DNA of 64,000 nt from Corynebacterium ammoniagenes DSM 20306. GTDB taxonomy: Bacteria; Actinomycetota; Actinomycetes; Mycobacteriales; Mycobacteriaceae. The stretch's first letter is position 1. Every line of letters starts with the position of its first letter. The DNA lies in the NCBI RefSeq assembly GCF_001941425.1, contig NZ_CP009244.1, positions 1,674,001-1,738,000 of the forward strand, read 5' to 3'. Positions 1 through 64,000 of this stretch are shown here, piece by piece. Made by a program: the position numbers and the translations under genes. The notes under the pieces are model-generated. The model did no database searches. It was not told the DNA's origin and was given only the letters and a program-made list of their open reading frames with translations.

Positions 1-1334
1 TAAACCCCGGCGATGTCCTAATGACGAATAATCCTTATGTCGGAGGCTCCCACCTTCCAGATATGTGCGTGATTACCCCGATATTTGTTGACGACGAGGT
101 GGTGGCCTTGATCGCCACGATGGCTCACCACGTCGATATCGGCGGAATGACGCCAGGTTCGATGGATGCCGCAGCGACAGAAATCTTCCAAGAAGGCATC
201 CGCGTCCCGCCCATCAAGTTGTTCTCAGGCGGTGAGATCCAACGCGAAACCCTCGCATTTCTGCTGATGAATATTCGCACCGCGGATAAGACCCGCGGAG
301 ACCTCATGGCGCAGGTGGCAGCCAACCGTCTAGGAGAGCGCCGCGTTCTTGAACTGATTGAGGAATGGGGAACCCAAGAATTCACCAGCTCCTGTGACGC
401 GCTCGTTGCATACGGTGAGCGTCGCACGCGCGCAGCGATAAGCAGTCTTCCCAATGGAACGGGCACATTCACGGACTACCTCGAGCACAACGGTGTCGAA
501 CAAGTAGATATCCCTATTACCGCCACTGTGACGGTAAGCGGTGAGGAAATCACCATCGACCTGACAGAAGCCGCCGATCAGGTTAAAGGTGCTGTGAACT
601 GCTCCTATGCGGTGGCACAAGCGTGCGCAGCCTACGTCGTTAAGATGTTGGCAGATCCCACACTGCCGTCCAACGCTGGACTCACCGCCCCCATCGACGT
701 GCGTACTCGCCCGGGCAGCCTGGTCCACGCGGAGTTCCCTGCGCCGGTAGCGCACGGCAATACTCAAACCTCACAGCGCATCGTCGATACGATCCTCGGT
801 GCATTTGAGGAATTTACCGAACACCTCGTGCCAGCGGCATCGAGCGGCAGCATGAGCATCGTGACCATCGGTGGCGTCGACACGCGAACCGGCGACTACT
901 ACTCGTATGTAGAAACCTACGGCGGTGGCCAAGGCGCAGCGTTCGATATGAATGGCGCTTCAGCCACCCATACCCACATGACTAATACACGCAACACACC
1001 GTGTGAGGTCATCGAACGCGAATACCCACTGCGCGTCGAAGCCTATGAAATCTCTCGGGGTACCGGCGGCAAAGGAAAGACCTCCGGTGGCGACGGAATT
1101 TTGCGTCACCTCACGCTGACCCACGGCAGTGCAACCGTTGTTGCCGGAACCTCCCGCGTGACCACCAAACCGTGGGGCTTGCAGGGCGGTGAACCGGGAA
1201 GTAACGCGCAGATTCAAAAGCACACCGACGAGGAGACAACCGCATTGCCAGCCATGAGCAAATTCGATGTGGAGGCCGGCCACGGCGTATCCATCCAAAC
1301 CGCAGGAGGTGGAGGCTATGGAAGCCCGCACTAA
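1..1334 (+). CDS. Hydantoinase B/oxoprolinase family protein, 5' end outside window
   Basis: The reading frame is already open at base 3 and reads NPGDVLMTNNPYVGGSHLPD, a mid-protein signature of the HyuB family, so the true start lies upstream. The visible 443 residues end with the family's conserved C-terminal blocks: HTHMTNTRNTP (about residue 325), EYPLRVEAYE, and the Gly-rich GGGGYG just before the stop. HyuB proteins are usually 520-590 residues and work with a HyuA subunit in ATP-dependent opening of hydantoin or 5-oxoproline rings. No HyuA is in the window; it may lie upstream. The next gene follows after 39 bases on the same strand, so the two are probably co-transcribed. The substrate cannot be read from the sequence. 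Confidence 0.88.
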   Translation, partial: NPGDVLMTNNPYVGGSHLPDMCVITPIFVDDEVVALIATMAHHVDIGGMTPGSMDAAATEIFQEGIRVPPIKLFSGGEIQRETLAFLLMNIRTADKTRGDLMAQVAANRLGERRVLELIEEWGTQEFTSSCDALVAYGERRTRAAISSLPNGTGTFTDYLEHNGVEQVDIPITATVTVSGEEITIDLTEAADQVKGAVNCSYAVAQACAAYVVKMLADPTLPSNAGLTAPIDVRTRPGSLVHAEFPAPVAHGNTQTSQRIVDTILGAFEEFTEHLVPAASSGSMSIVTIGGVDTRTGDYYSYVETYGGGQGAAFDMNGASATHTHMTNTRNTPCEVIEREYPLRVEAYEISRGTGGKGKTSGGDGILRHLTLTHGSATVVAGTSRVTTKPWGLQGGEPGSNAQIQKHTDEETTALPAMSKFDVEAGHGVSIQTAGGGGYGSPH

Positions 1335-1373
1335 GGCACACATGATTGCCTACACGTTCACTTAACAACCCTC

Positions 1374-2531
1374 ATGAGAAAGGTACAACCCTTGTCCGAT
1401 CAAACAATCAACTTCCGCTACCTCAGCGAACCCGACATGATTGACGCTGGTGTCACCGACATGAAACGCTGCGTCGACGTTATGGAAGAAACCCTCGTGC
1501 TCCTTCGCCAGGGAGACTTCCGCATGGCAGGACCAACCGCCATGTCTCATGGCGCGATGATCGACTTCCCCAAAGAACCACAATTTGAAAACATGCCCGC
1601 TGACGGCCCTGATCGCCGATTCATGGCCATGCCCGCCTACCTCGGCGGTCGCTTCGGCACTACCGGCGTGAAATGGTACGGCTCCAACCTCACCAACCGC
1701 GAGAAAGACTTGCCTCGCTCGATTCACCTGTTCAATCTCAACGACACCGACACGGGCGCTCCCCTCGCAGTTATGTCAGGTAACCTGCTGTCGGCCTATC
1801 GCACGGGCGCAATCCCCGGTGTTGCCGTCAAGCACCTGGCACGGGAAGACTCCCGGGTATTAGGAATCGTCGGACCAGGTGTCATCGGACGCGCGGTTAC
1901 CGAAGCCACCTTAGTTCTGCGCCCGGGAATCAACCGCATCGTGGTCAAAGGCGTCGACGAGGCCGACGTTCAACGCTACGCGGACTACATCCAGCCACGT
2001 TTTCCGCAGATTAAAACCATTGAGGCAGCTGACTCCATCGAGGAAGTAGCCCGGGAATCGGACATCATGACCGTAACAGTCACTACGGATGCCTCCGGCT
2101 CAGAAGCTTTTCCTTATATCAACCACGACTGGCTCAAGCCCGGCGCGCTCCTGCTCCATCCGGCTGCAGTGCGCTACAACGATGAGTTCTTTACCTCCGG
2201 CGATGCCCGCATGGTCGTCGATTCCTGGCGCCTTTATGACGCATGGGCTGATGAATACGCCAATCAGGCCTATGAGAACCTCGGCATTGTTGGCACACAC
2301 TGGCATGACCTTCTAACAGACGGCAAGCTCCAAGCCGACCAGATCGAAGAAATAGCCGATATCGCCACCGGTACCATTCCTGCCCGCCAGAATGACGACG
2401 AGATCATCTTGTACTCGGCCGGCGGCATGCCCGTCGAAGATGTTGCGTGGGCAACCGATATCTACCGCACCGCAGTGGAAAAGAATATTGGTACCCCGCT
2501 GAATTTGTGGGAGACTCCTGCGTTGTCGTAG
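1374..2531 (+). CDS. Ornithine cyclodeaminase/mu-crystallin family protein (tyramine oxidase subunit B-like)
   Basis: A 385-residue NAD(P)-binding protein. A Rossmann motif IVGPGVIGRAV sits at about residues 162-172, preceded by the family block NLLSAYRTGAIPGVAVKHLA that shapes the active site. The C-terminus GGMPVEDVAWATDIYR...LNLWETPAL matches the subgroup that databases name tyramine oxidase subunit B; that name is weakly founded, so a reductase, dehydrogenase or cyclodeaminase acting on an amino or imino acid is the safer reading. An in-frame later start exists, but the annotated ATG preserves the whole N-terminal block. It follows the hydantoinase B gene closely on the same strand, suggesting one catabolic operon for a cyclic or N-substituted amino acid (inference). 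Confidence 0.8.
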   Translation: MRKVQPLSDQTINFRYLSEPDMIDAGVTDMKRCVDVMEETLVLLRQGDFRMAGPTAMSHGAMIDFPKEPQFENMPADGPDRRFMAMPAYLGGRFGTTGVKWYGSNLTNREKDLPRSIHLFNLNDTDTGAPLAVMSGNLLSAYRTGAIPGVAVKHLAREDSRVLGIVGPGVIGRAVTEATLVLRPGINRIVVKGVDEADVQRYADYIQPRFPQIKTIEAADSIEEVARESDIMTVTVTTDASGSEAFPYINHDWLKPGALLLHPAAVRYNDEFFTSGDARMVVDSWRLYDAWADEYANQAYENLGIVGTHWHDLLTDGKLQADQIEEIADIATGTIPARQNDDEIILYSAGGMPVEDVAWATDIYRTAVEKNIGTPLNLWETPALS

Positions 2532-2532
2532 G

Positions 2533-2725
2533 ACATACGGTCCGCGACCGTATGTGGGTCGCGATTAAGTGAATCGCCTGTGGACGAAAAGGCTATCAGC
2601 CTCCGCTCGCAGGCGATTCCGCTGTTCCTGGGTAGCCGGATAATTCCTCATCTTCTTTACAAACTGCCACTGAACCAAAATTCACTCCACTACGGCTGTT
2701 CCATAATTTCGCCATAGTGGAGTGA
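2533..2725. repeat. Three consecutive inverted repeats between convergent genes
   Basis: This gap between two convergent genes holds three separate hairpins. The first is a perfect 10-bp stem (2533-2542 with 2546-2555, loop CGC). The second is a perfect 10-bp stem (2571-2580 with 2610-2619) whose long loop contains a small inner AGGCT/AGCCT hairpin. The third is a perfect 11-bp pair (2682-2692 with 2715-2725). None is followed by a clear T-run, so they are not textbook intrinsic terminators, but together they could end transcription from both sides. Confidence 0.6.
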
Positions 2726-2759
2726 GACAGAAGTGAGCCAGTTATGCGACTAGCAGTAC

Positions 2760-4058
2760 CTATAGTTGTGGGAATCCAAAGACCAAAGGAGTTATCACTG
2801 CGATCATGATAGTCAGCACTATTGTGATCGGAGCACCAAGCTTCAAATAGTCACGGAACCCGTATCCTGCTACCAGGGTTTGAGACATCGCAGTACCGCC
2901 GATCGGAGTGGCAATTGAGGCATTAGAAGCAATTGCGATGGCTAGTACAAAGACGAATGGGTGGTAGCCAACGCCTACTGCAATGCTGACGAAGATTGGC
3001 ACCATCATCGCGGCGACTGCCGTATTAGACATAATGTTTGTCAATACCACCGTGACGACCACTGCAATTGCTAACAGGACCGCGGGGCTCTCGCCGACGA
3101 TGGCTACAGACCATTCGCCTACGAGTTTGCCTGCACCACTGTCGTTCATGCCGGCAGCAATGCCCTGAGCGAACGCAATCAATAGCACCGTGTTCCAGTC
3201 AAGCTGGGCCATAGCCGTTTTGAAGTCGATACACCCAGTCGCGAGAACAATCGCCGCGCCAATCAGTGCAGTAATTTCAATGGGAAGCAGGCCAAACATG
3301 AAGCTAATGACACAAAATACAAGCGTCAATGTTGCAACCCAAGTTTTCCACGTTACTTTGACGTCTAAAGAGCCTTCTGCGTCGTCTGCTCCGACTGTGG
3401 AATGGTCCTCAAACTTGAAGAATTTCCGTTCCATGTTGTAGCCGATAGTCATCATGTAAAGAATCAGCACGAGCAACATCGGGATTGCGATTGGGGCAAA
3501 GTCAAACATCCCCAGCTCGCCGTAGCCTGACTCAGACATGATGCCACTAGCAACTGGTTGAGAGGTCGAGCCGACGAGCGTAATCGTTCCGCCGACCGAC
3601 GCCGCCATTCCAAGTGGCATCAAGAGATTTTTGTTCGTCAGATGACCGGAAGCAGTGGCGACCATACCGCCTACCAAGGGGATAAAAGTTGCCATTAAGG
3701 CGGTATTAGAAAGAAATGCTGAAGCAATACCTGCAACCAGCATCAAGACGCCAAGTAATGCCCGCTCGTTCCTGGCAACGCGAGACTTCAATATCTTTTT
3801 GCCGAGGATGGTAATAGCACCGGTCTCAAACAGCGCATAGCCTACAATCAGCATGCCGAAGACCAGCAAGGTTACTGGCGTTGCAAACCCTGAGTAGACC
3901 TGCTTGAAGTCCATTGCACCGACGAGTGCCAGAACAATCGATGAGATCAGCGCTGTCAAAGCGATTGGGATTCTATCCAGAAGAAAAATGACCAGCGTTG
4001 CAATAATGATTAGCAGGGTTACGTGCTCAATGCCGATCCCGCTTAGTAAATCTGTCAT
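2760..4058 (-). CDS. SLC13/DASS family anion (dicarboxylate-type) transporter
   Basis: A 432-residue, strongly hydrophobic protein with about eleven membrane segments. It carries both Ser-Asn-Thr motifs that bind substrate and sodium in the divalent anion:sodium symporter family: SNTALMATFIP at about residue 118 and MSNTAVAAMMVP at about residue 345. The two halves show the family's inverted repeat. Its ATG overlaps the stop of the upstream dehydrogenase gene (ATGA), so it is translationally coupled as the last gene of a three-gene operon. It probably imports the acid that the two upstream dehydrogenases oxidise. Dicarboxylate, hydroxy-acid or sulfonate substrates are all possible. Confidence 0.85.
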   Translation of the reverse strand: MTDLLSGIGIEHVTLLIIIATLVIFLLDRIPIALTALISSIVLALVGAMDFKQVYSGFATPVTLLVFGMLIVGYALFETGAITILGKKILKSRVARNERALLGVLMLVAGIASAFLSNTALMATFIPLVGGMVATASGHLTNKNLLMPLGMAASVGGTITLVGSTSQPVASGIMSESGYGELGMFDFAPIAIPMLLVLILYMMTIGYNMERKFFKFEDHSTVGADDAEGSLDVKVTWKTWVATLTLVFCVISFMFGLLPIEITALIGAAIVLATGCIDFKTAMAQLDWNTVLLIAFAQGIAAGMNDSGAGKLVGEWSVAIVGESPAVLLAIAVVVTVVLTNIMSNTAVAAMMVPIFVSIAVGVGYHPFVFVLAIAIASNASIATPIGGTAMSQTLVAGYGFRDYLKLGAPITIVLTIMIAVITPLVFGFPQL

Positions 4059-4999
4059 GCTTGTTCACCTCCATTGTGATTTTTTACTGCCAGGTTCTTC
4101 AGTAGCTGTTCATCGCGCCACTGAACACGTTGCTCCCACTGGTCAATTGGGAGAATTTCTCTCCGTTGTTGTTCAACTTTTTGTACGAGGTCAGGAGTCC
4201 AGGGGTCGTGCTGTCCACGTTCTGCACCCTGACGTTCATAGGTTGGGCCAAGTTTTTCGGCATGGGACCGGATGCCTCCACGAGTATTCAAGTCCGCTAC
4301 TTCAAAGGGGCCCATGAAAAACCATCGCTTTCCAAGGCCTTCTCGTACGACCATGTCGATGTCATCTACGTCGGCAATGCCATCGCGGACTAACGCATAT
4401 GCTTCGCGGAGCATGGCGCCTTGAAGCCGATTGAATAAGAATCCCTCGATTTCCTTCTTCAACTGGACCGGCTTCATTCCCACGGAACGATAAAAGTTGG
4501 ACGCAGCACGCACAATCTCAGCGTCAGTACTTGGTGATGGGACAATTTCGATGACAGGCAGTAGATGAGGTGGGTTTCCTGGATGAGCAACGATGGTCTG
4601 CTGCTCAACTTTTAATCCGTTCGCACTTTCTGAGGCAGGAATCGCAGAAGACGAACTTGCGATTACGGTGTCGGAGGACACCAAGTCTGACAGCTGTTGG
4701 AAAATTGCGCGCTTCAGTTCTACTTTCTCCGGCACGCATTCTTGAACAAGCCCTGCACCTGAAACAGCTTCTTCCAGTGACTGACTTAGAGAAATCTTCT
4801 CTAAAACATCCTGTGCATCAACCCCACTGACAGGTTCCATTGCAGTTGCTTTAGCTAGGAGCTCAGTCTCAATTGCAGCTCTGCGTTCTGTATCCGGTTC
4901 AAAGATGCGTACGGCTTGTGCACCACCCGCAAAGATGATGGCGAATGAGACTCCAATTGAGCCTCCTCCGATGATGGCAACTTCGTTTATCTTAGACAT
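4055..4999 (-). CDS. 3-hydroxyacyl-CoA dehydrogenase-like NAD-dependent dehydrogenase (lambda-crystallin/carnitine dehydrogenase type)
   Basis: A 314-residue two-domain dehydrogenase. The N-terminal NAD-binding motif AIIGGGSIGVSFA is at about residues 7-19. The catalytic block HPGNPPHLLPVIEIVPS at about residue 130 has the His and Glu expected for the family. The C-terminal helical domain holds NRLQGAMLREAYALV and GLGKRWFFMGPFE. The length fits single-domain hydroxy-acid enzymes such as L-carnitine 3-dehydrogenase or L-gulonate 3-dehydrogenase rather than fatty-acid HADH. I chose the ATG at 4999, which overlaps the end of the upstream SDR gene by 8 bases; an alternative upstream start would add eight residues. 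The substrate is unknown. Confidence 0.82.
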   Translation of the reverse strand: MSKINEVAIIGGGSIGVSFAIIFAGGAQAVRIFEPDTERRAAIETELLAKATAMEPVSGVDAQDVLEKISLSQSLEEAVSGAGLVQECVPEKVELKRAIFQQLSDLVSSDTVIASSSSAIPASESANGLKVEQQTIVAHPGNPPHLLPVIEIVPSPSTDAEIVRAASNFYRSVGMKPVQLKKEIEGFLFNRLQGAMLREAYALVRDGIADVDDIDMVVREGLGKRWFFMGPFEVADLNTRGGIRSHAEKLGPTYERQGAERGQHDPWTPDLVQKVEQQRREILPIDQWEQRVQWRDEQLLKNLAVKNHNGGEQA

Positions 5000-5741
5000 C
5001 GGAAAGCCCCACTGTGATTCCACCGCAGACGTATGCAGTCTGCCCAGTTACAAATCCCGTTCGCTCGTCTAAGAAGTAGGACACAGCATGAGCGACGTCC
5101 TCTGGCTTGCCCATCTTCTTCAGCGGCACCGATTCAATGATCCTTTGTGTCTCCGGTGAATCGGAAGGGTTCGCATTCAGGAATAGATCCGTTGCGATCG
5201 GCCCAGGGGCAACGGCATTTGAGGTAATACCGTGGGCACCTAATTCCAAAGCCCAGGTGCGCGTCATTCCAAGCATGCCTGCTTTTGTTGCGGAATAGGC
5301 AGTCCGCTTCAACTTGCCCAGCGCAGCCCTCGAACTAATAGATACAATGCGTCCAAAGTTCTGGTCAATCATCCCAGGTGTCAAAGCTTGCGCGCATTGG
5401 AATGCGGACCGCAGATTTAGGGACACGGCTGACTCAAAAGACTCCAAGGTTTGGTGCTCGAGCGAATCTGGGAACACCGCACCCACGTTGTTGACGAGTC
5501 GCGTTATTGGCCCATCAGCGAGAACCGTATTCAGCGTATCAGCGGTCGCGGCGGAGTCTGAAAGATCGCAATGGATTGCTCCATCACCCTCACGATCCAA
5601 AATGATTACGTCGTAGCCGTCTTCGTGGCAGCGCTGCGCAATAGCTGCTCCAATTCCATGCGTTCCACCGGTGATTAGCACGCGTTCTTTTGGCGACGTC
5701 TCGTTTGTTACCGACAATCTCTTTCCCTTCTTCGGAAGCAA
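4992..5741 (-). CDS. Short-chain dehydrogenase/reductase
   Basis: A classical SDR of 241-249 residues, with cofactor motif TGGTHGIGAA near the N-terminus, NNVGA, a catalytic Ser in VSISSRAAL, and YSATK as the Tyr-x-x-x-Lys pair. The C-terminal TGQTAYVCGG matches 3-oxoacyl reductase-like members. The frame opens at a TTG (5741); an internal TTG at 5717 has GGGA six bases upstream and may be the real start. It is the first gene of the operon SDR-dehydrogenase-transporter and faces a LysR gene across a 154-base AT-rich gap. Two dehydrogenases in one operon could act on the two stereoisomers of a hydroxy acid or in succession (inference). Confidence 0.8.
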   Translation of the reverse strand: MLPKKGKRLSVTNETSPKERVLITGGTHGIGAAIAQRCHEDGYDVIILDREGDGAIHCDLSDSAATADTLNTVLADGPITRLVNNVGAVFPDSLEHQTLESFESAVSLNLRSAFQCAQALTPGMIDQNFGRIVSISSRAALGKLKRTAYSATKAGMLGMTRTWALELGAHGITSNAVAPGPIATDLFLNANPSDSPETQRIIESVPLKKMGKPEDVAHAVSYFLDERTGFVTGQTAYVCGGITVGLSDV

Positions 5742-5895
5742 TCACACAACTGCCTTTCACTGCGAGCAATTGTGAGTTGACCAATTTGCAGAACATGAAC
5801 TCATTCACCTTGGCCAATAAAAAGAGACGCTACGCACACTAATTAGAATGATCCAATATACTAATCACATGTAGCATTAACTTTCTTTATAACGA
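5742..5895. promoter_or_regulatory. Divergent promoter region, SDR operon / lysR
   Basis: A 154-base intergenic region between divergent genes. The part nearest the LysR gene (about 5825-5890) is clearly AT-rich, with TAATTAGAATG and CAATATACTAATCACA, the usual place for overlapping promoters and LysR T-N11-A type sites. I could not assign a single operator. Confidence 0.45.
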
Positions 5896-5904
5896 GTGGT
5901 GGAG

Positions 5905-6846
5905 ATGGATACGAGACTGTACGAAGCTTTTGTGGTTCTTTCTGAGGAACGTCATTTTTCCCATGCAGCTGACATACTGGGCGTGTCTCAACCCATAGTT
6001 AGTCAACGGATTAAGAAGCTCGAAGCTGAGCTGGGAATTTCGCTCATTATTCGCACCGCGCGGCCAGTGGCTCTCACACGTGGTGGAGAATCCGTACTGC
6101 CATTTGCCAAGCAATTGTTAGAGGCGCAGTATCACTCAAAACGCGTGTCAAAGTTTGATCCTGACTCTCCCATTGGCACAGTGCGAATCGGATACGCAGG
6201 CGCATCCGTTAATCATCTTTTGCCGAAAATGGTTGGCGCGACCAGGCGGATCGCCCCAGGGATCGACTTAAAGCTTCACCCAATGGTCTACGCCGGCAGG
6301 ACTCAAGGACTGGTCCTCAACGGTGAGTTTGACCTTGCATTTTCTCGCCTGCCGCTGACTCACCCCGAGCTTACGGAAAGAATCGTAGAGTACGAACGCG
6401 TAATCGTTGCGGTCCCAGAATCACATCCGCTGGCCGCACACGACGAAGTAGACATCTCAGATTTAAAGGATGAACCCTGGATCCTATTTCCTGCCCAACG
6501 AGGATCTGCTTTACGGGATACCGGCATCCGGCTCGCGCAAAGCTATGGTTTTACTCCTCGCATTGCTCAGGAGGGTCCCGATTCCTACGCCATCTTGAGC
6601 ATGGTCGCTGCTGGCCTCGGTGTCACCATTACTCTAAGTTCAGTGGCTCATATTCAAGTATCAGGAGTTAAGTTCATTGAGCTTTCCGGTGAACCACGGT
6701 ACTTGGTAGCAACATTGGTGAATTGGCCGAATCCTTCACCGGCAGCTCAAATTGTCTTGGACGCTTTTGAAAAACATTGGCCGACCCCGGAGCAACCAGA
6801 CGGAAGAATTCTCGCATTCGATCCCAAGACCAGCCCGTTCCGATAG
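5905..6846 (+). CDS. LysR family transcriptional regulator
   Basis: A protein of about 313 residues. The N-terminal winged helix-turn-helix reads EERHFSHAADILGVSQPIVS followed by QRIKKLEAELG, typical of LysR. The effector domain fills the rest (periplasmic-binding fold, with IVAVPESHPLAAHDEVDISDL around residue 170). Two GTG codons at 5896 and 5899 lie in frame just ahead of the ATG at 5905; the ATG fits the family N-terminus best. It is divergent from the SDR-dehydrogenase-transporter operon, the standard arrangement for a LysR regulator of that operon, and probably activates it when the imported substrate or a product binds. Confidence 0.85.
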   Translation: MDTRLYEAFVVLSEERHFSHAADILGVSQPIVSQRIKKLEAELGISLIIRTARPVALTRGGESVLPFAKQLLEAQYHSKRVSKFDPDSPIGTVRIGYAGASVNHLLPKMVGATRRIAPGIDLKLHPMVYAGRTQGLVLNGEFDLAFSRLPLTHPELTERIVEYERVIVAVPESHPLAAHDEVDISDLKDEPWILFPAQRGSALRDTGIRLAQSYGFTPRIAQEGPDSYAILSMVAAGLGVTITLSSVAHIQVSGVKFIELSGEPRYLVATLVNWPNPSPAAQIVLDAFEKHWPTPEQPDGRILAFDPKTSPFR

Positions 6847-6906
6847 AAGAGCACCAATCAAGGCAGCTCTACAAGGTGCGGAGCTGACACGAGGAAAAGT
6901 ATGACG

Positions 6907-7644
6907 CTATTCGGTAATCTCCCCGACCACGTCATAGCGCAACCACACGCTGCCGTCTTCGAGGGCTTCGACGTTTTTCAGCGCGAACTCGTAGGGTGCG
7001 GGTGTTGTGAAGTCGTCGTTGGCTTCAAATAATGAGTGGGTGTGACGCTCGCCGTCGGCGGTGGGCATAAGAACTAGGCTTAGTTCATCGCAGAGGCCTT
7101 GGCGTAGCATCGACCAGTTCAACGTTCCGCCGCCACCGAGGATGATTTCTTCGGTGTGAAAGACTTCGCCAATCTTGCGTACGGCTTCGGCCATATCGAG
7201 CTCGCTATCCCCAGCGATGATGTAAGAAACGCCCACGGAGCGCAGGTGGGCTTTGAAAGCATCGCTGACGTAATTGGGGATGAGTTCTACGATGTGTGCC
7301 TCGACATCGAAGTAGTTAAAGCTACTGCGGTCCCATTTCAAGGAGCCTTTCCGGTCGACGGCGAAATAGTGCATGGTGGCATCGGGATCCGCGATGAAAT
7401 CTCCCGCTGGCACGGGTTCGGTGGGCTCAGGAAGTACGACATCGGATACGTCGCCGAGGAATGCCCGACTGGTACCGGTGCCACTAATCCAGCTGCGGTG
7501 TTGGGAATAGTAGCGGTCTTTACCCAACATCAGATCAAAATACAGCTTCTGCGAGCGCATGCCGATATCAGTGGGGTTGGCAATGCCGTCAATCTTGCCA
7601 TTGAGCAAGGTGTGCATGTGGCAAATAATTTTGGGACGTGACAT
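6907..7644 (-). CDS. RibD C-terminal domain (dihydrofolate reductase-like) protein
   Basis: A 245-residue single-domain protein of the RibD-C/DHFR fold. The family signature EEIILGGGGTLNWSMLRQGL at about residues 165-185 is the NADPH-binding glycine stretch, followed by DELSLVLMPTADG. The N-terminus PKIICHMHTLLNGKIDG is the usual first strand. Stand-alone members reduce pyrimidine-like or other small substrates; most are uncharacterised. A GAGGAG ribosome-binding site precedes the ATG. It is convergent with the LysR gene and divergent from the UvrA-like gene. It lacks the deaminase domain of true riboflavin RibD, so a role in flavin synthesis is not supported. Confidence 0.78.
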   Translation of the reverse strand: MSRPKIICHMHTLLNGKIDGIANPTDIGMRSQKLYFDLMLGKDRYYSQHRSWISGTGTSRAFLGDVSDVVLPEPTEPVPAGDFIADPDATMHYFAVDRKGSLKWDRSSFNYFDVEAHIVELIPNYVSDAFKAHLRSVGVSYIIAGDSELDMAEAVRKIGEVFHTEEIILGGGGTLNWSMLRQGLCDELSLVLMPTADGERHTHSLFEANDDFTTPAPYEFALKNVEALEDGSVWLRYDVVGEITE

Positions 7645-7841
7645 GACAGTTTCTCCTCATCGTCGGGTGCGATGCCGCCCAGTGTAGTAATGGCTAGAGA
7701 CTTAGTGCGGGGCGCGGATATGGGGTGCAGGGTGCACCGACAAGCGAATGCATAGTGCTCAGCGAACACTCTTACTTCAGGCCTACAGTGGTAAAAGAGT
7801 CCTTTCCTTTTATTGACCGCTGACTAGAAAGTTGATGCGAC

Positions 7842-10328
7842 ATGAGCAACCAGGCACCGGATCACATTCGCGTTCGTGGTGCGAAAGTACACAACCTGCG
7901 CGAAGTGGACGTGGATATTCCGCTGAACTCTTTGGTGGGTATCGCAGGGGTGTCGGGCTCGGGAAAGTCCTCGTTGGCCCTCGGTGTGCTGTATGCCGAA
8001 GGCTCCCGGCGCTATATTGAGGCGCTGTCGACCTATACCCGCCGGCGGATGTCGCAATCCCCGCGTGCGCAGGTGGATTCGGTAGAACATGTCCCGGCGG
8101 CGCTCGCGCTGCGGCAACGGCCTGCGGTACCGGGGATTCGCTCGACGTTTGGTACCTCGACAGAGTTGCTCAACGTGTTGCGGCTGATGTTTTCGCGTCT
8201 ATCGTCGCATACCTGCCCCAATGGCCACCGCGTGGAACCGACTATTAGCGTCGCGGCGGAAACGCCTTTTTATTGTCCGACCTGCGGTGAGCAGGTCCAC
8301 CCGCCGGGAGCAGAAGAGCTGTCGTTTAACTCCTCAGGTGCGTGTCCAACGTGTGAGGGCACGGGCACGGTGCGCAGTGTTGATGACGCAGCGCTTATCC
8401 CGGATCCGTCGAAGACCATTGATGAGGGGGCGATTGTGCCCTGGCAAATGTTTGGTTTTAATGTCCAGCCCGATATTGTTCGCGAATTTGGCGTGCGCAC
8501 GGATGTGCCGTGGAACAAGCTGCGCGAGGACGAAAAGCAGATTGTGCTCGATGGGCCGGAGGAGAAAAAGCACATTACGGTCTCTACCAAAAAGGGCGTG
8601 CATGAGCTGGATTTCACCTTTCGCAATGCGCGTTTAACGGTGACAGAAGAGCTCAAGCGCGCCGATACGGAGAAGCGTTTGGCCAAAGTCAGCCGCTTTC
8701 TCCACGAAGGTACCTGCTCTGAGTGCCACGGCACGCGGTTAAGCCCGAGGGCGCGCACCCCGGTCATTGGCGAGCATAACCTGGCGGATATCACCGCGAT
8801 GACCTTGGATGATGCCCTCGCATGGTCGCAGTCGGTACCGGAGCACCTGCCGGCGGACATGCAGCGCATGGCAACAGGGTTAGCCACTACTTTTGCGGAG
8901 ATGGCTCGGCGTCTTATTGAACTGGGTCTGGGTTATCTCTCGCTCGATAGGGCCGGTTCCACCTTGTCCACCGGTGAGCGCCAGCGCGTTCAGCTTGCCC
9001 GCGCCGTGCGCAACCGCACCACCGGCGTGTTATATGTCCTGGATGAGCCTTCCATTGGCTTGCACCCAGTCAACGTTGAAGGCTTGTTGGGTGTCATGCG
9101 CGATTTGCTTGACGATGGCAACTCCGTCATCTTCGTCGACCACGACGTCCAAGTACTACGCGCGGCTGATTGGCTCATTGAAATCGGCCCCGGTTCTGGC
9201 AAAGAAGGCGGCACGGTCATTGCGGAAAATATTCCTGAGAAACTCGCCGATTCGAAAAAGTCCCTGTTGGCGGGCTTTCTCACGGGTGAGAAGGAAGCGA
9301 TCGTGAGGGACATCGTCAAGCCTGATGACGTCTTTGCCTTGGGCGCGATCTCTCTGCGCACCGACACTATCCATACCGTGGCTGCGCTGAGCGTTGATAT
9401 CCCCCTTGGGCGTCTGACCGCTATTACTGGTGTATCTGGTTCAGGCAAAAGCACCTTGTTGATGGAAACCCTGGTACCAGCGCTACATGCGCAAAGTACT
9501 GCCGATGCGGCGATGCCTTCGCATGTGCGCGAGCTCCACGCGCCTGATGACGTCAAAGTCCAAGTTGTCGATGCCACCCCCATTGGCCACAACGTCCGCT
9601 CCACCGTGGCCACCTATTCGGGAGTAATGGATCAGCTGCGCAAGAACTACGCGGCGACCGATACCGCGCGTGCCGATGGTCTCAGCGCCTCTGATTTCTC
9701 CTATAACACCGGCTCCTTGGCCTGCCCGCGCTGTGAAGGGACTGGTGAAATCACCCTCGATGTGCAATTTCTCCCCGATCTCGACATCGTCTGCCCCGAT
9801 TGCGACGGCAGCCGCTACGCACCTGAGGCCGCAAAGTATCTGCGCGGGGATATCTCCTTACCCGCGCTGTTGCAATGCACGGTGCGCGAGGCCATGGAGC
9901 ACACCGACGACCTACCCAGCGTTCACCGCAAGCTGACCAAACTAGAAGAACTGGGCCTGGGCTATCTCACCCTCGGTGAGGCCACCCCTGCCCTTTCCGG
10001 CGGTGAAGCACAACGCCTCAAACTGGTCAGCCAAATGAACCGCGATCAAACAGGCACCGTCTTCGTCCTCGACGAACCCAGCGTGGGTCTGCACCCTCTC
10101 GATGTTCAAACACTTCTCGGCGTACTCGACAAGCTCACGGCCAAAGGCGCCACCGTCATCGTGATCGAACACGACCTGGACCTTATCGTCAACGCCGACC
10201 ACGTCATCGACCTTGGCCTGCGCGAGGACAACACCGGCAGCGAGATTATCGCCACGGGCTCCCCTGCCGACATCGCCAACAATGCCAACTCGCTGACTGG
10301 AAAGTATTTGGCTCACAAGCTCGAGTAG
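7842..10328 (+). CDS. UvrA-like ABC ATPase (excinuclease subunit A paralogue)
   Basis: An 828-residue duplicated ABC ATPase. The first half has Walker A GVSGSGKSS (residues 36-44), signature LSTGERQRVQLA (about 374) and Walker B VLYVLDEPSIGLHP (about 398). The second half has GVSGSGKST (about 528), LSGGEAQRLKLV (about 717) and VFVLDEPSVGLHP (about 741). Zinc-finger cysteine sets are visible at CPNGH/CPTCGEQ, CPTCEGTG, CSECHG, CPRCEGTG and CPDCDGS. It is more than 100 residues shorter than housekeeping UvrA (about 940-950) and belongs to the UvrA2/drug-resistance type, in which UvrB-interaction parts are reduced. Possible roles are protection from DNA-binding drugs or damaged-DNA recognition. 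It stands alone and the ribosome-binding site is weak. Confidence 0.85.
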   Translation: MSNQAPDHIRVRGAKVHNLREVDVDIPLNSLVGIAGVSGSGKSSLALGVLYAEGSRRYIEALSTYTRRRMSQSPRAQVDSVEHVPAALALRQRPAVPGIRSTFGTSTELLNVLRLMFSRLSSHTCPNGHRVEPTISVAAETPFYCPTCGEQVHPPGAEELSFNSSGACPTCEGTGTVRSVDDAALIPDPSKTIDEGAIVPWQMFGFNVQPDIVREFGVRTDVPWNKLREDEKQIVLDGPEEKKHITVSTKKGVHELDFTFRNARLTVTEELKRADTEKRLAKVSRFLHEGTCSECHGTRLSPRARTPVIGEHNLADITAMTLDDALAWSQSVPEHLPADMQRMATGLATTFAEMARRLIELGLGYLSLDRAGSTLSTGERQRVQLARAVRNRTTGVLYVLDEPSIGLHPVNVEGLLGVMRDLLDDGNSVIFVDHDVQVLRAADWLIEIGPGSGKEGGTVIAENIPEKLADSKKSLLAGFLTGEKEAIVRDIVKPDDVFALGAISLRTDTIHTVAALSVDIPLGRLTAITGVSGSGKSTLLMETLVPALHAQSTADAAMPSHVRELHAPDDVKVQVVDATPIGHNVRSTVATYSGVMDQLRKNYAATDTARADGLSASDFSYNTGSLACPRCEGTGEITLDVQFLPDLDIVCPDCDGSRYAPEAAKYLRGDISLPALLQCTVREAMEHTDDLPSVHRKLTKLEELGLGYLTLGEATPALSGGEAQRLKLVSQMNRDQTGTVFVLDEPSVGLHPLDVQTLLGVLDKLTAKGATVIVIEHDLDLIVNADHVIDLGLREDNTGSEIIATGSPADIANNANSLTGKYLAHKLE

Positions 10329-10427
10329 CTAACCTGCGCATAGATATTCAAAGATCCGAGGGCGCTTATCCGCACTCCGCTGCGCAATTGAGAAGCCCTT
10401 AGACTGTAAAAATTCACGAACATAAGA

Positions 10428-10468
10428 AATGGGCCTGGCTCAAGTAAAGTACTCAAACCAAGCCCATT
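10428..10468 (-). terminator. Terminator of the fucose catabolic operon
   Basis: An imperfect hairpin of about 17 pairs (arms starting AATGGGCCTGGCT and ending AGCCCATT) lies 22 bases past the stop of the aldehyde dehydrogenase gene. In the minus direction it is followed by the T-rich stretch TTCTTATG. It also faces the end of the UvrA-like gene and may serve both. Confidence 0.6.
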
Positions 10469-10490
10469 GTCCACATCAGCTCTTACACGA

Positions 10491-11933
10491 TTACAGCTGC
10501 GACTGAATATAGACAGTGTGTGTTTCTACAAACTCCATCAAACCGTGCTTGCCATCGGCACCACCAATTCCTGATTGCCGACGCCCAGCATGGAACCCCT
10601 GCATTGCTTCGAAATTCTCACGGTTGATATAGGTTTCGCCGTACAGCAGTTCACGGGAAGCCTTCATCGCCTTGTTCAGGTTTTCAGTGTAGACGGATGA
10701 AGTTAAACCATATTTCGAGCTATTCGCAATGTCGATAGCTTCATCAAGATCTTTAACTTTGACCACAGGTATGACTGGACCGAAGATTTCATTCCGCGCG
10801 ATATCGGACTCCGGATCTACCCCCGTCAGGATTGCGGGTGCATAGAAGTTTCCTGACTCGAGCTCAGCCGGGACTTCGATCTCAGTGACCAACGTAGCTC
10901 CTTCGTCTACTGCCTTCTGCACCATACCCGAGACCTTCTCGACAGCCGCCCTATTAATCAGTGGTCCCATATCGATATCTTCATCTTTGAGTGGGTCACC
11001 GAATCGCGTGGTTTCAAATTTGGTTTTCAGTTTCTCTACGAACTCATCGTGGACTGATTCTTGGACCAAGACGACTTCGGCGCAGTTGCACACCTGGCCG
11101 GTATTGATGACCCGTGAGTTCCAAGTTGCATCGACAGCTAGATCCAAATCAGCATCATCTAACACAATAGCTGGTGCTTTACCGCCGAGTTCAAGATTTA
11201 CTCGCGTCAAATTGGCTGCTGCGTCGGCCATGATTTGCTTGCCGGCTTTAACCGAACCCGTCATTGTGACCATATTGACCTCTGGGTTTGAGGTCAGCTT
11301 CTGGCCCGCTGTCGCACCTCGACCGCCGATCATATTGAACACGCCATTGGGCAATCCAATGCGATCAACAAGTTCAGCAAACTCAAAGGCAATAATTGGA
11401 GTCTCTTCGCTGGGCTTGATCACGATCGTATTTCCTGTAACGGCGGCAGGGGCAAACTTTCGTGCAACAAGGAAGAGTGGGAAATTCCATGGCAAAATTC
11501 CTGCTACGACACCCATCGGTTGATAGGTAAGAAAGATTTGTTCACCGGGACGATCTGAAGGGATGACTTCGCCTTCAACACGTCGCGCAAACCCTGCCAT
11601 GAAATCAATATAGTCAGCGGTAAAATTCACCTCGGTAGTAGCGAGCGCCTTGGTCTTTCCCTGCTCAGTGATCAAAATGTCGCGAAATTTTTCAACATTC
11701 TCCCGCAGCAGCGTCGCCAAATCCGTGAGATAGCCTGCACGCTCAATAGCTGGCAATTTAGCCCAAGCAGGCTGTGCAGTACGCGCCGCCTGAACCGCTG
11801 ATTCAACCGTATTTTCGTCTGAGTCAGGAGTCTGTCCTAATACCTCACCGGTAGATGGATTCAGTACTTCAATGAAGTTACCTGCAGGCACAAATTGCCC
11901 GTTAATATAGTTTGAATATTCTTTTTGAGACAT
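10491..11933 (-). CDS. aldA: Lactaldehyde dehydrogenase, AldA type
   Basis: A 480-residue NAD-dependent aldehyde dehydrogenase. It oxidises L-lactaldehyde to lactate, the last step of L-fucose breakdown. The catalytic cysteine is in GQVCNCAE (about residue 282) and the general-base Glu in LELGGKAPAIV (about residue 248). Those blocks and the C-terminal YINRENFEAMQGFHAG and SGIGGADGKHGL match E. coli AldA as I remember it, much more closely than generic succinate-semialdehyde or betaine enzymes. The ATG at 11933 has AAGGAAA just upstream; an in-frame ATG at 11951 lacks this. It is the last gene of the minus-strand operon, 30 bases after the aldolase gene, which fits a role on the aldolase product. 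Confidence 0.88.
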   Translation of the reverse strand: MSQKEYSNYINGQFVPAGNFIEVLNPSTGEVLGQTPDSDENTVESAVQAARTAQPAWAKLPAIERAGYLTDLATLLRENVEKFRDILITEQGKTKALATTEVNFTADYIDFMAGFARRVEGEVIPSDRPGEQIFLTYQPMGVVAGILPWNFPLFLVARKFAPAAVTGNTIVIKPSEETPIIAFEFAELVDRIGLPNGVFNMIGGRGATAGQKLTSNPEVNMVTMTGSVKAGKQIMADAAANLTRVNLELGGKAPAIVLDDADLDLAVDATWNSRVINTGQVCNCAEVVLVQESVHDEFVEKLKTKFETTRFGDPLKDEDIDMGPLINRAAVEKVSGMVQKAVDEGATLVTEIEVPAELESGNFYAPAILTGVDPESDIARNEIFGPVIPVVKVKDLDEAIDIANSSKYGLTSSVYTENLNKAMKASRELLYGETYINRENFEAMQGFHAGRRQSGIGGADGKHGLMEFVETHTVYIQSQL

Positions 11934-11963
11934 GGTTTCCTTACTTTCCATAAACGATAGTTT

Positions 11964-12851
11964 TTACTTGCGTCCGAACTTTTCGACGATTTTCTCGACC
12001 GACTCTTGCTCCTCGTCCGTCAGTTCTATAAACGGCTCTCGGGTGGCAGTGTTCAAATCTGATAAATAGCGACTCTTAACGGCAGTCTTAATGGTGTGAA
12101 TGAACTGATCCCCTATGGCGTAAATTTGCATCAGCTCCGAGACATCGCTTGCCAATCGTTTCGCCGTGTTGATTTCGCCGGACTCAATGGTTCTGTGCAT
12201 CTCTGCGAAAAGATCAGGGAAAACATTCGTTAAGCCGGAAATAATTCCAACTCCACCCGCGATTCGGTTGGGAAAATAGTACTCATCAAAGCCGGAGAAT
12301 ACTGCGAATGAGTCATCAGTAGCTGCAATCACACCTCGGGTGTGAGAGATGTTGTCAACGGTGTCTTTGATTCCCACAATATTGGAATGAGCCTTGGAAA
12401 GTTTTCCGACTAATTCCGGAGACAGGTCACTTCCAGTGCGGTCCGGAAAGTTGTACAAGATCAATGGAAGATCTACAGCTTCTGCTAGCTTGCCGAAATA
12501 TTGTTCCGCCGCCGCTTCACTAGGACCGAAATAGTAAGGGCTGACTACAACTGCACCATCTGCACCTGAGTCTTGAGTATGCTTTGTTAAGTTGATTGTG
12601 TCGTTGAGTCTTGTGTTGCCAGTTCCAACGAGAACTTTGGCTCGACCAGCGATCTCTTTGACAGCAAAGTCAATTATGTCTCGTTTTTCTTGCTCGTCGA
12701 AAGCATAGAACTCACCAATACTTCCTAGTATCAGGATGCCGTCTATACCATTTTCGATTAAAAAATTAAGATGCTGAGACCAGACTTCAAAGTCTACTTT
12801 GCCCTCATTTGTAATCGGGGTGATTGAAGGGCAATAAATTCCTTTAAACAC
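11964..12851 (-). CDS. DHDPS/NAL family aldolase, likely 2-keto-3-deoxy-L-fuconate aldolase
   Basis: A 295-residue class I aldolase of the dihydrodipicolinate synthase/N-acetylneuraminate lyase family. The Schiff-base lysine is in IVGIKDT (about residue 161), the conserved tyrosine in LYNFPDRTG (about 133), and the pyruvate-binding loop in GSIGEFYAF (about 44). The start is GTG with an AAAGGA site upstream. The context of lactonase, SDR and AldA argues for cleavage of 2-keto-3-deoxy-L-fuconate to pyruvate and L-lactaldehyde rather than lysine synthesis. The C. jejuni fucose locus has a gene of the same family, also annotated as DapA-like. The local base composition is low in GC (22 of 60 at 12721-12780). 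Confidence 0.8.
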   Translation of the reverse strand: MFKGIYCPSITPITNEGKVDFEVWSQHLNFLIENGIDGILILGSIGEFYAFDEQEKRDIIDFAVKEIAGRAKVLVGTGNTRLNDTINLTKHTQDSGADGAVVVSPYYFGPSEAAAEQYFGKLAEAVDLPLILYNFPDRTGSDLSPELVGKLSKAHSNIVGIKDTVDNISHTRGVIAATDDSFAVFSGFDEYYFPNRIAGGVGIISGLTNVFPDLFAEMHRTIESGEINTAKRLASDVSELMQIYAIGDQFIHTIKTAVKSRYLSDLNTATREPFIELTDEEQESVEKIVEKFGRK

Positions 12852-12853
12852 TT

Positions 12854-13666
12854 TTATCCTTTCAATTTATATACGCGCTGTGCGTTGTGAGAGAAAACGT
12901 CGGCATCGTCACCGAAGAAGCTTCTGAGTAGCTCTAAGTTTTCTTGGACGCTGGAGTTGAGTTTCACCACAGGCCAATTAGATGCGTATAACAACTTCTC
13001 ACGTGAGAACGTGCTTTCCAGCAAACCAAGAACCTTTTGGCTGAATTGAGGTTGATCAGCGGGGAGGCCTGATATTTTGCAATACACATTCGGCAACGCC
13101 GCCAAGCTTTCAATCGCTTGGATGTATTGGTCATCAAGTCGAGATACATTGCCACAGTGATTCAAAACGACGACTGTTTTGGGGACCGTCGCGCAAGCTT
13201 GGAAGAGATCTGACAGTTCTTCCTCACGAATGACCGCTTCGAACACAGTGTTTTGGTCAGCCAGGGCTTCAAGGCCCTGCAAAAAGCTGTCTTGAAGGCA
13301 TCGTCCACGCGGAATGTCCGAGTTGTGCAAGACCTCACGCACCCCAACGAAATCGCTAGCGACCGAAATCGTTTCGGTTAGTCGTTTATGGGTTACGGAG
13401 CCGATTAATGCCGGTACCTGCTCCATTAACGTGAGGATCTTATGGTCCTCAACTGACGAATCAGTTGTATCGGCTTCAATGTGGATGAGCCCTTCCAGAG
13501 CTACGTCTGGTACTTTTCGGTACTCGTCAATCAGCTCTTCGATGCTGAAGCTTCGCCTTAGCAGGGCTACATCGTCAGAAGCATTAAGCCAATCCAATGT
13601 TTGTTCCTGCAGGTCCCAAACATGGAAATGGGAGTCGATTATCTTCAATGGAGACACTAGTTGCAC
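12854..13666 (-). CDS. Amidohydrolase-family lactonase, likely L-fuconolactonase
   Basis: A 270-residue metal-dependent TIM-barrel hydrolase of the COG3618 type. The HxH motif is in IIDSHFHVWDL (about residues 10-20), followed by HIEAD, VLNHCGN (about 170) and YASNWPVV (about 228). The last block carries Asn where many amidohydrolases have the metal-binding Asp. Members of this group hydrolyse sugar lactones such as L-fuconolactone and L-rhamnonolactone. The frame starts with GTG at 13666, one base after the TGA of the SDR gene; an in-frame GTG at 13657 is also possible. Tight packing in the operon supports hydrolysis of the lactone made by the upstream SDR. Confidence 0.78.
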   Translation of the reverse strand: MQLVSPLKIIDSHFHVWDLQEQTLDWLNASDDVALLRRSFSIEELIDEYRKVPDVALEGLIHIEADTTDSSVEDHKILTLMEQVPALIGSVTHKRLTETISVASDFVGVREVLHNSDIPRGRCLQDSFLQGLEALADQNTVFEAVIREEELSDLFQACATVPKTVVVLNHCGNVSRLDDQYIQAIESLAALPNVYCKISGLPADQPQFSQKVLGLLESTFSREKLLYASNWPVVKLNSSVQENLELLRSFFGDDADVFSHNAQRVYKLKG

Positions 13667-13667
13667 C

Positions 13668-14462
13668 TCACTCTATGGTCAGAGCCCTATCTAAGTGAAC
13701 ATATCCGCCGTCGACGAACACGAATTGACCGGTCGTATGGGAGGACCTGCTCGAGAGTAGGAAGGCAGCCGTGTCTCCGATTTCCTCGACAGTCGTCATC
13801 CTCTGACCAAGGGGAATATTCTGCGTGATTGACTGCAAACGCGCCTCTTGTTCATTCTCATCACCAAAGGATTGAATCCACTTTTGGTAGAGCGGCGTCC
13901 AGGCCTCTGCAACAACGATTGCATTTACACGAACTTCATCAGCAGCTAGTGCGGCAGCCCATTCGCGCGTAAGACCCAAAACAGCACCCTTGGCAGCAGC
14001 ATATGCAGAAGTCTTACCCTGACCAGTCAATGCAGTTTTTGAGCCAATGTTGAGTACTGCGCCCTGCGATTCCTTAAGGAATCCAACGGAAGCATGAACC
14101 AGCTCGTAGTAGTGAGTCAAATTTCCGTGAATTGACTGTTCGAACTCTTGCCAAGTCGTAGTTTCCAGATCTCGGTTATCGTTTGTGCCCGCATTATTAA
14201 CGATTCCGTTGATTCGTCCATATTTCTGGTGCACGTTATTAACAATGGGGGCGATTTTGTCCGTGTCATTGAGATCAATGCTGATCACTTCATATGTCGC
14301 GCCCAAATTATCGAGCTCAGTGCGGTAATCGTCTGGCAGATCATTTCGATCCAGAATTACCGGAATAGCACCCTCACCTGCTAGTGAAAGAACAATTCCC
14401 TTGCCAATCCCTTTAATTCCGCCGGTAACGAGAAATACCTGGTCCTTTAACCGTAAATCCAT
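13668..14462 (-). CDS. Short-chain dehydrogenase, likely L-fucose dehydrogenase
   Basis: A 264-residue classical SDR: cofactor motif GGIKGIGKGI (residues 14-23), NNAGT, catalytic Ser in NIGSKTAL, and YAAAK (about residues 151-155). The C-terminus reads GQFVFVDGGYVHLD. A strong AGGAGG site lies 7 bases before the ATG. As first gene of SDR-lactonase-aldolase-AldA it most likely oxidises L-fucose to L-fucono-lactone, like FucX of the C. jejuni fucose locus. A role as 2-keto-3-deoxy-fuconate dehydrogenase is the alternative, but an aldolase plus AldA makes that branch unnecessary. Confidence 0.78.
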   Translation of the reverse strand: MDLRLKDQVFLVTGGIKGIGKGIVLSLAGEGAIPVILDRNDLPDDYRTELDNLGATYEVISIDLNDTDKIAPIVNNVHQKYGRINGIVNNAGTNDNRDLETTTWQEFEQSIHGNLTHYYELVHASVGFLKESQGAVLNIGSKTALTGQGKTSAYAAAKGAVLGLTREWAAALAADEVRVNAIVVAEAWTPLYQKWIQSFGDENEQEARLQSITQNIPLGQRMTTVEEIGDTAAFLLSSRSSHTTGQFVFVDGGYVHLDRALTIE

Positions 14463-14563
14463 AAGCAGCCTCCTGTTCTACTGAATGAAACTCTGTTCCA
14501 TATCTTTGATAGTAACGCAGACCACAACACATGCAACTCATTTCAAGAAGTTTGTTAGATAAC

Positions 14564-15355
14564 TCACGTCAGCTTTCGGCGCGACCACTCCGCACGAGCC
14601 ATCTTCGGCGAGCCTAAATCCTCCGAGATCGCAGATGCGATGTCAGTAATCACGGGAGCAAACTCACGCACCTCTTCGATTGAATTCTCCAGAGCCAAAG
14701 AAGTCATTGAGATTGCATGGGAAATGTTTCCGGAATGGTCAAATATGGGCGCCCCAATACAACGAATGCCCGGAACATTCTCTTCATCGTCGACGCTATA
14801 CCCATCGAGCCGCACCTGCGCTAAGGTTTCTCGCAACTTTGTTGAATCAATGATCGTGTTGGGAGTCTTCGGGGCCAACTCTGCAATGGAGAAATAGTCC
14901 GCCAGCGCTTCCGAATCAAATCCGGAAAGCAAACATTTACCTATCGCAGTGGAATGCAAAAACATACGCTGACCAACTCCCGAGGGAATGCTATACGGGG
15001 TACTACCGCTTTGCTTCGTAATATAAATGGCTTCAAACTGGTTCAAAGCGCCGACATGAGCGGTGTACCCCATCTTTGCCGACAAGACCTTCAAGTGCGG
15101 AGCTGCAATCTTAGAAATATCGATATTCCTAAATGCTTCACCCGCCAATTGCAGCGAAGCCGGGCCCGCAAAGTATTCACCAGATTCAGAAACAGCGACG
15201 AATCCAAATTCGAGCAGCGACTTCAAAATTCGATGCACCGTGGCTTTCGCAAAGCCAGTCGCACTAACAATTTCGGTAAACCGCTCATATTTAATCGCTG
15301 CCTGCAACACGATAAGCGTCTTATCTGATGCCGCATACTGACGTCTCTCACTCAT
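14564..15355 (-). CDS. IclR family transcriptional regulator of the fucose locus
   Basis: A 263-residue protein. The N-terminal winged helix-turn-helix runs over residues 10-65, including FAKATVHRILKSLLEFGFV. The effector-binding IclR domain follows, with the conserved cysteine region GKCLLSGF (about residue 140) and GIRCIGAPIFDHSG (about 205). It sits between the two halves of the fucose locus: divergent from the fuconate dehydratase operon and 101 bases upstream of the SDR-lactonase-aldolase-AldA operon. That position suits a repressor of both. The C. jejuni fucose locus also begins with an IclR-type gene (established for that organism). Confidence 0.87.
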   Translation of the reverse strand: MSERRQYAASDKTLIVLQAAIKYERFTEIVSATGFAKATVHRILKSLLEFGFVAVSESGEYFAGPASLQLAGEAFRNIDISKIAAPHLKVLSAKMGYTAHVGALNQFEAIYITKQSGSTPYSIPSGVGQRMFLHSTAIGKCLLSGFDSEALADYFSIAELAPKTPNTIIDSTKLRETLAQVRLDGYSVDDEENVPGIRCIGAPIFDHSGNISHAISMTSLALENSIEEVREFAPVITDIASAISEDLGSPKMARAEWSRRKLT

Positions 15356-15493
15356 AACATCTCCATTCGCTCGATTTCACTGACATATTGCCATATCCAT
15401 TACAGAGACCATTAATGCAAATGTAATCCGAAAAACTCCTTGCGGCCGAACGTGATTCACGATACATTCTCTATCGAGAGCAAAAGAAACTCA

Positions 15494-15510
15494 GTTCCGA
15501 GTGGCGGAAC
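15494..15510. promoter_or_regulatory. Candidate IclR operator before fuconate dehydratase
   Basis: A perfect inverted repeat GTTCCG-N5-CGGAAC lies 54 bases before the fuconate dehydratase start, in the 209-base gap divergent from the iclR gene. Size and position fit an IclR-family operator. Partial copies of the half-site (GGAACAG and AGAACAG) occur in the gap upstream of the SDR gene at about 14475-14500. Assignment is by position only. Confidence 0.4.
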
Positions 15511-15564
15511 ACATGCAGGCTTTGCTTGAAGATTCGCCGTTCAAAATCAAACGAAAGGAATTAA

Positions 15565-16848
15565 ATGAGCAAGATTTCGAAGATCTCAACGTTCGATCTA
15601 CGCTTCCCCACTTCATCCACACTTTCTGGTTCTGATGCTATGAATCCAGATCCTGACTATTCTTCTGCCTATCTCGAGGTGGAAACGGACGCAGATGACG
15701 GAATCAAAGGAGTTGGTTTCGTATTCACGATCGGACGCGGTAACGACGTAGTGATTAAGGCAATCGAGTCTTTATCAGAACGATTCATCGGTATGTCCAT
15801 TGAGCCTCTTTTGGATGACATGAAAACCGCGTGGGACATGTTGGTACACGATTCGCAGCTGCGTTGGCTCGGACCTGAAAAAGGAGTGGAACATATGGCA
15901 ATCGGAGCCATGCTCTCCGCACTCTGGGATATCAAGGCAAAGCGCGCTGGAGTTCCTTTGTGGCAGTTGCTTGCCGAAATGGAACCTGAAGAATTAGTTG
16001 CGACTCTGGACTTCCGCTATCTCACTGATGTTCTCACCCCTGAAGAAGCTGTTGAGATTCTGCGTCGCGGACAGGAAGGCAAAGCCGAACGTATGCAGCA
16101 CCTCTTGGATAATGGATATCCAGGATATTCCACGGCTGCAGGATGGCTCGGTTATAGCGATGAAAAGATGGTTTCACTCGCTGCGTCGGAATCAACTGAA
16201 AAAGGGTTCGACCTGATTAAGTTGAAGGTCGGGCAAAATCTGGAGGATGATCTTCGCCGCTTGAGGCTGGCTCGCGAAGCAATCGGCAGCAACGTCCGGT
16301 TGGCAGTTGATGCCAACCAGGTATGGGATGTGGATGTCGCTATCGACTGGATACAACAGTTCAAGGACTTTGAACTTGAATGGGTGGAAGAACCTACGAG
16401 CCCAGACGACGTTCTAGGTCATGCGCGTATTGCACAGGCTGTACACCCGATCCCGATCGCAACCGGCGAGCAAATGCAGAGCCGTATCCTGTATAAGCAA
16501 TATCTTCAAGCAAATGCATTTGAAGTCATGCAAGTGGATGCGACACGAGTTGCGGGACCTCAAGAGCTAATAATCGAGTACCTCCTAGCTCACAAATTCG
16601 GGAAGAGAGTTTGCCCGCATGCCGGTGGTGTTGGACTGTGCGAGGCTGTGCAGCATTTCGCAATGTTCGACTACATAGCAATTTCGGGTAGGACCGAAGG
16701 TCGCTATATCGAATATGTCGATAATCAGCACGAACATTTCGTCACACCCGTCGAAATCAAAAATGGCAACTATATGCCACCTCTCGCGCCTGGCAATAGC
16801 TGCGAGATGACTCTCGAAACCGCAGAAAAGTACCTTTACGCCCCATAG
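15565..16848 (+). CDS. L-fuconate dehydratase (enolase superfamily)
   Basis: A 427-residue mandelate racemase/enolase superfamily enzyme that dehydrates L-fuconate to 2-keto-3-deoxy-L-fuconate. The N-terminus FDLRFPTS...GSDAMNPDPDYS and GFVFTIGRGN is characteristic of the fuconate dehydratase/ENOSF1 group. Barrel residues are visible in order: the lysine pair LIKLKVGQ (about 219-221), metal ligands in VDANQVWD (about 249), WVEEP (about 275) and TGEQ (about 302), and the catalytic His in CPHAGGVGLCE (about 352). A good site (AAAGGAAT) precedes the ATG. It is first in a three-gene operon with fucP and fucU, divergent from iclR. Confidence 0.93.
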   Translation: MSKISKISTFDLRFPTSSTLSGSDAMNPDPDYSSAYLEVETDADDGIKGVGFVFTIGRGNDVVIKAIESLSERFIGMSIEPLLDDMKTAWDMLVHDSQLRWLGPEKGVEHMAIGAMLSALWDIKAKRAGVPLWQLLAEMEPEELVATLDFRYLTDVLTPEEAVEILRRGQEGKAERMQHLLDNGYPGYSTAAGWLGYSDEKMVSLAASESTEKGFDLIKLKVGQNLEDDLRRLRLAREAIGSNVRLAVDANQVWDVDVAIDWIQQFKDFELEWVEEPTSPDDVLGHARIAQAVHPIPIATGEQMQSRILYKQYLQANAFEVMQVDATRVAGPQELIIEYLLAHKFGKRVCPHAGGVGLCEAVQHFAMFDYIAISGRTEGRYIEYVDNQHEHFVTPVEIKNGNYMPPLAPGNSCEMTLETAEKYLYAP

Positions 16849-16896
16849 TCCCTGCCCGAGCTCTCAAGATTCTTCAGATGAAATCTAAGGAAAATA

Positions 16897-18231
16897 ATGA
16901 CTTCAATCAGCAAACCCAGCCCAAATGAAGCGGCTGAGGAAGACAAAAAGTCAAAGGGTAGTTTCGTCTACCCGGGTCTTCTACTACCTTTCGGGCTAAT
17001 CGTAGCCTGTTTTGCGGCGTGGGGTATTTCGACAGACCTAACCGCTCCAATGGTTAACGTGTTCAGTTCTGTTTTCGACATGAGTGCGTTCCAATCTGCT
17101 CTGGTTCAGTTTGCCTATTATGGCGCATACTTCCTACTGGCGATTCCTGCGGCAATGCTCAATACCCGCTTTGGTTTCAAAGGTGGCGTAGTCATCGGCA
17201 TGTCCTTGGCAGCCATTGGTGCGTTCCTCTTCTTCCCGGCCGCTGAAATCATGACATATGGAACCTTCTTACTTGCACTTTTCGTACTCGCAGGTGGTTT
17301 GTCAATTGTTGAAACCTCCGCTAACCCATTCGTTATGTCGTTGGGGCCAGAGAAAAACGCGACTCGCCGTTTGAATTTCGCCCAGGCGTTTAATCCCATC
17401 GGTTCAAACTTGGGTGTCTTAATGGCAACCCTGCTTGTCGCACCTCATATCGGTAATGCGGCAGAACGTGCATCACTGCCTGAGGCGGAAGCTCTCGCAC
17501 AAACGTCGTCCGAACTGGAACGGGTGATGGTGCCCTATATTATTTTGGGTGTTCTCTATGCAGTCCTAGCCATCTCCATCTTCTTCGTGAAAATCCCTAA
17601 GAATAAGCGGATGGAACAAACAGATTCAAATACTGTCACTAAAGGCGTGTTCCGTCGCCTGTGGAACAATGGCAACTACCGCTTTGGTGTTATTGCTCAA
17701 TTCTTTAACATCGCTGCACAAACCTGTATTTGGACATTCATTCCATTCTACGTCCAACACACTCTCGGAGCTTCCCATGAAGCTGCGGACTGGTGGCTGC
17801 AGCTCTCCCTTATCTTCTTCCTTGTCATGCGCTTTGTCATGGTCTGGCTAATGGGAAAGTTCGACAGCAAGAAGCTGCTCGTCGTTATGTGCGTACTGGG
17901 AACAGTTTTCACGATTATCGGTATTGTGTCTGGAAATGTCATTGGCGCTGTTGCCATTGCTGCTCTTTCCGGTTGCATTTCGCTCTTGTTCCCCACTATC
18001 TACGGCGTAGCGCTCAGCGGAGTTGGTGCTGACACCAAATTTGCGTCATCTGGCCTGGTCATGGCAATTGTCGGCGGCGCTATCGCTCCGATGCTTCAAG
18101 GTGCACTGACGGACGCAACTAATCCTCAGATTGGTTTCTCCTTCGTTGTCATTTGCTTCCTAGTAATCGGTGCATTTGGTATCTATTCCATCAAAAACGG
18201 TATCCATACACATGAGGACGCCAATGCTTAA
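16897..18231 (+). CDS. fucP: L-fucose:H+ symporter, MFS
   Basis: A 444-residue, 12-segment transporter of the fucose-galactose-glucose subfamily of MFS. Family features are the early Asp in WGISTDLTAP (about residue 50), the acidic residue in VETSANPFVMSLGP (about 142), and RLNFAQAFNPIGS (about 158), all matching the FucP pattern. An AAGGA site precedes the ATG. It lies 48 bases after fuconate dehydratase, and its last codons overlap the start of fucU. This identifies free L-fucose as the imported sugar, possibly released from host or milk glycans (inference). It should give no phosphorylated intermediate, in keeping with the absence of fucI and fucK here. Confidence 0.92.
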   Translation: MTSISKPSPNEAAEEDKKSKGSFVYPGLLLPFGLIVACFAAWGISTDLTAPMVNVFSSVFDMSAFQSALVQFAYYGAYFLLAIPAAMLNTRFGFKGGVVIGMSLAAIGAFLFFPAAEIMTYGTFLLALFVLAGGLSIVETSANPFVMSLGPEKNATRRLNFAQAFNPIGSNLGVLMATLLVAPHIGNAAERASLPEAEALAQTSSELERVMVPYIILGVLYAVLAISIFFVKIPKNKRMEQTDSNTVTKGVFRRLWNNGNYRFGVIAQFFNIAAQTCIWTFIPFYVQHTLGASHEAADWWLQLSLIFFLVMRFVMVWLMGKFDSKKLLVVMCVLGTVFTIIGIVSGNVIGAVAIAALSGCISLLFPTIYGVALSGVGADTKFASSGLVMAIVGGAIAPMLQGALTDATNPQIGFSFVVICFLVIGAFGIYSIKNGIHTHEDANA

Positions 18232-18646
18232 CAACATCTCTCCACTGATTTCACCTAATCTCCTCAAAGTCCTTGCAGATATGGGGCATGGGGACGAAAT
18301 TACGATCGCGGATGCTCACTACCCTGTGCAAGGCTCTGCAGAAACGGTAATCCGATTGGACGGCGTTAAGATTCCGAAGCTCTTGGATGGAATTTTGCAG
18401 CTTCTCCCGCTTGACGATTATCACGACTGGCAATACGCACTAATGCAGACTGTTGGTGACGACGAAGACCCCGTAATTTGGGAAACATACCGGGAGATAC
18501 TCGACAACCACGGGAACCATGTTCCACATACTTTCGAGCGATTCGAATTTTATGAATATGCTAGAAAGTCGTGCGCAACTGTGATTACCGGTGAAACTGC
18601 GCAGTACGGCAACATCATTTTACGCAAAGGAATTGTTACGGAATAA
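18224..18646 (+). CDS. fucU: L-fucose mutarotase
   Basis: A 140-residue FucU/RbsD-fold protein. It interconverts the alpha and beta anomers of L-fucose so that imported sugar can enter the dehydrogenase. The catalytic His lies in LADMGHGDEITIADAHYP (residues 14-31), and the C-terminal RFEFYEYARKSCATVITGE and YGNIILRKG are family signatures. The ATG at 18224 overlaps the fucP stop (ATGCTTAA) and has GAGGA 6 bases upstream, so it is translationally coupled; longer upstream starts lie wholly inside fucP. It closes the fucP operon, just ahead of a strong terminator. Confidence 0.93.
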   Translation: MLNNISPLISPNLLKVLADMGHGDEITIADAHYPVQGSAETVIRLDGVKIPKLLDGILQLLPLDDYHDWQYALMQTVGDDEDPVIWETYREILDNHGNHVPHTFERFEFYEYARKSCATVITGETAQYGNIILRKGIVTE

Positions 18647-18692
18647 TACTTGTAACTCCGTCGGTCTATCGAAACCGATTTGAAAACCTCAG

Positions 18693-18739
18693 AGAGGGAT
18701 TAAAGCGGGCTTCCTAATCACCGCTTTAATCCCTCTTTT
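18693..18739 (+). terminator. Rho-independent terminator after fucU
   Basis: A perfect 16-bp stem (18693-18708 with 18721-18736, 12-base loop) is followed by TTT. It lies 47 bases past the fucU stop and ends the fuconate dehydratase-fucP-fucU operon. Confidence 0.9.
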
Positions 18740-18870
18740 GCGCTCAGAGGCGCTATTGAAATAGAGGTATCCTGCGACAAGCTTCACTTATTTCCATTCG
18801 TGATTCCTATTTAGGTTGTTTCCGGTAAATAAGGCAGTCTTGTTAGTGCTCACGGCACCCATAACTAGCT

Positions 18871-18876
18871 TAAGAT
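18871..18876 (+). promoter_or_regulatory. -10 box giving a leaderless vanZ mRNA
   Basis: TAAGAT ends 6 bases before the vanZ ATG, and no ribosome-binding site is present. Transcription would start at or next to the A of ATG, the leaderless arrangement common in corynebacteria. Confidence 0.45.
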
Positions 18877-18882
18877 ATTTCC

Positions 18883-19473
18883 ATGAATTCCCGTGCCCGA
18901 AAACCGGTAGCCCGTATCCCAGTCTTCATTGCACTCGTGGCCTACTGCGGCATAATTATCTCGTTGACGATGCTCAAGGCTTTCTTCATGATCGGGCTTT
19001 TATGGCAGCCAGAAAACCAACGAGTTCGAGGACTGTCGTTTGTTCCGCTCAATGACTTGTGGGAATCTGCAAGCCTATTTACCCAGATCTTCGGCTACGG
19101 TGGCAATTTCGCGTTCTTTGTCCCCTTCGGGGTGCTGGCATACCTCCTGGTCGGTCGCATCGGCGCAACCACACTGATAGGTGCAGGGTTTTCTTTACTC
19201 ATCGAGGTTTCCCAGTACATTTTCCAGCTGGGCTTCAGCGATATTGATGATCTGCTTTTTAACACGCTAGGCACCGCTGCTGGTGCTTTCATTGCGTCGC
19301 TATTTGGCTCACGGGCGCAATGGGTCTGGGTAACGCTGACTGCGGTGCTCACGGTGGTATTTATTGTCTTGGTTATCTTAGGACCAAGCTTGGGCGATCC
19401 TGACCGCGTAGCCGAGGTCAATGCGTCCGGAATTCCTTATGAAAATGGCTTCTCGGGACGTAGCGGAGCGTAG
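18883..19473 (+). CDS. VanZ family membrane protein
   Basis: A 196-residue protein with about five hydrophobic segments and the VanZ core: NLVPLNDL-like FVPLNDLWESA (about residue 48), GGNFAFFVPFGVLAYLL (about 70), LIEVSQYIFQLG (about 107) and the acidic DIDDLLFNTLGTAAGAF (about 120). VanZ proteins were first linked to low-level teicoplanin resistance; most homologues, including actinobacterial ones, have no assigned role. It is a single gene, the last one before the tRNA pair. The C-terminal codons run into a GTAGCG-rich stretch, so the last few residues may not be conserved. Confidence 0.85.
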   Translation: MNSRARKPVARIPVFIALVAYCGIIISLTMLKAFFMIGLLWQPENQRVRGLSFVPLNDLWESASLFTQIFGYGGNFAFFVPFGVLAYLLVGRIGATTLIGAGFSLLIEVSQYIFQLGFSDIDDLLFNTLGTAAGAFIASLFGSRAQWVWVTLTAVLTVVFIVLVILGPSLGDPDRVAEVNASGIPYENGFSGRSGA

Positions 19474-19871
19474 CGTAGCGCACCAGAGACAAAGACTATT
19501 CGTGCCTGCCTGCAGATACCGGGCTCTTCCTAAAACGACGCAAGAAGCTTTGTGTATCGACGACAGTTCCTGGCTCTGGATTTGAGCAGTGAAGCATATT
19601 GGCGTGAATGGGGCGAGCTCCCGCGCTACCTGCAGACGCTCCCCTGCCCTCACTACTAATCGAGGGGCATCGTGACAACCACATCACTTTTCACCGGATT
19701 GCACTATGCCAAACGGAAGAATCATCCATTAGGATCCAAAGAATCTCTAAGCAACGGGCCTTTGATTATGCAGAAGCAGACGAGTCAACCTCGACTACGC
19801 CGCATGGCTAAAAGAGCTGGGCTGAGCCATATCGTCGCCTTCACCGATGTCAATCCGGAGGCCGTGAGTGC
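19474..19871. other. Intergenic stretch without a convincing gene
   Basis: About 400 bases between vanZ and the tRNA-Glu terminator. It opens with GTAGCG-type short repeats. The longest open frame (plus strand from 19672) runs straight through the terminator and into the tRNA gene, so it is unlikely to be real. I recognise no family in it. This is where conserved core synteny gives way to accessory genes. Confidence 0.5.
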
Positions 19872-19910
19872 AAGATTCCCTCCAACCAGACTTCGGTTGG
19901 AGGGAATCTT
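19872..19910 (-). terminator. Terminator after tRNA-Glu
   Basis: A perfect 16-bp hairpin (19872-19887 with 19895-19910, 7-base loop) begins 6 bases after the 3' end of tRNA-Glu. It would end the tRNA transcript and could act in both directions: the plus-strand side is followed by ATTTG. Confidence 0.85.
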
Positions 19911-19915
19911 ATTTG

Positions 19916-19988
19916 TACCCCGTACGGGATTTGAACCCGTGTTACCGCCGTGAGAGGGCGGCGTCCTAGGCCGCTAGACGAACGGGGC
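19916..19988 (-). tRNA. tRNA-Glu(CTC)
   Basis: 73 bases fold into a full cloverleaf. The anticodon loop CTCTCAC carries anticodon CTC on a CCGCC/GGCGG stem. The T arm has GGTTCGAATCC, and the acceptor arm is GCCCCGT/ACGGGGT with discriminator A. The first acceptor pair is a G-T wobble. CCA is not encoded. It is 41 bases downstream of tRNA-Gln on the same strand. Confidence 0.97.
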
Positions 19989-20029
19989 ATTAGGACGTGA
20001 CTGCGCTAATTTCTTAGCAGTAATCACTG

Positions 20030-20101
20030 CTGGCCTACCAGGACTCGAACCTAGAACGACGGTACCAGAAACCGCTGTGTTGCCAATTACACCATAGGCC
20101 A
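20030..20101 (-). tRNA. tRNA-Gln(CTG)
   Basis: 72 bases with acceptor arm TGGCCTA/TAGGCCA, discriminator G and anticodon loop TTCTGGT (anticodon CTG). The T1-A72 pair and G73 are usual for tRNA-Gln. It lies between gltX and tRNA-Glu in the same orientation. In organisms without glutaminyl-tRNA synthetase this tRNA is charged with Glu by GltX and then amidated by GatCAB, all of which are in this window. Confidence 0.97.
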
Positions 20102-20263
20102 TCATTGCGTACAGACTCGGCGTTCACCGCTCTGTGCAACGGTTTATTACTATATCCACTTCGCCAGACTTAGCCAAATCCCCAGCACAACGCGGTTTTC
20201 ATTGTTGTAATTCGCAGCGTACTGAGGATTTCATCAAGCCCTATTGGTTAGTGCGGGCGAAAG

Positions 20264-21760
20264 TTACTCGGCGGGCTGCTCAGCAACCTGGAAAGGCGTC
20301 ACAGCACGCGCGGCATTCAGACGTGCCAAGGTGGATTCCTTGCCAAGTAGGTCCATGGACTCAAACAAAGGTGGGGAGATAGCAGCGCCGGATACGGCAA
20401 CACGTAGTGCGCCGTAGGCCTTGCGTGGTTTGAGCTCTAGGTCCTCGATGAGTGCCTTAGTCAGGGCAGCTTCGATATTCGGGGTATTCCACTCCTTAAT
20501 AGCTTCTAGGGCGGTAATACCGGCCTCTAGTGGCTCAACCGCGTCTTCTTTGAGGTTCTTCTTCGCGGACTTTTCATCCTGGGTCAGCTCTTCGTCGGGG
20601 GTGACGAGGAACTTGAGGAGATCGTAGGCATCGGAAAGCACCTTGATGCGTGTTTGTACCAAGTCTGCTGCGATAGCGAACTTCTCACCGTCGTAATCGA
20701 CTGGGAAATCTGTGTACTCGGTCAGGTAGTTGCGCAGGCGGAAGGCGAACTCTTCTGGGTCGAGCAAACGGATGTGGTCGGCGTTGATAGCTTCCAGCTT
20801 CTTCTGGTCAAAGCGTGCAGGGTTACCCAGCACGTCCTTGATGTCGAAGTTGGCGACCAGGTCATCGATGGAGAAGATATCTTCATCAGCAGACAGCGAC
20901 CAGCCCAACAGTGAGAGGTAGTTGAGCATGCCCTCCGGGATGATGCCGTTATCGCGGTGGTTGAACAGGTTGGACTGTGGGTCGCGCTTGGACAGCTTCT
21001 TATTGCCCTCCCCCATAACAAATGGCAGGTGCGCAAATTCTGGGGTGAAGTCGGTAATGCCAATCTGCTTGAGCGCTTCGTACATCGCTAGCTGACGTGG
21101 GGTGGACGACAGCAAGTCTTCACCGCGCAGGACGTGGGTGATTTGCATCAGCGCGTCATCGACGGGGTTGACCAAGGTGTACAGCGGTGCGCCGTTGGAG
21201 CGTGCCACGACGTAGTCTGGCTGCGTTTCTGCTTTGAAGGTCATCTCACCGCGGACCAAGTCATTCCAGGACCAATCCTGCTGTGGCATGCGCAAGCGCC
21301 AGACTGGCTTGCGGCCTTCTGCCTCGAATGCGGCAACCTGCTCATCGGTGAGCTCGCGGTCGTAGTTGTCATAGCCCAGCTTCGGATCGCGTCCTGCTGC
21401 CTTATGTCGTTCTTCTACTTCTTCTGCGGTGGAATACGCCGGGTAGACCAACCCAGCTTCTTTAAGCTTGGCCAAGACGTCCGCGTAGATGTCCATGCGC
21501 TGCGATTGACGGTACGGCTCGTGTGGGCCGCCGGCGTCTACACCTTCATCCCAGCCCAGACCCAACCAGGTCAAGGAATCCAGGATGGCCTGATAAGACT
21601 CTTCCGAGTCACGAGCGGCATCAGTATCTTCAATACGGAAAATCAGCTTTCCGCCAGTGTGTCGTGCATAAGCCCAATTGAAAAGAGCAGTTCGCACCAT
21701 ACCAACGTGCGGAGTACCAGTGGGCGACGGGCAAAAGCGTACGCGTACTTCTTGAGTCAT
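20264..21760 (-). CDS. gltX: Glutamyl-tRNA synthetase
   Basis: A 498-residue class I synthetase. The HIGH-type motif is in [19 protein letters not shown] (residues 9-27) and the KLSKR motif in [12 protein letters not shown] (about residue 255). The C-terminal anticodon-binding domain follows from about residue 320. It attaches Glu to tRNA-Glu and, where GatCAB is used, also to tRNA-Gln (the non-discriminating type; inferred from the presence of gatA, gatB and gatC). The two cognate tRNA genes lie directly downstream on the same strand, so a joint transcript is possible. It marks the edge of the region syntenic with C. glutamicum. Confidence 0.97.
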
Positions 21761-21883
21761 ACCGACAATGTTAGACCACCTGGACTGCCTGCCTCCACAA
21801 TGGGGAATAGCTTTTAAACCCAGCTTTCCTTTCCCGGTTGCGATGTGATTGCCCCGATGGCCCGCTATTTAATGGACGTAATT

Positions 21884-21897
21884 TTATTAGTTAATAA
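21884..21897. promoter_or_regulatory. Short AT palindrome in gltX/isochorismate synthase gap
   Basis: The inverted repeat TTATTA-GT-TAATAA lies in the divergent gap between gltX and the isochorismate synthase gene, 24 bases before the latter's ATG. It could be a regulator site or part of the promoter. Its regulator is unknown. Confidence 0.25.
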
Positions 21898-21920
21898 CCC
21901 ACGAAGTATTGTGGTTGGAT

Positions 21921-23030
21921 ATGTGTGCCCAACGCCCTATAACCGCGCCTGATTTCCTGTTGTCCCGTGCAACAGGTTCTGTGCGTACCCAGGGTTCGGT
22001 CAACACCTACACCGATGTCGATAAAGCCATCGATGATATTGAGGCACAGCGCGTAGAAATGGTGGTCGGCGCACTCCCTTTTGACCTGGATAAACCAGCC
22101 GCACTAACCGTGCCCAAAACAATTGTGCGCGAGCCTGCTGCATTGGAACCACCTGCATATTTCCGCATGCAGAACCTCAGCTCCGAGGTCTCTGGTGTAG
22201 ATCCCGATCCACATGAGCACCTGCGTCGGGTGGAAGCTGCCGTAGGCACCATTAACGCTTCGCGTTTGGAAAAGGTTGTCCTGGCCCGCGCCGTGGATAT
22301 CGAATTCAATGGCCCAGTCGACCCGTTGCTGGTCGCAGCGCGCCTGATCGATCTGTCGAATCACCGCGATGGCTTTGCTGCCGATCTCACCCCCGCGGGC
22401 TATGACGGTGCGATGCTCGTTGGCGCATCCCCAGAAGTCCTGGTGAAAAAGAAGGGCAATGTCGTCAGCGCTTATCCCCTAGCCGGCTCCGCCGCGCGCA
22501 GTGCGGATCCGGAAGAAGACCGTCTCGCTGGCGAGCGTTTGCTGGCATCAGATAAAGACTTGCGCGAGCACGCCTTTGTCGTCGACCACCTGGCCGAAAT
22601 CCTCGCGCCGATGTGCGATACCTTCTACGCGCCTAATACTCCGCAATTGGTGAAAACCAATGAGATGTGGCACTTAGGCACACCTATTTCCGGCACCTTA
22701 AAAAAGCCCACCACTGCCCTAGAGCTTGCTGTTCGCTGCCACCCCACACCTGCCATCTGCGGCACCCCAACTGCTGCCGCAAAGTCTCTGATTTGCACCG
22801 CTGAAACCGACCGCGGTTTCTACTCCGGTGCCGTCGGCTGGTGCGACGCCTCTGGCGATGGTGAGTACATGGTTGCCATCCGCTGCGCAGAAGTCGCCGG
22901 AGACGGCCTGACTGCCCGCGCCTGGGCCGGCGGCGGCATCGTCGAGGACTCCGACCCCGAAGAAGAACTGGCAGAGACCACGGCGAAGCTGCAGACAATT
23001 GTGCGCGCCATGGGCATTCAGAATCTTTAA
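21921..23030 (+). CDS. Isochorismate synthase (chorismate-binding family)
   Basis: A 369-residue chorismate-utilising enzyme. The family core is complete: LEKVVLARAVD (about residue 117), VGASPEVLV (about 172), YPLAGSAARS (about 190), then HPTPAICGTPTAAA (about 275) and GAVGWCD...GEYMVAIRCAEV. The HPTPAVCG-type block favours the EntC/DhbC/MenF isochorismate synthases over anthranilate or aminodeoxychorismate synthases. Isochorismate could go to menaquinone or, less likely without neighbours, to a siderophore. I chose the ATG at 21921; an upstream in-frame TTG is less likely. It is divergent from gltX. No menD or siderophore gene is adjacent. Confidence 0.85.
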   Translation: MCAQRPITAPDFLLSRATGSVRTQGSVNTYTDVDKAIDDIEAQRVEMVVGALPFDLDKPAALTVPKTIVREPAALEPPAYFRMQNLSSEVSGVDPDPHEHLRRVEAAVGTINASRLEKVVLARAVDIEFNGPVDPLLVAARLIDLSNHRDGFAADLTPAGYDGAMLVGASPEVLVKKKGNVVSAYPLAGSAARSADPEEDRLAGERLLASDKDLREHAFVVDHLAEILAPMCDTFYAPNTPQLVKTNEMWHLGTPISGTLKKPTTALELAVRCHPTPAICGTPTAAAKSLICTAETDRGFYSGAVGWCDASGDGEYMVAIRCAEVAGDGLTARAWAGGGIVEDSDPEEELAETTAKLQTIVRAMGIQNL

Positions 23031-23238
23031 GCCAGTAATCCAATAAAATTGAGAAGCCCAAAGTTGCCTTAGGTTCTCCCGCGAACCAGGCCAAGTCCGA
23101 GCCCAGGTTCTCAAGTTCGCTCGTTCCCCAACGAGCAATGTCCGCGCCTTCAATACCGAATGATGATTCGGTCTCATTGGGCAATATTCGTTGGAACCAA
23201 TAATCACTCCTATTGTCCCACTCATCTGCGCGTGTTAC

Positions 23239-23267
23239 ATTAAACATGTTCACTGAACGCGTTTAAT
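23239..23267. promoter_or_regulatory. Nested palindrome, probable TetR operator
   Basis: A 29-base, two-level palindrome lies 25 bases before the TetR start. The outer arms ATTAAAC/GTTTAAT are perfect, and the inner core GTTCA-C-TGAAC is perfect, separated by two mismatched bases on each side. Size, symmetry and position fit autoregulation by the adjacent TetR protein. Confidence 0.6.
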
Positions 23268-23292
23268 TAATACTTCCACAAGGATGTGGCTA

Positions 23293-23886
23293 ATGATCAC
23301 CAATCGCGCCAAACTCAAACAGCAGACGCAAACACGCGTTATCGACGCAGCAACAACTCTTTTTCACGAGCTCGGGTTTGCGTCCACCACTATCCGCGAT
23401 ATCGCAGAGAAGGCCGGTGTGAGCGCAGGAACCGTCATCGGAGTCGGCGATAAGAATGCGTTACTGGTCAAAGTCTTTGATGATCTCATCGCCCAGGTAC
23501 ACACTGAGCGCGAGCAAATCTCCGTTGCCAGTGACAACACCGCGGACTCGTGTGTCTCGCGACTCGAGCGACTAGTGGAGCCGTTTATCAGTATCTTCAC
23601 CACTAATCTCTCACTGTCACGATCCTATGCCGCAATTTTGGTTATGGGAACGCATCCCTCAGCCCTGTTTACAGAACTAGCAGGCCAACTAATAGGTGAA
23701 TTTAGTACAGCAATTACCGCCGGCAACTGCACAGACCGCAAAAATGCCGAAGCTCAATCACGAGCCCTATATTCAGCATACGTCGGCGCCTTATTTACCT
23801 GGTCTGCGTCCGGCTTTACTGATGAGAATCAGCTGCGCACTTCCGTCCACAACGTTTTCACAGCCATCTGCACTTGCAGGGAGTAA
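23293..23886 (+). CDS. TetR family transcriptional regulator
   Basis: A repressor of about 197 residues. The N-terminal helix-turn-helix is DIAEKAGVSAGTVIGVGDKN (about residues 36-55), after the usual ARTLFHELGF-like helix TTLFHELGFASTTIR. The recognition helix has VIGVGDK where most members have LYYHFKSK, so it is a divergent branch. The C-terminal domain (60-197) would bind an unknown ligand. I prefer the ATG at 23293, with AAGGA 8 bases upstream; an ATG at 23284 sits on top of that site. It is followed at once by a DoxX-like gene and preceded by a palindromic operator, which together suggest an autorepressed two-gene unit. Confidence 0.85.
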   Translation: MITNRAKLKQQTQTRVIDAATTLFHELGFASTTIRDIAEKAGVSAGTVIGVGDKNALLVKVFDDLIAQVHTEREQISVASDNTADSCVSRLERLVEPFISIFTTNLSLSRSYAAILVMGTHPSALFTELAGQLIGEFSTAITAGNCTDRKNAEAQSRALYSAYVGALFTWSASGFTDENQLRTSVHNVFTAICTCRE

Positions 23887-23890
23887 AATA

Positions 23891-24250
23891 ATGTCTCTTA
23901 TTCCAGAACCATGGTGGCCGGTAGCACTGTTAGCTATTGTTCTTACCGGCGATATCGCAATGTCCATCCTTCCCATGAAGTTCATCCGAGATTGTCTTGA
24001 AGGAGTCAATTTCCCACGCGAGTGGTGGTGGACATTGCTCGTTATCAAGTCCTTGACTGTTGTTGGCTTAGTTGCCGGCATCTGGATTCCCGGAATCGCA
24101 CTGGCTGCGACGATTGGTGTCATCGTCTACTTTACATGTGCGTCCTATGCTCACATTCGTGAACGTTTTACTGGCCAGGAATTTTGGCTCAACTGCCTGG
24201 GCATGCTCGCATTGTCCATTATTGTCCTAGGGCTATCCTTTATCTTCTAG
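23891..24250 (+). CDS. DoxX-like four-helix membrane protein
   Basis: A 119-residue protein with four hydrophobic segments, as in the DoxX-like (DoxX_2/3) family. A longer upstream frame overlaps the TetR gene; the ATG at 23891, four bases after the TetR stop, begins a compact membrane protein (SLIPEPWWPVALLAIVLTG). DoxX relatives are linked to quinone or thiol redox processes, but the small stand-alone ones are mostly uncharacterised. Coupling to the TetR gene suggests it is the main regulated target. Confidence 0.7.
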   Translation: MSLIPEPWWPVALLAIVLTGDIAMSILPMKFIRDCLEGVNFPREWWWTLLVIKSLTVVGLVAGIWIPGIALAATIGVIVYFTCASYAHIRERFTGQEFWLNCLGMLALSIIVLGLSFIF

Positions 24251-24342
24251 CGGTCAGGCTCCCCCAACCAAGAAAAGCCCCTGGCCATGACCGCCACTAC
24301 GATGTGGGGTGCTAGCCAGGGGTGCGAAATGCAGGTTAGAGA

Positions 24343-25155
24343 CTAAGCATTCTCAATTGGGTTGGCCAGGATGCCGACCTTGGGGATTTCAATCTCAATG
24401 CGGTCGCCGTTGTACATCGGCGCGGTGCCTGCTGGGGAGCCGGTGGTGATGACATCGCCAGGCAAAAGCGTCATGGACTGGGAGATTTCGGCGAGGATGC
24501 CACCCATTTTGACGATCATCTGATTGGTGTTGGAATCTTGCTTCTGCTCGCGCTGGCCCTCGTGGGTCAGGTAAGCGTTGATCGGGTGATCATCAAGATC
24601 CAAAGCGTCCAGGTCGGTCTGAATCCACGGGCCGAGTGGGCAGAAAGAGTCAATGCCCTTGGCACGTGCCCACTGGCCGTCCTGGAATTGCAGGTCACGG
24701 GAAGAGACGTCATTGCAGATGGTAAAGCCTAAGACGTGGTCTTTCCAGTTGTTCGGGTCAATGTTTTTAGACACCTTGGAAATGACAACGGCCAGCTCAC
24801 CTTCGAATTCCACGCGGGTGGCAAACTCAGGAATCTTAATGGGTGCCTCGGGACCGATCACTGCGGTCGAGGGCTTGATAAAGATGGTGGGTGGCAGGTG
24901 CTCTGCTGATTCTTTGAAGACTTCCGCGACGTGGTCGGCGTAGTTGCGGCCCAGTGCCACAACCTTGGTCGGCAATGAGGGCGCCAGAAGGCGTACCTCG
25001 TTGAGCTTCCACTCACGCCCGGTGGGTTCCGGGGTGGTGTATGGAGTGCCAGCGATTTCTTTGGCTACGAGCTTATCGCTTCGTGGGTCGTCGCTGTCGC
25101 CTTCAATGATGGCAAAGCAGATTCCGTCGGGGTGTGCAATTCGTCCTAAACGCAT
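24343..25155 (-). CDS. odx: Fumarylacetoacetate hydrolase-family protein, oxaloacetate decarboxylase (Odx) homologue
   Basis: A 270-residue FAH-superfamily enzyme. The fold signature is complete: VVALGRNYADHVAE (about residue 66), the metal ligands in EFEGELAVVI (about 113), and GFTICNDVSSRDLQ...QWARAKGIDSFCPLGPWI (about 145-180), ending GDVITTGSPAGT. In C. glutamicum the syntenic gene next to gltX and a dnaQ-like gene encodes the soluble oxaloacetate decarboxylase Odx (recalled knowledge), which converts oxaloacetate to pyruvate and CO2. The gene order here is the same, so I transfer the name. Close relatives in the fold hydrolyse acylpyruvates, which remains an alternative activity. Confidence 0.8.
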   Translation of the reverse strand: MRLGRIAHPDGICFAIIEGDSDDPRSDKLVAKEIAGTPYTTPEPTGREWKLNEVRLLAPSLPTKVVALGRNYADHVAEVFKESAEHLPPTIFIKPSTAVIGPEAPIKIPEFATRVEFEGELAVVISKVSKNIDPNNWKDHVLGFTICNDVSSRDLQFQDGQWARAKGIDSFCPLGPWIQTDLDALDLDDHPINAYLTHEGQREQKQDSNTNQMIVKMGGILAEISQSMTLLPGDVITTGSPAGTAPMYNGDRIEIEIPKVGILANPIENA

Positions 25156-25266
25156 ATTATCAATGCTACTAAATCACTTCTTTGCATACTTGCAAAGGAT
25201 AAGGCTAACAAGTTTACAGCCCGGTTAATCGTGCTAAATCCATAAGCTTGTTAAGTTAGAGGACAA

Positions 25267-25905
25267 TTAGATTTGCAGGTTTTTCTGCATATCCTTCAGC
25301 TTGGTCGGCGGGCGGTGCGCGGCCATCGCCAGATATAACTCCGCACATGCAATGGCATCGGTCAGCGCATTGTGGCTGGGATAATTGGGCAATCCATATC
25401 GCGCACGCACACGGCTTAGCCGCAGGTCTTCCCCGCGCGGATAGGTGCTCATGCGTTCCATGTGGCGGCGTTCGAGCGCGAAGGTATCGACTACCTCCAG
25501 GTGTGGCTCTTTGCCCCAGAGCTTTTTGCAGGCATGCGAATAAAAAGAGGTTTCAATGGGGGCGAAGTGCGCGAGCATCGCCTTGCCGCGCAAGTCCGCA
25601 GTGAGCTTATCGATGCCCTCTTCCAGTTCCATCCCCTTTTCCAAATCGCTATCGCGCAGGTGATGAATGGTCGCTGACTCCCCCACATCCACGCCTTTAA
25701 TCAGTACGTACTGCGCGCCACTTAGTTGCACGCGGTTGTTTTTAATCGGCACCCAGCCAATGGAGACAATCTGGTGTTGTTTGGGTTTTAACCCCGTGGT
25801 TTCCATATCTACGGCAAGAAATTCCACGTCCTCGATGGGCGTATTGGGATCCGGGGAGTCCAATTCCAGGGTGCGGCGGGAGGAGAAGAAATCAAAAAGT
25901 GCCAT
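25267..25905 (-). CDS. DEDDh 3'-5' exonuclease (DnaQ/epsilon-like)
   Basis: A 212-residue exonuclease domain. Exo I is FLAVDMETTGL (about residues 29-39, with the DxE pair). The middle Asp region is around MLAHFAPIETSFY, and the His-Asp end is HNALTDAIACAELYLA (about 180). It lacks the extra domains of replicative PolC or a fused helicase. The ATG lies 18 bases after the stop of the CBS/nucleotidyltransferase gene, so the two form an operon. The pairing of such an exonuclease with a cNMP-CBS-DUF294 protein recurs in many bacteria. A role in nucleic-acid turnover or repair is likely; the exact substrate is unknown. Confidence 0.85.
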   Translation of the reverse strand: MALFDFFSSRRTLELDSPDPNTPIEDVEFLAVDMETTGLKPKQHQIVSIGWVPIKNNRVQLSGAQYVLIKGVDVGESATIHHLRDSDLEKGMELEEGIDKLTADLRGKAMLAHFAPIETSFYSHACKKLWGKEPHLEVVDTFALERRHMERMSTYPRGEDLRLSRVRARYGLPNYPSHNALTDAIACAELYLAMAAHRPPTKLKDMQKNLQI

Positions 25906-25923
25906 GACTACACAGTCCCTTTC

Positions 25924-27780
25924 CTAGATATTGCGGACTGGGTACTTAGTCGCCAACGCATTTTGCATATTTTTAATAATGGAAAAGGCATCCCGAAGGT
26001 TTTCGCGTTCCATGCCGGACAGTTGCTTTGGGTCGATGTGATAATTCGGTTGTTGACCGGAGCGGATTTGGGATGCCTGGTATTTCAGGGTGATAGAGCG
26101 CAGATAGTCAAAGGCATCGAGTAAGTCTTCACTGCCTGCGCGACTGACTGTCTTGCCAGCAGATTGGCGCAGGCGCTCACGCGTTTCGACGATACTGTGC
26201 CCGGCAGAGAGCGCATAGAGCCGTGCCATTTGCACGATCGCTGCCGTGCCGCCCTTTTTCACATCCAAGGTGTTGGCGTATTCCCCGGAGCGTTCCACGA
26301 CTAAGCCTTTGAAGAAGGTCAAGGGTGGCTCGCGCCGCGCGGCTAACGATGCTAGGTGCGCATGCATGCGCCGCGCATTCGTGCCCTGGCTGACAGCGGA
26401 TTGATGCACTGCCTGGCCAAGTTCTTGGCTGCCGGCGATAACGCGGAAGTCGAAGAAGATTTGGGCATTGAGCAAGGCATCTGGCTCCGGAGCGCCAATC
26501 CAATTGGCAAAGGTATGCTCCCATTCCGATACCGTCATGCGCCATTGCGGATTCATGGCCATCATCTCACCCGGACACAACACTTGTCCTGCTCTATCTA
26601 GGCCCAAGCACACAAATTCGGTAAGTTTTTGGAAGTAGTCGTTGTGTTGGTCGTGGATAAAGTCATCGGAAAGCACCAGCGCATTATCTTGGTCCGAGGC
26701 TAAGACCATCTCGCGGCGACCTTGAGAACCGACGGCGACGAAGGCGAAATCCACCGGGGGCTTGCCGTATTTTTCAATGCCGAGGGTAAAAAGCCTCCGG
26801 GCCACGGCATCGGCGGCAATGGTGATCATGCCTGCAGTTTCTTCCGGCGCTGCCCCACTTTCAATCAACTGGGCGACCACCTTGGTGGTGCGGGTGAAGG
26901 CATCGGCGAGCTCATCCACGGAGTTTTTCCGCGACAAATCAGCAGTGAGAAAGACCGGGTCATTGTGCAGCAGCCGGGCGATGTCATTTTGCGTGACAAT
27001 GCCGGTCACTGTGCCTTCGTCGACGACTGGCAGGTGGTGGATTTTGCGCTCTGACATGAGCATGAGGGCTTCCATGGCCAAAGACTCAGAGCTCAGCGTC
27101 AATAGCTTCGTGGTCATGACATCAGAGACCGGGCAGGTGGTTTCAATGCCTTCGGCCACCACACGCCCGCGCAAATCGCGGTCGGTGATAATGCCTAGCA
27201 GGGTGTCACGATCAAGCACCAGCAGCGAGGAAACATTGTATTCTTCCATGCGCTGTGCGGCCTCGCGGATGCTTAAGTCTGGCGGGCACGAGCGCGGCTT
27301 AGCAATTTTCACGTCGTGGATGTGCGTGCTTAATACATTGGTATTCGCGCCAGCATTGGTGATCTCCTCTGCGGCCGCACGAATGCGGCGAGATTGCGAG
27401 GAGTAAAAGCGCGCGATATCTGGGTTGCGCTTGGACAGCTTAGTAAAGGCCGCGCGCGGCATTTCATAGACCAAGCTATCTTCGACAGCCTCCATGCGAT
27501 ACCGCGAAGAATTTGTACCCAGCAAGGTGGAATAGCCAAACGTCAGCCCCGGATCGCGGCGGTCGAGCAGCACATTGTCTGGGCCTAGAATATCGATGGC
27601 GCCGGAGCGAATGATTCTTAAAAAGTCATTGGACTCTTCGTAGTCTAAAATAATTTCCCCGCGCCGGATATAGCGCACGGTCAATGTCGGCGCTAATTCC
27701 ACAAGCTCTTCTTCCGGCAAATGCCGGAAGGGCTCGATGGACGCGAGGAAACTGTGAACCTCTTCTAATTCGACGCTCAT
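25924..27780 (-). CDS. cNMP-binding/CBS/DUF294 nucleotidyltransferase protein
   Basis: A 618-residue multidomain protein. An N-terminal cyclic-nucleotide-binding-like domain covers residues 5-125 (HLPEEELVELAPTLTVRYIR, GEIILDYEE). A CBS pair follows at about 160-280 (VSSLLVLDRDTLLGIITDRDLRG, then HHLPVVDEGTVTGIVTQNDI). A DUF294 nucleotidyltransferase domain occupies about 300-450, with the motif VGSQGRREMVLASDQDNALV in which GS and the Asp pair are conserved, then a DUF294 C-terminal domain. The start at 27780 follows the lipoprotein stop by 10 bases. It probably senses a nucleotide and transfers a nucleotidyl group to a protein, possibly acting with the exonuclease downstream. Confidence 0.85.
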   Translation of the reverse strand: MSVELEEVHSFLASIEPFRHLPEEELVELAPTLTVRYIRRGEIILDYEESNDFLRIIRSGAIDILGPDNVLLDRRDPGLTFGYSTLLGTNSSRYRMEAVEDSLVYEMPRAAFTKLSKRNPDIARFYSSQSRRIRAAAEEITNAGANTNVLSTHIHDVKIAKPRSCPPDLSIREAAQRMEEYNVSSLLVLDRDTLLGIITDRDLRGRVVAEGIETTCPVSDVMTTKLLTLSSESLAMEALMLMSERKIHHLPVVDEGTVTGIVTQNDIARLLHNDPVFLTADLSRKNSVDELADAFTRTTKVVAQLIESGAAPEETAGMITIAADAVARRLFTLGIEKYGKPPVDFAFVAVGSQGRREMVLASDQDNALVLSDDFIHDQHNDYFQKLTEFVCLGLDRAGQVLCPGEMMAMNPQWRMTVSEWEHTFANWIGAPEPDALLNAQIFFDFRVIAGSQELGQAVHQSAVSQGTNARRMHAHLASLAARREPPLTFFKGLVVERSGEYANTLDVKKGGTAAIVQMARLYALSAGHSIVETRERLRQSAGKTVSRAGSEDLLDAFDYLRSITLKYQASQIRSGQQPNYHIDPKQLSGMERENLRDAFSIIKNMQNALATKYPVRNI

Positions 27781-27790
27781 GCGCCTTAGG

Positions 27791-29422
27791 TTACTGGTAA
27801 GACACGAACCATGGGCGCGGATCGACCTCATAAGTTTGGGTGGGGTCGAACATAGGGGTGTCTTCATCGATGAAGTTCTTCCACGCCATGAAGTAATCTG
27901 GGCTTAGACCCTGACGCATGGCATTCCAGGTATCGAACTTCTGACCGGCATCACCGTGTCCATCCGCGTGCAGGATGAAGGAGAGCTCGGGGTAATCGGT
28001 GCGGATTTGGTCGCGATCGCGCAGCATCTGCTGCTGGAACTGGTGCAGAATCAGACCCTTTTGTGGCAGGTCATTATCTTGAACCAACTGCGCCAGCCAC
28101 TCAGATACCTCATTGACCTCTTCTGCTTCCACGTGACCGACATTGGTCATCGGTACCTCATCCGGGCCAATCTTCCACTCTGGGTCCAGCGCTAGGCCTA
28201 CGTTGGGTTGTTTGAGCAGGTCTTCATACATCTTGGCCTGGTCAATCAAACGCGCACGGCCGGGCTGCAGGTCCAAGAAGGCATAGCCGCCGGCTTCGGT
28301 GATTGCATCAACATAAGGAACCAATTCCTCTGGCTGGGATTCGTTGCTGTAATCGCCATCATCGCCAGGGGCATCGGAGGCCACCGTCGCGATGATTTCA
28401 AAGGCTGGCATCACTGGCCAATCAGTTAAGTCTTTGTACTGATCGGCATAGTTCTGTGCCAGGACGGCTGCTTCTTCCGGTGATTGCTCACCCATAACCC
28501 CCAAGGCTGGGCCGGACGGATGACCGTAGAGTGCCACCATGCGTCGGCCCGGGAAGACTAGTCCGCCACCGCCGGGCAGTTCGCCGTTGGCCGCGAGTTT
28601 CACCTGGGCATCAAATTCTTCTTGGTTGCCGAAGCCTTCGCCCAGCGCAACCGCGTTGCCATCGGCAATGGCTGCCATCGATTCGGACGTAGCACGTGGG
28701 TCAGCAGCGGCGAGAACCTGCACTGGTGCACCGGCCGCGCGCGCCGATGCCACCTGCGCCACATTCGTCTGCGCTGAAACCAGCACCTGCGGTGCGGCGT
28801 CATTGCCGTCATTCGGGCTTTCAAGCCCCACCAACTCTTCTAAGGAGCTTGGCGCTGGCGCAGCCTGCTCCCCTTCTGCTGGCTTGTCCGGTTGGCTAAT
28901 TTTTGCATCGGTTTCTGCTAGCGCTGGATCCTCGTTGAGATCCACACCAAACTGAATGATTTCTTCCGGTGCTAATTCAGCAATCTGCGCCTTGGCTTCG
29001 TCACCTGCTGCGCCCTTGCCCACGATGAGCATCGGTGCGCCGTCTTCAATGGCGGCTTCTGCTGCCGCGTATTGGTCAGCTTCGGCAGGACCAGCCACAA
29101 TCAGCTGCGTGCTGCTGGGGTCATTCTTCCCGGCATCTGCTGGGAAGAAGTACTGCGCGGCGTTGTTGCCTGAGGCGTCAGCATCGGAAAGCAACTTAGG
29201 CGAATCAACGGCAAAGCTCGGTGCATTCGAGCTATTCTGCGATGCCGAATTTTGCGAATCGCCTGAGTTCTCTTCGGAGCTAAAGACGCTGCAAGAAGCA
29301 ACCATCAAGGCAGCGGCCACGGTGGCCACCACCGCGCGGCCACGACGACGTAACTGTCGATGTCCAGCGGGAGGCTTCGGGCGGTGGATAAGGTGCGATT
29401 GGGAATCGTATTGTTTATTCAT
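27791..29422 (-). CDS. Large secreted lipoprotein with cell-wall-binding-repeat-like N-terminal half
   Basis: A 543-residue protein. A basic N-terminus (RRRGR) and hydrophobic stretch lead to the lipobox MVASC (Cys 44). A Ser/Asn-rich linker follows. The next 250 residues contain LLVAG/LIVGKG-type strands and TIQFG-like EEIIQFG, reminiscent of cell-wall-binding repeat 2. The last 240 residues (from VFPGRRMVALYGHPSG) look like a separate globular, barrel-like domain with LDLQPGRARL and ALDPEWKIG. The N-terminal half is related to the lipoprotein at 33099-34016. It is upstream of the CBS/DUF294 gene with a 10-base gap. The function is unknown; a cell-envelope role is inferred. Confidence 0.7.
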   Translation of the reverse strand: MNKQYDSQSHLIHRPKPPAGHRQLRRRGRAVVATVAAALMVASCSVFSSEENSGDSQNSASQNSSNAPSFAVDSPKLLSDADASGNNAAQYFFPADAGKNDPSSTQLIVAGPAEADQYAAAEAAIEDGAPMLIVGKGAAGDEAKAQIAELAPEEIIQFGVDLNEDPALAETDAKISQPDKPAEGEQAAPAPSSLEELVGLESPNDGNDAAPQVLVSAQTNVAQVASARAAGAPVQVLAAADPRATSESMAAIADGNAVALGEGFGNQEEFDAQVKLAANGELPGGGGLVFPGRRMVALYGHPSGPALGVMGEQSPEEAAVLAQNYADQYKDLTDWPVMPAFEIIATVASDAPGDDGDYSNESQPEELVPYVDAITEAGGYAFLDLQPGRARLIDQAKMYEDLLKQPNVGLALDPEWKIGPDEVPMTNVGHVEAEEVNEVSEWLAQLVQDNDLPQKGLILHQFQQQMLRDRDQIRTDYPELSFILHADGHGDAGQKFDTWNAMRQGLSPDYFMAWKNFIDEDTPMFDPTQTYEVDPRPWFVSYQ

Positions 29423-29500
29423 CAGTGGCCAATAGTAGTGCCGTTGCGCGTATTTGACGGTAACGGCGATGGGTACGGGGTTAAATTTCGCATAACAAAA

Positions 29501-29543
29501 CTCCCCCTTCGGGATATTTAGAAGAAATACGCCCGAGGAGGAG
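29501..29543 (-). terminator. Terminator after leuB
   Basis: An imperfect stem (CTCCTCCTCGGGC with GAAGGGGGAG on the minus strand, with an inner TATTT/AAATA pairing) is followed by TTTTGTT. It lies 36 bases past the leuB stop and before the lipoprotein gene. Confidence 0.7.
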
Positions 29544-29579
29544 CTAAATAAGCTGCGAGTAAGTAGAGCTCGTCAGCGA

Positions 29580-30596
29580 TTAAGCCAGTGCGGCGGCGAT
29601 GCGGTCGCCGACTTCGACGGTCTTGACTTGCTCATCACCGCGGGCGCTGACGTCCTCGGCCACAGCCTTTTCGATGCGCTGCGCGTTGTCCTCATCGCCG
29701 AGGTGGCGCAAAAGCAACGCGGTGGACAAGATGGCTGCGGTCGGATCAGCAATGCCTTGGCCTGCGATATCTGGTGCGGAACCGTGAACTGGTTCAAACA
29801 TCGAAGGGTTGGTCTTGGTGGAGTCGATATTGCCCGACGCTGCCAGGCCAATACCGCCAGCAACAGCACCTGCAAGGTCGGTCAGGATATCGCCGAAGAG
29901 GTTATCGGTGACAATAACGTCGTAGCGCTCCGGATCGGTGACCATGTAAATAGTGGCGGCGTCGATGTGGTTGTAGTCGACCTCGACCTCAGGGAATTCC
30001 TTGGCGACATCTTCTACGGTGCGCTGCCACAAGTCACCAGCGTTGACCAGCACGTTGGTCTTGTGCACCAAGGTCAGCTTTTTGCGACGGCCCTGGGCAC
30101 GGTTGAAAGCATCGCGTACCACGCGCTCGACGCCGTAGCGGGTGTTTTGAGAGACCTCAGAGGCCACCTCGTGCTCAGTACCTTGACGCAAAGTACCGCC
30201 ATTGCCCGCATACAGGCCTTCGGTACCTTCGCGAACCACGACGAAGTCAATCTCGCCGGGATTAGCCAAAGGAGAAACCGCGGTTGGGTACAGCTTGGAC
30301 GGGCGCAGGTTCACGTGGTGGTCCAGTGCAAAGCGCAGCTTGAGCAGCAAACCGCGCTCCAAGATTCCTGGAGGAACCTTGCCTGGCGCACCCACGGCAC
30401 CGAGCAAGATGGCGTCGTGCTCGCGTAGCGAAGCTAGGTCTTCATCGGTGAGCAGTTCACCGTTGTTGAGATAACGCGTTGCGCCGAGATCGAAATCGGT
30501 GGTTTCAATATCATCGCGCACAGCGCGCAAGACCTTGACTGCTTCCGCTGTGACCTCTGGGCCGATGCCATCTCCGCCAATAACCGCGAGTTTCAT
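29580..30596 (-). CDS. leuB: 3-isopropylmalate dehydrogenase
   Basis: A 338-residue NAD-dependent beta-decarboxylating dehydrogenase of leucine synthesis, converting 3-isopropylmalate to 2-oxoisocaproate with loss of CO2. Visible landmarks are GGDGIGPEV (residues 5-13), the substrate arginines around [16 protein letters not shown] (about 90), [12 protein letters not shown] (about 130), the catalytic Lys in VHKTNVL (about 183), the metal aspartates in [13 protein letters not shown] (about 230) and [12 protein letters not shown] (about 268). I chose the ATG at 30596, the family start; an upstream in-frame codon would add seven residues. It is a single gene with its own terminator, near serA as in C. 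glutamicum. Confidence 0.95.
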
Positions 30597-30744
30597 TGTG
30601 TGATACGCCTTTCTCATAGGGTGGATAAATTTAGCTTAGTTCACTGGGCCTCAGGTTGCTAGCACCACCCGCACTTCCGTGCGCGCCACCGGGTAAAGCG
30701 GTCTAAAATTGGGGAAACTTTTCCGCGGCAGAAAGCAGGACCCG

Positions 30745-31281
30745 ATGCACGAGGTACCTTTCCACACCGACACCTTCTTCTCGATGCTCTTTAGCTTGGC
30801 TCTCGTGCCGAGCCTGATCATCCTGGGGCTGGTCATGGTGCTGAGTTTGTTTTCGCACAAGATTCGCAGCAAACAGCCCTTCCCTGTCACTGGTGCCCTA
30901 CTTGCGCTTCTCGCGGGTTTTCTCCCCGCAGCTTTGTGGTTGACGTGGAATAGCACCACCAGCATTACCCACTACTTCCACCAGGGCGCACCAACGCAAT
31001 TTCCAAAGTGGCAGGTCTACGGCTGCGGGATATCGGTGGTCATACTCAGCGCGCTGATATTTATTCGATACGTCCGGCGCCGAAATGCACTGACGGTTAC
31101 TTCAGTATTTACTGCCGCAGGTTTTACGGTCGCTTTCGCACACGCCGCGTCTTTTGGCGTGCTTACCCAGCAAGCCGTGGGAGTCGCGCTCTCGTATATC
31201 GGCATCTTGCTGTTGGTTTTATTAACTAACGGCGCATGCCTGGGAATACTAGCCTTAGCCAGGCACAGGCCAACGCCATAG
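30745..31281 (+). CDS. Multi-pass membrane protein of unknown function
   Basis: A 178-residue protein with about five hydrophobic segments (starting FFSMLFSLALVPSLIILGLVM) separated by short basic loops. I recognise no family. The ATG at 30745 has an AGCAGGA site 4 bases upstream, better than an earlier in-frame ATG. It lies divergent from leuB and convergent with serA, between which a shared bidirectional terminator follows. Its position between leuB and serA suggests an uncharacterised core corynebacterial protein. Confidence 0.6.
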   Translation: MHEVPFHTDTFFSMLFSLALVPSLIILGLVMVLSLFSHKIRSKQPFPVTGALLALLAGFLPAALWLTWNSTTSITHYFHQGAPTQFPKWQVYGCGISVVILSALIFIRYVRRRNALTVTSVFTAAGFTVAFAHAASFGVLTQQAVGVALSYIGILLLVLLTNGACLGILALARHRPTP

Positions 31282-31290
31282 AACGAAAGA

Positions 31291-31326
31291 AACGCCAGAC
31301 ATCGTTAAGCGATGCTGGCGTTTTTT
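31291..31326. terminator. Bidirectional terminator between the membrane gene and serA
   Basis: A stem of 13 pairs with one bulged base (AACGCCAG-a-CATCG with CGATG-CTGGCGTT) is followed by TTTTTT on the plus strand and by TTTCTTTC on the minus strand. It serves two convergent genes. Confidence 0.9.
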
Positions 31327-31361
31327 GGCAGTACCTTTTACAGGGACTTCTACGCGGCTAA

Positions 31362-32948
31362 TTAGGCGTCGAAGTTCACCTGCAGGGAAGATGCTCCCAG
31401 CTTGTCTTGAATGTCAGCGATGAGCTCATCGTTGACCTCGCGCTCGACGCGGAGGATAAGGACTGCGGCATCGTCCTGCTTGCCCTGGGTCAATGCTGCG
31501 GCCTTGATATTGATGCCAGCATTGCCCAAGACGGAGCCGACGATACCCAAAGCGCCAGGGCGGTCGCTGTAGGAGAAGAACAGGTTGCGGCCAGTAGCGC
31601 GCATGTCCACGCCGCGGCCATCGATGCGCACAATCTTTTCTACGCCATCGATACCGGTCAACGCGCCTTCAAGAACCGAGGTCTCGCCTTCGGCGGAAAT
31701 GGTCTTGACGCGCACCGTGGAATTGTGACCCTTGGCCTCATCCTTGGTGGAGACCTTGACGGTCACGCCGCGGGATTCAGCAATCGACATGGCGTTGACG
31801 AAGGTGACAGCTTCGCTGGTGACACCAGAGAAGAGACCACGAACTGCGGATAGGCCGAGAACTTCAACGTCTTCGGTGGATAGCTGGCCACACGCGGTGA
31901 CCTCGATGGCTACTGGTGCAGCACCGAGCAGCTTGCCGGAAGCCAGGCCCAGCTTGCGCGCCAGGTCCAACCAGCCGGCAACTTCTTCGCCCACGCGGCC
32001 ACCGGAGACGTTGACGGCATCTGGGACGAACTCGCCAGCAAGTGCCTTGAGGACGGATTCGGCAACATCGGTGCCAGCGCGGTCTTGAGCTTCGACGGTA
32101 GAAGCACCCAAGTGTGGGGTGACAACAACCTCGGGCAGTTCAAAGAGCGGAGAATCGGTGCATGGTTCGGTCGCGTAGACGTCGAAACCTGCGCCGCGGT
32201 GGTGTCCGGCCTTGATGGAGTCGGCCAACGCCTGTTCATCGACAAGCCCGCCGCGCGCGGCGTTGATGATGATCTGGCCCTTCTTGGCCTTAGCCAGAAG
32301 CTCAGAGGAGAACATGCCGGCGGTCTCTGGGGTCTTCGGCAGGTGAATGGTGACAAAGTCGGAGCGGCTCATTAGCTCTTCGAGCTCCACCAGCTCTACG
32401 CCCAGCGAGGCTGCGCGCGCTGGGTTGGCGTAAGGGTCATAGGCGACGATGTTGGTTTCAAACGCTGCTAGGCGCTGTGCAAAGAGCTGGCCGATGTGGC
32501 CGAAGCCGACGATACCGACGGTCTTGCCGTAGATTTCTACGCCCTTGAATGAAGAGCGCTTCCACTCGCCCTCGCGCAAGGTGGCATCTGCCTGTGGGAT
32601 CTGACGTGCCGTCGACAGCAGCAAGGAAATAGCGTGCTCACACGCGGAGTGAATATTCGAGGTCGGCGCGTTAACAACCATGACACCACGGGTGGTGGCG
32701 GCAGGAACATCAACGTTGTCCAGGCCTACGCCTGCGCGGCCGACAATCTTGAGGTTGCTCGCTGCTTCTAGGACCTCTTCGTCCACGGTGGTAGCAGATC
32801 GCACGAGAAGGGCGTCTGCCTCTCCGACTACACCCAGCAGTTCATCGCGGTTTGGTCCATCAACCCAGCGGACCTCAACGCCGTCTCCCAACGCTTCGAC
32901 GGTGGATGGGGCAAGTTTGTCGGCAATTAAAACGACCGGCTTCGACAT
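31362..32948 (-). CDS. serA: D-3-phosphoglycerate dehydrogenase
   Basis: A 528-residue enzyme for the first step of serine synthesis. The N-terminal catalytic part has RAGVGLDNVDV (about residue 72) and the NAD-binding motif VGIVGFGHIGQLFAQR (about 143). The active-site His and Glu are in the usual ARGGLVDEQAL and VVTPHLGAST regions. Residues 320-440 form the intervening regulatory domain of the long actinobacterial type, and the ACT domain (FSYSDRPGALGIVGSVLG, about 452) ends the protein. The length matches the long, three-domain form also found in mycobacteria, where serine inhibits the enzyme. It is a single-gene unit. Confidence 0.96.
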   Translation of the reverse strand: MSKPVVLIADKLAPSTVEALGDGVEVRWVDGPNRDELLGVVGEADALLVRSATTVDEEVLEAASNLKIVGRAGVGLDNVDVPAATTRGVMVVNAPTSNIHSACEHAISLLLSTARQIPQADATLREGEWKRSSFKGVEIYGKTVGIVGFGHIGQLFAQRLAAFETNIVAYDPYANPARAASLGVELVELEELMSRSDFVTIHLPKTPETAGMFSSELLAKAKKGQIIINAARGGLVDEQALADSIKAGHHRGAGFDVYATEPCTDSPLFELPEVVVTPHLGASTVEAQDRAGTDVAESVLKALAGEFVPDAVNVSGGRVGEEVAGWLDLARKLGLASGKLLGAAPVAIEVTACGQLSTEDVEVLGLSAVRGLFSGVTSEAVTFVNAMSIAESRGVTVKVSTKDEAKGHNSTVRVKTISAEGETSVLEGALTGIDGVEKIVRIDGRGVDMRATGRNLFFSYSDRPGALGIVGSVLGNAGINIKAAALTQGKQDDAAVLILRVEREVNDELIADIQDKLGASSLQVNFDA

Positions 32949-33098
32949 GTTCTTCGATCCTTATGGAAATTGGAGTGATCAGTGGCTCGTGATCAGTGGC
33001 GGTTCATCAATTCAAGTCACCGAAGTGACCGTCCAGCGGGAATTGGGCGGCGCGCCGATGACCCTAGAGCAGTCTAAGACAACTATCCCAGGCTTTCT

Positions 33099-34016
33099 CT
33101 ATGACTCAGCTGACGTCGGAGAATTCCAACCGTGTCTAATCCTATCGGTTAACAGGTTGGTATCCCCAAACTGGGGGCCGAGTGCCACCAAAGGTCCATC
33201 GTCAAGCCCTGAGACCAAAGCCATCTGGGCTTTGGAATCGCGTGGGTCCCCGGTGGGCATAATCCATACGTCCCCACCCCATGCCTTGGCATTAGCTATC
33301 GATGCCACCGAGGAGCCTGGCGTTCCAATAATGACCGGTGACATGCCCGAATCCCGGCGAGATTGCGCGGGAATCGGCTCCACGTCCCACTCTTCTTTGC
33401 GGTATAGCGGCTCCCAGGATGCCTTGAGCTCCGTGAAATCACTGGATTCAAGATCAGCGATCGCTTGGGGTATATCGTGCGGTGTACCTACTACTTGGCT
33501 GGTGAATTGAAATGCCGTCATCTCCCCCAAGGCTTGGGTGGTCCCTGGGTCATACAGGATCTCCAAGGCCCCGCTCGTGGAGGCGAACGGTAGGTTTCCC
33601 ACCAATAAAATCCGGTTGACACCCAGCTTTTCTATTTGGGCCACCACCTCGCTGCGGATGGAGTCATCATAGGTAATCATGGGAACGCGTTGCGCCACAG
33701 CTATCGATGCCGCCCGCAGCTGCGTGGAGTCCGTATTTTCCGCGATAATCAGCGAATTAGAACCCGAGGGTTCAAAAAATAGCTCAATGGACTCCATCCC
33801 CCATGGATCCGGGAGCACGTGGACTTGTCCGCGGAATTCCTCCCGCACCAAGCGGTTACGGTTTTCCGTCGCCGCTTGGTCCAAGTTGATATTGGCTTCT
33901 TCCAGCTGGAAAAGCCCCGGGGTGACAACAGGTTCAGCCTGGCGGAAACAAGAAGCTAAGCCGAGCGTCATGCTCACAGCAAGTAGTACCGCGCCCACCT
34001 TCTTTACTGCTGCCAT
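33099..34016 (-). CDS. Lipoprotein related to the N-terminal half of the 27.8-29.4 kb lipoprotein
   Basis: A 305-residue secreted protein with a short basic start, a hydrophobic stretch and the lipobox LGLASC (Cys 23 from the ATG at 34016, which has AAAGG 5 bases upstream). The mature part has alternating strand-helix blocks, including KLGVNRILLVGN. The segment DPRDSKAQMALVSGLDDG followed by VALGPQFG aligns with DPRATSESMAAIADGN and VALGEGFG in the larger lipoprotein, so the two are homologous. It lacks the larger protein's C-terminal domain. The function is unknown; it is predicted to be anchored at the outer face of the cytoplasmic membrane. Confidence 0.7.
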   Translation of the reverse strand: MAAVKKVGAVLLAVSMTLGLASCFRQAEPVVTPGLFQLEEANINLDQAATENRNRLVREEFRGQVHVLPDPWGMESIELFFEPSGSNSLIIAENTDSTQLRAASIAVAQRVPMITYDDSIRSEVVAQIEKLGVNRILLVGNLPFASTSGALEILYDPGTTQALGEMTAFQFTSQVVGTPHDIPQAIADLESSDFTELKASWEPLYRKEEWDVEPIPAQSRRDSGMSPVIIGTPGSSVASIANAKAWGGDVWIMPTGDPRDSKAQMALVSGLDDGPLVALGPQFGDTNLLTDRIRHGWNSPTSAES

Positions 34017-34188
34017 GCGCACCTTTCCCTTTGTCTTCCGTACCCCTGTTATGCCTTATCGTCTCACGCCTAATGTCCGGCATAGAAATGCTGTTGCGGG
34101 GCTATGAGACGAAGAACTCGGCTTCAAGATACTACAGCGACGAACCAGCAACCTAGCGCGCTGCTCAGGGGCTATGTATGCGGGGTAT

Positions 34189-35973
34189 CTATGATGCGGC
34201 GGGTGAGGAATTGCGAATAACGGCTTTGCCCATGGCGTGTTCAATCAGCTCGCAGAAGCGCTCGCGGCGGTCATGGATGAAAGCGTCAAAGTCTGACTGA
34301 TGCAGGAATTCCGGGTCCAGCTCGTGGGAAGCTAAGACCTGATCGAATTCGGCGTCTTCCATAATCGATTTAGACTGCACGCGCGACAGATAGCGCGCTG
34401 GTGATTGTCCGTCCATAACGACTTCGGTGCGCTTGCCCATGGGTGAATGGTTGAGCACAGATTGCGCAAGGTCAGTATCGACACCGAATTTTTGGCACCA
34501 GTGGTCAGGGAAAATTTGGTGGAAGCCCGTGCCCATCTCAAAGAAGGAGGTGCGGTCAAAGGTGCGCGCGGTGCGCCAATCACGAGCACCGCGGGCCATC
34601 AGCAAGGCATAGAGCGCGTGATAGATGCCGCTTGATTCATCGGCAGTATTGAGCCGAGATTCTTCAAACTGCGCTTCGCGTACGGATTTTGGTTCTTCCT
34701 CGCGAGTGCCCAACACCCACGCCGAGACCTCTTCGACATCGCGCGCTGCGCGCAGCTTGACGGCCTCGGAGCCATAGAGTTCGCCAAAGACACCCGACCA
34801 GAACCAGCGGTTGAGCTTATCCCAAGCTTGCGCACTGGACAGGCACCCTGGGATGGGCGCTAGGCGCGCCAAAATGACCGCGAGTGGAATAATTTGTGCG
34901 GTATACGGGACCTGTTCCAGGCTGAAAATGCAGCGCTGGCGCAAAAACTCCGCGACTTCTTGGAAAGTAATCTGCAGCTTATCTGCGGCAGTGACATATT
35001 CGTCCAAGGTCAGCGTCAAGATATCTTCGCGCTGGCCGCCGACGTGGCCGGAATCTGCGGTGGAATATAAGGAGACCGCGGAGAGAAATTGGGTGCGGCC
35101 AATGCCATCTAAAGCGGGGTATTTACGCAGTGCCTTTTCGCGCTTGGCCCAGTCATCGGCCAAGCGAAAGTTCTCATCTTCCGAGGCAAACACCGCGGTT
35201 ACCAAATCAAAGACATCCATGTCTTTACCCGACCTATTAGCGTGGGCGAAGATGGTGCCCACGCCGGCGCTGGCGGTTTCACGCGACAGGCGAATCATGG
35301 GAACGTCATAACCTGCTAATGGAAAGAGCACGCGGTTATGAAATTCCGCCAGTTCCTCATAGTTCAGGCGCTGTTTTCCATCCTCGGCATCTGCTTCACC
35401 GATATGTGCGGCCATGGACAGGATAATGCGGGTGCCTTCTTCGGACAGCAAGAGGGACACCGGTACGCAGCCGCTTTCGAGGTAAGCCTCTTCCCCATCC
35501 AGTGCGAAATCCAAGCTTGGACCAAAGTGTGAGCACACGTGGTTATCATCGTCGACAGCAAAGACTGCTTCATCGGGCAAGAGGTCTTCGGAGACTGCGC
35601 GGCGAACATCGAGGAAGTAGCGACGCATGACTACTTCCTCACGGAAGTTAGTCGTGCGGATATTGCCGGAGCCACGCAGGCAGTGATACAAGGTGGTAAG
35701 GCGCTGCTCGCCATCGAGAAGCAGCATGCCCGGCTCGTTTTCGGTGACTGGTGCACCGGCCAAGGGACGCGGTTTAAAGCGCATCTTTTCATCGCGGGTA
35801 TCGAGCACCGTTAAGGCGCCCAGTGGATATCCGCGCAGCACGGTCACTAAAAGGGAACGAATATGGTCTTCGTCCCAGGCATAATCTTGCTGGAAGTCCG
35901 GTACTTGGATGTCCCCGCGGTCAATGCGTTTGAACAGATCGACGAGGTCATAGCTTGGCGTAATAAAACCCAT
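34189..35973 (-). CDS. DUF262/DUF1524-type protein (GmrSD-like nuclease candidate)
   Basis: A 594-residue protein. The N-terminal DUF262 domain is clear: IQVPDFQQDYAWDEDHIRSL (about residues 17-36), YPLGALTVLD (about 49) and LLLDGEQRLTTLYHCLRG (about 85). This fold is related to ParB/sulfiredoxin and hydrolyses nucleotides in GmrS-type enzymes. Near residue 480, FHQIFPDHW and then LNHSPMGKRT and SPARYL match the HNH-like DUF1524 nuclease pattern. Fused proteins of this kind form type IV restriction systems against modified DNA, but many remain untested. No methyltransferase or partner gene is nearby. It sits between the lipoprotein and ilvC genes. Confidence 0.8.
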   Translation of the reverse strand: MGFITPSYDLVDLFKRIDRGDIQVPDFQQDYAWDEDHIRSLLVTVLRGYPLGALTVLDTRDEKMRFKPRPLAGAPVTENEPGMLLLDGEQRLTTLYHCLRGSGNIRTTNFREEVVMRRYFLDVRRAVSEDLLPDEAVFAVDDDNHVCSHFGPSLDFALDGEEAYLESGCVPVSLLLSEEGTRIILSMAAHIGEADAEDGKQRLNYEELAEFHNRVLFPLAGYDVPMIRLSRETASAGVGTIFAHANRSGKDMDVFDLVTAVFASEDENFRLADDWAKREKALRKYPALDGIGRTQFLSAVSLYSTADSGHVGGQREDILTLTLDEYVTAADKLQITFQEVAEFLRQRCIFSLEQVPYTAQIIPLAVILARLAPIPGCLSSAQAWDKLNRWFWSGVFGELYGSEAVKLRAARDVEEVSAWVLGTREEEPKSVREAQFEESRLNTADESSGIYHALYALLMARGARDWRTARTFDRTSFFEMGTGFHQIFPDHWCQKFGVDTDLAQSVLNHSPMGKRTEVVMDGQSPARYLSRVQSKSIMEDAEFDQVLASHELDPEFLHQSDFDAFIHDRRERFCELIEHAMGKAVIRNSSPAAS

Positions 35974-36028
35974 GACCTTTAGCCTATACGTCCCGCTGGG
36001 CGTTCGCGGGCAAAGCTAAGGTAGCGAA

Positions 36029-36083
36029 ATAAATAAAGCGGCTATCCCCCCAGCGCACGTTCTTACGTGGAGGATAGCCGCTT
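36029..36083 (-). terminator. Terminator of the ilvBNC operon
   Basis: A perfect 12-bp stem (36036-36047 with 36072-36083), with a further ACG/CGT pairing in the loop, is followed on the minus strand by TTATTTATTT. It lies 62 bases past the ilvC stop. Confidence 0.9.
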
Positions 36084-36145
36084 CTTCAACGCTTCAGTGG
36101 CGCCGCAAAAAAGGGCGCTACCGAATGCTATTGAAGTGTGATGGC

Positions 36146-37210
<1,065 letters not shown>

Positions 37211-37248
37211 TCACCCCACTGTATCACACAGCGGGATAGAGTGTTCAC

Positions 37249-37254
37249 ATTATG
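37249..37254 (-). promoter_or_regulatory. Candidate ilvC-proximal -10 box
   Basis: CATAAT on the minus strand lies 86 bases before the ilvC ATG within the ilvN-ilvC gap. In C. glutamicum an internal ilvC promoter is known, which makes this a reasonable candidate. No matching -35 stands out. Confidence 0.35.
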
Positions 37255-37318
37255 AGATAGTTTCAGAGTCTATGTGGAATTTTTGAGGAGGCTTCCCTTG
37301 TGGGGACTCCCCCCCACT

Positions 37319-37376
37319 CTCCGGCGCGAGCCTTGTGGGCAGCGCCGGAGGTGCCTGAGGCGAAGCCACCTCAGGC
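37319..37376 (-). repeat. Two tandem GC-rich hairpins between ilvN and ilvC
   Basis: The first stem is a perfect CTCCGGCGC/GCGCCGGAG (37319-37327 with 37342-37350). Three bases on, a second perfect stem GCCTGAGG/CCTCAGGC (37353-37360 with 37369-37376) follows. Neither is followed by a T-run on the minus strand, so partial termination, RNA processing or transcript stabilisation are all possible. Confidence 0.6.
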
Positions 37377-37413
37377 GAGGGTAGGCGATTCCGAGCTTTT
37401 CGGAACCGAGTGT

Positions 37414-37935
37414 TTAGAACTTGGTTGGCGCCATGGCCTTAGGTCCGCGGCTCAGCGCCACGTGACCGGACTGAATCAATTCGCGAATACCGAATGGTTC
37501 GAGAACATCGAGCAGCGCGCGCAGTTTTCCTGGCGAACCCGTAGCTTCCACAATGACGGATTCTTGAGCCACGTCCACAACGCGGGCACGGAAGATGTTC
37601 ACGGCGTCCACAACCTGCGGACGGTTGGTATTATCAGCGGCGACTTTGACCAGCATCAGACCGCGAGCAACAGAAGATTCTTCATCTAGCTCGACGACTT
37701 TAATGACAGGCACAATCTTGTTGAGCTGCTTGGTCACCTGCTCAATAACGATCTCGCTGGCGTCGACCACGATGGTAAAGCGGTTGATGCCGCGGGTTTC
37801 CGTGCGAGCCGAGACAATGGATACGAGGTTGTATCCGCGGCGGGTGAACATGCCGGCGACGCGGGAGGTAATACCTTCGACGTCTTCGACCAAGACGGAC
37901 AAAGTATGGCGGGTGACTTCGTGCGGAGCGGGCAT
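37414..37935 (-). CDS. ilvN: Acetolactate synthase, regulatory (small) subunit
   Basis: A 173-residue regulatory subunit of acetohydroxyacid synthase. The N-terminal ACT domain HTLSVLVEDVEGITSRVAGMF (residues 6-26) binds the feedback inhibitor, with the RGYNLVSIVSARTE block following, and the C-terminal half ends RALLDVLEPFGIRELIQSG. It overlaps the ilvB stop by one base (TAATG), so the two subunits are made in a coupled ratio. In C. glutamicum this subunit confers valine, leucine and isoleucine inhibition of the only synthase. Confidence 0.96.
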   Translation of the reverse strand: MPAPHEVTRHTLSVLVEDVEGITSRVAGMFTRRGYNLVSIVSARTETRGINRFTIVVDASEIVIEQVTKQLNKIVPVIKVVELDEESSVARGLMLVKVAADNTNRPQVVDAVNIFRARVVDVAQESVIVEATGSPGKLRALLDVLEPFGIRELIQSGHVALSRGPKAMAPTKF

Positions 37936-39803
37936 TAGTCTTCGGTCTCCTCTACGGTTTCGTGAATTGTCGCCGGTTCTTCAGCAGCTGATTCATTTTC
38001 ATCAAACAGTGGGCGCAGACCAACGGCGTACTGAATTTCTTCATTTGAGGCACCGCCGGAAATCATGGGCCACACCTGGGCGTCTTCGCCGACGATGAAA
38101 TCAATAACCACTGGGCGGTCGTTGATTTCTCGTGCGCGCTGAATCGCTGGCAAAATCTCTTCTTCGGTGGTGACGCGAATGGATTCACAGCCCATGGCTT
38201 CCGAAAGCTTGACGAAGTCCGGGACGTACGCGGATTCTTCACGCAACTTCGTATTAGAGTAGTTGCGCTCATAAAACAGCGTCTGCCACTGACGGACCAT
38301 GCCTAAGTTGCCGTTATTAATAACAGCCACCTTGATGGGGAAACCTTCCAGCGCTGCAGTAGTCAGCTCCTGGTTGGTCATCTGGAAACAGCCATCGCCA
38401 TCGATTGCCCAGACTTCCTTATCTGGCAGCCCTGCTTTGGCACCGAGCGCCGCTGGCACCGCGTAGCCCATGGTGCCCGCGCCACCGGAGTTGATCCAGG
38501 AGCGTGGGTTTTCAAAGTCAATAAACTGCGCGGCCCACATTTGGTGCTGGCCCACACCAGCAACGTAGATGGCATCTGGGCCAATCTCGCGCGAGAGGTG
38601 CTCCAAAATCAGCTGCGGGTTGAGCTTGCCGTCTTCGGTTGGCTCCCAGCCACGTGGGAAACGGTCTTGCAGATCGTTGAGGTAGCCGGTCCACTCTTCA
38701 ATCTCCGGCTTCGGATACTTCGTGGAGTTTTGGTACGTCTTGGTCAGCGCCAAGAGCACCTCACGAGCATCGCCAACAATCGGAATGGCAACTTCGCGGA
38801 TCTTGCCAATTTCGGCTGGGTCCACGTCAGCATGGATAACCTGCGCGTGTGGCGCGAAGGTATCAACATCACCGGTCACGCGGTCATCGAAACGCGCACC
38901 GATGGCGACCAGCAAGTCCGCGCGCTGCATTGCCGCTACGGCCGGAACCGTACCGTGCATACCCGGCATGCCCATGTGCTGCGGGTGTGAATCCGGGAAG
39001 GATCCCAGCGCCATCAATGTGGTGACAACGGGAATGCCGGTGAACTCAGCAAACTCCAACAGCTCGCGGGAGGCATCTGCCTTGACCACGCCGCCGCCGA
39101 CATAAAGAACTGGACGCGCGGCCTCAGAAATCATCTTCACCGCCGCCGAAATTTGGCGGTTGTGCGGATTGGTCGTTGGCTTATAACCCGGCATGTAGAA
39201 CTTGACCGGGAAGGAATACTCCATCGTGGCGTTTTGAATATCCTTCGGGATATCCACCAGGACAGGTCCGGGACGGCCGGTTGATGCCAGGTGGAATGCC
39301 GAAGCAATAGCCTCAGGGATCTTATTAGGATCGGTAACAATGAAGTTGTGCTTGGTAATTGGCATGGTCACACCGCGGATATCTGCTTCCTGGAAAGCAT
39401 CAGTACCCAAAAGGCTGGAACCGACCTGGCCAGTAATGGCCACGATAGGCACCGAGTCCAAGTTGGCATCTGCAATCGGCGTCACCAGGTTGGTGGCACC
39501 AGGGCCGGACGTGGCAATACACACGCCCACCTTGCCGGTTGCCACTGCGTAGCCTTCAGCCGCATGCCCTGCGCCCTGTTCGTGCCGGGTGAGCACGTGG
39601 CGAAGGGTTTCGGAACGGTTTAGCGCATCATACAAAGGCAGCACGGCGCCGCCAGGGATGCCGAAGACTAGGTCAGTGCCTAGATCTTCAAGGGTGCGGA
39701 CAATAGCTTGAGCACCTGTCATTCGCTCCGGGCCTTTTGGTCCTGGCTTTGCGCCAGTAGAAGAGGCCACCGAAGCCGGAGAGGGCGTTGTGGAAGCTGC
39801 CAC
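37935..39803 (-). CDS. ilvB: Acetolactate synthase, catalytic (large) subunit
   Basis: A 622-residue thiamine-diphosphate enzyme condensing two pyruvates, or pyruvate and 2-oxobutyrate, in branched-chain amino acid synthesis. Landmarks: [16 protein letters not shown] with the catalytic Glu in [14 protein letters not shown] (about residue 75), FAD region [10 protein letters not shown] (about 245), and the thiamine/Mg motif [16 protein letters not shown] (about 480). The start is GTG at 39803 with AAGGAG about 10 bases upstream. Expression is attenuated through a leader peptide (see 40014-40064). It is the first gene of ilvB-ilvN-ilvC. Confidence 0.97.
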
Positions 39804-39948
39804 GGTGGAAATGCTCCTTAGGTCATGTACTTCATGAATTGATTATTCAATTAAACACTTTCTTCACCTGGCCCCGTGCGGATAAACGGGAGGCGAGCAA
39901 GTACAGATCATCAATCAGCTAAGGGTGGGCCGACCTTTAAATGAACAA

Positions 39949-39986
39949 TGCCCCCGACTCAACTCGGGTGGGAGTTGGCGAGGGCA
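39949..39986 (-). terminator. Attenuator hairpin in the ilvB leader
   Basis: About 13 pairs in two blocks (TGCCCCCG with CGAGGGCA, one mismatch; CAACTC with GAGTTG) enclose GGGTGG, followed by TTGTTCATTT on the minus strand. It lies 27 bases past the leader-peptide stop and 145 bases before ilvB, where an attenuator is expected. An anti-terminator would have to pair the region just after the leader stop; I did not resolve it. Confidence 0.65.
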
Positions 39987-40013
39987 CTTGCTTTTCAACG
40001 ACTTCAACGGCCG

Positions 40014-40064
40014 CTACGGCAAGTGCCGTGCTGCTACTACCACCTGAAGTCGAATAATGATCAT
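40014..40064 (-). CDS. ilvBNC leader peptide
   Basis: A 16-codon frame encodes MIIIRLQVVVAARHLP: three Ile, three Val and two Leu in sixteen residues. It closely resembles the 15-residue leader of C. glutamicum ilvBNC (MTIIRLVVVTARRLP, as I recall). Scarcity of charged branched-chain tRNAs would stall ribosomes on it and prevent formation of the downstream terminator hairpin. There is no ribosome-binding site. The -10 box ends 7 bases before the ATG, so the mRNA appears leaderless, as reported for C. glutamicum. Confidence 0.88.
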   Translation of the reverse strand: MIIIRLQVVVAARHLP

Positions 40065-40071
40065 GAACTAC

Positions 40072-40099
40072 ATCATACACACTGATTTCTCTCAGTCCA
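40072..40099 (-). promoter_or_regulatory. ilvB operon promoter
   Basis: TATGAT (40072-40077) serves as -10 and TGGACT (40094-40099) as a weak -35, with 16 bases between. The expected transcription start coincides with the A of the leader-peptide ATG at 40064. Confidence 0.65.
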
Positions 40100-40217
40100 G
40101 TTAACACCCCCACTGTGTGAGAAATCTATCCCATCAAGCGGAATCACGCTGCACTTTCGTGTTGCGGCCGCGTCGATAATTAACCCCTAGGAATAAAACT
40201 AATTAGCATTGGTACCC
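40100..40217. other. Upstream part of the ilvB / PH-domain gene gap
   Basis: Together with 39804-40099 this makes a 414-base divergent gap. The left two thirds are the ilvB leader and promoter listed above. This right part must hold the promoter of the PH-domain gene; I see CGATAATTAACCCC and AATAAAACTAATTAGC as AT-rich candidates, but no clear motif. Confidence 0.4.
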
Positions 40218-40895
40218 ATGACCGATCCCGTGCCTGCTGATAATTCTGCCGACAACGCTGAGAACACCTCTTCCGCCAATCCTGCCGCGACCGATGCCGC
40301 TACCACCATTGCGGCACCCAGCGGCAAGACCCAAGACTTCGTGCCGGAGCGCACCCACGTATTTGCCATCGCCATTATGGCCATGGTGTGCGTGATTATG
40401 GCCGGCTGGAGTCCGCTACTTTTGGGATGGACAGTATTAATCCCACTGCTGTGGATTTACTGGGTTCTACGCTCCAAGACCACCGTGGGCGATAACGGCA
40501 TTGCCATTCGCTACGCCTTTCGCGGCGGGCAAAACATCTCCTGGGACGATTTCGAAGGCATTGGCTTCCAGCGCTCCAAAGCATTCGCGAGCACCAAGTC
40601 TGGCGCCAAGCACGTACTGCCCGGGGTTACTTTCAACTCGTTGCCAGAGCTTTTCGACGCCTCCCGCGGCCGCATCCCCGACGCCTTGAGTGAAGGTAAG
40701 GCCGCAGCCGATGAAAAGGTTGTTATTGTCCACCGCGACGGCCAGCAAATCCTCATGGATAAGGAAGAGTTCGCGCAATACCAAGCTGCCCAAAAAGCAC
40801 AAGATGTCTCACAGAATGGAAACAACAATCCACCCCATGAGACACCCCCGTCCACGGAGCGGACTAAAAATCGCCGCAACGACGGAGTAGAGTAA
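40218..40895 (+). CDS. PH-domain membrane protein (Cfp6-like)
   Basis: A 225-residue protein. It has an Ala/Thr/Asn-rich N-terminal 40 residues, two hydrophobic segments (about 50-85: VFAIAIMAMVCVIMAGW, LLLGWTVLIPLLWIYWVL), then a bacterial PH-like domain (TTVGDNGIAIRYAFRGGQNISWDDFEGIGF) of the type found in the mycobacterial Cfp6 protein antigen, and a hydrophilic Gln/Asn-rich tail. The role is unknown; such proteins are membrane-associated. The ATG at 40218 is preferred. It sits between the divergent ilvB leader and ilvD, a position conserved in corynebacteria as far as I recall. Confidence 0.78.
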   Translation: MTDPVPADNSADNAENTSSANPAATDAATTIAAPSGKTQDFVPERTHVFAIAIMAMVCVIMAGWSPLLLGWTVLIPLLWIYWVLRSKTTVGDNGIAIRYAFRGGQNISWDDFEGIGFQRSKAFASTKSGAKHVLPGVTFNSLPELFDASRGRIPDALSEGKAAADEKVVIVHRDGQQILMDKEEFAQYQAAQKAQDVSQNGNNNPPHETPPSTERTKNRRNDGVE

Positions 40896-40990
40896 AGAAT
40901 CTACCGATGCTGCGGCAAGCACACCCCCTTTCACCCAGCATCCATTAACGGCCCAAGGCAGTGATGGGAATCATTTCCTCTCACTAAGCG

Positions 40991-41016
40991 TTGATCACGC
41001 TATACCGCCTTATAAT
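40991..41016 (+). promoter_or_regulatory. ilvD promoter
   Basis: A perfect TATAAT (41011-41016) lies 31 bases before the ilvD ATG. TTGATC at 40991 is a possible -35, with a short 14-base spacer. AGGA at 41034 is the ribosome-binding site. Confidence 0.6.
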
Positions 41017-41046
41017 CCCCATCTTTGATTTTTAGGATCTTTTTAC

Positions 41047-42900
41047 ATGTTTCCTCTGCGCTCTAAAGTAACCACCGTTGGCCGTCAAGCTGCTGGTGCT
41101 CGCGCGCTCTGGCGCGCCACCGGCACCAAGGAAAATGACTTTGGCAAGCCCATTGTCGCGATCGCCAACTCGTATACCCAGTTCGTTCCCGGCCACGTCC
41201 ACCTGAAAAATGTCGGTGACATCGTTGCCGACGCTATTCGCGAAGCTGGCGGCGTACCGAAGGAATTCAACACCATTGCCGTCGATGACGGCATCGCCAT
41301 GGGCCACAGCGGCATGCTCTACTCCCTGCCTTCCCGTGAGATCATTACCGACTCCGTGGAGTACATGGTCAATGCCCACACCGCTGATGCGCTGGTGTGT
41401 ATCTCCAACTGTGACAAGATCACCCCGGGCATGCTCAACGCAGCTCTGCGCTTGAACATCCCTACCATCTTCGTCTCTGGCGGCCCGATGGAAGCGGGCA
41501 AGGCAGTCGTTGTCGACGGCGTTGCTAAGGCTCCAACGGACCTGATCACGGCCATCACTGCATCGGCTAGCGATGAAGTCGATGATGAAGGCCTGCGCGC
41601 AGTTGAAGAATCTGCATGTCCTACCTGTGGTTCCTGCTCGGGTATGTTTACCGCAAACTCCATGAACTGCTTGACCGAAGCACTCGGCCTGGCGCTGCCT
41701 GGCAACGGCACCACCTTGGCTACCCACGCTTTCCGTCGTCGTTTGTTTGAGCAGGCTGGTGCCACCGTCGTGGACCTGTGCCGCCGCTACTACGGTGAAG
41801 AAGACGAGTCGGTTCTGCCTCGCAATATCGCCAACAAGGATGCTTTCTACAACGCCATGGCACTGGATATGGCCATGGGCGGATCCACCAACACCATCTT
41901 GCACACCCTGGCGGCAGCACAAGAAGGCGCTGTTGATTTCACCCTGCAAGATATCGAGGAAGTCTCCGACGCTGTTCCTTGCTTGTCCAAGGTTGCACCC
42001 AACGGTGTCTGGCACATTGAAGATGTCCACCGCGCCGGTGGTATCCCCGCCATCTTGGGCGAGCTGCGCCGCTCTGGCCATTTGAAGATGAATGTCCACA
42101 CCGCGCTGTACAAAGACGCAAACGACTGGTTGGACGACTGGGATATCCGCGGCGGCAAGGAACTGGAAGAAGCCCGCAACTTGTACCTGGCAGCCCCAGG
42201 TGGCGTGCGCACCACCGAGCCATTTTCCACCGAAAACGTCTGGGAGTCCTTGGACACCGACCAAGAAAATGGCTGCATCCACTCCGCGGAGTTCTCCTAC
42301 TCCGACCAAGGTGGTCTGGTTGTCCTGCGCGGCAACTTGGCACCTAATGGCGCCATCATCAAGGCTGCCGGCGTGGAAGAAGAACTGTGGCACTTCCAAG
42401 GACCGGCCCGCGTGGTCGAGTCCCAGGAAGAAGCAGTCTCCATCATCTTGAAGCGCGAAGTCCAGCCGGGCGATGTCATCGTCATCCGCTACGAGGGCCC
42501 TGCTGGTGGCCCTGGCATGCAAGAGATGCTGCACCCAACGTCCTTCTTGAAGGGCTCCGGCCTGGGCAAGGCATGTGCCTTGATCACTGATGGCCGTTTC
42601 TCCGGTGGTACTTCTGGGCTGTCTATCGGCCACATCTCGCCGGAGGCTGCACACGGCGGTGTTATCGGCTTGGTCGAAAACGGCGACCCCATCACCATCG
42701 ACGTGCGCAAGCGTGAGCTGAGCCTGGATATCGATGAAGATGAACTAGAGCGTCGTCGCGCAGAGCAAGAACGTCGCGAAAAGCCATGGACTCCGGTCAA
42801 CCGTGACCGTCCAGTCACCAAGGCCTTGCGCGCATACGCCAACATGGCAACCTCCGCTGATATGGGCGCGGTTCGTATCGTGGATGGCCACTTGGCTTAA
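41047..42900 (+). CDS. ilvD: Dihydroxy-acid dehydratase
   Basis: A 617-residue iron-sulfur dehydratase, the step after ilvC in valine and isoleucine synthesis. Cluster and metal residues are visible in CDKITPGML (about residue 121, first Cys), [19 protein letters not shown] (about 193) and [14 protein letters not shown] (about 518). [12 protein letters not shown] (about 482) is the conserved C-terminal block. The protein starts directly with the conserved [24 protein letters not shown] stretch, so the start is firm. It is a single gene with its own promoter, separated from ilvBNC only by the PH-domain gene. Confidence 0.97.
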
Positions 42901-42955
42901 CAGCCCCACGGGGTTGCAGGAGTTCTCTAAGCGAGGACTTCACCACATTTAGTTC

Positions 42956-42999
42956 TAGGCGGTGGGTCAGTATTTACCGAAGTACTGACCCACCGCCTA
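42956..42999. repeat. 17-bp perfect inverted repeat between ilvD and the GT87 gene
   Basis: Arms 42956-42972 and 42983-42999 are perfectly complementary, with a 10-base loop. There is no T-run after it in either direction; the right arm runs directly into the -10-like TAATAT (42998-43003) of the next gene. It may be the ilvD terminator, an operator over the next promoter, or both. Confidence 0.7.
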
Positions 43000-43011
43000 A
43001 TATTGTGCCCT

Positions 43012-44382
43012 GTGACTACTTCGCCGAATACAGATTCCACACCACCTGCCGCGGGTGATACTCCCCGAGCGGCTAGCGCCACACCCTTCTTCTCGCCGGC
43101 AATCGCGGGCATCATCGGGGTGGTGGGCGTAATCATCGCCACGGTAACCACGGCGATTCAGGTGATGTTGACGGACTTTCCCATCGACATGATCATCTAC
43201 CGCGAAGGCGTTAAAGCCTTCATGGCAGGCGATGAAGTCTATTCCGTGCCCATGATGGCCGGCGATATCGCGCTGCCCTTTCTCTACCCGCCCTTTGGCG
43301 CGCTGGTGATGGTGCCGCTGGCCGGTGATTGGTTTAGCGACGCCATGGCCGGAGACATCATGATCATCTTGTCCAACCTGCTCATTGGACTCATCCTTCT
43401 CATGCTCGCCTTTGCGCTAAACCGGCAGCGTGCCACTCGCTTTGCAAGCAGCGATGTCATCGCCGTAACGGCACTGATCTGGGGCATCGTTTTAATCTTT
43501 GAGCCCGTGCGCTTAAATAATGGCTTCGCGCAGATCAACATCATCCTCATGGTGCTGGTGGCACTCGATCTCATCCCGCGCAAACGCTGGAAGTGGCTGC
43601 CTCAAGGTTGGTTGATTGGCGTGGCTGCGGCCATCAAGATCACTCCCCTGGCCATGCTGCTGTATTTCCTGCTGCGCAAAGAAATCAAACCGATTATCAC
43701 CGCTGGTATCTCCGCTATCGTCGCCACCGGTATCGCCGCGGCTGTGCGCTGGGATGTGGCCTGGGAATACTTCACCGTTAATCTGCTGTCTATGGGCACC
43801 GGCGGTGAATTCGGAGTACAGACCGCGTATCAATCCAATAGCTCCATCAAGGGCTTTTTAGAGCGTCTCTACGACTCCGAAGATGCCATGAACGCTGCGG
43901 GCACGATTACCAATATTATCTGGCTGTGCCTGGCAATTATCACCGTCGTTCTGGGCGGCTGGCTCATGCTGGCGCTCATGCGCCGGGGATTAGACATCGA
44001 AGCGTGGATGATCAACGCTCTGATCATGTTGCTGATTTCTCCAGTGAGCTGGTCGCACCACTGGATTTGGCTCGCGATTGTAATTCCTGTCTTGCTCTAC
44101 CGCGCCCTGACCTGGCGCAAGCTTTCCTGGGTCTCTGGCATCATGCTCTCCATTTTGGGCCTGTGGGCACTACTAGTCTTGACCATCCCACCGAAGTGGT
44201 ACTGGGGCGATGGCATCAACGTCTGGGAGCAAGAACTGGTCTTTAAATTCGTCATGAGCGACTTTGTCTGGTTCGCGATTGCCACGATGGTCATCACCGC
44301 TATCATGCTGCGCTTTGTGCCTCCGACGGCGCCAGCACAGCACGATGAGGCCTTGGCTGCACCCATGGAGCCGCAGCGATAG
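43012..44382 (+). CDS. GT87 family membrane mannosyltransferase (DUF2029, PimE-like)
   Basis: A 456-residue polytopic protein with about ten to twelve membrane segments. It matches the GT87 polyprenyl-phosphate-mannose-dependent transferases of mycolata: FPIDMIIYREGVKAF with the catalytic-type Asp in the first extracytoplasmic loop (about residue 52), FLYPPFGALVMVPLA (about 85), NNGFAQINIILMVL (about 168), SSIKGF (about 277) and ISPVSWSHHWIW (about 340). Such enzymes add mannose to phosphatidylinositol mannosides or lipomannan outside the membrane. The start is GTG at 43012. The -10-like TAATAT ends 8 bases before it and there is no ribosome-binding site, so the mRNA is probably leaderless. 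Confidence 0.82.
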   Translation: MTTSPNTDSTPPAAGDTPRAASATPFFSPAIAGIIGVVGVIIATVTTAIQVMLTDFPIDMIIYREGVKAFMAGDEVYSVPMMAGDIALPFLYPPFGALVMVPLAGDWFSDAMAGDIMIILSNLLIGLILLMLAFALNRQRATRFASSDVIAVTALIWGIVLIFEPVRLNNGFAQINIILMVLVALDLIPRKRWKWLPQGWLIGVAAAIKITPLAMLLYFLLRKEIKPIITAGISAIVATGIAAAVRWDVAWEYFTVNLLSMGTGGEFGVQTAYQSNSSIKGFLERLYDSEDAMNAAGTITNIIWLCLAIITVVLGGWLMLALMRRGLDIEAWMINALIMLLISPVSWSHHWIWLAIVIPVLLYRALTWRKLSWVSGIMLSILGLWALLVLTIPPKWYWGDGINVWEQELVFKFVMSDFVWFAIATMVITAIMLRFVPPTAPAQHDEALAAPMEPQR

Positions 44383-44429
44383 GCATCGACAAGCTAGCGG
44401 CGATAACTTCGATCGCCATGTGATACATA

Positions 44430-44478
44430 AAAGCGCGCCCCGCGAATTCCTTTTCTCAGGTTTCGCGGGGCGCGCTTT
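44430..44478. terminator. Strong bidirectional terminator
   Basis: A perfect 17-bp GC-rich stem (44430-44446 with 44462-44478), beginning with AAA and ending with TTT, lies between the convergent GT87 and DoxX-domain genes. The loop itself contains TTTTC. Confidence 0.9.
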
Positions 44479-44495
44479 GTGCTAGTGCGTCAAGA

Positions 44496-46037
44496 TTAGT
44501 TCAGCGGATTAATTCCTGCACCGAACCACCAGACGGCGACCAGTGCGGCAGCGCCGAGGATAAAGAAGATCCACGACGATGCCAGCGGACGACGTGCAGG
44601 GCTCGACAGTGCCTTAACGCCGAGTGCCGAGTCCACGGAGATAAAGCCTGGGCCGGTAAATTGCACGCCCACGTTCACGACGAACAAGACAAGTGCCAGC
44701 CACAGCGCTTCTGGCCATGCGAAGATGTCTAAACCGGTACCGGATGCGGCCAGCTCATGAATAGCCATAAAGCCGGTGGCTACCATCGCGGCCATCGCGG
44801 CCAAGGGGGTAAGAAGTCCCAGGACCAAGAAGACACCTGCTACCAGCTGCAAGACTGGCAGGCCGGTGGCCAAGAGATTGGACATCGCGTAATTGGCGTA
44901 CTCGCCTTCCAGACCGGAAATTCCAGCGGATGCACCGATGCTAAAGAGGGTGCGTACACCTTCGATAATGAGGTATCCACCTAAGGCGATTCGAATAAAC
45001 AGCAAACCGAAGTCAATGGTGCCGCGCTTGCCGTATTGACGGCGCAGAGCCTTTTCTTCCTCGTACTGCGCTGCAGCAGCCGAGTCTGCGTCCAGTGACA
45101 TGGCAGTCTCATCGGAGTACTGCGACGGGGAATCAAAATGCTGCGTCGAAGCCATGCCTGCTGCCCCTGCTCCAGCCGCACCGGCTCCTGCTGCGCCGGC
45201 CCCGGCTGCACCGTAGTTCGTCGCATCGCCAGCAGGCGACGCGGCCGGCTGTACGGTCGTGGGCTCATAGCCGTAGTCTGCAGCCGGGGTTACCGTCGTG
45301 GGTTCTTCTTCGAAGGAGGCGTTGCGGGATGCAAAATCTCGGTCATCATAAGAATTGTTCTGTGAACCAGTCGTAGGGCCCATGTTCATCGTCTCCCTAG
45401 GTTGGGACTCAACAGGTGACTGCGGAGCCTGAGTGTTATTCGGCGTAATTTCTTGCGGCTGAGCACGTCCCGGTCGATCAAACACGCTCGAACGCTGCGA
45501 CTCCTCTACTGCTTCTGCTTGCGCTGGCTTGGCTTGCGCTGGCTTGGCTTGCGTTGACGCGGATTGCGCACCTGCGGCCGCAGGTGCCGCCGCTGCCGCT
45601 TGCCCCTGCTGCTTCGCCTTAGACGCCGGCGCAGATGGCTGTGCGGACACCGGATCGACGCTTTCTACAATGCGTGCGCCACCGGCCCGCTGGCTACCAG
45701 CCTTGTTGGCAGTACTTGCTTTAATATCGGCGTCTTTCGGACGCTCAAAGGAAGTAGTCGGCTCATCAGACGGGCTGGTGCCCGCCTTAGCTGCTGCCCC
45801 AGAGACAGCGCCGCCGGCTGCCCCAGCAGTCGTGGCAGACGAAGCCCCAGTAGAAGGCTTCGAGCCTGCTGAGTCGGAGCTAGCGGACGCTGGGCTAGCT
45901 GAGGCTGGACTCGCAGAAGCTTGGCTTCCAGATACTGAAGTGGAGTCGTTAGTCGGTTTATAGGCAGGAACACCCAACTCGTCATCAAAATCTGATGCCT
46001 TATCAGGTTGATCATTGGACGGTTTATTCGTGCTCAT
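44496..46037 (-). CDS. DoxX-family membrane protein with long Ala/Ser/Pro-rich N-terminal region
   Basis: A 513-residue protein. The first about 330 residues are low-complexity, rich in Ala, Ser, Pro, Gln and Thr, with short repeats such as PASASPASASP, AKPAQAKPAQ and GAAGAGAAGAGAAG, and no predicted fold. The last about 170 residues are a DoxX domain: FGLLFIRIALGGYLIIEGVR, then three more hydrophobic segments including VLQLVAGVFLVLGLLTPLA. An Arg/Gly-rich stretch (RRQYGKRGTIDFG) links the two. DoxX proteins are tied to membrane redox or thiol-stress functions in actinobacteria. The long disordered region is presumably cytoplasmic. It is a single gene, divergent from the hydroquinone reductase homologue. 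Confidence 0.78.
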   Translation of the reverse strand: MSTNKPSNDQPDKASDFDDELGVPAYKPTNDSTSVSGSQASASPASASPASASSDSAGSKPSTGASSATTAGAAGGAVSGAAAKAGTSPSDEPTTSFERPKDADIKASTANKAGSQRAGGARIVESVDPVSAQPSAPASKAKQQGQAAAAAPAAAGAQSASTQAKPAQAKPAQAEAVEESQRSSVFDRPGRAQPQEITPNNTQAPQSPVESQPRETMNMGPTTGSQNNSYDDRDFASRNASFEEEPTTVTPAADYGYEPTTVQPAASPAGDATNYGAAGAGAAGAGAAGAGAAGMASTQHFDSPSQYSDETAMSLDADSAAAAQYEEEKALRRQYGKRGTIDFGLLFIRIALGGYLIIEGVRTLFSIGASAGISGLEGEYANYAMSNLLATGLPVLQLVAGVFLVLGLLTPLAAMAAMVATGFMAIHELAASGTGLDIFAWPEALWLALVLFVVNVGVQFTGPGFISVDSALGVKALSSPARRPLASSWIFFILGAAALVAVWWFGAGINPLN

Positions 46038-46169
46038 AGTCTAAACAGTAGGCGAAACAAAGCCTTCTCACAGCCAGCAGAGTCGGCGCGCCCCGGCATT
46101 TTACCCGCGCGTTGTCAAACCTTTATACCCTTGCGATGAAACCATCTAGACCTTCCGACGGATTTGAGC

Positions 46170-46191
46170 TAATATTGTTGACACGTCAACA
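46170..46191 (+). promoter_or_regulatory. -10 box with overlapping palindromic operator, GHR gene
   Basis: TAATAT (46170-46175) is followed directly by the inverted repeat TGTTGAC-AC-GTCAACA (46176-46191), which covers the expected transcription start. Perfect 7-bp arms over a start site are typical of a repressor operator, for example a redox- or quinone-sensing regulator. The regulator gene is not identified here. Confidence 0.55.
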
Positions 46192-46212
46192 CAATGGGAT
46201 TGAAGGAGTGCC

Positions 46213-47301
46213 ATGACTAACGAGAACACACAAGAAGACATCCAAGAAGCGCGCAATGCCTCACCAGACGGTGAGTTTATTCGCGATACCAACTACATCG
46301 AAGACCGCATCCTGCCGGGCATCACGGAGCCAACGGAGCAGGAAGACGGCACTTTCCACTGGCCACAGGAAGCTGGTCGCTACCGCTTGGCCGTAGCCCG
46401 CGCTTGTCCTTGGGCACACCGCACGGTAATTACGCGCCGCTTGATGGGCCTGGAAGATACCGTGTCTTTGGCACTGGCCGGACCAACGCACGATGCACGG
46501 TCCTGGACCTTTGATTTAGACGAAGGCGAAGTCGACCCCGTATTGCAGATCCCGCGGTTGCAAGATGCTTATTTCAAGCGCTTTCCGGATTACCCCCGGG
46601 GGATTACGGTCCCGGCAATCGTCGAGGAATCGACCGGGCGCGTAGTCACCAATGACTACCCCTCCATCGTGCGTGATTTCATCACCAACTGGAAAGACTT
46701 CCAGCGCGAAGGCGCACCGAACCTCTACCCCGAAGAGCACGCGGAGGAGATGGAAGAGCTTAATTACTACATCTTCAAAGCCATCAACAATGGTGTTTAC
46801 CGCAGTGGTTTTGCAGGCTCACAGGAAGCATATGAGTCTGCGTATGACTTTTTGTGGGAAGCATTGGATTGGGTAGAAGATCGCTTAGGCAAGCAGCGGT
46901 ATATGGTCGGCGATCACATCACCGAGACCGATATTCGCCTGTTTGTTACCCTCATCCGCTTTGATCCAGTCTACTACAGCCACTTCAAGTGCTCCCGCCA
47001 CAAGCTGGCGGAGATGCCCAATATCTGCGGATACCTCCAGGAACTTTTCCAAATCCCCGGCTTTGGTGACACCACTGATTTCACCGAAATCAAGCAGCAC
47101 TACTTTATGGTGCACACCGAAATTAACCCGACCAAGATTGTGCCAGTCGGCCCAGACATGTCCTGGCTGATGGAAGAACACGATCGCGATCGCTTCGGTG
47201 GCCAGCCATTCGCCGAGGGCACCACCATGCCAGGTCCTTTGCCCAAGGGTGAAGAGGTTAAAAACCCGGAAGATTTCCAGCAGCCTTTATTTGAGCGCTA
47301 A
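46213..47301 (+). CDS. Xi-class GST / glutathionyl-hydroquinone reductase homologue
   Basis: A 362-residue protein. The thioredoxin-like domain holds the Xi-class active-site motif ARACPWAHRTVITRRLMGLE (about residues 55-74, nucleophilic Cys), followed by the long insert with FPDYPRGITVPAIVEESTGR and NDYPSIVRDF (about 140-155). The helical C-terminal domain has YMVGDHITETDIRLFVTLIRFDPVYY (about 235-260). These enzymes remove a thiol from conjugated hydroquinones. Corynebacteria make mycothiol rather than glutathione, so the natural thiol is probably mycothiol (inference). It lies next to lysG, as I recall for C. glutamicum. Confidence 0.88.
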   Translation: MTNENTQEDIQEARNASPDGEFIRDTNYIEDRILPGITEPTEQEDGTFHWPQEAGRYRLAVARACPWAHRTVITRRLMGLEDTVSLALAGPTHDARSWTFDLDEGEVDPVLQIPRLQDAYFKRFPDYPRGITVPAIVEESTGRVVTNDYPSIVRDFITNWKDFQREGAPNLYPEEHAEEMEELNYYIFKAINNGVYRSGFAGSQEAYESAYDFLWEALDWVEDRLGKQRYMVGDHITETDIRLFVTLIRFDPVYYSHFKCSRHKLAEMPNICGYLQELFQIPGFGDTTDFTEIKQHYFMVHTEINPTKIVPVGPDMSWLMEEHDRDRFGGQPFAEGTTMPGPLPKGEEVKNPEDFQQPLFER

Positions 47302-47329
47302 AGCTCCACATCCTCTTAGGCAAGACAGC

Positions 47330-47363
47330 AGCGCGGCACGCTTTACAGTGTGTGCCGCGCTTT
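47330..47363. terminator. Terminator between the GHR gene and lysG
   Basis: A perfect 10-bp stem AGCGCGGCAC/GTGCCGCGCT, with an inner CAC/GTG pairing, is followed by TTGCTT on the plus strand. It lies between convergent genes. Confidence 0.8.
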
Positions 47364-47385
47364 GCTTGTCGATGCCCCCTTATTC

Positions 47386-48267
47386 CTATTTCCGCTGCGG
47401 CAACGCAGTACGCGCGGCGCTGATAACGCTGCTCGTAAGCTTTTCCAGCACTTCTGACTCCAGTCGCCAGCGCTGCCAATACAGATCGACTTCAATATCA
47501 TCGCCGTCGAGTGCTACTAGATCGCCGGAGTCGAGGTATTGCTGGACTTGAATTTCTGCCAGCACTCCCCAGCCCAAGCCAATGCGCACGGCTTCTAAAT
47601 AAGCCTCAGACGTTGGAATCTGCGATACCCTACCGCGGATAACGTGCAGTTCTACCTGCCGATCGCGCATGGCTTGATCCAAGATCGCATCTTGCGGGCC
47701 ATAGATAACTAGCGGCATTTGACGCCAGGCCAGACCGAGCTCGGTAGTAAACCGGCTTTTAATATCCGGGGTACTCACCGCGACATATCGCATGGTGCCT
47801 AAATATTCCGAGACACAACCCGATACCGGCGCTGACTCATGCGTAATAGCACCGAGTACGTCACCGCGGCGCAGCATCGACAAGGTGCGGGTTTCATCTT
47901 CGACGCGCAGGCGCAAGGCCGCGTCACCGTATTGCGCCATTTCTGCCATCACTGCTTTAAACCAGGTTGCCAGCGTGTCATTATTAACCGCAACCGATAG
48001 CGGCACCCGCTGCAAACGCTGCCCTAAGCGCGCATCTGTTTCTGCTTGCACCAGCGCCATGCGCCTGGCTGACTGCACCAAAATCTCCCCGGCGTCTGTC
48101 GCGGTGACCGGATTGGCGCGCCGCAATAGCACTCTGCCCGTGGCGGCTTCCAAGGATTTAATACGTTGGCTGACCGCCGATGGGGTGATTCCCAACACCG
48201 TTGCCGCGTATTCAAAGCTGCCTTCATCCACGATGGCCAGCAGGGTTTCCAAATGCACAGGGTTCAT
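47386..48267 (-). CDS. lysG: LysR-type activator of lysE
   Basis: A 293-residue LysR regulator of the ArgP/LysG branch. The helix-turn-helix lies in EGSFEYAATVLGITPSAVS then QRIKSLEAATGRVLL (residues 15-50). Blocks shared with C. glutamicum LysG include the hinge LSVAVNNDTLATWF, EDETRTLSMLRRGDVLGAIT (about 125) and the C-terminal LYWQRWRLES. In C. glutamicum LysG activates lysE when lysine, arginine or histidine accumulates. The gene is divergent from lysE across a 69-base gap, the classical arrangement. Confidence 0.93.
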   Translation of the reverse strand: MNPVHLETLLAIVDEGSFEYAATVLGITPSAVSQRIKSLEAATGRVLLRRANPVTATDAGEILVQSARRMALVQAETDARLGQRLQRVPLSVAVNNDTLATWFKAVMAEMAQYGDAALRLRVEDETRTLSMLRRGDVLGAITHESAPVSGCVSEYLGTMRYVAVSTPDIKSRFTTELGLAWRQMPLVIYGPQDAILDQAMRDRQVELHVIRGRVSQIPTSEAYLEAVRIGLGWGVLAEIQVQQYLDSGDLVALDGDDIEVDLYWQRWRLESEVLEKLTSSVISAARTALPQRK

Positions 48268-48336
48268 GAAGCTATTCTAACCTAAGGTGAGTTTCTATCA
48301 TTGGACTTCATCTAACAGTCGTTGCATAGTAAGGCT
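48268..48336. promoter_or_regulatory. lysG/lysE divergent control region
   Basis: Only 69 bases separate the two starts, so both promoters and the LysG site must overlap here. I see CTAACCTAAGGTGAG near lysG and GCATAGTAAGGCT immediately before the lysE ATG, but could not define the LysG box. Confidence 0.5.
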
Positions 48337-49065
48337 ATGTCAACGATGTCTCTCCTTATCTCCGGTTTCGCGCTGGGTATCTCGCTGATTGTAGCAATTG
48401 GCCCACAAAATGCTCTGCTGATTAAGCAGGGCATTAAACGCGACCACATTTGGGTAGTCATCGCTATTTGCGCAGTCTCCGATATGTTGCTTATCGCCGG
48501 CGGTACCGCGGGCGTGGGCTATTTGGTAGAAACCTTCCCTACCGCGTTGGTCGTACTGAAATATCTCGGCGCTGCCTACTTGGCCTATTTCACGTTCTTG
48601 TGTTTCCGCGATGGCTTCCGCGACAAGGTAGAGACCCTATCCCCCACCGATGCCGAGCCGAATCACACCGAGCAGATCGACTCCTTCGATGGCGGCACCT
48701 CTGGAGGAACGGGCAGCGGCGCCGCGGTTGACACCCGCAAGCCCGCGACCGCGCTGCGCCGGCAGATGCGCAAGTCCACTTGGTTAAAGCCAGCACTGGC
48801 CACACTCGCCATCTGTTGGCTCAACCCTGCCGCATACGTCGACGTGCTGGTTATGCTCGGCGGTATTGCCAATCAATATGGTCCCGACGGACGTTGGGTC
48901 TTTGCCGCCGGTGCTATTACCGCCAGCATGGTGTGGTTTCCCACCATCGGGCTTTCTGCCGCGAAGTTCTCCCATATTCTTTCGCGTCCCGCAGTCTGGC
49001 GCGGCATCAACATCGGCATTGGCTGCATCATGACGCTGCTGACAATCAAGCTGCTGCTGAGCTAA
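48337..49065 (+). CDS. lysE: L-lysine/L-arginine exporter
   Basis: A 242-residue exporter of basic amino acids, founding member of the LysE superfamily. The N-terminus has the family signature ISLIVAIGPQNALLIKQGIKR (residues 15-35, Pro central). The C-terminal half has CWLNPAAYVDVLVMLGG with the second conserved Asn-Pro (about 165), and VWFPTIGLSAAKFSHIL. The middle loop (about 100-150) is Gly/Ser/Thr-rich and hydrophilic. The ATG at 48337 follows AAGG closely. Its TAA stop shares bases with the benE stop on the other strand. Confidence 0.94.
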   Translation: MSTMSLLISGFALGISLIVAIGPQNALLIKQGIKRDHIWVVIAICAVSDMLLIAGGTAGVGYLVETFPTALVVLKYLGAAYLAYFTFLCFRDGFRDKVETLSPTDAEPNHTEQIDSFDGGTSGGTGSGAAVDTRKPATALRRQMRKSTWLKPALATLAICWLNPAAYVDVLVMLGGIANQYGPDGRWVFAAGAITASMVWFPTIGLSAAKFSHILSRPAVWRGINIGIGCIMTLLTIKLLLS

Positions 49066-50441
49066 CTCCTGGTGCGCTGGTGTACCCCAGCGTCTAGTTC
49101 TTCTCGTGCTTCCAGCAACGCTGCATCCTGCAGGTCTGCGTCAGGACGCCCTGCATCGACTAGCTCTGCTTCTCGACGGTCTGACTCATCGTCGGTGGTT
49201 TCTTCCACCACGACGGGTTCTGGTTTCGGATCCATCAACCACGCAACGAGGCAGCCAAAGACGATGCCCCAAAATGGTGCAGTAATGCCTAACAACGAAA
49301 TCTCGGAGACCGTCACTAAAAAGCACACCAGTGCACCCATGGAAAAGGCGCCGGAAAATCCTGCGACAAAGGCATTCTTCAGTGGCGCGAGCATCGCGAT
49401 TCCGGCCAGCGCTGCGATAAACGCTGCTGGCATGGCCAACATGAATCCGACGAATACTGGCGAGAAAAGCCCCACGCAGATAGCGCCAATAGCGGTGACC
49501 ATGGCTGCGACATAATGACGGTCTTTGTTGGGACCGGCGACGATCAACGCGTTGGTCGGCCCAGTCAGGCAGCTAGAGATATTGCCTATCAGCGCCATGG
49601 GCAACGAAACCAGGCCACTGACTGCGGCTGCTAAGTTGACCCCTGGCTTGTGACCGGCGGCTTGGAGCACGGCGATTCCCTGGCCGTTTTGCACGATCAC
49701 CACGGTGATGGTCAACGGGATAACTAGCTCCACCATCGCGGAGAAAGAAAATTCAGGCGCGGTAAATACTGGCGAGGCGATAATGCCATCGGCAAGAATT
49801 CCGCCACCGAGTTGTCCTGAAGCAATTGCGATGACCGTACCGACAACCGCCGCTATCGCGACCGGCGGAGCTACCGCTGCCAAACGCGGGGTGGCACTCA
49901 AAGCGACAAAAATTAAAACCATCGGGATAGCAATGAGCGGAGAGCCAGTCGCTGCGGTAATGAGGTCAAGACCAAAGCGCAGGAAGATTCCTGCCACCAT
50001 GGCCATCACAATGGTCGGTGGCAACAGCTCCATGATTTTGCCAATGAGCCCTGTCCAACCGAGCAAAAAGACCAACAGTCCGGTAGCAAGGTACGCGCCG
50101 ATGACTTCCCCGAAGGTCAAGTGCATGAGCGCATCACCTGCGAGCACCGTGCCGGGGATAGTCCAAAAATACGCTTGCGGGCTGCGATAGAGATAGGTCA
50201 GCAGCAGCGTTAAAATGCCGTTGCCCAAAAAGGCACCAAAGATCCATGACGAGGTTTGTTCGGGGCTGAGGTTGCCCGCTGCAGCGGCCGCGAGAATGAC
50301 CGCAATCGGCCCGGAGGCGGAAAAGATCAGCGCGACGAGACCATCGCCAAGCTCCTGCGGGCCAAAGTCGCGGACGATTTCGCGGAGGGTGGGACGTGTC
50401 AGATGCGGTTTTTCCACCGCGAGCAAAGGTGATGCGCCCAT
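49062..50441 (-). CDS. benE: Benzoate/H+ symporter family protein
   Basis: A 459-residue protein with about eleven to twelve membrane segments, of the BenE family. Landmarks: GDGLVALIFSASGPIAVILAAA near the N-terminus, IPGTVLAGDALMHLTFGE (about 105), and VIVQNGQGIAVLQAAGHKP then GNISSCLTGPTNALIVAG (about 255-300), which match the family's substrate region. It ends in an acidic 60-residue tail. No aromatic degradation gene is adjacent, so benzoate is only a family-based guess. The stop codon (TAG) overlaps the lysE stop (TAA) in the four bases CTAA, so the two genes converge with no room for a terminator. Confidence 0.87.
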   Translation of the reverse strand: MGASPLLAVEKPHLTRPTLREIVRDFGPQELGDGLVALIFSASGPIAVILAAAAAGNLSPEQTSSWIFGAFLGNGILTLLLTYLYRSPQAYFWTIPGTVLAGDALMHLTFGEVIGAYLATGLLVFLLGWTGLIGKIMELLPPTIVMAMVAGIFLRFGLDLITAATGSPLIAIPMVLIFVALSATPRLAAVAPPVAIAAVVGTVIAIASGQLGGGILADGIIASPVFTAPEFSFSAMVELVIPLTITVVIVQNGQGIAVLQAAGHKPGVNLAAAVSGLVSLPMALIGNISSCLTGPTNALIVAGPNKDRHYVAAMVTAIGAICVGLFSPVFVGFMLAMPAAFIAALAGIAMLAPLKNAFVAGFSGAFSMGALVCFLVTVSEISLLGITAPFWGIVFGCLVAWLMDPKPEPVVVEETTDDESDRREAELVDAGRPDADLQDAALLEAREELDAGVHQRTRS

Positions 50442-50793
50442 GGGTTAAGACTCCTAATCTTAAAAATGTCATCGCAACGTTAAATCCGTTGCTGCACATT
50501 GCCAGGAAGAATTATTACCTAGCTTTCTCACGTGCGTAATTGTGCTCCCAATCACGACATTTTGCACGCGCATACCCCTACTCCTGGACACTCGAAATGG
50601 CAGTCATAGGCCATTTTCAACATCGCCGCAGCACACCCAACCAGGGACATATGTTCACCTGACGCACACCTATACCCCCGGTGAACAGCAAATATAAAGC
50701 CCCGTCGCCCAGCGTCGACCCATGATGGAAATCATGGATCGCACCTAGCGAAGGGGCAATATAAGCTCGGCGGTTTCGCGCTGTACTGCTTAA
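50442..50793. other. Intergenic region benE / ykvI-like gene with two palindromes
   Basis: About 350 bases, with no open frame that looks coding. It holds the inverted repeat TGTTCACC/GGTGAACA (50652-50659 with 50680-50687) and a perfect CCATGAT-GGAA-ATCATGG (50720-50737). The second is followed by no T-run. One may terminate the YkvI-like gene; the benE promoter must lie at the left end. Nothing else is recognisable. Confidence 0.5.
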
Positions 50794-52191
50794 CTAGTTC
50801 GCAGTGTCAGTAGTTTTCTTCGCGGGTTTCCTCACTGCGTCATCGGCAGCAGCATCTGTTTGCTGCACTGGCTCTTCGACGCCATCGCAGCCGATGTAGT
50901 ACTTCACATCGGTAGCGTCGTCGTCGACCGCATCCGGAGTAAATTCCACTTCTTCGTCGGAGTCGAGTTCTTCGGTGACTTCCGCGACCAAGTCTTCAAA
51001 GAGCACCTCGTGATGAAGGTTAGATTCCTTCAGCTCGCGGCCGATGGTGCCATCGTGCTTCTCATCGTATGTCTCGTCTGGGTGCAGCTTCAGGCGCAGC
51101 AGCGACTTGATGCGCTCGCGGCGGGTAGATTCATCACGAATCTTCGACAGGCCGCGGAACCAAGCAAAGACGAGGACGACAATCATGAACATGCCCAGGT
51201 AACCCAAGATTGGGTAGACGTAGTTCATCAGAGTCTTGAAGCCGAGGAAGGACATGGCGTAACCCGCCAGGGTGCCTGCGGCAAAGATTGGGTAGGTGCG
51301 CTTTTCGCGACCTGCGGATAGGCGCTTGCCCAGGGCGTAGAACATACCGATGGCAGTATTGAAGATCATCAAGAAGATGACGATTGCCATCAAGACGCCA
51401 GCGGTATCGCCCATCTCATTGACCAAGACAAGCATTGGAACATCGGAATCGCCAATCTTGTCTGCGCCCATCAATAGCACGAAGCCAGCGAGTCCGAGCA
51501 GTACCGAGTAGACAAAGCCGCCGATGATGCCTCCCCAACCTGCTTCGCGCGGGCTGATGTGGTCACCACCAATAACCAAGGACATGGATACTGCCAAGAT
51601 AAGTGCTAGGCCGTTGTAGTTAAAGGCCGACAGGAGCCAGTGACCAATGGGGGTTTCAGTCTGCGCCGCAACATCGATGACTGCCGCCGGGTCGTCTGGC
51701 ATATTCATCAGGGTGTAAATGAGCACGGCGATAACCGCGATAATGATCGTTGGGGTCAGCATGCCGATGACATTGGAGACCTTGTCCACATCAAGTAGTC
51801 CGGTCAACAGGACCAAGACCATCATTGCTGTGGAGCCGACCCAGGTTGGCAGACCAAATTGCTGGGCCAGGTTAGAACCCGCGCCAGCCAGCATGACAAA
51901 GCCGACGGCGAACAAGGTAAAGATGACGGCAACATCGAGCATCTTCGACACAATCGGGTGCGAGACTTTCCTAAAAACCGCGTTGTGTTCCGAGGCGTGG
52001 AAATAAGACCCAAGTTGCAAAAACACGGTTCCCGCTAGCGTCATGACGATGCCAGCGACGATAATTCCCCAGACGCCATTGAGCCCAAATGCGGTGAAGT
52101 ACTGAACCACCTCTTGACCGGTGGCAAAGCCTGCACCCACCAATAGGCCAATGAATGCGAGGGCAATTCCTATTATGTTTCGGTAAGACAC
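50794..52191 (-). CDS. YkvI-family membrane transporter with acidic cytoplasmic tail
   Basis: A 465-residue protein. Residues 1-340 form about ten membrane segments starting GIALAFIGLLVGAGFATGQE, the hallmark of the YkvI group (relatives of amino acid permeases with the LeuT-like fold); a later block is SLVIGGDHISPREAGWGG (about 185). The last about 125 residues are hydrophilic and acidic, with runs such as EELDSDEEVEFTPDAVDDD, unusual for the family, and probably cytoplasmic. The start is GTG with AAGGAAATT directly upstream. The substrate is unknown. It is a single gene upstream of the gatB terminator region. Confidence 0.75.
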   Translation of the reverse strand: MSYRNIIGIALAFIGLLVGAGFATGQEVVQYFTAFGLNGVWGIIVAGIVMTLAGTVFLQLGSYFHASEHNAVFRKVSHPIVSKMLDVAVIFTLFAVGFVMLAGAGSNLAQQFGLPTWVGSTAMMVLVLLTGLLDVDKVSNVIGMLTPTIIIAVIAVLIYTLMNMPDDPAAVIDVAAQTETPIGHWLLSAFNYNGLALILAVSMSLVIGGDHISPREAGWGGIIGGFVYSVLLGLAGFVLLMGADKIGDSDVPMLVLVNEMGDTAGVLMAIVIFLMIFNTAIGMFYALGKRLSAGREKRTYPIFAAGTLAGYAMSFLGFKTLMNYVYPILGYLGMFMIVVLVFAWFRGLSKIRDESTRRERIKSLLRLKLHPDETYDEKHDGTIGRELKESNLHHEVLFEDLVAEVTEELDSDEEVEFTPDAVDDDATDVKYYIGCDGVEEPVQQTDAAADDAVRKPAKKTTDTAN

Positions 52192-52531
52192 AATTTCCTT
52201 GGATTAGCGGACATTACGGGGCTAAATAGTTTCGTTGAAAACTTATCTATTTAGCGAACAGTAATTCAGGCTAACCGCTGACCTGCACCTATGCTAATTT
52301 TTCCGGCTGATTTTAATAGATAAAACAGGTGGAAAACATGCACTTACCTGCGTTTATATAGTTTTGATTACCATGAGACATCTCACAGGCTGACTTATCA
52401 TGTGAATCAATCAATCTTATGGGGAGTTTCAAAGCGAAACTCCTTCTAGAAAGCGTGAAACCCGCAGGCCAACCCTCTGTTACGCACAGGGGTCGGTCTG
52501 CGGGTAATCAGCAAAAATGCTGCGTTGCTTA
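52192..52531. other. Intergenic region between ykvI-like gene and gatB
   Basis: 340 bases. The left part (52192-52420) is AT-rich and must contain the ykvI-like promoter (minus strand). A perfect 8-bp hairpin GGAGTTTC/GAAACTCC occupies 52423-52443, and the gatB terminator follows at 52461-52504. No coding frame is convincing. Confidence 0.55.
52461..52504 (-). terminator. Terminator after gatB
   Basis: A long stem (ACCCGCAGACCGACCCCTGT with ACAGAGGGTTGGCCTGCGGG, mostly paired with a few wobbles) is followed on the minus strand by TTTCACGCTTTC. It begins 28 bases past the gatB stop. Confidence 0.85.
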
Positions 52532-54046
52532 TTAGCTAAGCTTCTTAGCAATCAACTTGTTAACCTGCCCTGGGTCTGCCTTACCCTGGGTGGCCTTCAT
52601 GACGGCACCAACGATAGCGCCGGTGACCTTCTTATTGCCCGCGCGGTATTTTTCCACGATGTCTGGGTTTGCTGCCAAGGCGTCATCGACAGCCTTTTCA
52701 ATCGCCGCATCATCACGTACGACCTCTAGGCCGCGAGCCTTAACAACCTCATCGACGTCACCTTCGCCCGCGAGCACGCCGTCAACTGCCTGACGTGCCA
52801 GCTTGGTGGTCAGCTTGCCTTCCTTGACCAAGGCGATAACGCGTGCGACCTGTGCTGGAGTAATTTCCAACGCTGGCAGATCGACGCCTTCTTCATTTGC
52901 CTTTGCCGACAGGTAGGATACCCACCAGGAGCGTGCTTCATCAGCGGTTGCGCCCTCTTCAGTGGTGGCAATGATCAGGTCGAGCGCGCCAGCGTTGACG
53001 AGGTCGCGCATTTCGGCGTCCTTCAGCCCCCACTCTTCTTGGATGCGAGCACGGCGAATCCACGGCATCTCTGGCAGGGTCTGACGGATTTCTTCAACCC
53101 ACTCGCGCGGTGCAAGAACCGGTGGCAAATCTGGGTCATTGAAGTAGCGGTAGTCGTCCGCGGATTCCTTTGGACGCCCCTTGGAGGTAGAACCGTCGGT
53201 TTCCTGGTAATGGCGGGTTTCTTGGTCGATCGATCCGCCACCGTCAAGCACCTGTGCCTGACGCATCATCTCAAAGCGCACTGCCTGCTCTACTGAGCGC
53301 AACGAGTTAATGTTTTTAGTCTCGGTGCGGGTACCAAATTCCGTGGTGCCCACGGGGCGCAGGGACAGGTTGGAGTCCACGCGCATGGAACCTTGGTCCA
53401 TACGGGCATCGGAAACGCCCAGTGCTGCTACAAGGTCACGCAATGCGGTGACATATGCGCGTGCGATCTCCGGCGCACGCTCGCCGGCGCCTTCAATGGG
53501 CTTAGTGACAATCTCAATCAACGGGATACCCGCGCGGTTGCAATCTACTAATGAGGCGGTCGCACCGTGGATGCGGCCCGAGGTACCGCCCAAGTGGGTG
53601 AGCTTGCCGGTGTCTTCTTCCATGTGTGCGCGCTCGATTTCCACGCGCCACTCGGTGCCGTCTTCCAGCACTACGTCGAGGTAACCGTCATACGCGATAG
53701 GCTCGTCGTACTGGGAAATCTGGTAGTTCTTGGGCTGGTCTGGGTAGAAGTAGTTCTTGCGGGCGAAGCGCGATGACTCGGCAATGGAGCAATTAAGCGC
53801 CAAGCCGATCTTGATGGCCCACTCCACGCCTTTGGCGTTGACCACTGGCAGCGCACCCGGCAGACCCAAAGACACTGGGTCTACGTTGGAGTTTGCTGGG
53901 GCGTTAAAGTTGGTGGCCGAGGTGGAAAACATCTTGGTTTCCGTGCCTAATTCGACGTGGACTTCCAAGCCCATAACCGGGTCATATTTTTCAAGGACTT
54001 CATCAAAGTCCATCAGGTCATACATCGCAGCAGTCATGGAAGCCAT
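52532..54046 (-). CDS. gatB: Aspartyl/glutamyl-tRNA amidotransferase subunit B
   Basis: A 504-residue GatB. The catalytic domain begins [18 protein letters not shown] (about residues 24-41), with the conserved [18 protein letters not shown] [17 protein letters not shown] (about 168), [12 protein letters not shown] (about 222) and [11 protein letters not shown] (about 297). The C-terminal tail domain for tRNA runs from about 350, ending [24 protein letters not shown]. GatB recognises and activates misacylated Glu-tRNA-Gln; GatA supplies ammonia. The first ATG at 54046 has GAGG 7 bases upstream. It is about 5 kb away from gatA-gatC, whereas many bacteria keep all three together. Confidence 0.96.
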
Positions 54047-54106
54047 CTTAATACCTCAGCCTCTCCCCGTCAGACACCACCTCACAAGTGGATACCTTCG
54101 AAGCAA

Positions 54107-55153
54107 CTACTGGGCAGCAACTGCCTCTTCTGCCTTCTTGGCGCGACCGTCTACATAACGGCACACTGCGGCGACCACGGCACCGGAAAGGTTGTGCCAG
54201 ACGGAAAATACTGCACCTGGCAGCGCGGAAAGCGGGCTGAAGTAGGTTGTGGCCAAGGTGGTGGCCATGCCGGAGTTTTGCATGCCGACCTCAATGGCCA
54301 TGGTGCGGCTTACTGGCTCAGATTGGCGAGTGACCTTGCCAGTGAGATATCCCAGCAGGTAGCCCAAGCCGTTGTGAATGATTACGGCGATAAGCACGAT
54401 ACCACCGGCAGTGACGATGTTATCGCGGTTGCCACCGACGACGATGCACACAATTGCCGAGATAGCGAAGACGGAAATCCATGGCAACAGTGGCGTGATG
54501 GCTTCTACGACCTTCGGGACCAACAAACGCACAACCAAGCCCGCGACAACTGGAATCAGCACTACCTTAACGATGTCCCAGGCCATAGCCCCTGCATCCA
54601 GTGGCATGTACTGTCCGGCCAACCACAGGATCAACATTGGGGTGAAAATTGGCGCCAGCAGCGTCGATACCGAGGTCATGGTGACAGACAAGGCGACATC
54701 GCCACGCGCGAGATAGCTGACCACGTTGGAAGAAGTGCCGCCCGGCGCGCAACCGACCAGGATGACACCGGCGGCAATCTCTGCGGGCAGCTGCAGGATC
54801 CATACGGTGAGCACCGCAATAAGCGGCATGATGACAAATTGTGCCACCACGCCAATGAGCACTGGCAGTGGTCGCTTTGCCACCAACGCAAAGTCAATGG
54901 GGCGCAACGTTAAGCCCATGCCGAACATGATGATGCCCAGCAGTGGCGTGACCTGCCCGGCAAAGCCCGATGCCGTATCCGGGAAAAAGAAGCCCAACAA
55001 GCCACCAATAATGACAAGCACCGGAAATCCGAGCGCAGCAATGAATGCAGCACGGTCTTCGCGCGCCGTGACCTTCTTCTCAGCGTCAGTAGGAGATGTA
55101 GATGTACCAGCCGCGGGCGAACTGCCCGCTTTCGAATTTAGGGAATCATTCAT
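54107..55153 (-). CDS. Bile acid:sodium symporter (SBF) family transporter
   Basis: A 348-residue protein. About 35 hydrophilic residues rich in Ser/Ala/Thr come first, then about nine to ten membrane segments with the family core: GLTLRPIDFALVAKRPLPVL (about 82), LVGCAPGGTSSNVVSYLARGD (about 132, the sodium/substrate crossover motif) and EVGMQNSGMATTLATTYFSP (about 288, second crossover). Bacterial members transport bile acids, pantoate or other organic anions; the substrate here is unknown. The ATG at 55153 is better placed than an in-frame upstream codon. It is a single gene between gatB and pfkA. Confidence 0.85.
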   Translation of the reverse strand: MNDSLNSKAGSSPAAGTSTSPTDAEKKVTAREDRAAFIAALGFPVLVIIGGLLGFFFPDTASGFAGQVTPLLGIIMFGMGLTLRPIDFALVAKRPLPVLIGVVAQFVIMPLIAVLTVWILQLPAEIAAGVILVGCAPGGTSSNVVSYLARGDVALSVTMTSVSTLLAPIFTPMLILWLAGQYMPLDAGAMAWDIVKVVLIPVVAGLVVRLLVPKVVEAITPLLPWISVFAISAIVCIVVGGNRDNIVTAGGIVLIAVIIHNGLGYLLGYLTGKVTRQSEPVSRTMAIEVGMQNSGMATTLATTYFSPLSALPGAVFSVWHNLSGAVVAAVCRYVDGRAKKAEEAVAAQ

Positions 55154-55304
55154 AACCCCACTGTAGTCCACTGCTTGGGAATCTCATTCCACTGCATGGA
55201 CGTTTTAGTAAAGGTGCTTCATTTTCCGGGCTTCCTAGTGCACATCGCAGCTACAACTCGATTGCTAGGTGTGCACTGCCCCAGTACTAGCTAGACAAGT
55301 GCGG

Positions 55305-56336
55305 CTATCCAAACAGCGCTTGGGCATTTTCATAGCGGTGCTTTGGCACGGTCTTAAGCTCATCCACGGCATCGGCAAGGTCAACGAGCTTGATATCTTC
55401 ACCGCGTAAGGCCACGCATTTATTAGATAGACCCTCGTGTGCAGCGCGCGCAGCGGAGACTCCGTAGCGCGTTGCCAGTACGCGGTCATACGCAGTGGGT
55501 GTGCCGCCGCGCTGGATGTGTCCTAACACGGTAGTGCGCACGTCGTAGCCGGTGCGGGATTTGATTTCATCGCCGATAACTTGGCCGATGTCATTGAAGG
55601 TGGTGTGGCCAAATTCGTCTTCTTCGCCTTCGCCAAAGTCCATGGTGCCTTCTTTGGGTAGAGCTCCTTCGGCAACACAGATAATGCCGTACTTCTCCCC
55701 CATCTGGAATCGGCGTTCCATGGCTTTGCAGATATCAGCAACATCGAAGGGAACCTCGGGGATAACGGTGTAATGTGCGCCGCCGGCCATACCCGCGTGC
55801 AAGGCAATCCAGCCCACGTGGCGGCCCATGACTTCCACAATCAAAATACGGTTATGGGACTCCGCGGTCGTGTGCAAGCGGTCAATCGCGTCGGTGGCCA
55901 CCGAAACTGCGGTATCAAAGCCAAAGGTGTAGTCCGTGGCGTTGACGTCATTGTCAATGGTTTTGGGAACACCAATAACAGGGACGCCATTATCGGCCAA
56001 CCACTTGGCACCCTTCAAGGTGCCTTCACCGCCAATGGCAATAAGGGCATCAACACCCGCGTCATCCAGGTTGGACTTGATGGTATCGAGGCCTGCTTTA
56101 AATTTATCGGGGTGCAGGCGGCCCGTGCCTAAGATGGTGCCGCCGCGCAGCAAGATGCGGTCAATGGTGGCATCGTCATAGAGGTCGCGGCGGCGGTCTT
56201 CCATCAAGCCCACCCAACCGTCTTCATAGCCGACAACGGTATCGCCAAATTCATTGGACGCGGTGCGCACGATAGCTCGAATAACTGCATTTAGGCCGGG
56301 GCAGTCGCCGCCGGAAGTCAGGGTGGCAAGTCGCAT
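55305..56336 (-). CDS. pfkA: 6-phosphofructokinase
   Basis: A 343-residue glycolytic kinase. [16 protein letters not shown] (residues 5-20) and [15 protein letters not shown] (about 91-105) are nucleotide-binding regions. [22 protein letters not shown] (about 110-130) holds the catalytic TIDND, then [20 protein letters not shown] (about 155) and [20 protein letters not shown] (about 285). Gly follows Glu in GGEG (ATP-type), while PKTIDND has Lys at the second specificity position, the mixed signature known from ATP-dependent actinobacterial enzymes. I chose the ATG at 56336, the family start. It is a single gene. Confidence 0.95.
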
Positions 56337-56399
56337 ATCCACTACCCTAGTTTGCAACGCAGAAAAGTGCTTGAAGCCCACGTCAAGCAGGTTGAGTGT

Positions 56400-57806
56400 C
56401 TAGCTGGTTTTGCCCAGGGTGTTTTCAAAAAATGCCACGGCAATCAAACCAGCGACCATCACCGCTGCCGGTAGCAATACCGCGAGCGCCATGCCGTGGT
56501 TGAGTCCGAAGCTCACCGCACCTACTTGCATGGCAGCGCCCACGGCCGCCGCGCCGACCACCGCGCCGGTTTGCCGGGTGGTGTTATAGACCCCAGAGGC
56601 AGCACCCATGTATTTAAGCTCCACGGTGCGCATGGCCGTCACGGAGTTGGGAGCCCACACAAAGGCATTGCCAATACCCAACAGCGTCGATGCCCCAATA
56701 AACCACAACAGGTTGGCATCGGTGTACATAATCCCGGCAATCCACACCAAAGACGCCACCACCGAGCCAAAACCAATAACTGACAGCACCCGCGGGTTGA
56801 TGCGGTCGGCCAAAGGTCCCACGATGGGCGAGCCTAGCCCCGCCGCTACCGCCATGGGAACCATCATTAACCCGGCGGTGGCGGAATCTAATCCGCGGCC
56901 AGTTTGAAACCACATCATAATCGGCAGCATCTGCGAAGACACGGCAAAGCCCATGGTGGAAATAGAAAACGCGCCTAGAGAATAATTTCGGTTTCTAAAT
57001 AGCGCCAGAGGTACCAACGGTTCTGTGCTGCGTTTCGTAGCCGTTGCCTGCAGGCGCACAAACCACACCAGCAGCGCAATGCCAGCAAACAGCATCGCAA
57101 TGGTCCACAGTGGCCAGCCCAGACCCGGGCCTTGTTGGATGGCAACCACCGCAGCGGTCATACCGACCAAAGAGACCACGACGCTGAGCTTGTCGATGCT
57201 CCGTGCATACGTCGGCAGCTTCGGCACCCACAGGGCAGACAGGATCAGTGCTGCAATCCCCAAAGGCAGGTGTAGGAAAAACACCCCGCGCCATCCAAAG
57301 ATGCTGATGATAAAACCACCCACGACCGGCCCGACCAGCGAGGCAATGGAGCCTACCGCGCCCCACACGCCAAGAGCGGGTCCGCGGGCATCGGCGGGGA
57401 AAATTCGGTTAATAACGGCCATGGTCTGCGGGGTCAAAATAGCAGCGCCTAAGCCTTGCGCGGCACGTGCTACTAATAACACGGTCATATTCGTTGCCAA
57501 CGATGCCGCAAGTGCCGCCAGAACAAAGACCGTAATGCCCAATTGGAACATGCGCGCCTGGCCGAAGCGGTCTCCCAACCGCCCGGTAAACAGCAGCGGT
57601 ACCACCATGCACAGCAGGTAGATGGAGGTTACCCACACGACTTGATCAAATTCCGTATCAAAGTGCGCCATGATTTCTGGCGTCGCGATGGCCACGATGG
57701 TCTGATCCATTAAAACCATGAAAAACCCGAGGCACAGCGCAGCGAGTGCGCGCCATGCTTGGGGTTTCGTGATCTCTGGCATTGAGGTTATTTGACCGTT
57801 AGACAC
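56400..57806 (-). CDS. DHA2-type MFS drug efflux transporter
   Basis: A 468-residue MFS protein. MDQTIVAIATPEI (about 33, motif D1), GRLGDRFGQARMFQLG (about 75, motif A), ARAAQGLGAAILTPQ (about 112, motif B) and GPVVGGFIISIFGWRGVFFLHLP (about 155, motif C, diagnostic of drug/H+ antiporters). Length and motifs fit the DHA2 EmrB-like group. The start is GTG with AGGA about 8 bases upstream. It is a clear paralogue of the transporter at 62197-63648 (same blocks TLVAVALPGI/TIVAIATPEI and VFSVQQGPDLGWPLW/VAIQQGPGLGWPLW). The substrate is unknown. Confidence 0.87.
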   Translation of the reverse strand: MSNGQITSMPEITKPQAWRALAALCLGFFMVLMDQTIVAIATPEIMAHFDTEFDQVVWVTSIYLLCMVVPLLFTGRLGDRFGQARMFQLGITVFVLAALAASLATNMTVLLVARAAQGLGAAILTPQTMAVINRIFPADARGPALGVWGAVGSIASLVGPVVGGFIISIFGWRGVFFLHLPLGIAALILSALWVPKLPTYARSIDKLSVVVSLVGMTAAVVAIQQGPGLGWPLWTIAMLFAGIALLVWFVRLQATATKRSTEPLVPLALFRNRNYSLGAFSISTMGFAVSSQMLPIMMWFQTGRGLDSATAGLMMVPMAVAAGLGSPIVGPLADRINPRVLSVIGFGSVVASLVWIAGIMYTDANLLWFIGASTLLGIGNAFVWAPNSVTAMRTVELKYMGAASGVYNTTRQTGAVVGAAAVGAAMQVGAVSFGLNHGMALAVLLPAAVMVAGLIAVAFFENTLGKTS

Positions 57807-57860
57807 ACAGGTATCCTAACTGGCATCTGCGCCTTTCGGGGAAACAGCTATCATATAAGA

Positions 57861-58184
57861 ATGGCTGCAATTGATATTAAGAATCCGAAAAAAGTAAGCA
57901 CCGCAACCGTGGTCAGTGCAGGCCTCTTGGGAGGTTATATCACCGCTCGTGAGTCCGGAATTCGCCCACTGGGCGGTGTCGTGCTGGCTGCTGCAGGCGG
58001 CTGGGCAGTACGCTCCTGGTTGTCAAAGACCAATATTGCCACCACCGTCGGGCTGACTGCTTTGTACGTGGGCGGCTTTGGCGCTTCCCACCCGCTGGCG
58101 AAAAAGATTGGCTCCTGGCCATCCGTTCTCGCTGTTACTGGTGCAACGGCAGGTGCGGCGTACCTGCTCTCTGATAGCAAGTAA
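57861..58184 (+). CDS. Small membrane protein of unknown function
   Basis: A 107-residue protein. A short basic start (AAIDIKNPKKVSTATV) is followed by three to four weak hydrophobic segments rich in Gly and Ala (VVSAGLLGGYITARESG, LGGVVLAAAGGWAV, TTVGLTALYVGGFGAS, VLAVTGATAGAAYLL). I recognise no family. The ATG at 57861 fits the conserved-looking N-terminus better than an upstream frame that overlaps the divergent MFS promoter. It is divergent from the MFS gene and ends before a structured terminator. Confidence 0.65.
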   Translation: MAAIDIKNPKKVSTATVVSAGLLGGYITARESGIRPLGGVVLAAAGGWAVRSWLSKTNIATTVGLTALYVGGFGASHPLAKKIGSWPSVLAVTGATAGAAYLLSDSK

Positions 58185-58203
58185 GCACTAGCCCACAATC
58201 GCC

Positions 58204-58252
58204 AAAGCTCGCATCCCCACTAGGAATTGAACCTAGAAGGAATGCGAGCTTT
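58204..58252. terminator. Terminator with a T-arm-like inner hairpin
   Basis: A perfect 11-bp outer stem AAAGCTCGCAT/ATGCGAGCTTT ends in TTT and serves the convergent small membrane gene and sip. The loop contains a second perfect stem CTAGG/CCTAG around TTCAATT on the minus strand. Confidence 0.75.
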
Positions 58253-58293
58253 GTGCTGTGCTCACTGAGCCTTATCTCACTCAGCTTAAGAGG

Positions 58294-59151
58294 TTAAGCG
58301 TTAAGCTTTTCTTCTTCAGCTTCAATCTCAGCATTGAATTCTTGCTTGGATGCTTGCCACTGGTCTTCGGTCATACCGATGCGCCAGTAGCCGGAGATAG
58401 ATACATCCTCACGTGGGATCTCAGATTCAACAAAGAGGAAACGACGCATTTCTTTAATCATTTCCGCAACGCCATGCACAAACCAGCTGGTTTTCTTCCC
58501 CTCTGGCACTCCAGCGCTGCGTACGACGCGGGAAAGCTCTGTGCCATGAGTTGCCCCGTTGCGCACTACCCACTGCAGGTCAACACCGTCGCGAGACGGT
58601 AGTTCAAACTTGCGGTCTTCGGACTCGATCTCAATATAGGCCGTGGCTGTTGTATCTTCGGGAAGAGCTGCCAGTGCAGCGCCAATAGCTGGTGCCGCGG
58701 CCTCATCGCCAGCAAAGACATAGTGGTCATAGCCTTGTTCTGGTGCCCACTTGCCGCCGGGACCGAAAAAGCCGATCTTATCTCCCACTTGTGCATCACG
58801 GCTCCATGGTCCAGCCAAGCCAGAGTCTCCGTGGGTGACAAAGTCCGCATCGAAGTCACCAGTCTCCGAATTCAAGTTGAAGATGGTGTAGGTACGGGTA
58901 ATGGGTTGTTTATCCCGTGGCTGTTCTTCACGGATCTGCTGCGCATCAAATGGCCAAGAGTAATCCGCATGTTCGGGGACAAAAAGCAGCTTGATGTAGT
59001 GGTCGGTAAATTCTAGTTCCTTGCCGACAAAGCTAGGAGAGTTCAAGCTGAGACGAAGCAAGTCCGGGGAGAGCTCGCGGCGCCCGGTGACCGTTGCCTC
59101 ATGAGCCTTGCGCGCCTTCTTTGGTGCCGCGCCTGGGTTTTGTTCAGCCAT
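58294..59151 (-). CDS. Siderophore-interacting protein (FAD-linked ferric reductase)
   Basis: A 285-residue ferredoxin-reductase-like protein that reduces iron in imported ferric siderophores in the cytoplasm. Family blocks: the FAD-binding QPITRTYTIFNLNSETGDFDADFVTHG (about 77-103) with the RxYT motif, GPASPWA-like GLAGPWSRDAQVGDKIGFFGPGGKW (about 107), and the C-terminal FVHGVAEMIKEMRRFL plus ISGYWRIGMTEDQW (about 260). The ATG at 59151 and a GTG at 59160 are both possible. A DtxR box lies about 70 bases upstream, so expression should rise in low iron. Confidence 0.9.
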   Translation of the reverse strand: MAEQNPGAAPKKARKAHEATVTGRRELSPDLLRLSLNSPSFVGKELEFTDHYIKLLFVPEHADYSWPFDAQQIREEQPRDKQPITRTYTIFNLNSETGDFDADFVTHGDSGLAGPWSRDAQVGDKIGFFGPGGKWAPEQGYDHYVFAGDEAAAPAIGAALAALPEDTTATAYIEIESEDRKFELPSRDGVDLQWVVRNGATHGTELSRVVRSAGVPEGKKTSWFVHGVAEMIKEMRRFLFVESEIPREDVSISGYWRIGMTEDQWQASKQEFNAEIEAEEEKLNA

Positions 59152-59218
59152 ATCAATCACTGTCCCTTAACTTCTAAAGATGTACTTTGCATGAGCGAAT
59201 ATCTTCTTCGCCATACAC

Positions 59219-59237
59219 TTAGGTAAGGCTAACACAA
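59219..59237. promoter_or_regulatory. DtxR box upstream of sip
   Basis: TTAGGTAAGGCTAACACAA matches the 19-base DtxR consensus TTAGGTTAGGCTAACCTAA at 16 positions by eye. It lies 68 bases before the sip ATG at 59151. DtxR with ferrous iron would block this promoter. Confidence 0.85.
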
Positions 59238-59280
59238 TATACCGCTATAGGGTAAGGGGCTCTCCCCCAAGTGAAAGAAA

Positions 59281-59315
59281 GCCCGCTGGTTAGAAGTATT
59301 TTCTAACCAGCGGGC
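59281..59315 (-). terminator. Terminator after gatA
   Basis: A perfect 15-bp stem (59281-59295 with 59301-59315, 5-base loop) is followed on the minus strand by TTTCTTTC. It lies 43 bases past the gatA stop. Confidence 0.9.
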
Positions 59316-59357
59316 TCAGTCATCCTACGGGGCCACTATGGGGTTGCTATGGCGTGA

Positions 59358-60842
59358 CTACTTTGCGCGACCTGCTTCGTACGCAGCGCCGACTTTGTAC
59401 AAACGGTCATCTTCAAATGCAGGTGCCATAATCTGCAAACCAGTGGGCAGTCCAGAATCAGATGCCATGCCGGAAGGAACTGACATGCCACATAGGCCAG
59501 CCAGGTTCAACGGCAGGGTGCACAAGTCAAAGTTGTACATCTCCATTGGGTCTTCGGTCTTCTCGCCCAACTTAAACGCCGTGGTCGGCGTAGTTGGAGA
59601 AACCAAGACGTCAACCTTCTCGAAGGCACGAGAAAAGTCTTCAGAAATCAGGGTACGAACACGCTGGGCCTGCAGGTAGTAGGCGTCGTAGTAGCCCACT
59701 GACAAAGCGTAGGTACCCAGCATGATGCGGCGCTTGACCTCAGGGCCAAAGCCTTCCGCACGAGTTAAGCTCATGACTTCATCAGCAGAATGGGAACCGT
59801 CATCCCCAACGCGGCTGCCGTAGCGCATGCCATCAAAGCGCGCCAGGTTAGACGAGACTTCACACGGCATAATCAGGTAGTACGCTGCCAGCGCATCATC
59901 AAAGTGCGGGCAATCTACTTCGACGGTTTCAGCGCCTTGTGCGACCAACTGGTCAACGGCTGCGCGATACGCTTCCATCACGCCTGGCTGCCAGCCATCA
60001 CGCTCAAATTGCTTAATCAAACCGACCTTAACGCCAGTGAGATCTCCCTTAGCGCCTTCACGTGCTGCTGCGACGACGGGAGCAACAGGGCGGTTGACCG
60101 AGGTTGCATCGAATTCGTCAAGGCCGGCGATCACTTCGTGCAATAACGCTGCATCCAGCACGGTACGTGCGGTGGGACCTGCCTGGTCCAACGACGATGC
60201 TGCGGCGATAAGGCCGTAGCGCGACACCGTGCCATAGGTGGGCTTTACACCGACGGTGTTGGTCAACGCTGCCGGCTGGCGAATGGAGCCGCCGGTATCG
60301 GTGCCGATACCCAATGGTGCCTGGCCCGATGCCAATGCTGCCGAGGTACCACCACCAGAGCCACCTGGGGTGCGCTCGAGATCGTGTGGGTTGTGCACGG
60401 GACCAAAAGCGGAGTTCTCATTTGAAGAACCCATCGCGAACTCATCCAAGTTGGTCTTACCCAAAATTGGAATGCCGGCCTCGCGCAGCTTGGTGGTCAC
60501 CGTGGCATCGTAAGGCGAAACCCAGCCTTCCAACATCTTTGATGCTGCGGTAGTGGGGGCATCGGTAGTCGTGAGCAAATCCTTCAACGCCAGTGGCACG
60601 CCAGCCAATGCTGAAGCTGGCTTTTCCCCAGCATCCAGTGCGGCATCGACAGCATCAGCGGTCGCCAAGGCTTCTTCTGCGCCTACGTGAAGGAAAGAGT
60701 TCAACGCGTCATTGGTCTCTGCGATGCGATCGAGGTGCGCTTGGACGACCTCGCGGGAAGTAACCTCACGGGAGTGGATCTTTTCTGCCAACTCCGCGGC
60801 AGTAAGGGAGGTAAGACCCTCAGAAGGAACTACATACGACAT
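59358..60842 (-). CDS. gatA: Aspartyl/glutamyl-tRNA amidotransferase subunit A
   Basis: A 494-residue amidase-signature enzyme that releases ammonia from glutamine for GatB. The Ser-cisSer-Lys triad is visible: Lys in [10 protein letters not shown] (about residue 83) and the serines in [14 protein letters not shown] then [12 protein letters not shown] (about 158-184). RTPGGSGGG and [14 protein letters not shown] follow, and the C-terminus has SPTTPTTAF (about 425). Its ATG directly abuts the gatC stop (TAAATG), so the two are coupled. It ends in a strong hairpin. Confidence 0.97.
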
Positions 60843-61139
60843 TTATTCGCCTCCCAAGATCTGAGGTACTACAAAACGATCATCTTCGACTGCGGGCGCC
60901 TGATCGAGAGCCTGCTCGGCGTTGAGGGTGCGCACGATGACATCCTCACGCATAGAAGTGGTGATGGAATGCGGGTGGCTCATAGGCTCTACCCCTTCGG
61001 TATCGACCTTGCCGACTGCTGACACAGAATCCACGATCTCGTCGATTTGGCTGGCAAACTGGTCAAGTTCTTCTTCGCTCAAAGCCAAACGCGACAGCTT
61101 GGCTAGATGGCTGATTTGTTCCCGCGAAATCTCAGACAC
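60843..61139 (-). CDS. gatC: Aspartyl/glutamyl-tRNA amidotransferase subunit C
   Basis: A 98-residue GatC, the small subunit that wraps around and stabilises GatA. The N-terminal helix ISREQISHLAKLSRLALSEEEL (about residues 3-24) and the conserved VEPMSHPHS (about 50) followed by MREDVI are typical. It is first in gatC-gatA. The start is firm. Confidence 0.96.
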   Translation of the reverse strand: MSEISREQISHLAKLSRLALSEEELDQFASQIDEIVDSVSAVGKVDTEGVEPMSHPHSITTSMREDVIVRTLNAEQALDQAPAVEDDRFVVPQILGGE

Positions 61140-61337
61140 GCGTTATCCATCCTTTTCCACAACGTTAATTAATTTCCTGCTCTCCCATGCTACTGCACAG
61201 CCACTTTCTAGATAACTATCCCCCGCACCCTTGTTTAAAGCAGGCACTTACTGCAAAAGACAAGGTGCAAGTTGTAGCATGGGACACAATAGTTCTGCCT
61301 TACTTTTATGTTTTTACAGAAAGCCCTCCAATAACCA

Positions 61338-62003
61338 ATGTCCTTTTTAATCCGTGTCCAACTCCCTGATACCCCCGGTAGCCTTGGTGAATTAGCCGAA
61401 GCTATCGGCGTTGTCGATGGCAATATTAAATCCGTCGATATCGTCGATACAGCCCCGGATGGAACGGTCACCGACGATATCGTGGTGGAGTTGCCGACGG
61501 GCACTTTAGCTGACGCTCTCATTACTGCCGCCGGCACCGTCAAAGGCGCCGAAGTTGATTCCATTCGTCCGTTTTCGGGACGAGTCGATCGGCGCGGTCA
61601 GATTAGCCTTTTAGCCGCTATCGCGAAAAGGACCCATGACGTCCCAGCCGCCATGGAGCAACTGGTCCAGGCGATACCGCAAGCATTGACGTCCAGCTGG
61701 GCTATCGTCGCAGATACCTCAGGGCCTATCACGCGCGTTGCAGGTTCTTCAGCAGCGCCCGAAGATGACGGCACGGTCCCCGCCGATTTAGCAGTCGATA
61801 CCGCACGCCACCTCAACCCCGACAGCGAGGAATGGATTCCGGCATCGTGGGCACTTTTAGATTCCTCTCTTGCTGCAACACCCATCGGGTCTACCGGATT
61901 GGTCTTAATCGTCGGCCGCGTCGGCGGACCAGACTTTTTAGCCTCAGAGGTTGAACACCTGGGAAACTTGGGCAGCATTTTAGGCGCCTTTTTAAACAAG
62001 TAG
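61338..62003 (+). CDS. ACT-domain regulatory protein
   Basis: A 221-residue protein. Residues 1-75 are an ACT domain (FLIRVQLPDTPGSLGELAEAI, then GNIKSVDIVD) of the kind that binds amino acids. The remainder (about 90-221) looks like a small sensor-type domain, with ISLLAAIAKRTHDVPAAMEQL and STGLVLIVGRVGGPDFLASE. No catalytic domain is present. It is divergent from gatC across about 200 bases; a similar neighbour of gatC exists in other corynebacteria, as I recall. Its role is unknown; amino acid sensing is an inference from the fold. Confidence 0.75.
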   Translation: MSFLIRVQLPDTPGSLGELAEAIGVVDGNIKSVDIVDTAPDGTVTDDIVVELPTGTLADALITAAGTVKGAEVDSIRPFSGRVDRRGQISLLAAIAKRTHDVPAAMEQLVQAIPQALTSSWAIVADTSGPITRVAGSSAAPEDDGTVPADLAVDTARHLNPDSEEWIPASWALLDSSLAATPIGSTGLVLIVGRVGGPDFLASEVEHLGNLGSILGAFLNK

Positions 62004-62114
62004 ATACCCCACCATTCCTGCGACCATGATTGCAACCGTGATACTGCATTCATCGCAGCGTGCTCACCAGGGAATATTTCATCGTGGTGCGTTGTTGGGT
62101 GAATATGGCGTGAA

Positions 62115-62161
62115 AGCTTAAAGCCACGGCGACTGCTAGTGCAGCGGCTGTGGCTTAAGCT
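62115..62161 (+). terminator. Hairpin after the ACT-domain gene
   Basis: A stem AGCTTAA-a-GCCAC/GTGGCTTAAGCT with one bulge and further pairing in the loop lies 111 bases past the ACT gene stop. No T-run follows, so termination is only moderately supported. Confidence 0.45.
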
Positions 62162-62196
62162 GTGTCACTGCCTAGTATTAACCTCGCTCAACAGGA

Positions 62197-63648
62197 ATGG
62201 ATGCAGTGCGTTCTCGATTAACCTCGTCTAGATCTACTTCCCCACAATCTGCAGAAATTTCGCCTAAACAAGCATGGCGCGGATTAGCCGCACTATGTAC
62301 CGGGTTATTTATCACCCTGATGGATCAGACCTTGGTGGCGGTAGCTCTACCCGGTATCCGTGAAGATTTAGATGCCAGCATCAACCAAGCGGTCTGGGTT
62401 TCAGCCGTCTATCTGTTGACCTTTGCGGTCCCCTTGCTCATTGCGGGCCGTTTGGGAGACCACTTTGGACAGCGCAATGTCTACCTCGTTGGCATTAGCA
62501 TTTTTACTTTAGGCGCAATCGCCTGCAGCCTTGCTCCCACGATTGAGATCCTTATTGCTTTGCGTGCGGTGCAAGGACTTGGCGCGTCGTTGGCCAACCC
62601 TCAGCCGCTGAGCGTGATTAACCGAATTTTCCCTCGTCACCGCCGCGGTGCTGCCATGGGTATTTGGAGTGCCGTTGCCGGCTCTGCCGGGCTATTTGGC
62701 CCGGTCATTGGCGGTCTTGTCGTGGGCACTGTTGGTTGGCGCTGGACCTTCGCGCTCTACCTACCTCTGGGACTTATCTGCATTGCACTGGTTGCCCTGT
62801 GGGTTCCGAAACTCCCGACTATGGCCGGCCGCATTGATTTCCTCAGTGCTCTCGTCTCGCTCATCGCTGTCTTAGCTGTCGTATTCTCCGTCCAACAAGG
62901 CCCAGATCTCGGCTGGCCACTGTGGCTGTGGGGCTTGCTCATCGTGGGCGTAGTTGCAGCAATAGTATTTATTCGCCTGCAAAAATCTGCTGCCCGACGT
63001 GGCACCGAAGCTTTAGTTCCCCTCGAGCTGTTCCAATACCGCAATTTCTCCTTAGGCGTTTTCGCCGTCACGATGCTGGGCTTTACCGTGTACTCGGTCA
63101 ATCTGCCCATCATGTTGTATTTGCAAGAAGGAGCCGGCTTGACGTCTCAGATCGCTGGTCTCTTGTTGGTGCCGATGGCAGTTATTTCCATGTTCATCGC
63201 ACCCGTGATTGGACGCGTCACCGATAACGTCGCCCCAGGTCGGGTGTCCATACTCGGGTTTTCATCACTGATCGTGTCCATGGCGCTGTTTGGAATCTTC
63301 ATGTTCCTTGAAGTATCCCCCGCCTGGATGCTGATACCCATTGTTCTCCTTGGCGCTGCCAACGGGCTCTGCTGGTCACCCAACTCCACCATCTCCATGC
63401 GTGACTTACCACCGCATCTAGTTGGCGCTGCCTCTGGTGTCTACAACACCTCGCGCCAGGTCGGCGCCGTGTTGGGTGCAGCCAGCCTCGGTGCCGTCAT
63501 GCAAATTGTGGGCAGGTACGCGGACTTTAATATCGCTATGGGCAGCGCGCTTCTATTCCCAGTTATCTTCCTAGTATTGGGACTCATTGCGGTGTCTAAT
63601 TTCCAAGCTGATCCCCGCATCACCAGCACATCGGACCCGCAAAATTAA
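62197..63648 (+). CDS. DHA2-type MFS drug efflux transporter
   Basis: A 483-residue MFS protein with MDQTLVAVALPGI (about 42), GRLGDHFGQRNVYLVG (about 85), RAVQGLGASLANPQPL (about 125) and GPVIGGLVVGTVGWRWTFALYLPL (about 167). It is paralogous to the pump at 56400-57806 over most of its length, but in opposite orientation. AGGA lies 4 bases before the ATG, and an in-frame GTG (62206) is the alternative. The neighbours give no substrate clue. It converges on ligA with a shared terminator. Confidence 0.87.
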   Translation: MDAVRSRLTSSRSTSPQSAEISPKQAWRGLAALCTGLFITLMDQTLVAVALPGIREDLDASINQAVWVSAVYLLTFAVPLLIAGRLGDHFGQRNVYLVGISIFTLGAIACSLAPTIEILIALRAVQGLGASLANPQPLSVINRIFPRHRRGAAMGIWSAVAGSAGLFGPVIGGLVVGTVGWRWTFALYLPLGLICIALVALWVPKLPTMAGRIDFLSALVSLIAVLAVVFSVQQGPDLGWPLWLWGLLIVGVVAAIVFIRLQKSAARRGTEALVPLELFQYRNFSLGVFAVTMLGFTVYSVNLPIMLYLQEGAGLTSQIAGLLLVPMAVISMFIAPVIGRVTDNVAPGRVSILGFSSLIVSMALFGIFMFLEVSPAWMLIPIVLLGAANGLCWSPNSTISMRDLPPHLVGAASGVYNTSRQVGAVLGAASLGAVMQIVGRYADFNIAMGSALLFPVIFLVLGLIAVSNFQADPRITSTSDPQN

Positions 63649-63682
63649 AACGTGGCTGGCATTTGTTCCTACCAGCCACGTT
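63649..63682. terminator. Bidirectional terminator between MFS gene and ligA
   Basis: A perfect stem of about 11 bp, AACGTGGCTGG/CCAGCCACGTT, with AAAA before and TT after, lies between two convergent genes. Confidence 0.85.
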
Positions 63683-63710
63683 AGCAGTCTTCTCGTATTA
63701 GCCCAATCGC

Positions 63711-64000
<290 letters not shown>

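Follow-up and report, generated by a model that had tools for sequence, protein, structure and literature searches.

A divergent gene cassette in Corynebacterium ammoniagenes predicted to carry L-fucose to pyruvate and L-lactate, with an asparagine in place of aspartate in its lactonase-like protein

What would a corynebacterium do with L-fucose, and from which bacteria might it have gained the genes? In the window analysed here, a 64-kb stretch of the Corynebacterium ammoniagenes DSM 20306 genome, eight intact open reading frames at 10491-18646 form one divergent cassette, with aldA, a DHDPS-type aldolase gene, a lactonase-like gene, an SDR gene and iclR on the minus strand and fucD, fucP and fucU on the plus strand. 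All eight proteins match the Pfam families expected of them (8/8). The eight frames listed by a first-pass annotation were all present and open, and the AldA motifs that it had cited, GQVCNCAE and GGADGKHGL, were both found in AldA. GC content is 48.3% across the cassette versus 55.6% for the remainder of the window, whose lowest-GC stretch of 8156 bases starts at 10951 (scan in steps of 50); the local counts reported earlier, 22/60 at 12721-12780 versus 36/60 at 42661-42720, were exact. A terminator-like hairpin of 19 pairs, the longest stem among those listed, lies 3′ of aldA (10428-10468, minus strand), and because the window holds 11 such sites against 8.2 ± 2.5 in shuffles, the hairpin count carries little weight.

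Family models, FucD residues and gene content make it highly probable that the cassette encodes a non-phosphorylative L-fucose pathway yielding pyruvate and L-lactate; the pathway, step order and products proposed at first pass thus stand as a prediction. L-fucose imported by FucP and mutarotated by FucU would be oxidized by the SDR, without phosphorylation, to L-fuconolactone, which the lactonase-like protein would open to L-fuconate. FucD would dehydrate this to 2-keto-3-deoxy-L-fuconate, the DHDPS-type aldolase would split it into pyruvate and L-lactaldehyde, and AldA would oxidize the latter to L-lactate, the whole being likely controlled by an IclR-type repressor. L-fucose isomerase FucI (PF07882), already noted as missing, was found in 0/6 genomes, those of the window strain and of five further members of the genus, the same model giving matches in 2/14 control genomes, E. 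coli among them.

FucD (15565-16848, plus strand), a predicted enolase-superfamily L-fuconate dehydratase, aligns at 533 bits with the L-fuconate dehydratase 2hne of X. campestris, and its K219, K221, D249, E275, E302, D325 and H352 align with 2hne K218, K220, D248, E274, E301, D324 and H351 (7/7). FucD keeps in these residues the dehydratase set of the superfamily: KxK, three metal ligands and a His-Asp pair. The SDR (13668-14462, minus strand), predicted to be an L-fucose 1-dehydrogenase, reaches 388 bits on the L-fucose dehydrogenase model NF052481 (cut-off 300), and its closest solved proteins are 6drr/6ds1 (277 bits) and 4gkb/4gvx (246 bits), 4gvx being a B. multivorans structure. Presumably 6drr is Cj0485 FucX, whose Trp194 is described as the gate of the sugar site and has a kept counterpart by alignment in Trp195. 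AldA (10491-11951, minus strand), a predicted L-lactaldehyde dehydrogenase, scores 706 bits on NF007497, above the curated cut-off of 500; its best solved relatives, 2opx and 2hg2 (572 and 571 bits), are titled aldehyde dehydrogenase A or lactaldehyde dehydrogenase and are E. coli proteins.

FucP (16897-18231, plus strand), a predicted L-fucose:H+ symporter, scores 376 bits on TIGR00885 (cut-off 280.4), stays under the cut-off of the other FucP model, NF007524 (236 vs 427), and aligns with the L-fucose-proton symporter 3o7q at 228 bits. The predicted L-fucose mutarotase FucU (18224-18646, plus strand), which overlaps the 3′ end of fucP, matches Pfam RbsD_FucU (PF05025) and L-fucose mutarotase 2wcv (117 bits) and, against the fucose reading, falls just under the NF011949 cut-off (135.4 vs 141 bits); ATG 18224 is a likelier start than GTG 18170 because the matches begin there. 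The predicted 2-keto-3-deoxy-L-fuconate aldolase (11964-12851, minus strand) belongs to PF00701 and, also against the fucose reading, scores 217 bits on the dapA model TIGR00674 (cut-off 206), with GSIGE in place of GTTGE; the GTTGE motif and a higher score on that model, 252 bits, are found in a different gene of the genome, at 1249424. GSIGEF, YNFPxRTGxDL and KDTxD, the KDT Lys presumably being the Schiff-base Lys, occur in 11/11 cassette aldolases and in 0/4 other DHDPS paralogues of this genome.

GH29 fucosidases were found in 0/6 genomes searched and GH95 fucosidases in 0/5 corynebacterial carriers; these carriers therefore likely take up free L-fucose that other organisms have set loose, which would make them cross-feeders. 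For the predicted lactate, this genome encodes at 2049501 a protein (425 bits) of PF01070, a family with L-lactate dehydrogenases among its members. Lactate use is unsure in four further genomes, since the PF01070 gene contains stops in G236 and is only weakly matched in G116, G031 and G172.

The most surprising of our additions concerns the second step. The amidohydrolase-family protein (12854-13666, minus strand), predicted to be an L-fuconolactonase with a Glu64/Asn230 active site, scores only 68.7 bits on the L-fucono-1,5-lactonase equivalog NF052480, far below the cut-off of 400; its relatives P0006, P0039 and P0105 score 47-53 bits, and no match at E ≤ 1e-10 to that model was found for relative P0118. 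It has the family score of PF04909, the HxH on β1 and the barrel fold, and its best solved relative is 6uvz from B. longum subsp. infantis. Among the matches listed, the β8 position held by Asn230 is Asn in 130/130 members of its subfamily versus Asp in 41/41 other relatives, and the β2 position held by Glu64 is Glu in place of Gln in 129/130; conservation is complete for the His pair and Lys197 (130/130) and nearly so for His170 (129/130). The B. multivorans cog3618 lactonase 4dlf has Asp at the end of β8, a residue that the window protein lacks. A mutarotase-family domain is fused to 29/120 homologues, which are the best 120 of 399 matches and for that reason favour the subfamily; 36 of the 120 entered the structure alignment and 14 the tree. 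The first-pass annotation was silent on both the score far under the NF052480 cut-off and the Asn for the β8 Asp.

With Asn at the position of the presumed catalytic Asp, the lactone-opening enzyme likely works in an unusual way. Tentatively, and with the odds somewhat against it, we propose that it founds a new mechanistic class spanning Actinobacteria, Firmicutes and Campylobacter, in which β8 Asp→Asn and β2 Gln→Glu would have moved the base to another barrel strand and retuned the site for deoxy-sugar lactones, many members having a fused mutarotase that would supply the lactonase. A less likely alternative is that hydrolysis was lost with the β8 Asn and that the protein does another job, such as lactone or sugar-anomer handling, while the lactone opens slowly alone or by another enzyme. 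The strict Asn/Asp split among the matches listed and the mutarotase fusions within the best 120 of 399 matches would suit that view, and the Asn/Glu pattern resembles the D248N mutant of the lactonase LigI, whose D248A and D248N forms were deposited as complexes, suggesting from the structure titles that they were made to trap bound ligand. Against loss of hydrolysis stand the near-complete retention of the His pair, Lys197 and His170 among those same matches, the accompanying β2 Glu, which could supply a base, the name L-fuconolactonase given to homologues by some sources, and the strong rise of FumD on fucose in B. infantis described in PMC7732495. An active protein would offer an example from nature of a presumed catalytic residue of this fold being exchanged and its role made up for; an inactive one would mean that the fucose pathway proposed for gut bacteria has a misassigned second step. 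Titles and abstract openings of the PMC open literature, in a search mostly not directed at lactonases, held no mention of a β8 Asn in fuconolactonases.

Where the cassette came from was approached through its distribution. It occurs in 5/242 genomes of the genus Corynebacterium, the four besides this one having the same genes in one cluster, with aldA absent from G116, and parts of the gene set occur in bifidobacteria and Actinotignum. Its closest kin, judged on sequence as well as gene content, are bifidobacteria, Arcanobacterium and Actinotignum rather than soil actinobacteria. The tblastn matches retained had at least 60 bits and 60% coverage, L001, L002, L013-L016, L103 and L104 being omitted. 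Six carriers from outside the genus have FucD proteins 65-78% identical to that of the window and GltX proteins 57-59% identical, and the FucD tree (39/94 sequences) supports kinship with carriers outside the genus at 100/98. At E ≤ 1e-140, AldA was found in 4/13 genomes tested, all of them corynebacterial carriers (4/5 of these; 0/6 other carriers). In the per-protein phylogenies, a check suggested at first pass, the corynebacterial FucD proteins form a clade (100/99); the corynebacterial SDR, lactonase and FucP genes are not one clade in their trees, Actinotignum standing beside G116 for FucP (79/84). The trees of SDR, lactonase, fucU, fucP and iclR, built from the carriers and 0-4 outgroup rows, leave many forks unsettled.

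Bifidobacteria and Actinotignum have the core of the cassette in common with it (fucD, SDR, lactonase, aldolase and fucU), and this core likely moved between such bacteria; the corynebacteria themselves likely acquired aldA as an addition. We consider it improbable that the cassette was instead inherited vertically from an old ancestor and lost in most corynebacteria, with no horizontal transfer. That history would account for the single clade of five corynebacterial FucD proteins and for FucD identities to the window within the genus (79-89%) that resemble those of GltX (76-96%). It sits poorly with the low GC of the cassette, with so few carriers (5/242), and with the relatives G082 and G195, whose GltX is 96% identical to that of the window but which lack a FucD match and carry different DNA at the site. 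FucD is, moreover, as near to two bifidobacteria (77-78%) as to the corynebacteria G031 and G172 (79%), whereas GltX identities are 59% versus 79-80%.

Novelty to the genus was ruled out. The first-pass annotation did not associate such a cassette with Corynebacterium, but Ravcheev & Thiele (2017; PMC5583593) had already predicted the pathway, including its SDR and DHDPS-type replacements, for C. ammoniagenes DSM 20306, and we infer that their fclBC cluster is the cassette at 10491-18646. In the parts of that paper compared, the Fcl clusters of C. ammoniagenes and bifidobacteria likewise combine an SDR (FclA2/FclD2) with a DHDPS-family protein (FclE2), but the SDR is given two oxidations, unlike in our reading, and neither a regulator site nor the lactonase active site is treated; the term 'aldehyde dehydrogenase' is absent from its main text, whereas the cassette here has aldA. 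Our analysis adds the distribution of AldA with the lactate ending, the operator-like site at seven loci and the Asn/Glu subfamily of the lactonase. The bifidobacterial fum locus (fumE, fumC, fumD, fumF and fumP), as presented in PMC6817895 and PMC7732495, has counterparts of the dehydratase, SDR, lactonase and aldolase; entries in the former list these counterparts with raised expression, and the latter describes FumD and FumE as up on free fucose. Unlike the cassette, that locus is described with a LacI-type FumR, other transporters and reduction of lactaldehyde to 1,2-propanediol. No AldA match was found in the bifidobacterial genomes tested. With AldA, an oxidative ending in lactate would take the place of the one in 1,2-propanediol, so that one extra gene likely made an oxidative pathway of an anaerobic bifidobacterial one in corynebacteria.

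The Campylobacter jejuni dehydratase Cj0483 is presumably of the altronate-hydrolase type. The fuc locus that contains it, cj0480c-cj0490, resembles the cassette, in the accounts of PMC12566272 and PMC6946681, in its divergent IclR-type regulator, FucP, SDR (FucX), hydrolase, mutarotase, DapA-like protein and second dehydrogenase, and differs in having a dehydratase of another family, a second transporter and one long operon. The likeness to this locus claimed at first pass stands (PMC6946681), but its exception, the enolase-type dehydratase, is no oddity, because the nearest kin, bifidobacterial fum-type loci and Actinotignum, also pair it with a DHDPS-type aldolase. The L-fucose pathways of X. 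campestris and B. multivorans (Yew 2006; Hobbs 2013) share the enolase-type FucD, cog3618-type lactonase and SDR dehydrogenase, and differ in the ending described for them, a diketo acid and a hydrolase. E. coli fucPIKUR and AldA share the FucP, FucU and AldA families, whereas the cassette host lacks FucI and its predicted intermediates are non-phosphorylated.

The same enzymes could, very improbably, serve mainly D-arabinose or L-galactose, which have ring stereochemistry in common with L-fucose, giving pyruvate with glycolaldehyde/glycolate or with glyceraldehyde/glycerate. E. coli AldA also oxidizes glycolaldehyde, and Cj0485 and BmulJ_04919 are described as acting on D-arabinose and on L-galactose, the latter at a low level for Cj0485. 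FucP and FucU belong, however, to fucose-named families, Cj0485 is given as about 4-fold selective for L-fucose, and the bifidobacterial counterparts respond to fucose according to PMC7732495. We give equally little credence to a second oxidation, proposed in PMC5583593 for such clusters, including that of C. ammoniagenes DSM 20306, in which the SDR would also convert 2-keto-3-deoxy-L-fuconate to a 2,4-diketo acid and the DHDPS-family protein would replace the hydrolase to yield pyruvate and L-lactate directly (FclA2/FclD2 with FclE2): the cassette has no gene of a diketo-acid hydrolase family, an aldA gene in the operon would have a purpose only with lactaldehyde as an intermediate, James 2019 treats the homologue as a direct aldolase, and direct aldol cleavage appears as "route 1" in PMC11199699.

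Control of the predicted fucose pathway probably falls to the iclR-type regulator (14564-15355, minus strand; PF01614/PF09339), a predicted fucose-responsive repressor divergent from fucD at seven cassette loci; the C. jejuni fucose operon is described as being under an IclR-type repressor (PMC12566272). An operator-like site, GRAACTNNGTTYY-N6-YGRAAC, lies upstream of fucD (15486-15510, plus strand). The pattern, written after its seven sites had been seen, has seven matches in 1.91 Mb from which nine overlapping loci were removed, all upstream of fucD at the seven cassette loci with iclR, and 0 matches in 10 letter shuffles; drawn from the five corynebacterial sites alone, as a partial hold-out, it finds the Actinotignum site and misses that of Arcanobacterium, which has one extra base. 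The loci L009 and L010, which have an IclR-family match near a distant enolase, have no operator-like site. Copies of GAAACTCTGTTCC with at most one mismatch occur in the window only at 15486 and at 14487, the latter a possible second half-operator (14487-14499, plus strand) upstream of the SDR operon. Within-genome pairing of the two sites was not significant in 4/5 genomes (shuffles reaching it: 4/40 for the window, 38 for G236, 40 for G031 and 15 for G172) and was significant only in G116 (0/40).

The insertion site is variable. G082 and G195 match the window in a vanZ gene and on the gltX-tRNA-Gln-tRNA-Glu side and have other DNA at the cassette site, six relatives gave no match at E ≤ 1e-150 for the uvrA-like gene to the left, and G236 has no vanZ match beside its cassette; these observations therefore point to a variable site rather than to exact junctions, and no clean empty site was found among the relatives compared. 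A tRNA-Glu duplication was considered as an attachment site; G236 and G079 each have a second copy, which may be an ordinary gene. Kinship with a C. deserti FucD-like gene was set aside: that gene is on plasmid pCdes1 and groups in the tree with soil actinobacteria, on a long branch. Its neighbours on pCdes1 encode a TRAP transporter, an aldehyde dehydrogenase and two FAH-family hydrolases.

The cassette belongs to a 2.79 Mb, one-contig genome and comprises two divergent blocks originating from a single intergenic region between iclR and fucD: iclR, SDR, lactonase-like, aldolase and aldA genes run leftward (15355 to 10491, − strand), and fucD, fucP and fucU run rightward (15565 to 18646, + strand). 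Its GC content is 48.3%, compared with 55.6% in the remainder of the window. AldA, the SDR and FucP scored above curated family-model cut-offs, the aldolase scored above the dapA model cut-off, and FucU fell slightly under its curated cut-off. The lactonase-like protein scored far under its own, and is the one truly curious enzyme of the cassette.

Structural comparisons sharpened these assignments. The FucD alignment to L-fuconate dehydratase 2hne scored 533 bits and kept seven residues with catalytic or ligand roles in register. The structures nearest to the SDR were B. multivorans 4gkb/4gvx and 6drr, C. jejuni FucX, an enzyme that favours L-fucose about fourfold over D-arabinose and whose Trp194, described as an obstacle to other C4 configurations, is retained as Trp195. 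All 11 cassette aldolases share GSIGEF, YNFPxRTG and KDT motifs, a combination found in none of the four other DHDPS paralogues of the genome, one of which is likely DapA (GTTGE, 252 bits). AldA was closest to the lactaldehyde dehydrogenase structures 2opx/2hg2 (572 bits). Together, the FucD, SDR, aldolase and AldA matches point to a predicted route from L-fucose to pyruvate and L-lactate, in which L-fucose would be converted through L-fuconolactone and L-fuconate to 2-keto-3-deoxy-L-fuconate, cleavage would yield pyruvate and L-lactaldehyde, and L-lactaldehyde would finally be oxidized to L-lactate. The lactate could be used by a whole PF01070 protein encoded at genome position 2049501 (425 bits), from a family that includes L-lactate dehydrogenases. 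This gene also reads open in the close relatives G082 and G195, and matches are weak in the cassette carriers G116, G031 and G172; in the carrier G236, the PF01070 (FMN-dependent dehydrogenase) gene contains stops (L141, G236:C1:1975413-1976278).

The non-phosphorylative fucose pathway is itself already known, and was predicted in a Corynebacterium in 2017 (PMC5583593). Sections 9 and 18 of that paper contain neither the aldA ending, the regulator site nor the lactonase active site, and the term 'aldehyde dehydrogenase' is absent from its main text. Because lactaldehyde arises in the direct aldolase route only, aldA speaks for that route over the two-oxidation route of PMC5583593. Across 13 tested genomes, AldA (E <= 1e-140) was present in four (G000, the window's genome, G236, G031 and G172) and absent from G116, G082, G195 and six carriers outside the genus. 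Given this confinement, and since bifidobacteria are described as reducing lactaldehyde to 1,2-propanediol (PMC6817895, PMC7732495), aldA seems to have been added as a module, or alternatively to have been lost from G116, and would supply the oxidative end. The aldA-less G116 cassette (L098:1-19001) has an arabinose-isomerase-like operon on one side and a sucrose/PTS-like block on the other, both named by eye from translations.

A 25-base operator-like site, GRAACTNNGTTYY-N6-YGRAAC, lies upstream of fucD at each of the seven cassette loci where iclR is divergent, the Arcanobacterium copy carrying one additional base inside the first part. The pattern, derived from those same seven sites, had no other occurrence in 1.91 Mb of fetched sequence and none in ten letter shuffles; a version built on the five corynebacterial sites also matched Actinotignum and missed Arcanobacterium. 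A related 13-mer precedes the SDR gene in the window, and within-genome pairing of such sites was significant in only one of five genomes. Because the IclR-type FucR is described as repressing the C. jejuni fucose operon (PMC12566272), the cassette IclR by analogy likely acts as a repressor whose effect fucose or an intermediate would lift.

A survey of 242 genomes of the genus yielded FucD relatives (E <= 1e-60) in six, five of which carry the cassette. The sixth, C. deserti, differs in bearing its FucD-like gene on a plasmid, within a distinct TRAP/FAH cluster. Beside the FucD-like enzyme (56%), this mobilizable 31 kb plasmid (pCdes1, NZ_CP009221.1; L137) encodes a TRAP transporter, an NADP aldehyde dehydrogenase, an SDR and two FAH-family hydrolases, for which a separate sugar-acid pathway is predicted. 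Outside the genus, among the 80 loci kept from the matches listed, FucD identity was highest in Bifidobacterium callitrichos (78%) and Bifidobacterium rousetti (77%), followed by Arcanobacterium sp. S3PF19 (76%), Bifidobacterium sp. N4G05 (72%), Alloscardovia macacae (68%) and Actinotignum urinale (65%); GltX identity to the same six carriers was 57-59%, below the 65-78% of FucD. These four genera are mostly host-associated. In a 39-sequence FucD tree, the five corynebacteria and six outside carriers united at 100/98, with C. deserti and other actinobacteria outside, and the corynebacterial carriers formed a single clade (100/99). The trees of the other cassette genes are too weak to reproduce the FucD topology: only the aldolase tree (unrooted, 11 sequences) also grouped the corynebacteria (100/99), and SDR, lactonase and FucP trees did not recover this grouping. 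Arcanobacterium sp. S3PF19 carries a reduced cassette (L019:7906-12860) of iclR, fucD, a GntP-type sugar-acid permease (TIGR00791, 361 bits vs cut-off 292.75) and aldolase, and its 19 kb locus held no match above 60 bits for SDR, lactonase, fucP or fucU; this set would suit L-fuconate uptake and use rather than L-fucose.

Both the G000 and the G236 cassette are found to the tRNA-Glu side of gltX and tRNA-Gln, and only in G000 does a vanZ gene intervene; in G116, G031 and G172, gltX and cassette fall on separate contigs. Neither 96%-GltX relative (G082, G195) has a FucD match: vanZ is followed by other ORFs in G082, and about 16 kb separate tRNA-Glu from vanZ in G195. The gltX/tRNA-Glu region is thus a variable site, although comparison among relatives did not locate the exact cassette junctions. 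On the tRNA-Glu side of gltX, where G000 has its cassette, G082 carries, about 5 kb beyond vanZ, type I restriction-modification genes with HsdR, HsdS and HsdM domains (L129:4791-11532). The left neighbour of the cassette (7842-10328) encodes an 828-aa UvrA-like protein below both UvrA cut-offs (715.6 vs 1147; 691.7 vs 729.8) and without a match at E <= 1e-150 among six relatives tested. Further left, a second accessory catabolic block (3-6846) encodes a caprolactamase-beta/hydantoinase-B-like protein (far under cut-off), a tyramine oxidase subunit B family protein (579 bits vs 362), a DASS-like transporter (153 bits, under 198.6), a PRK06129 3-hydroxyacyl-CoA dehydrogenase (392 bits vs 347), an SDR and a LysR regulator, with GC3 of 45-56% in three genes, resembling the fucose cassette.
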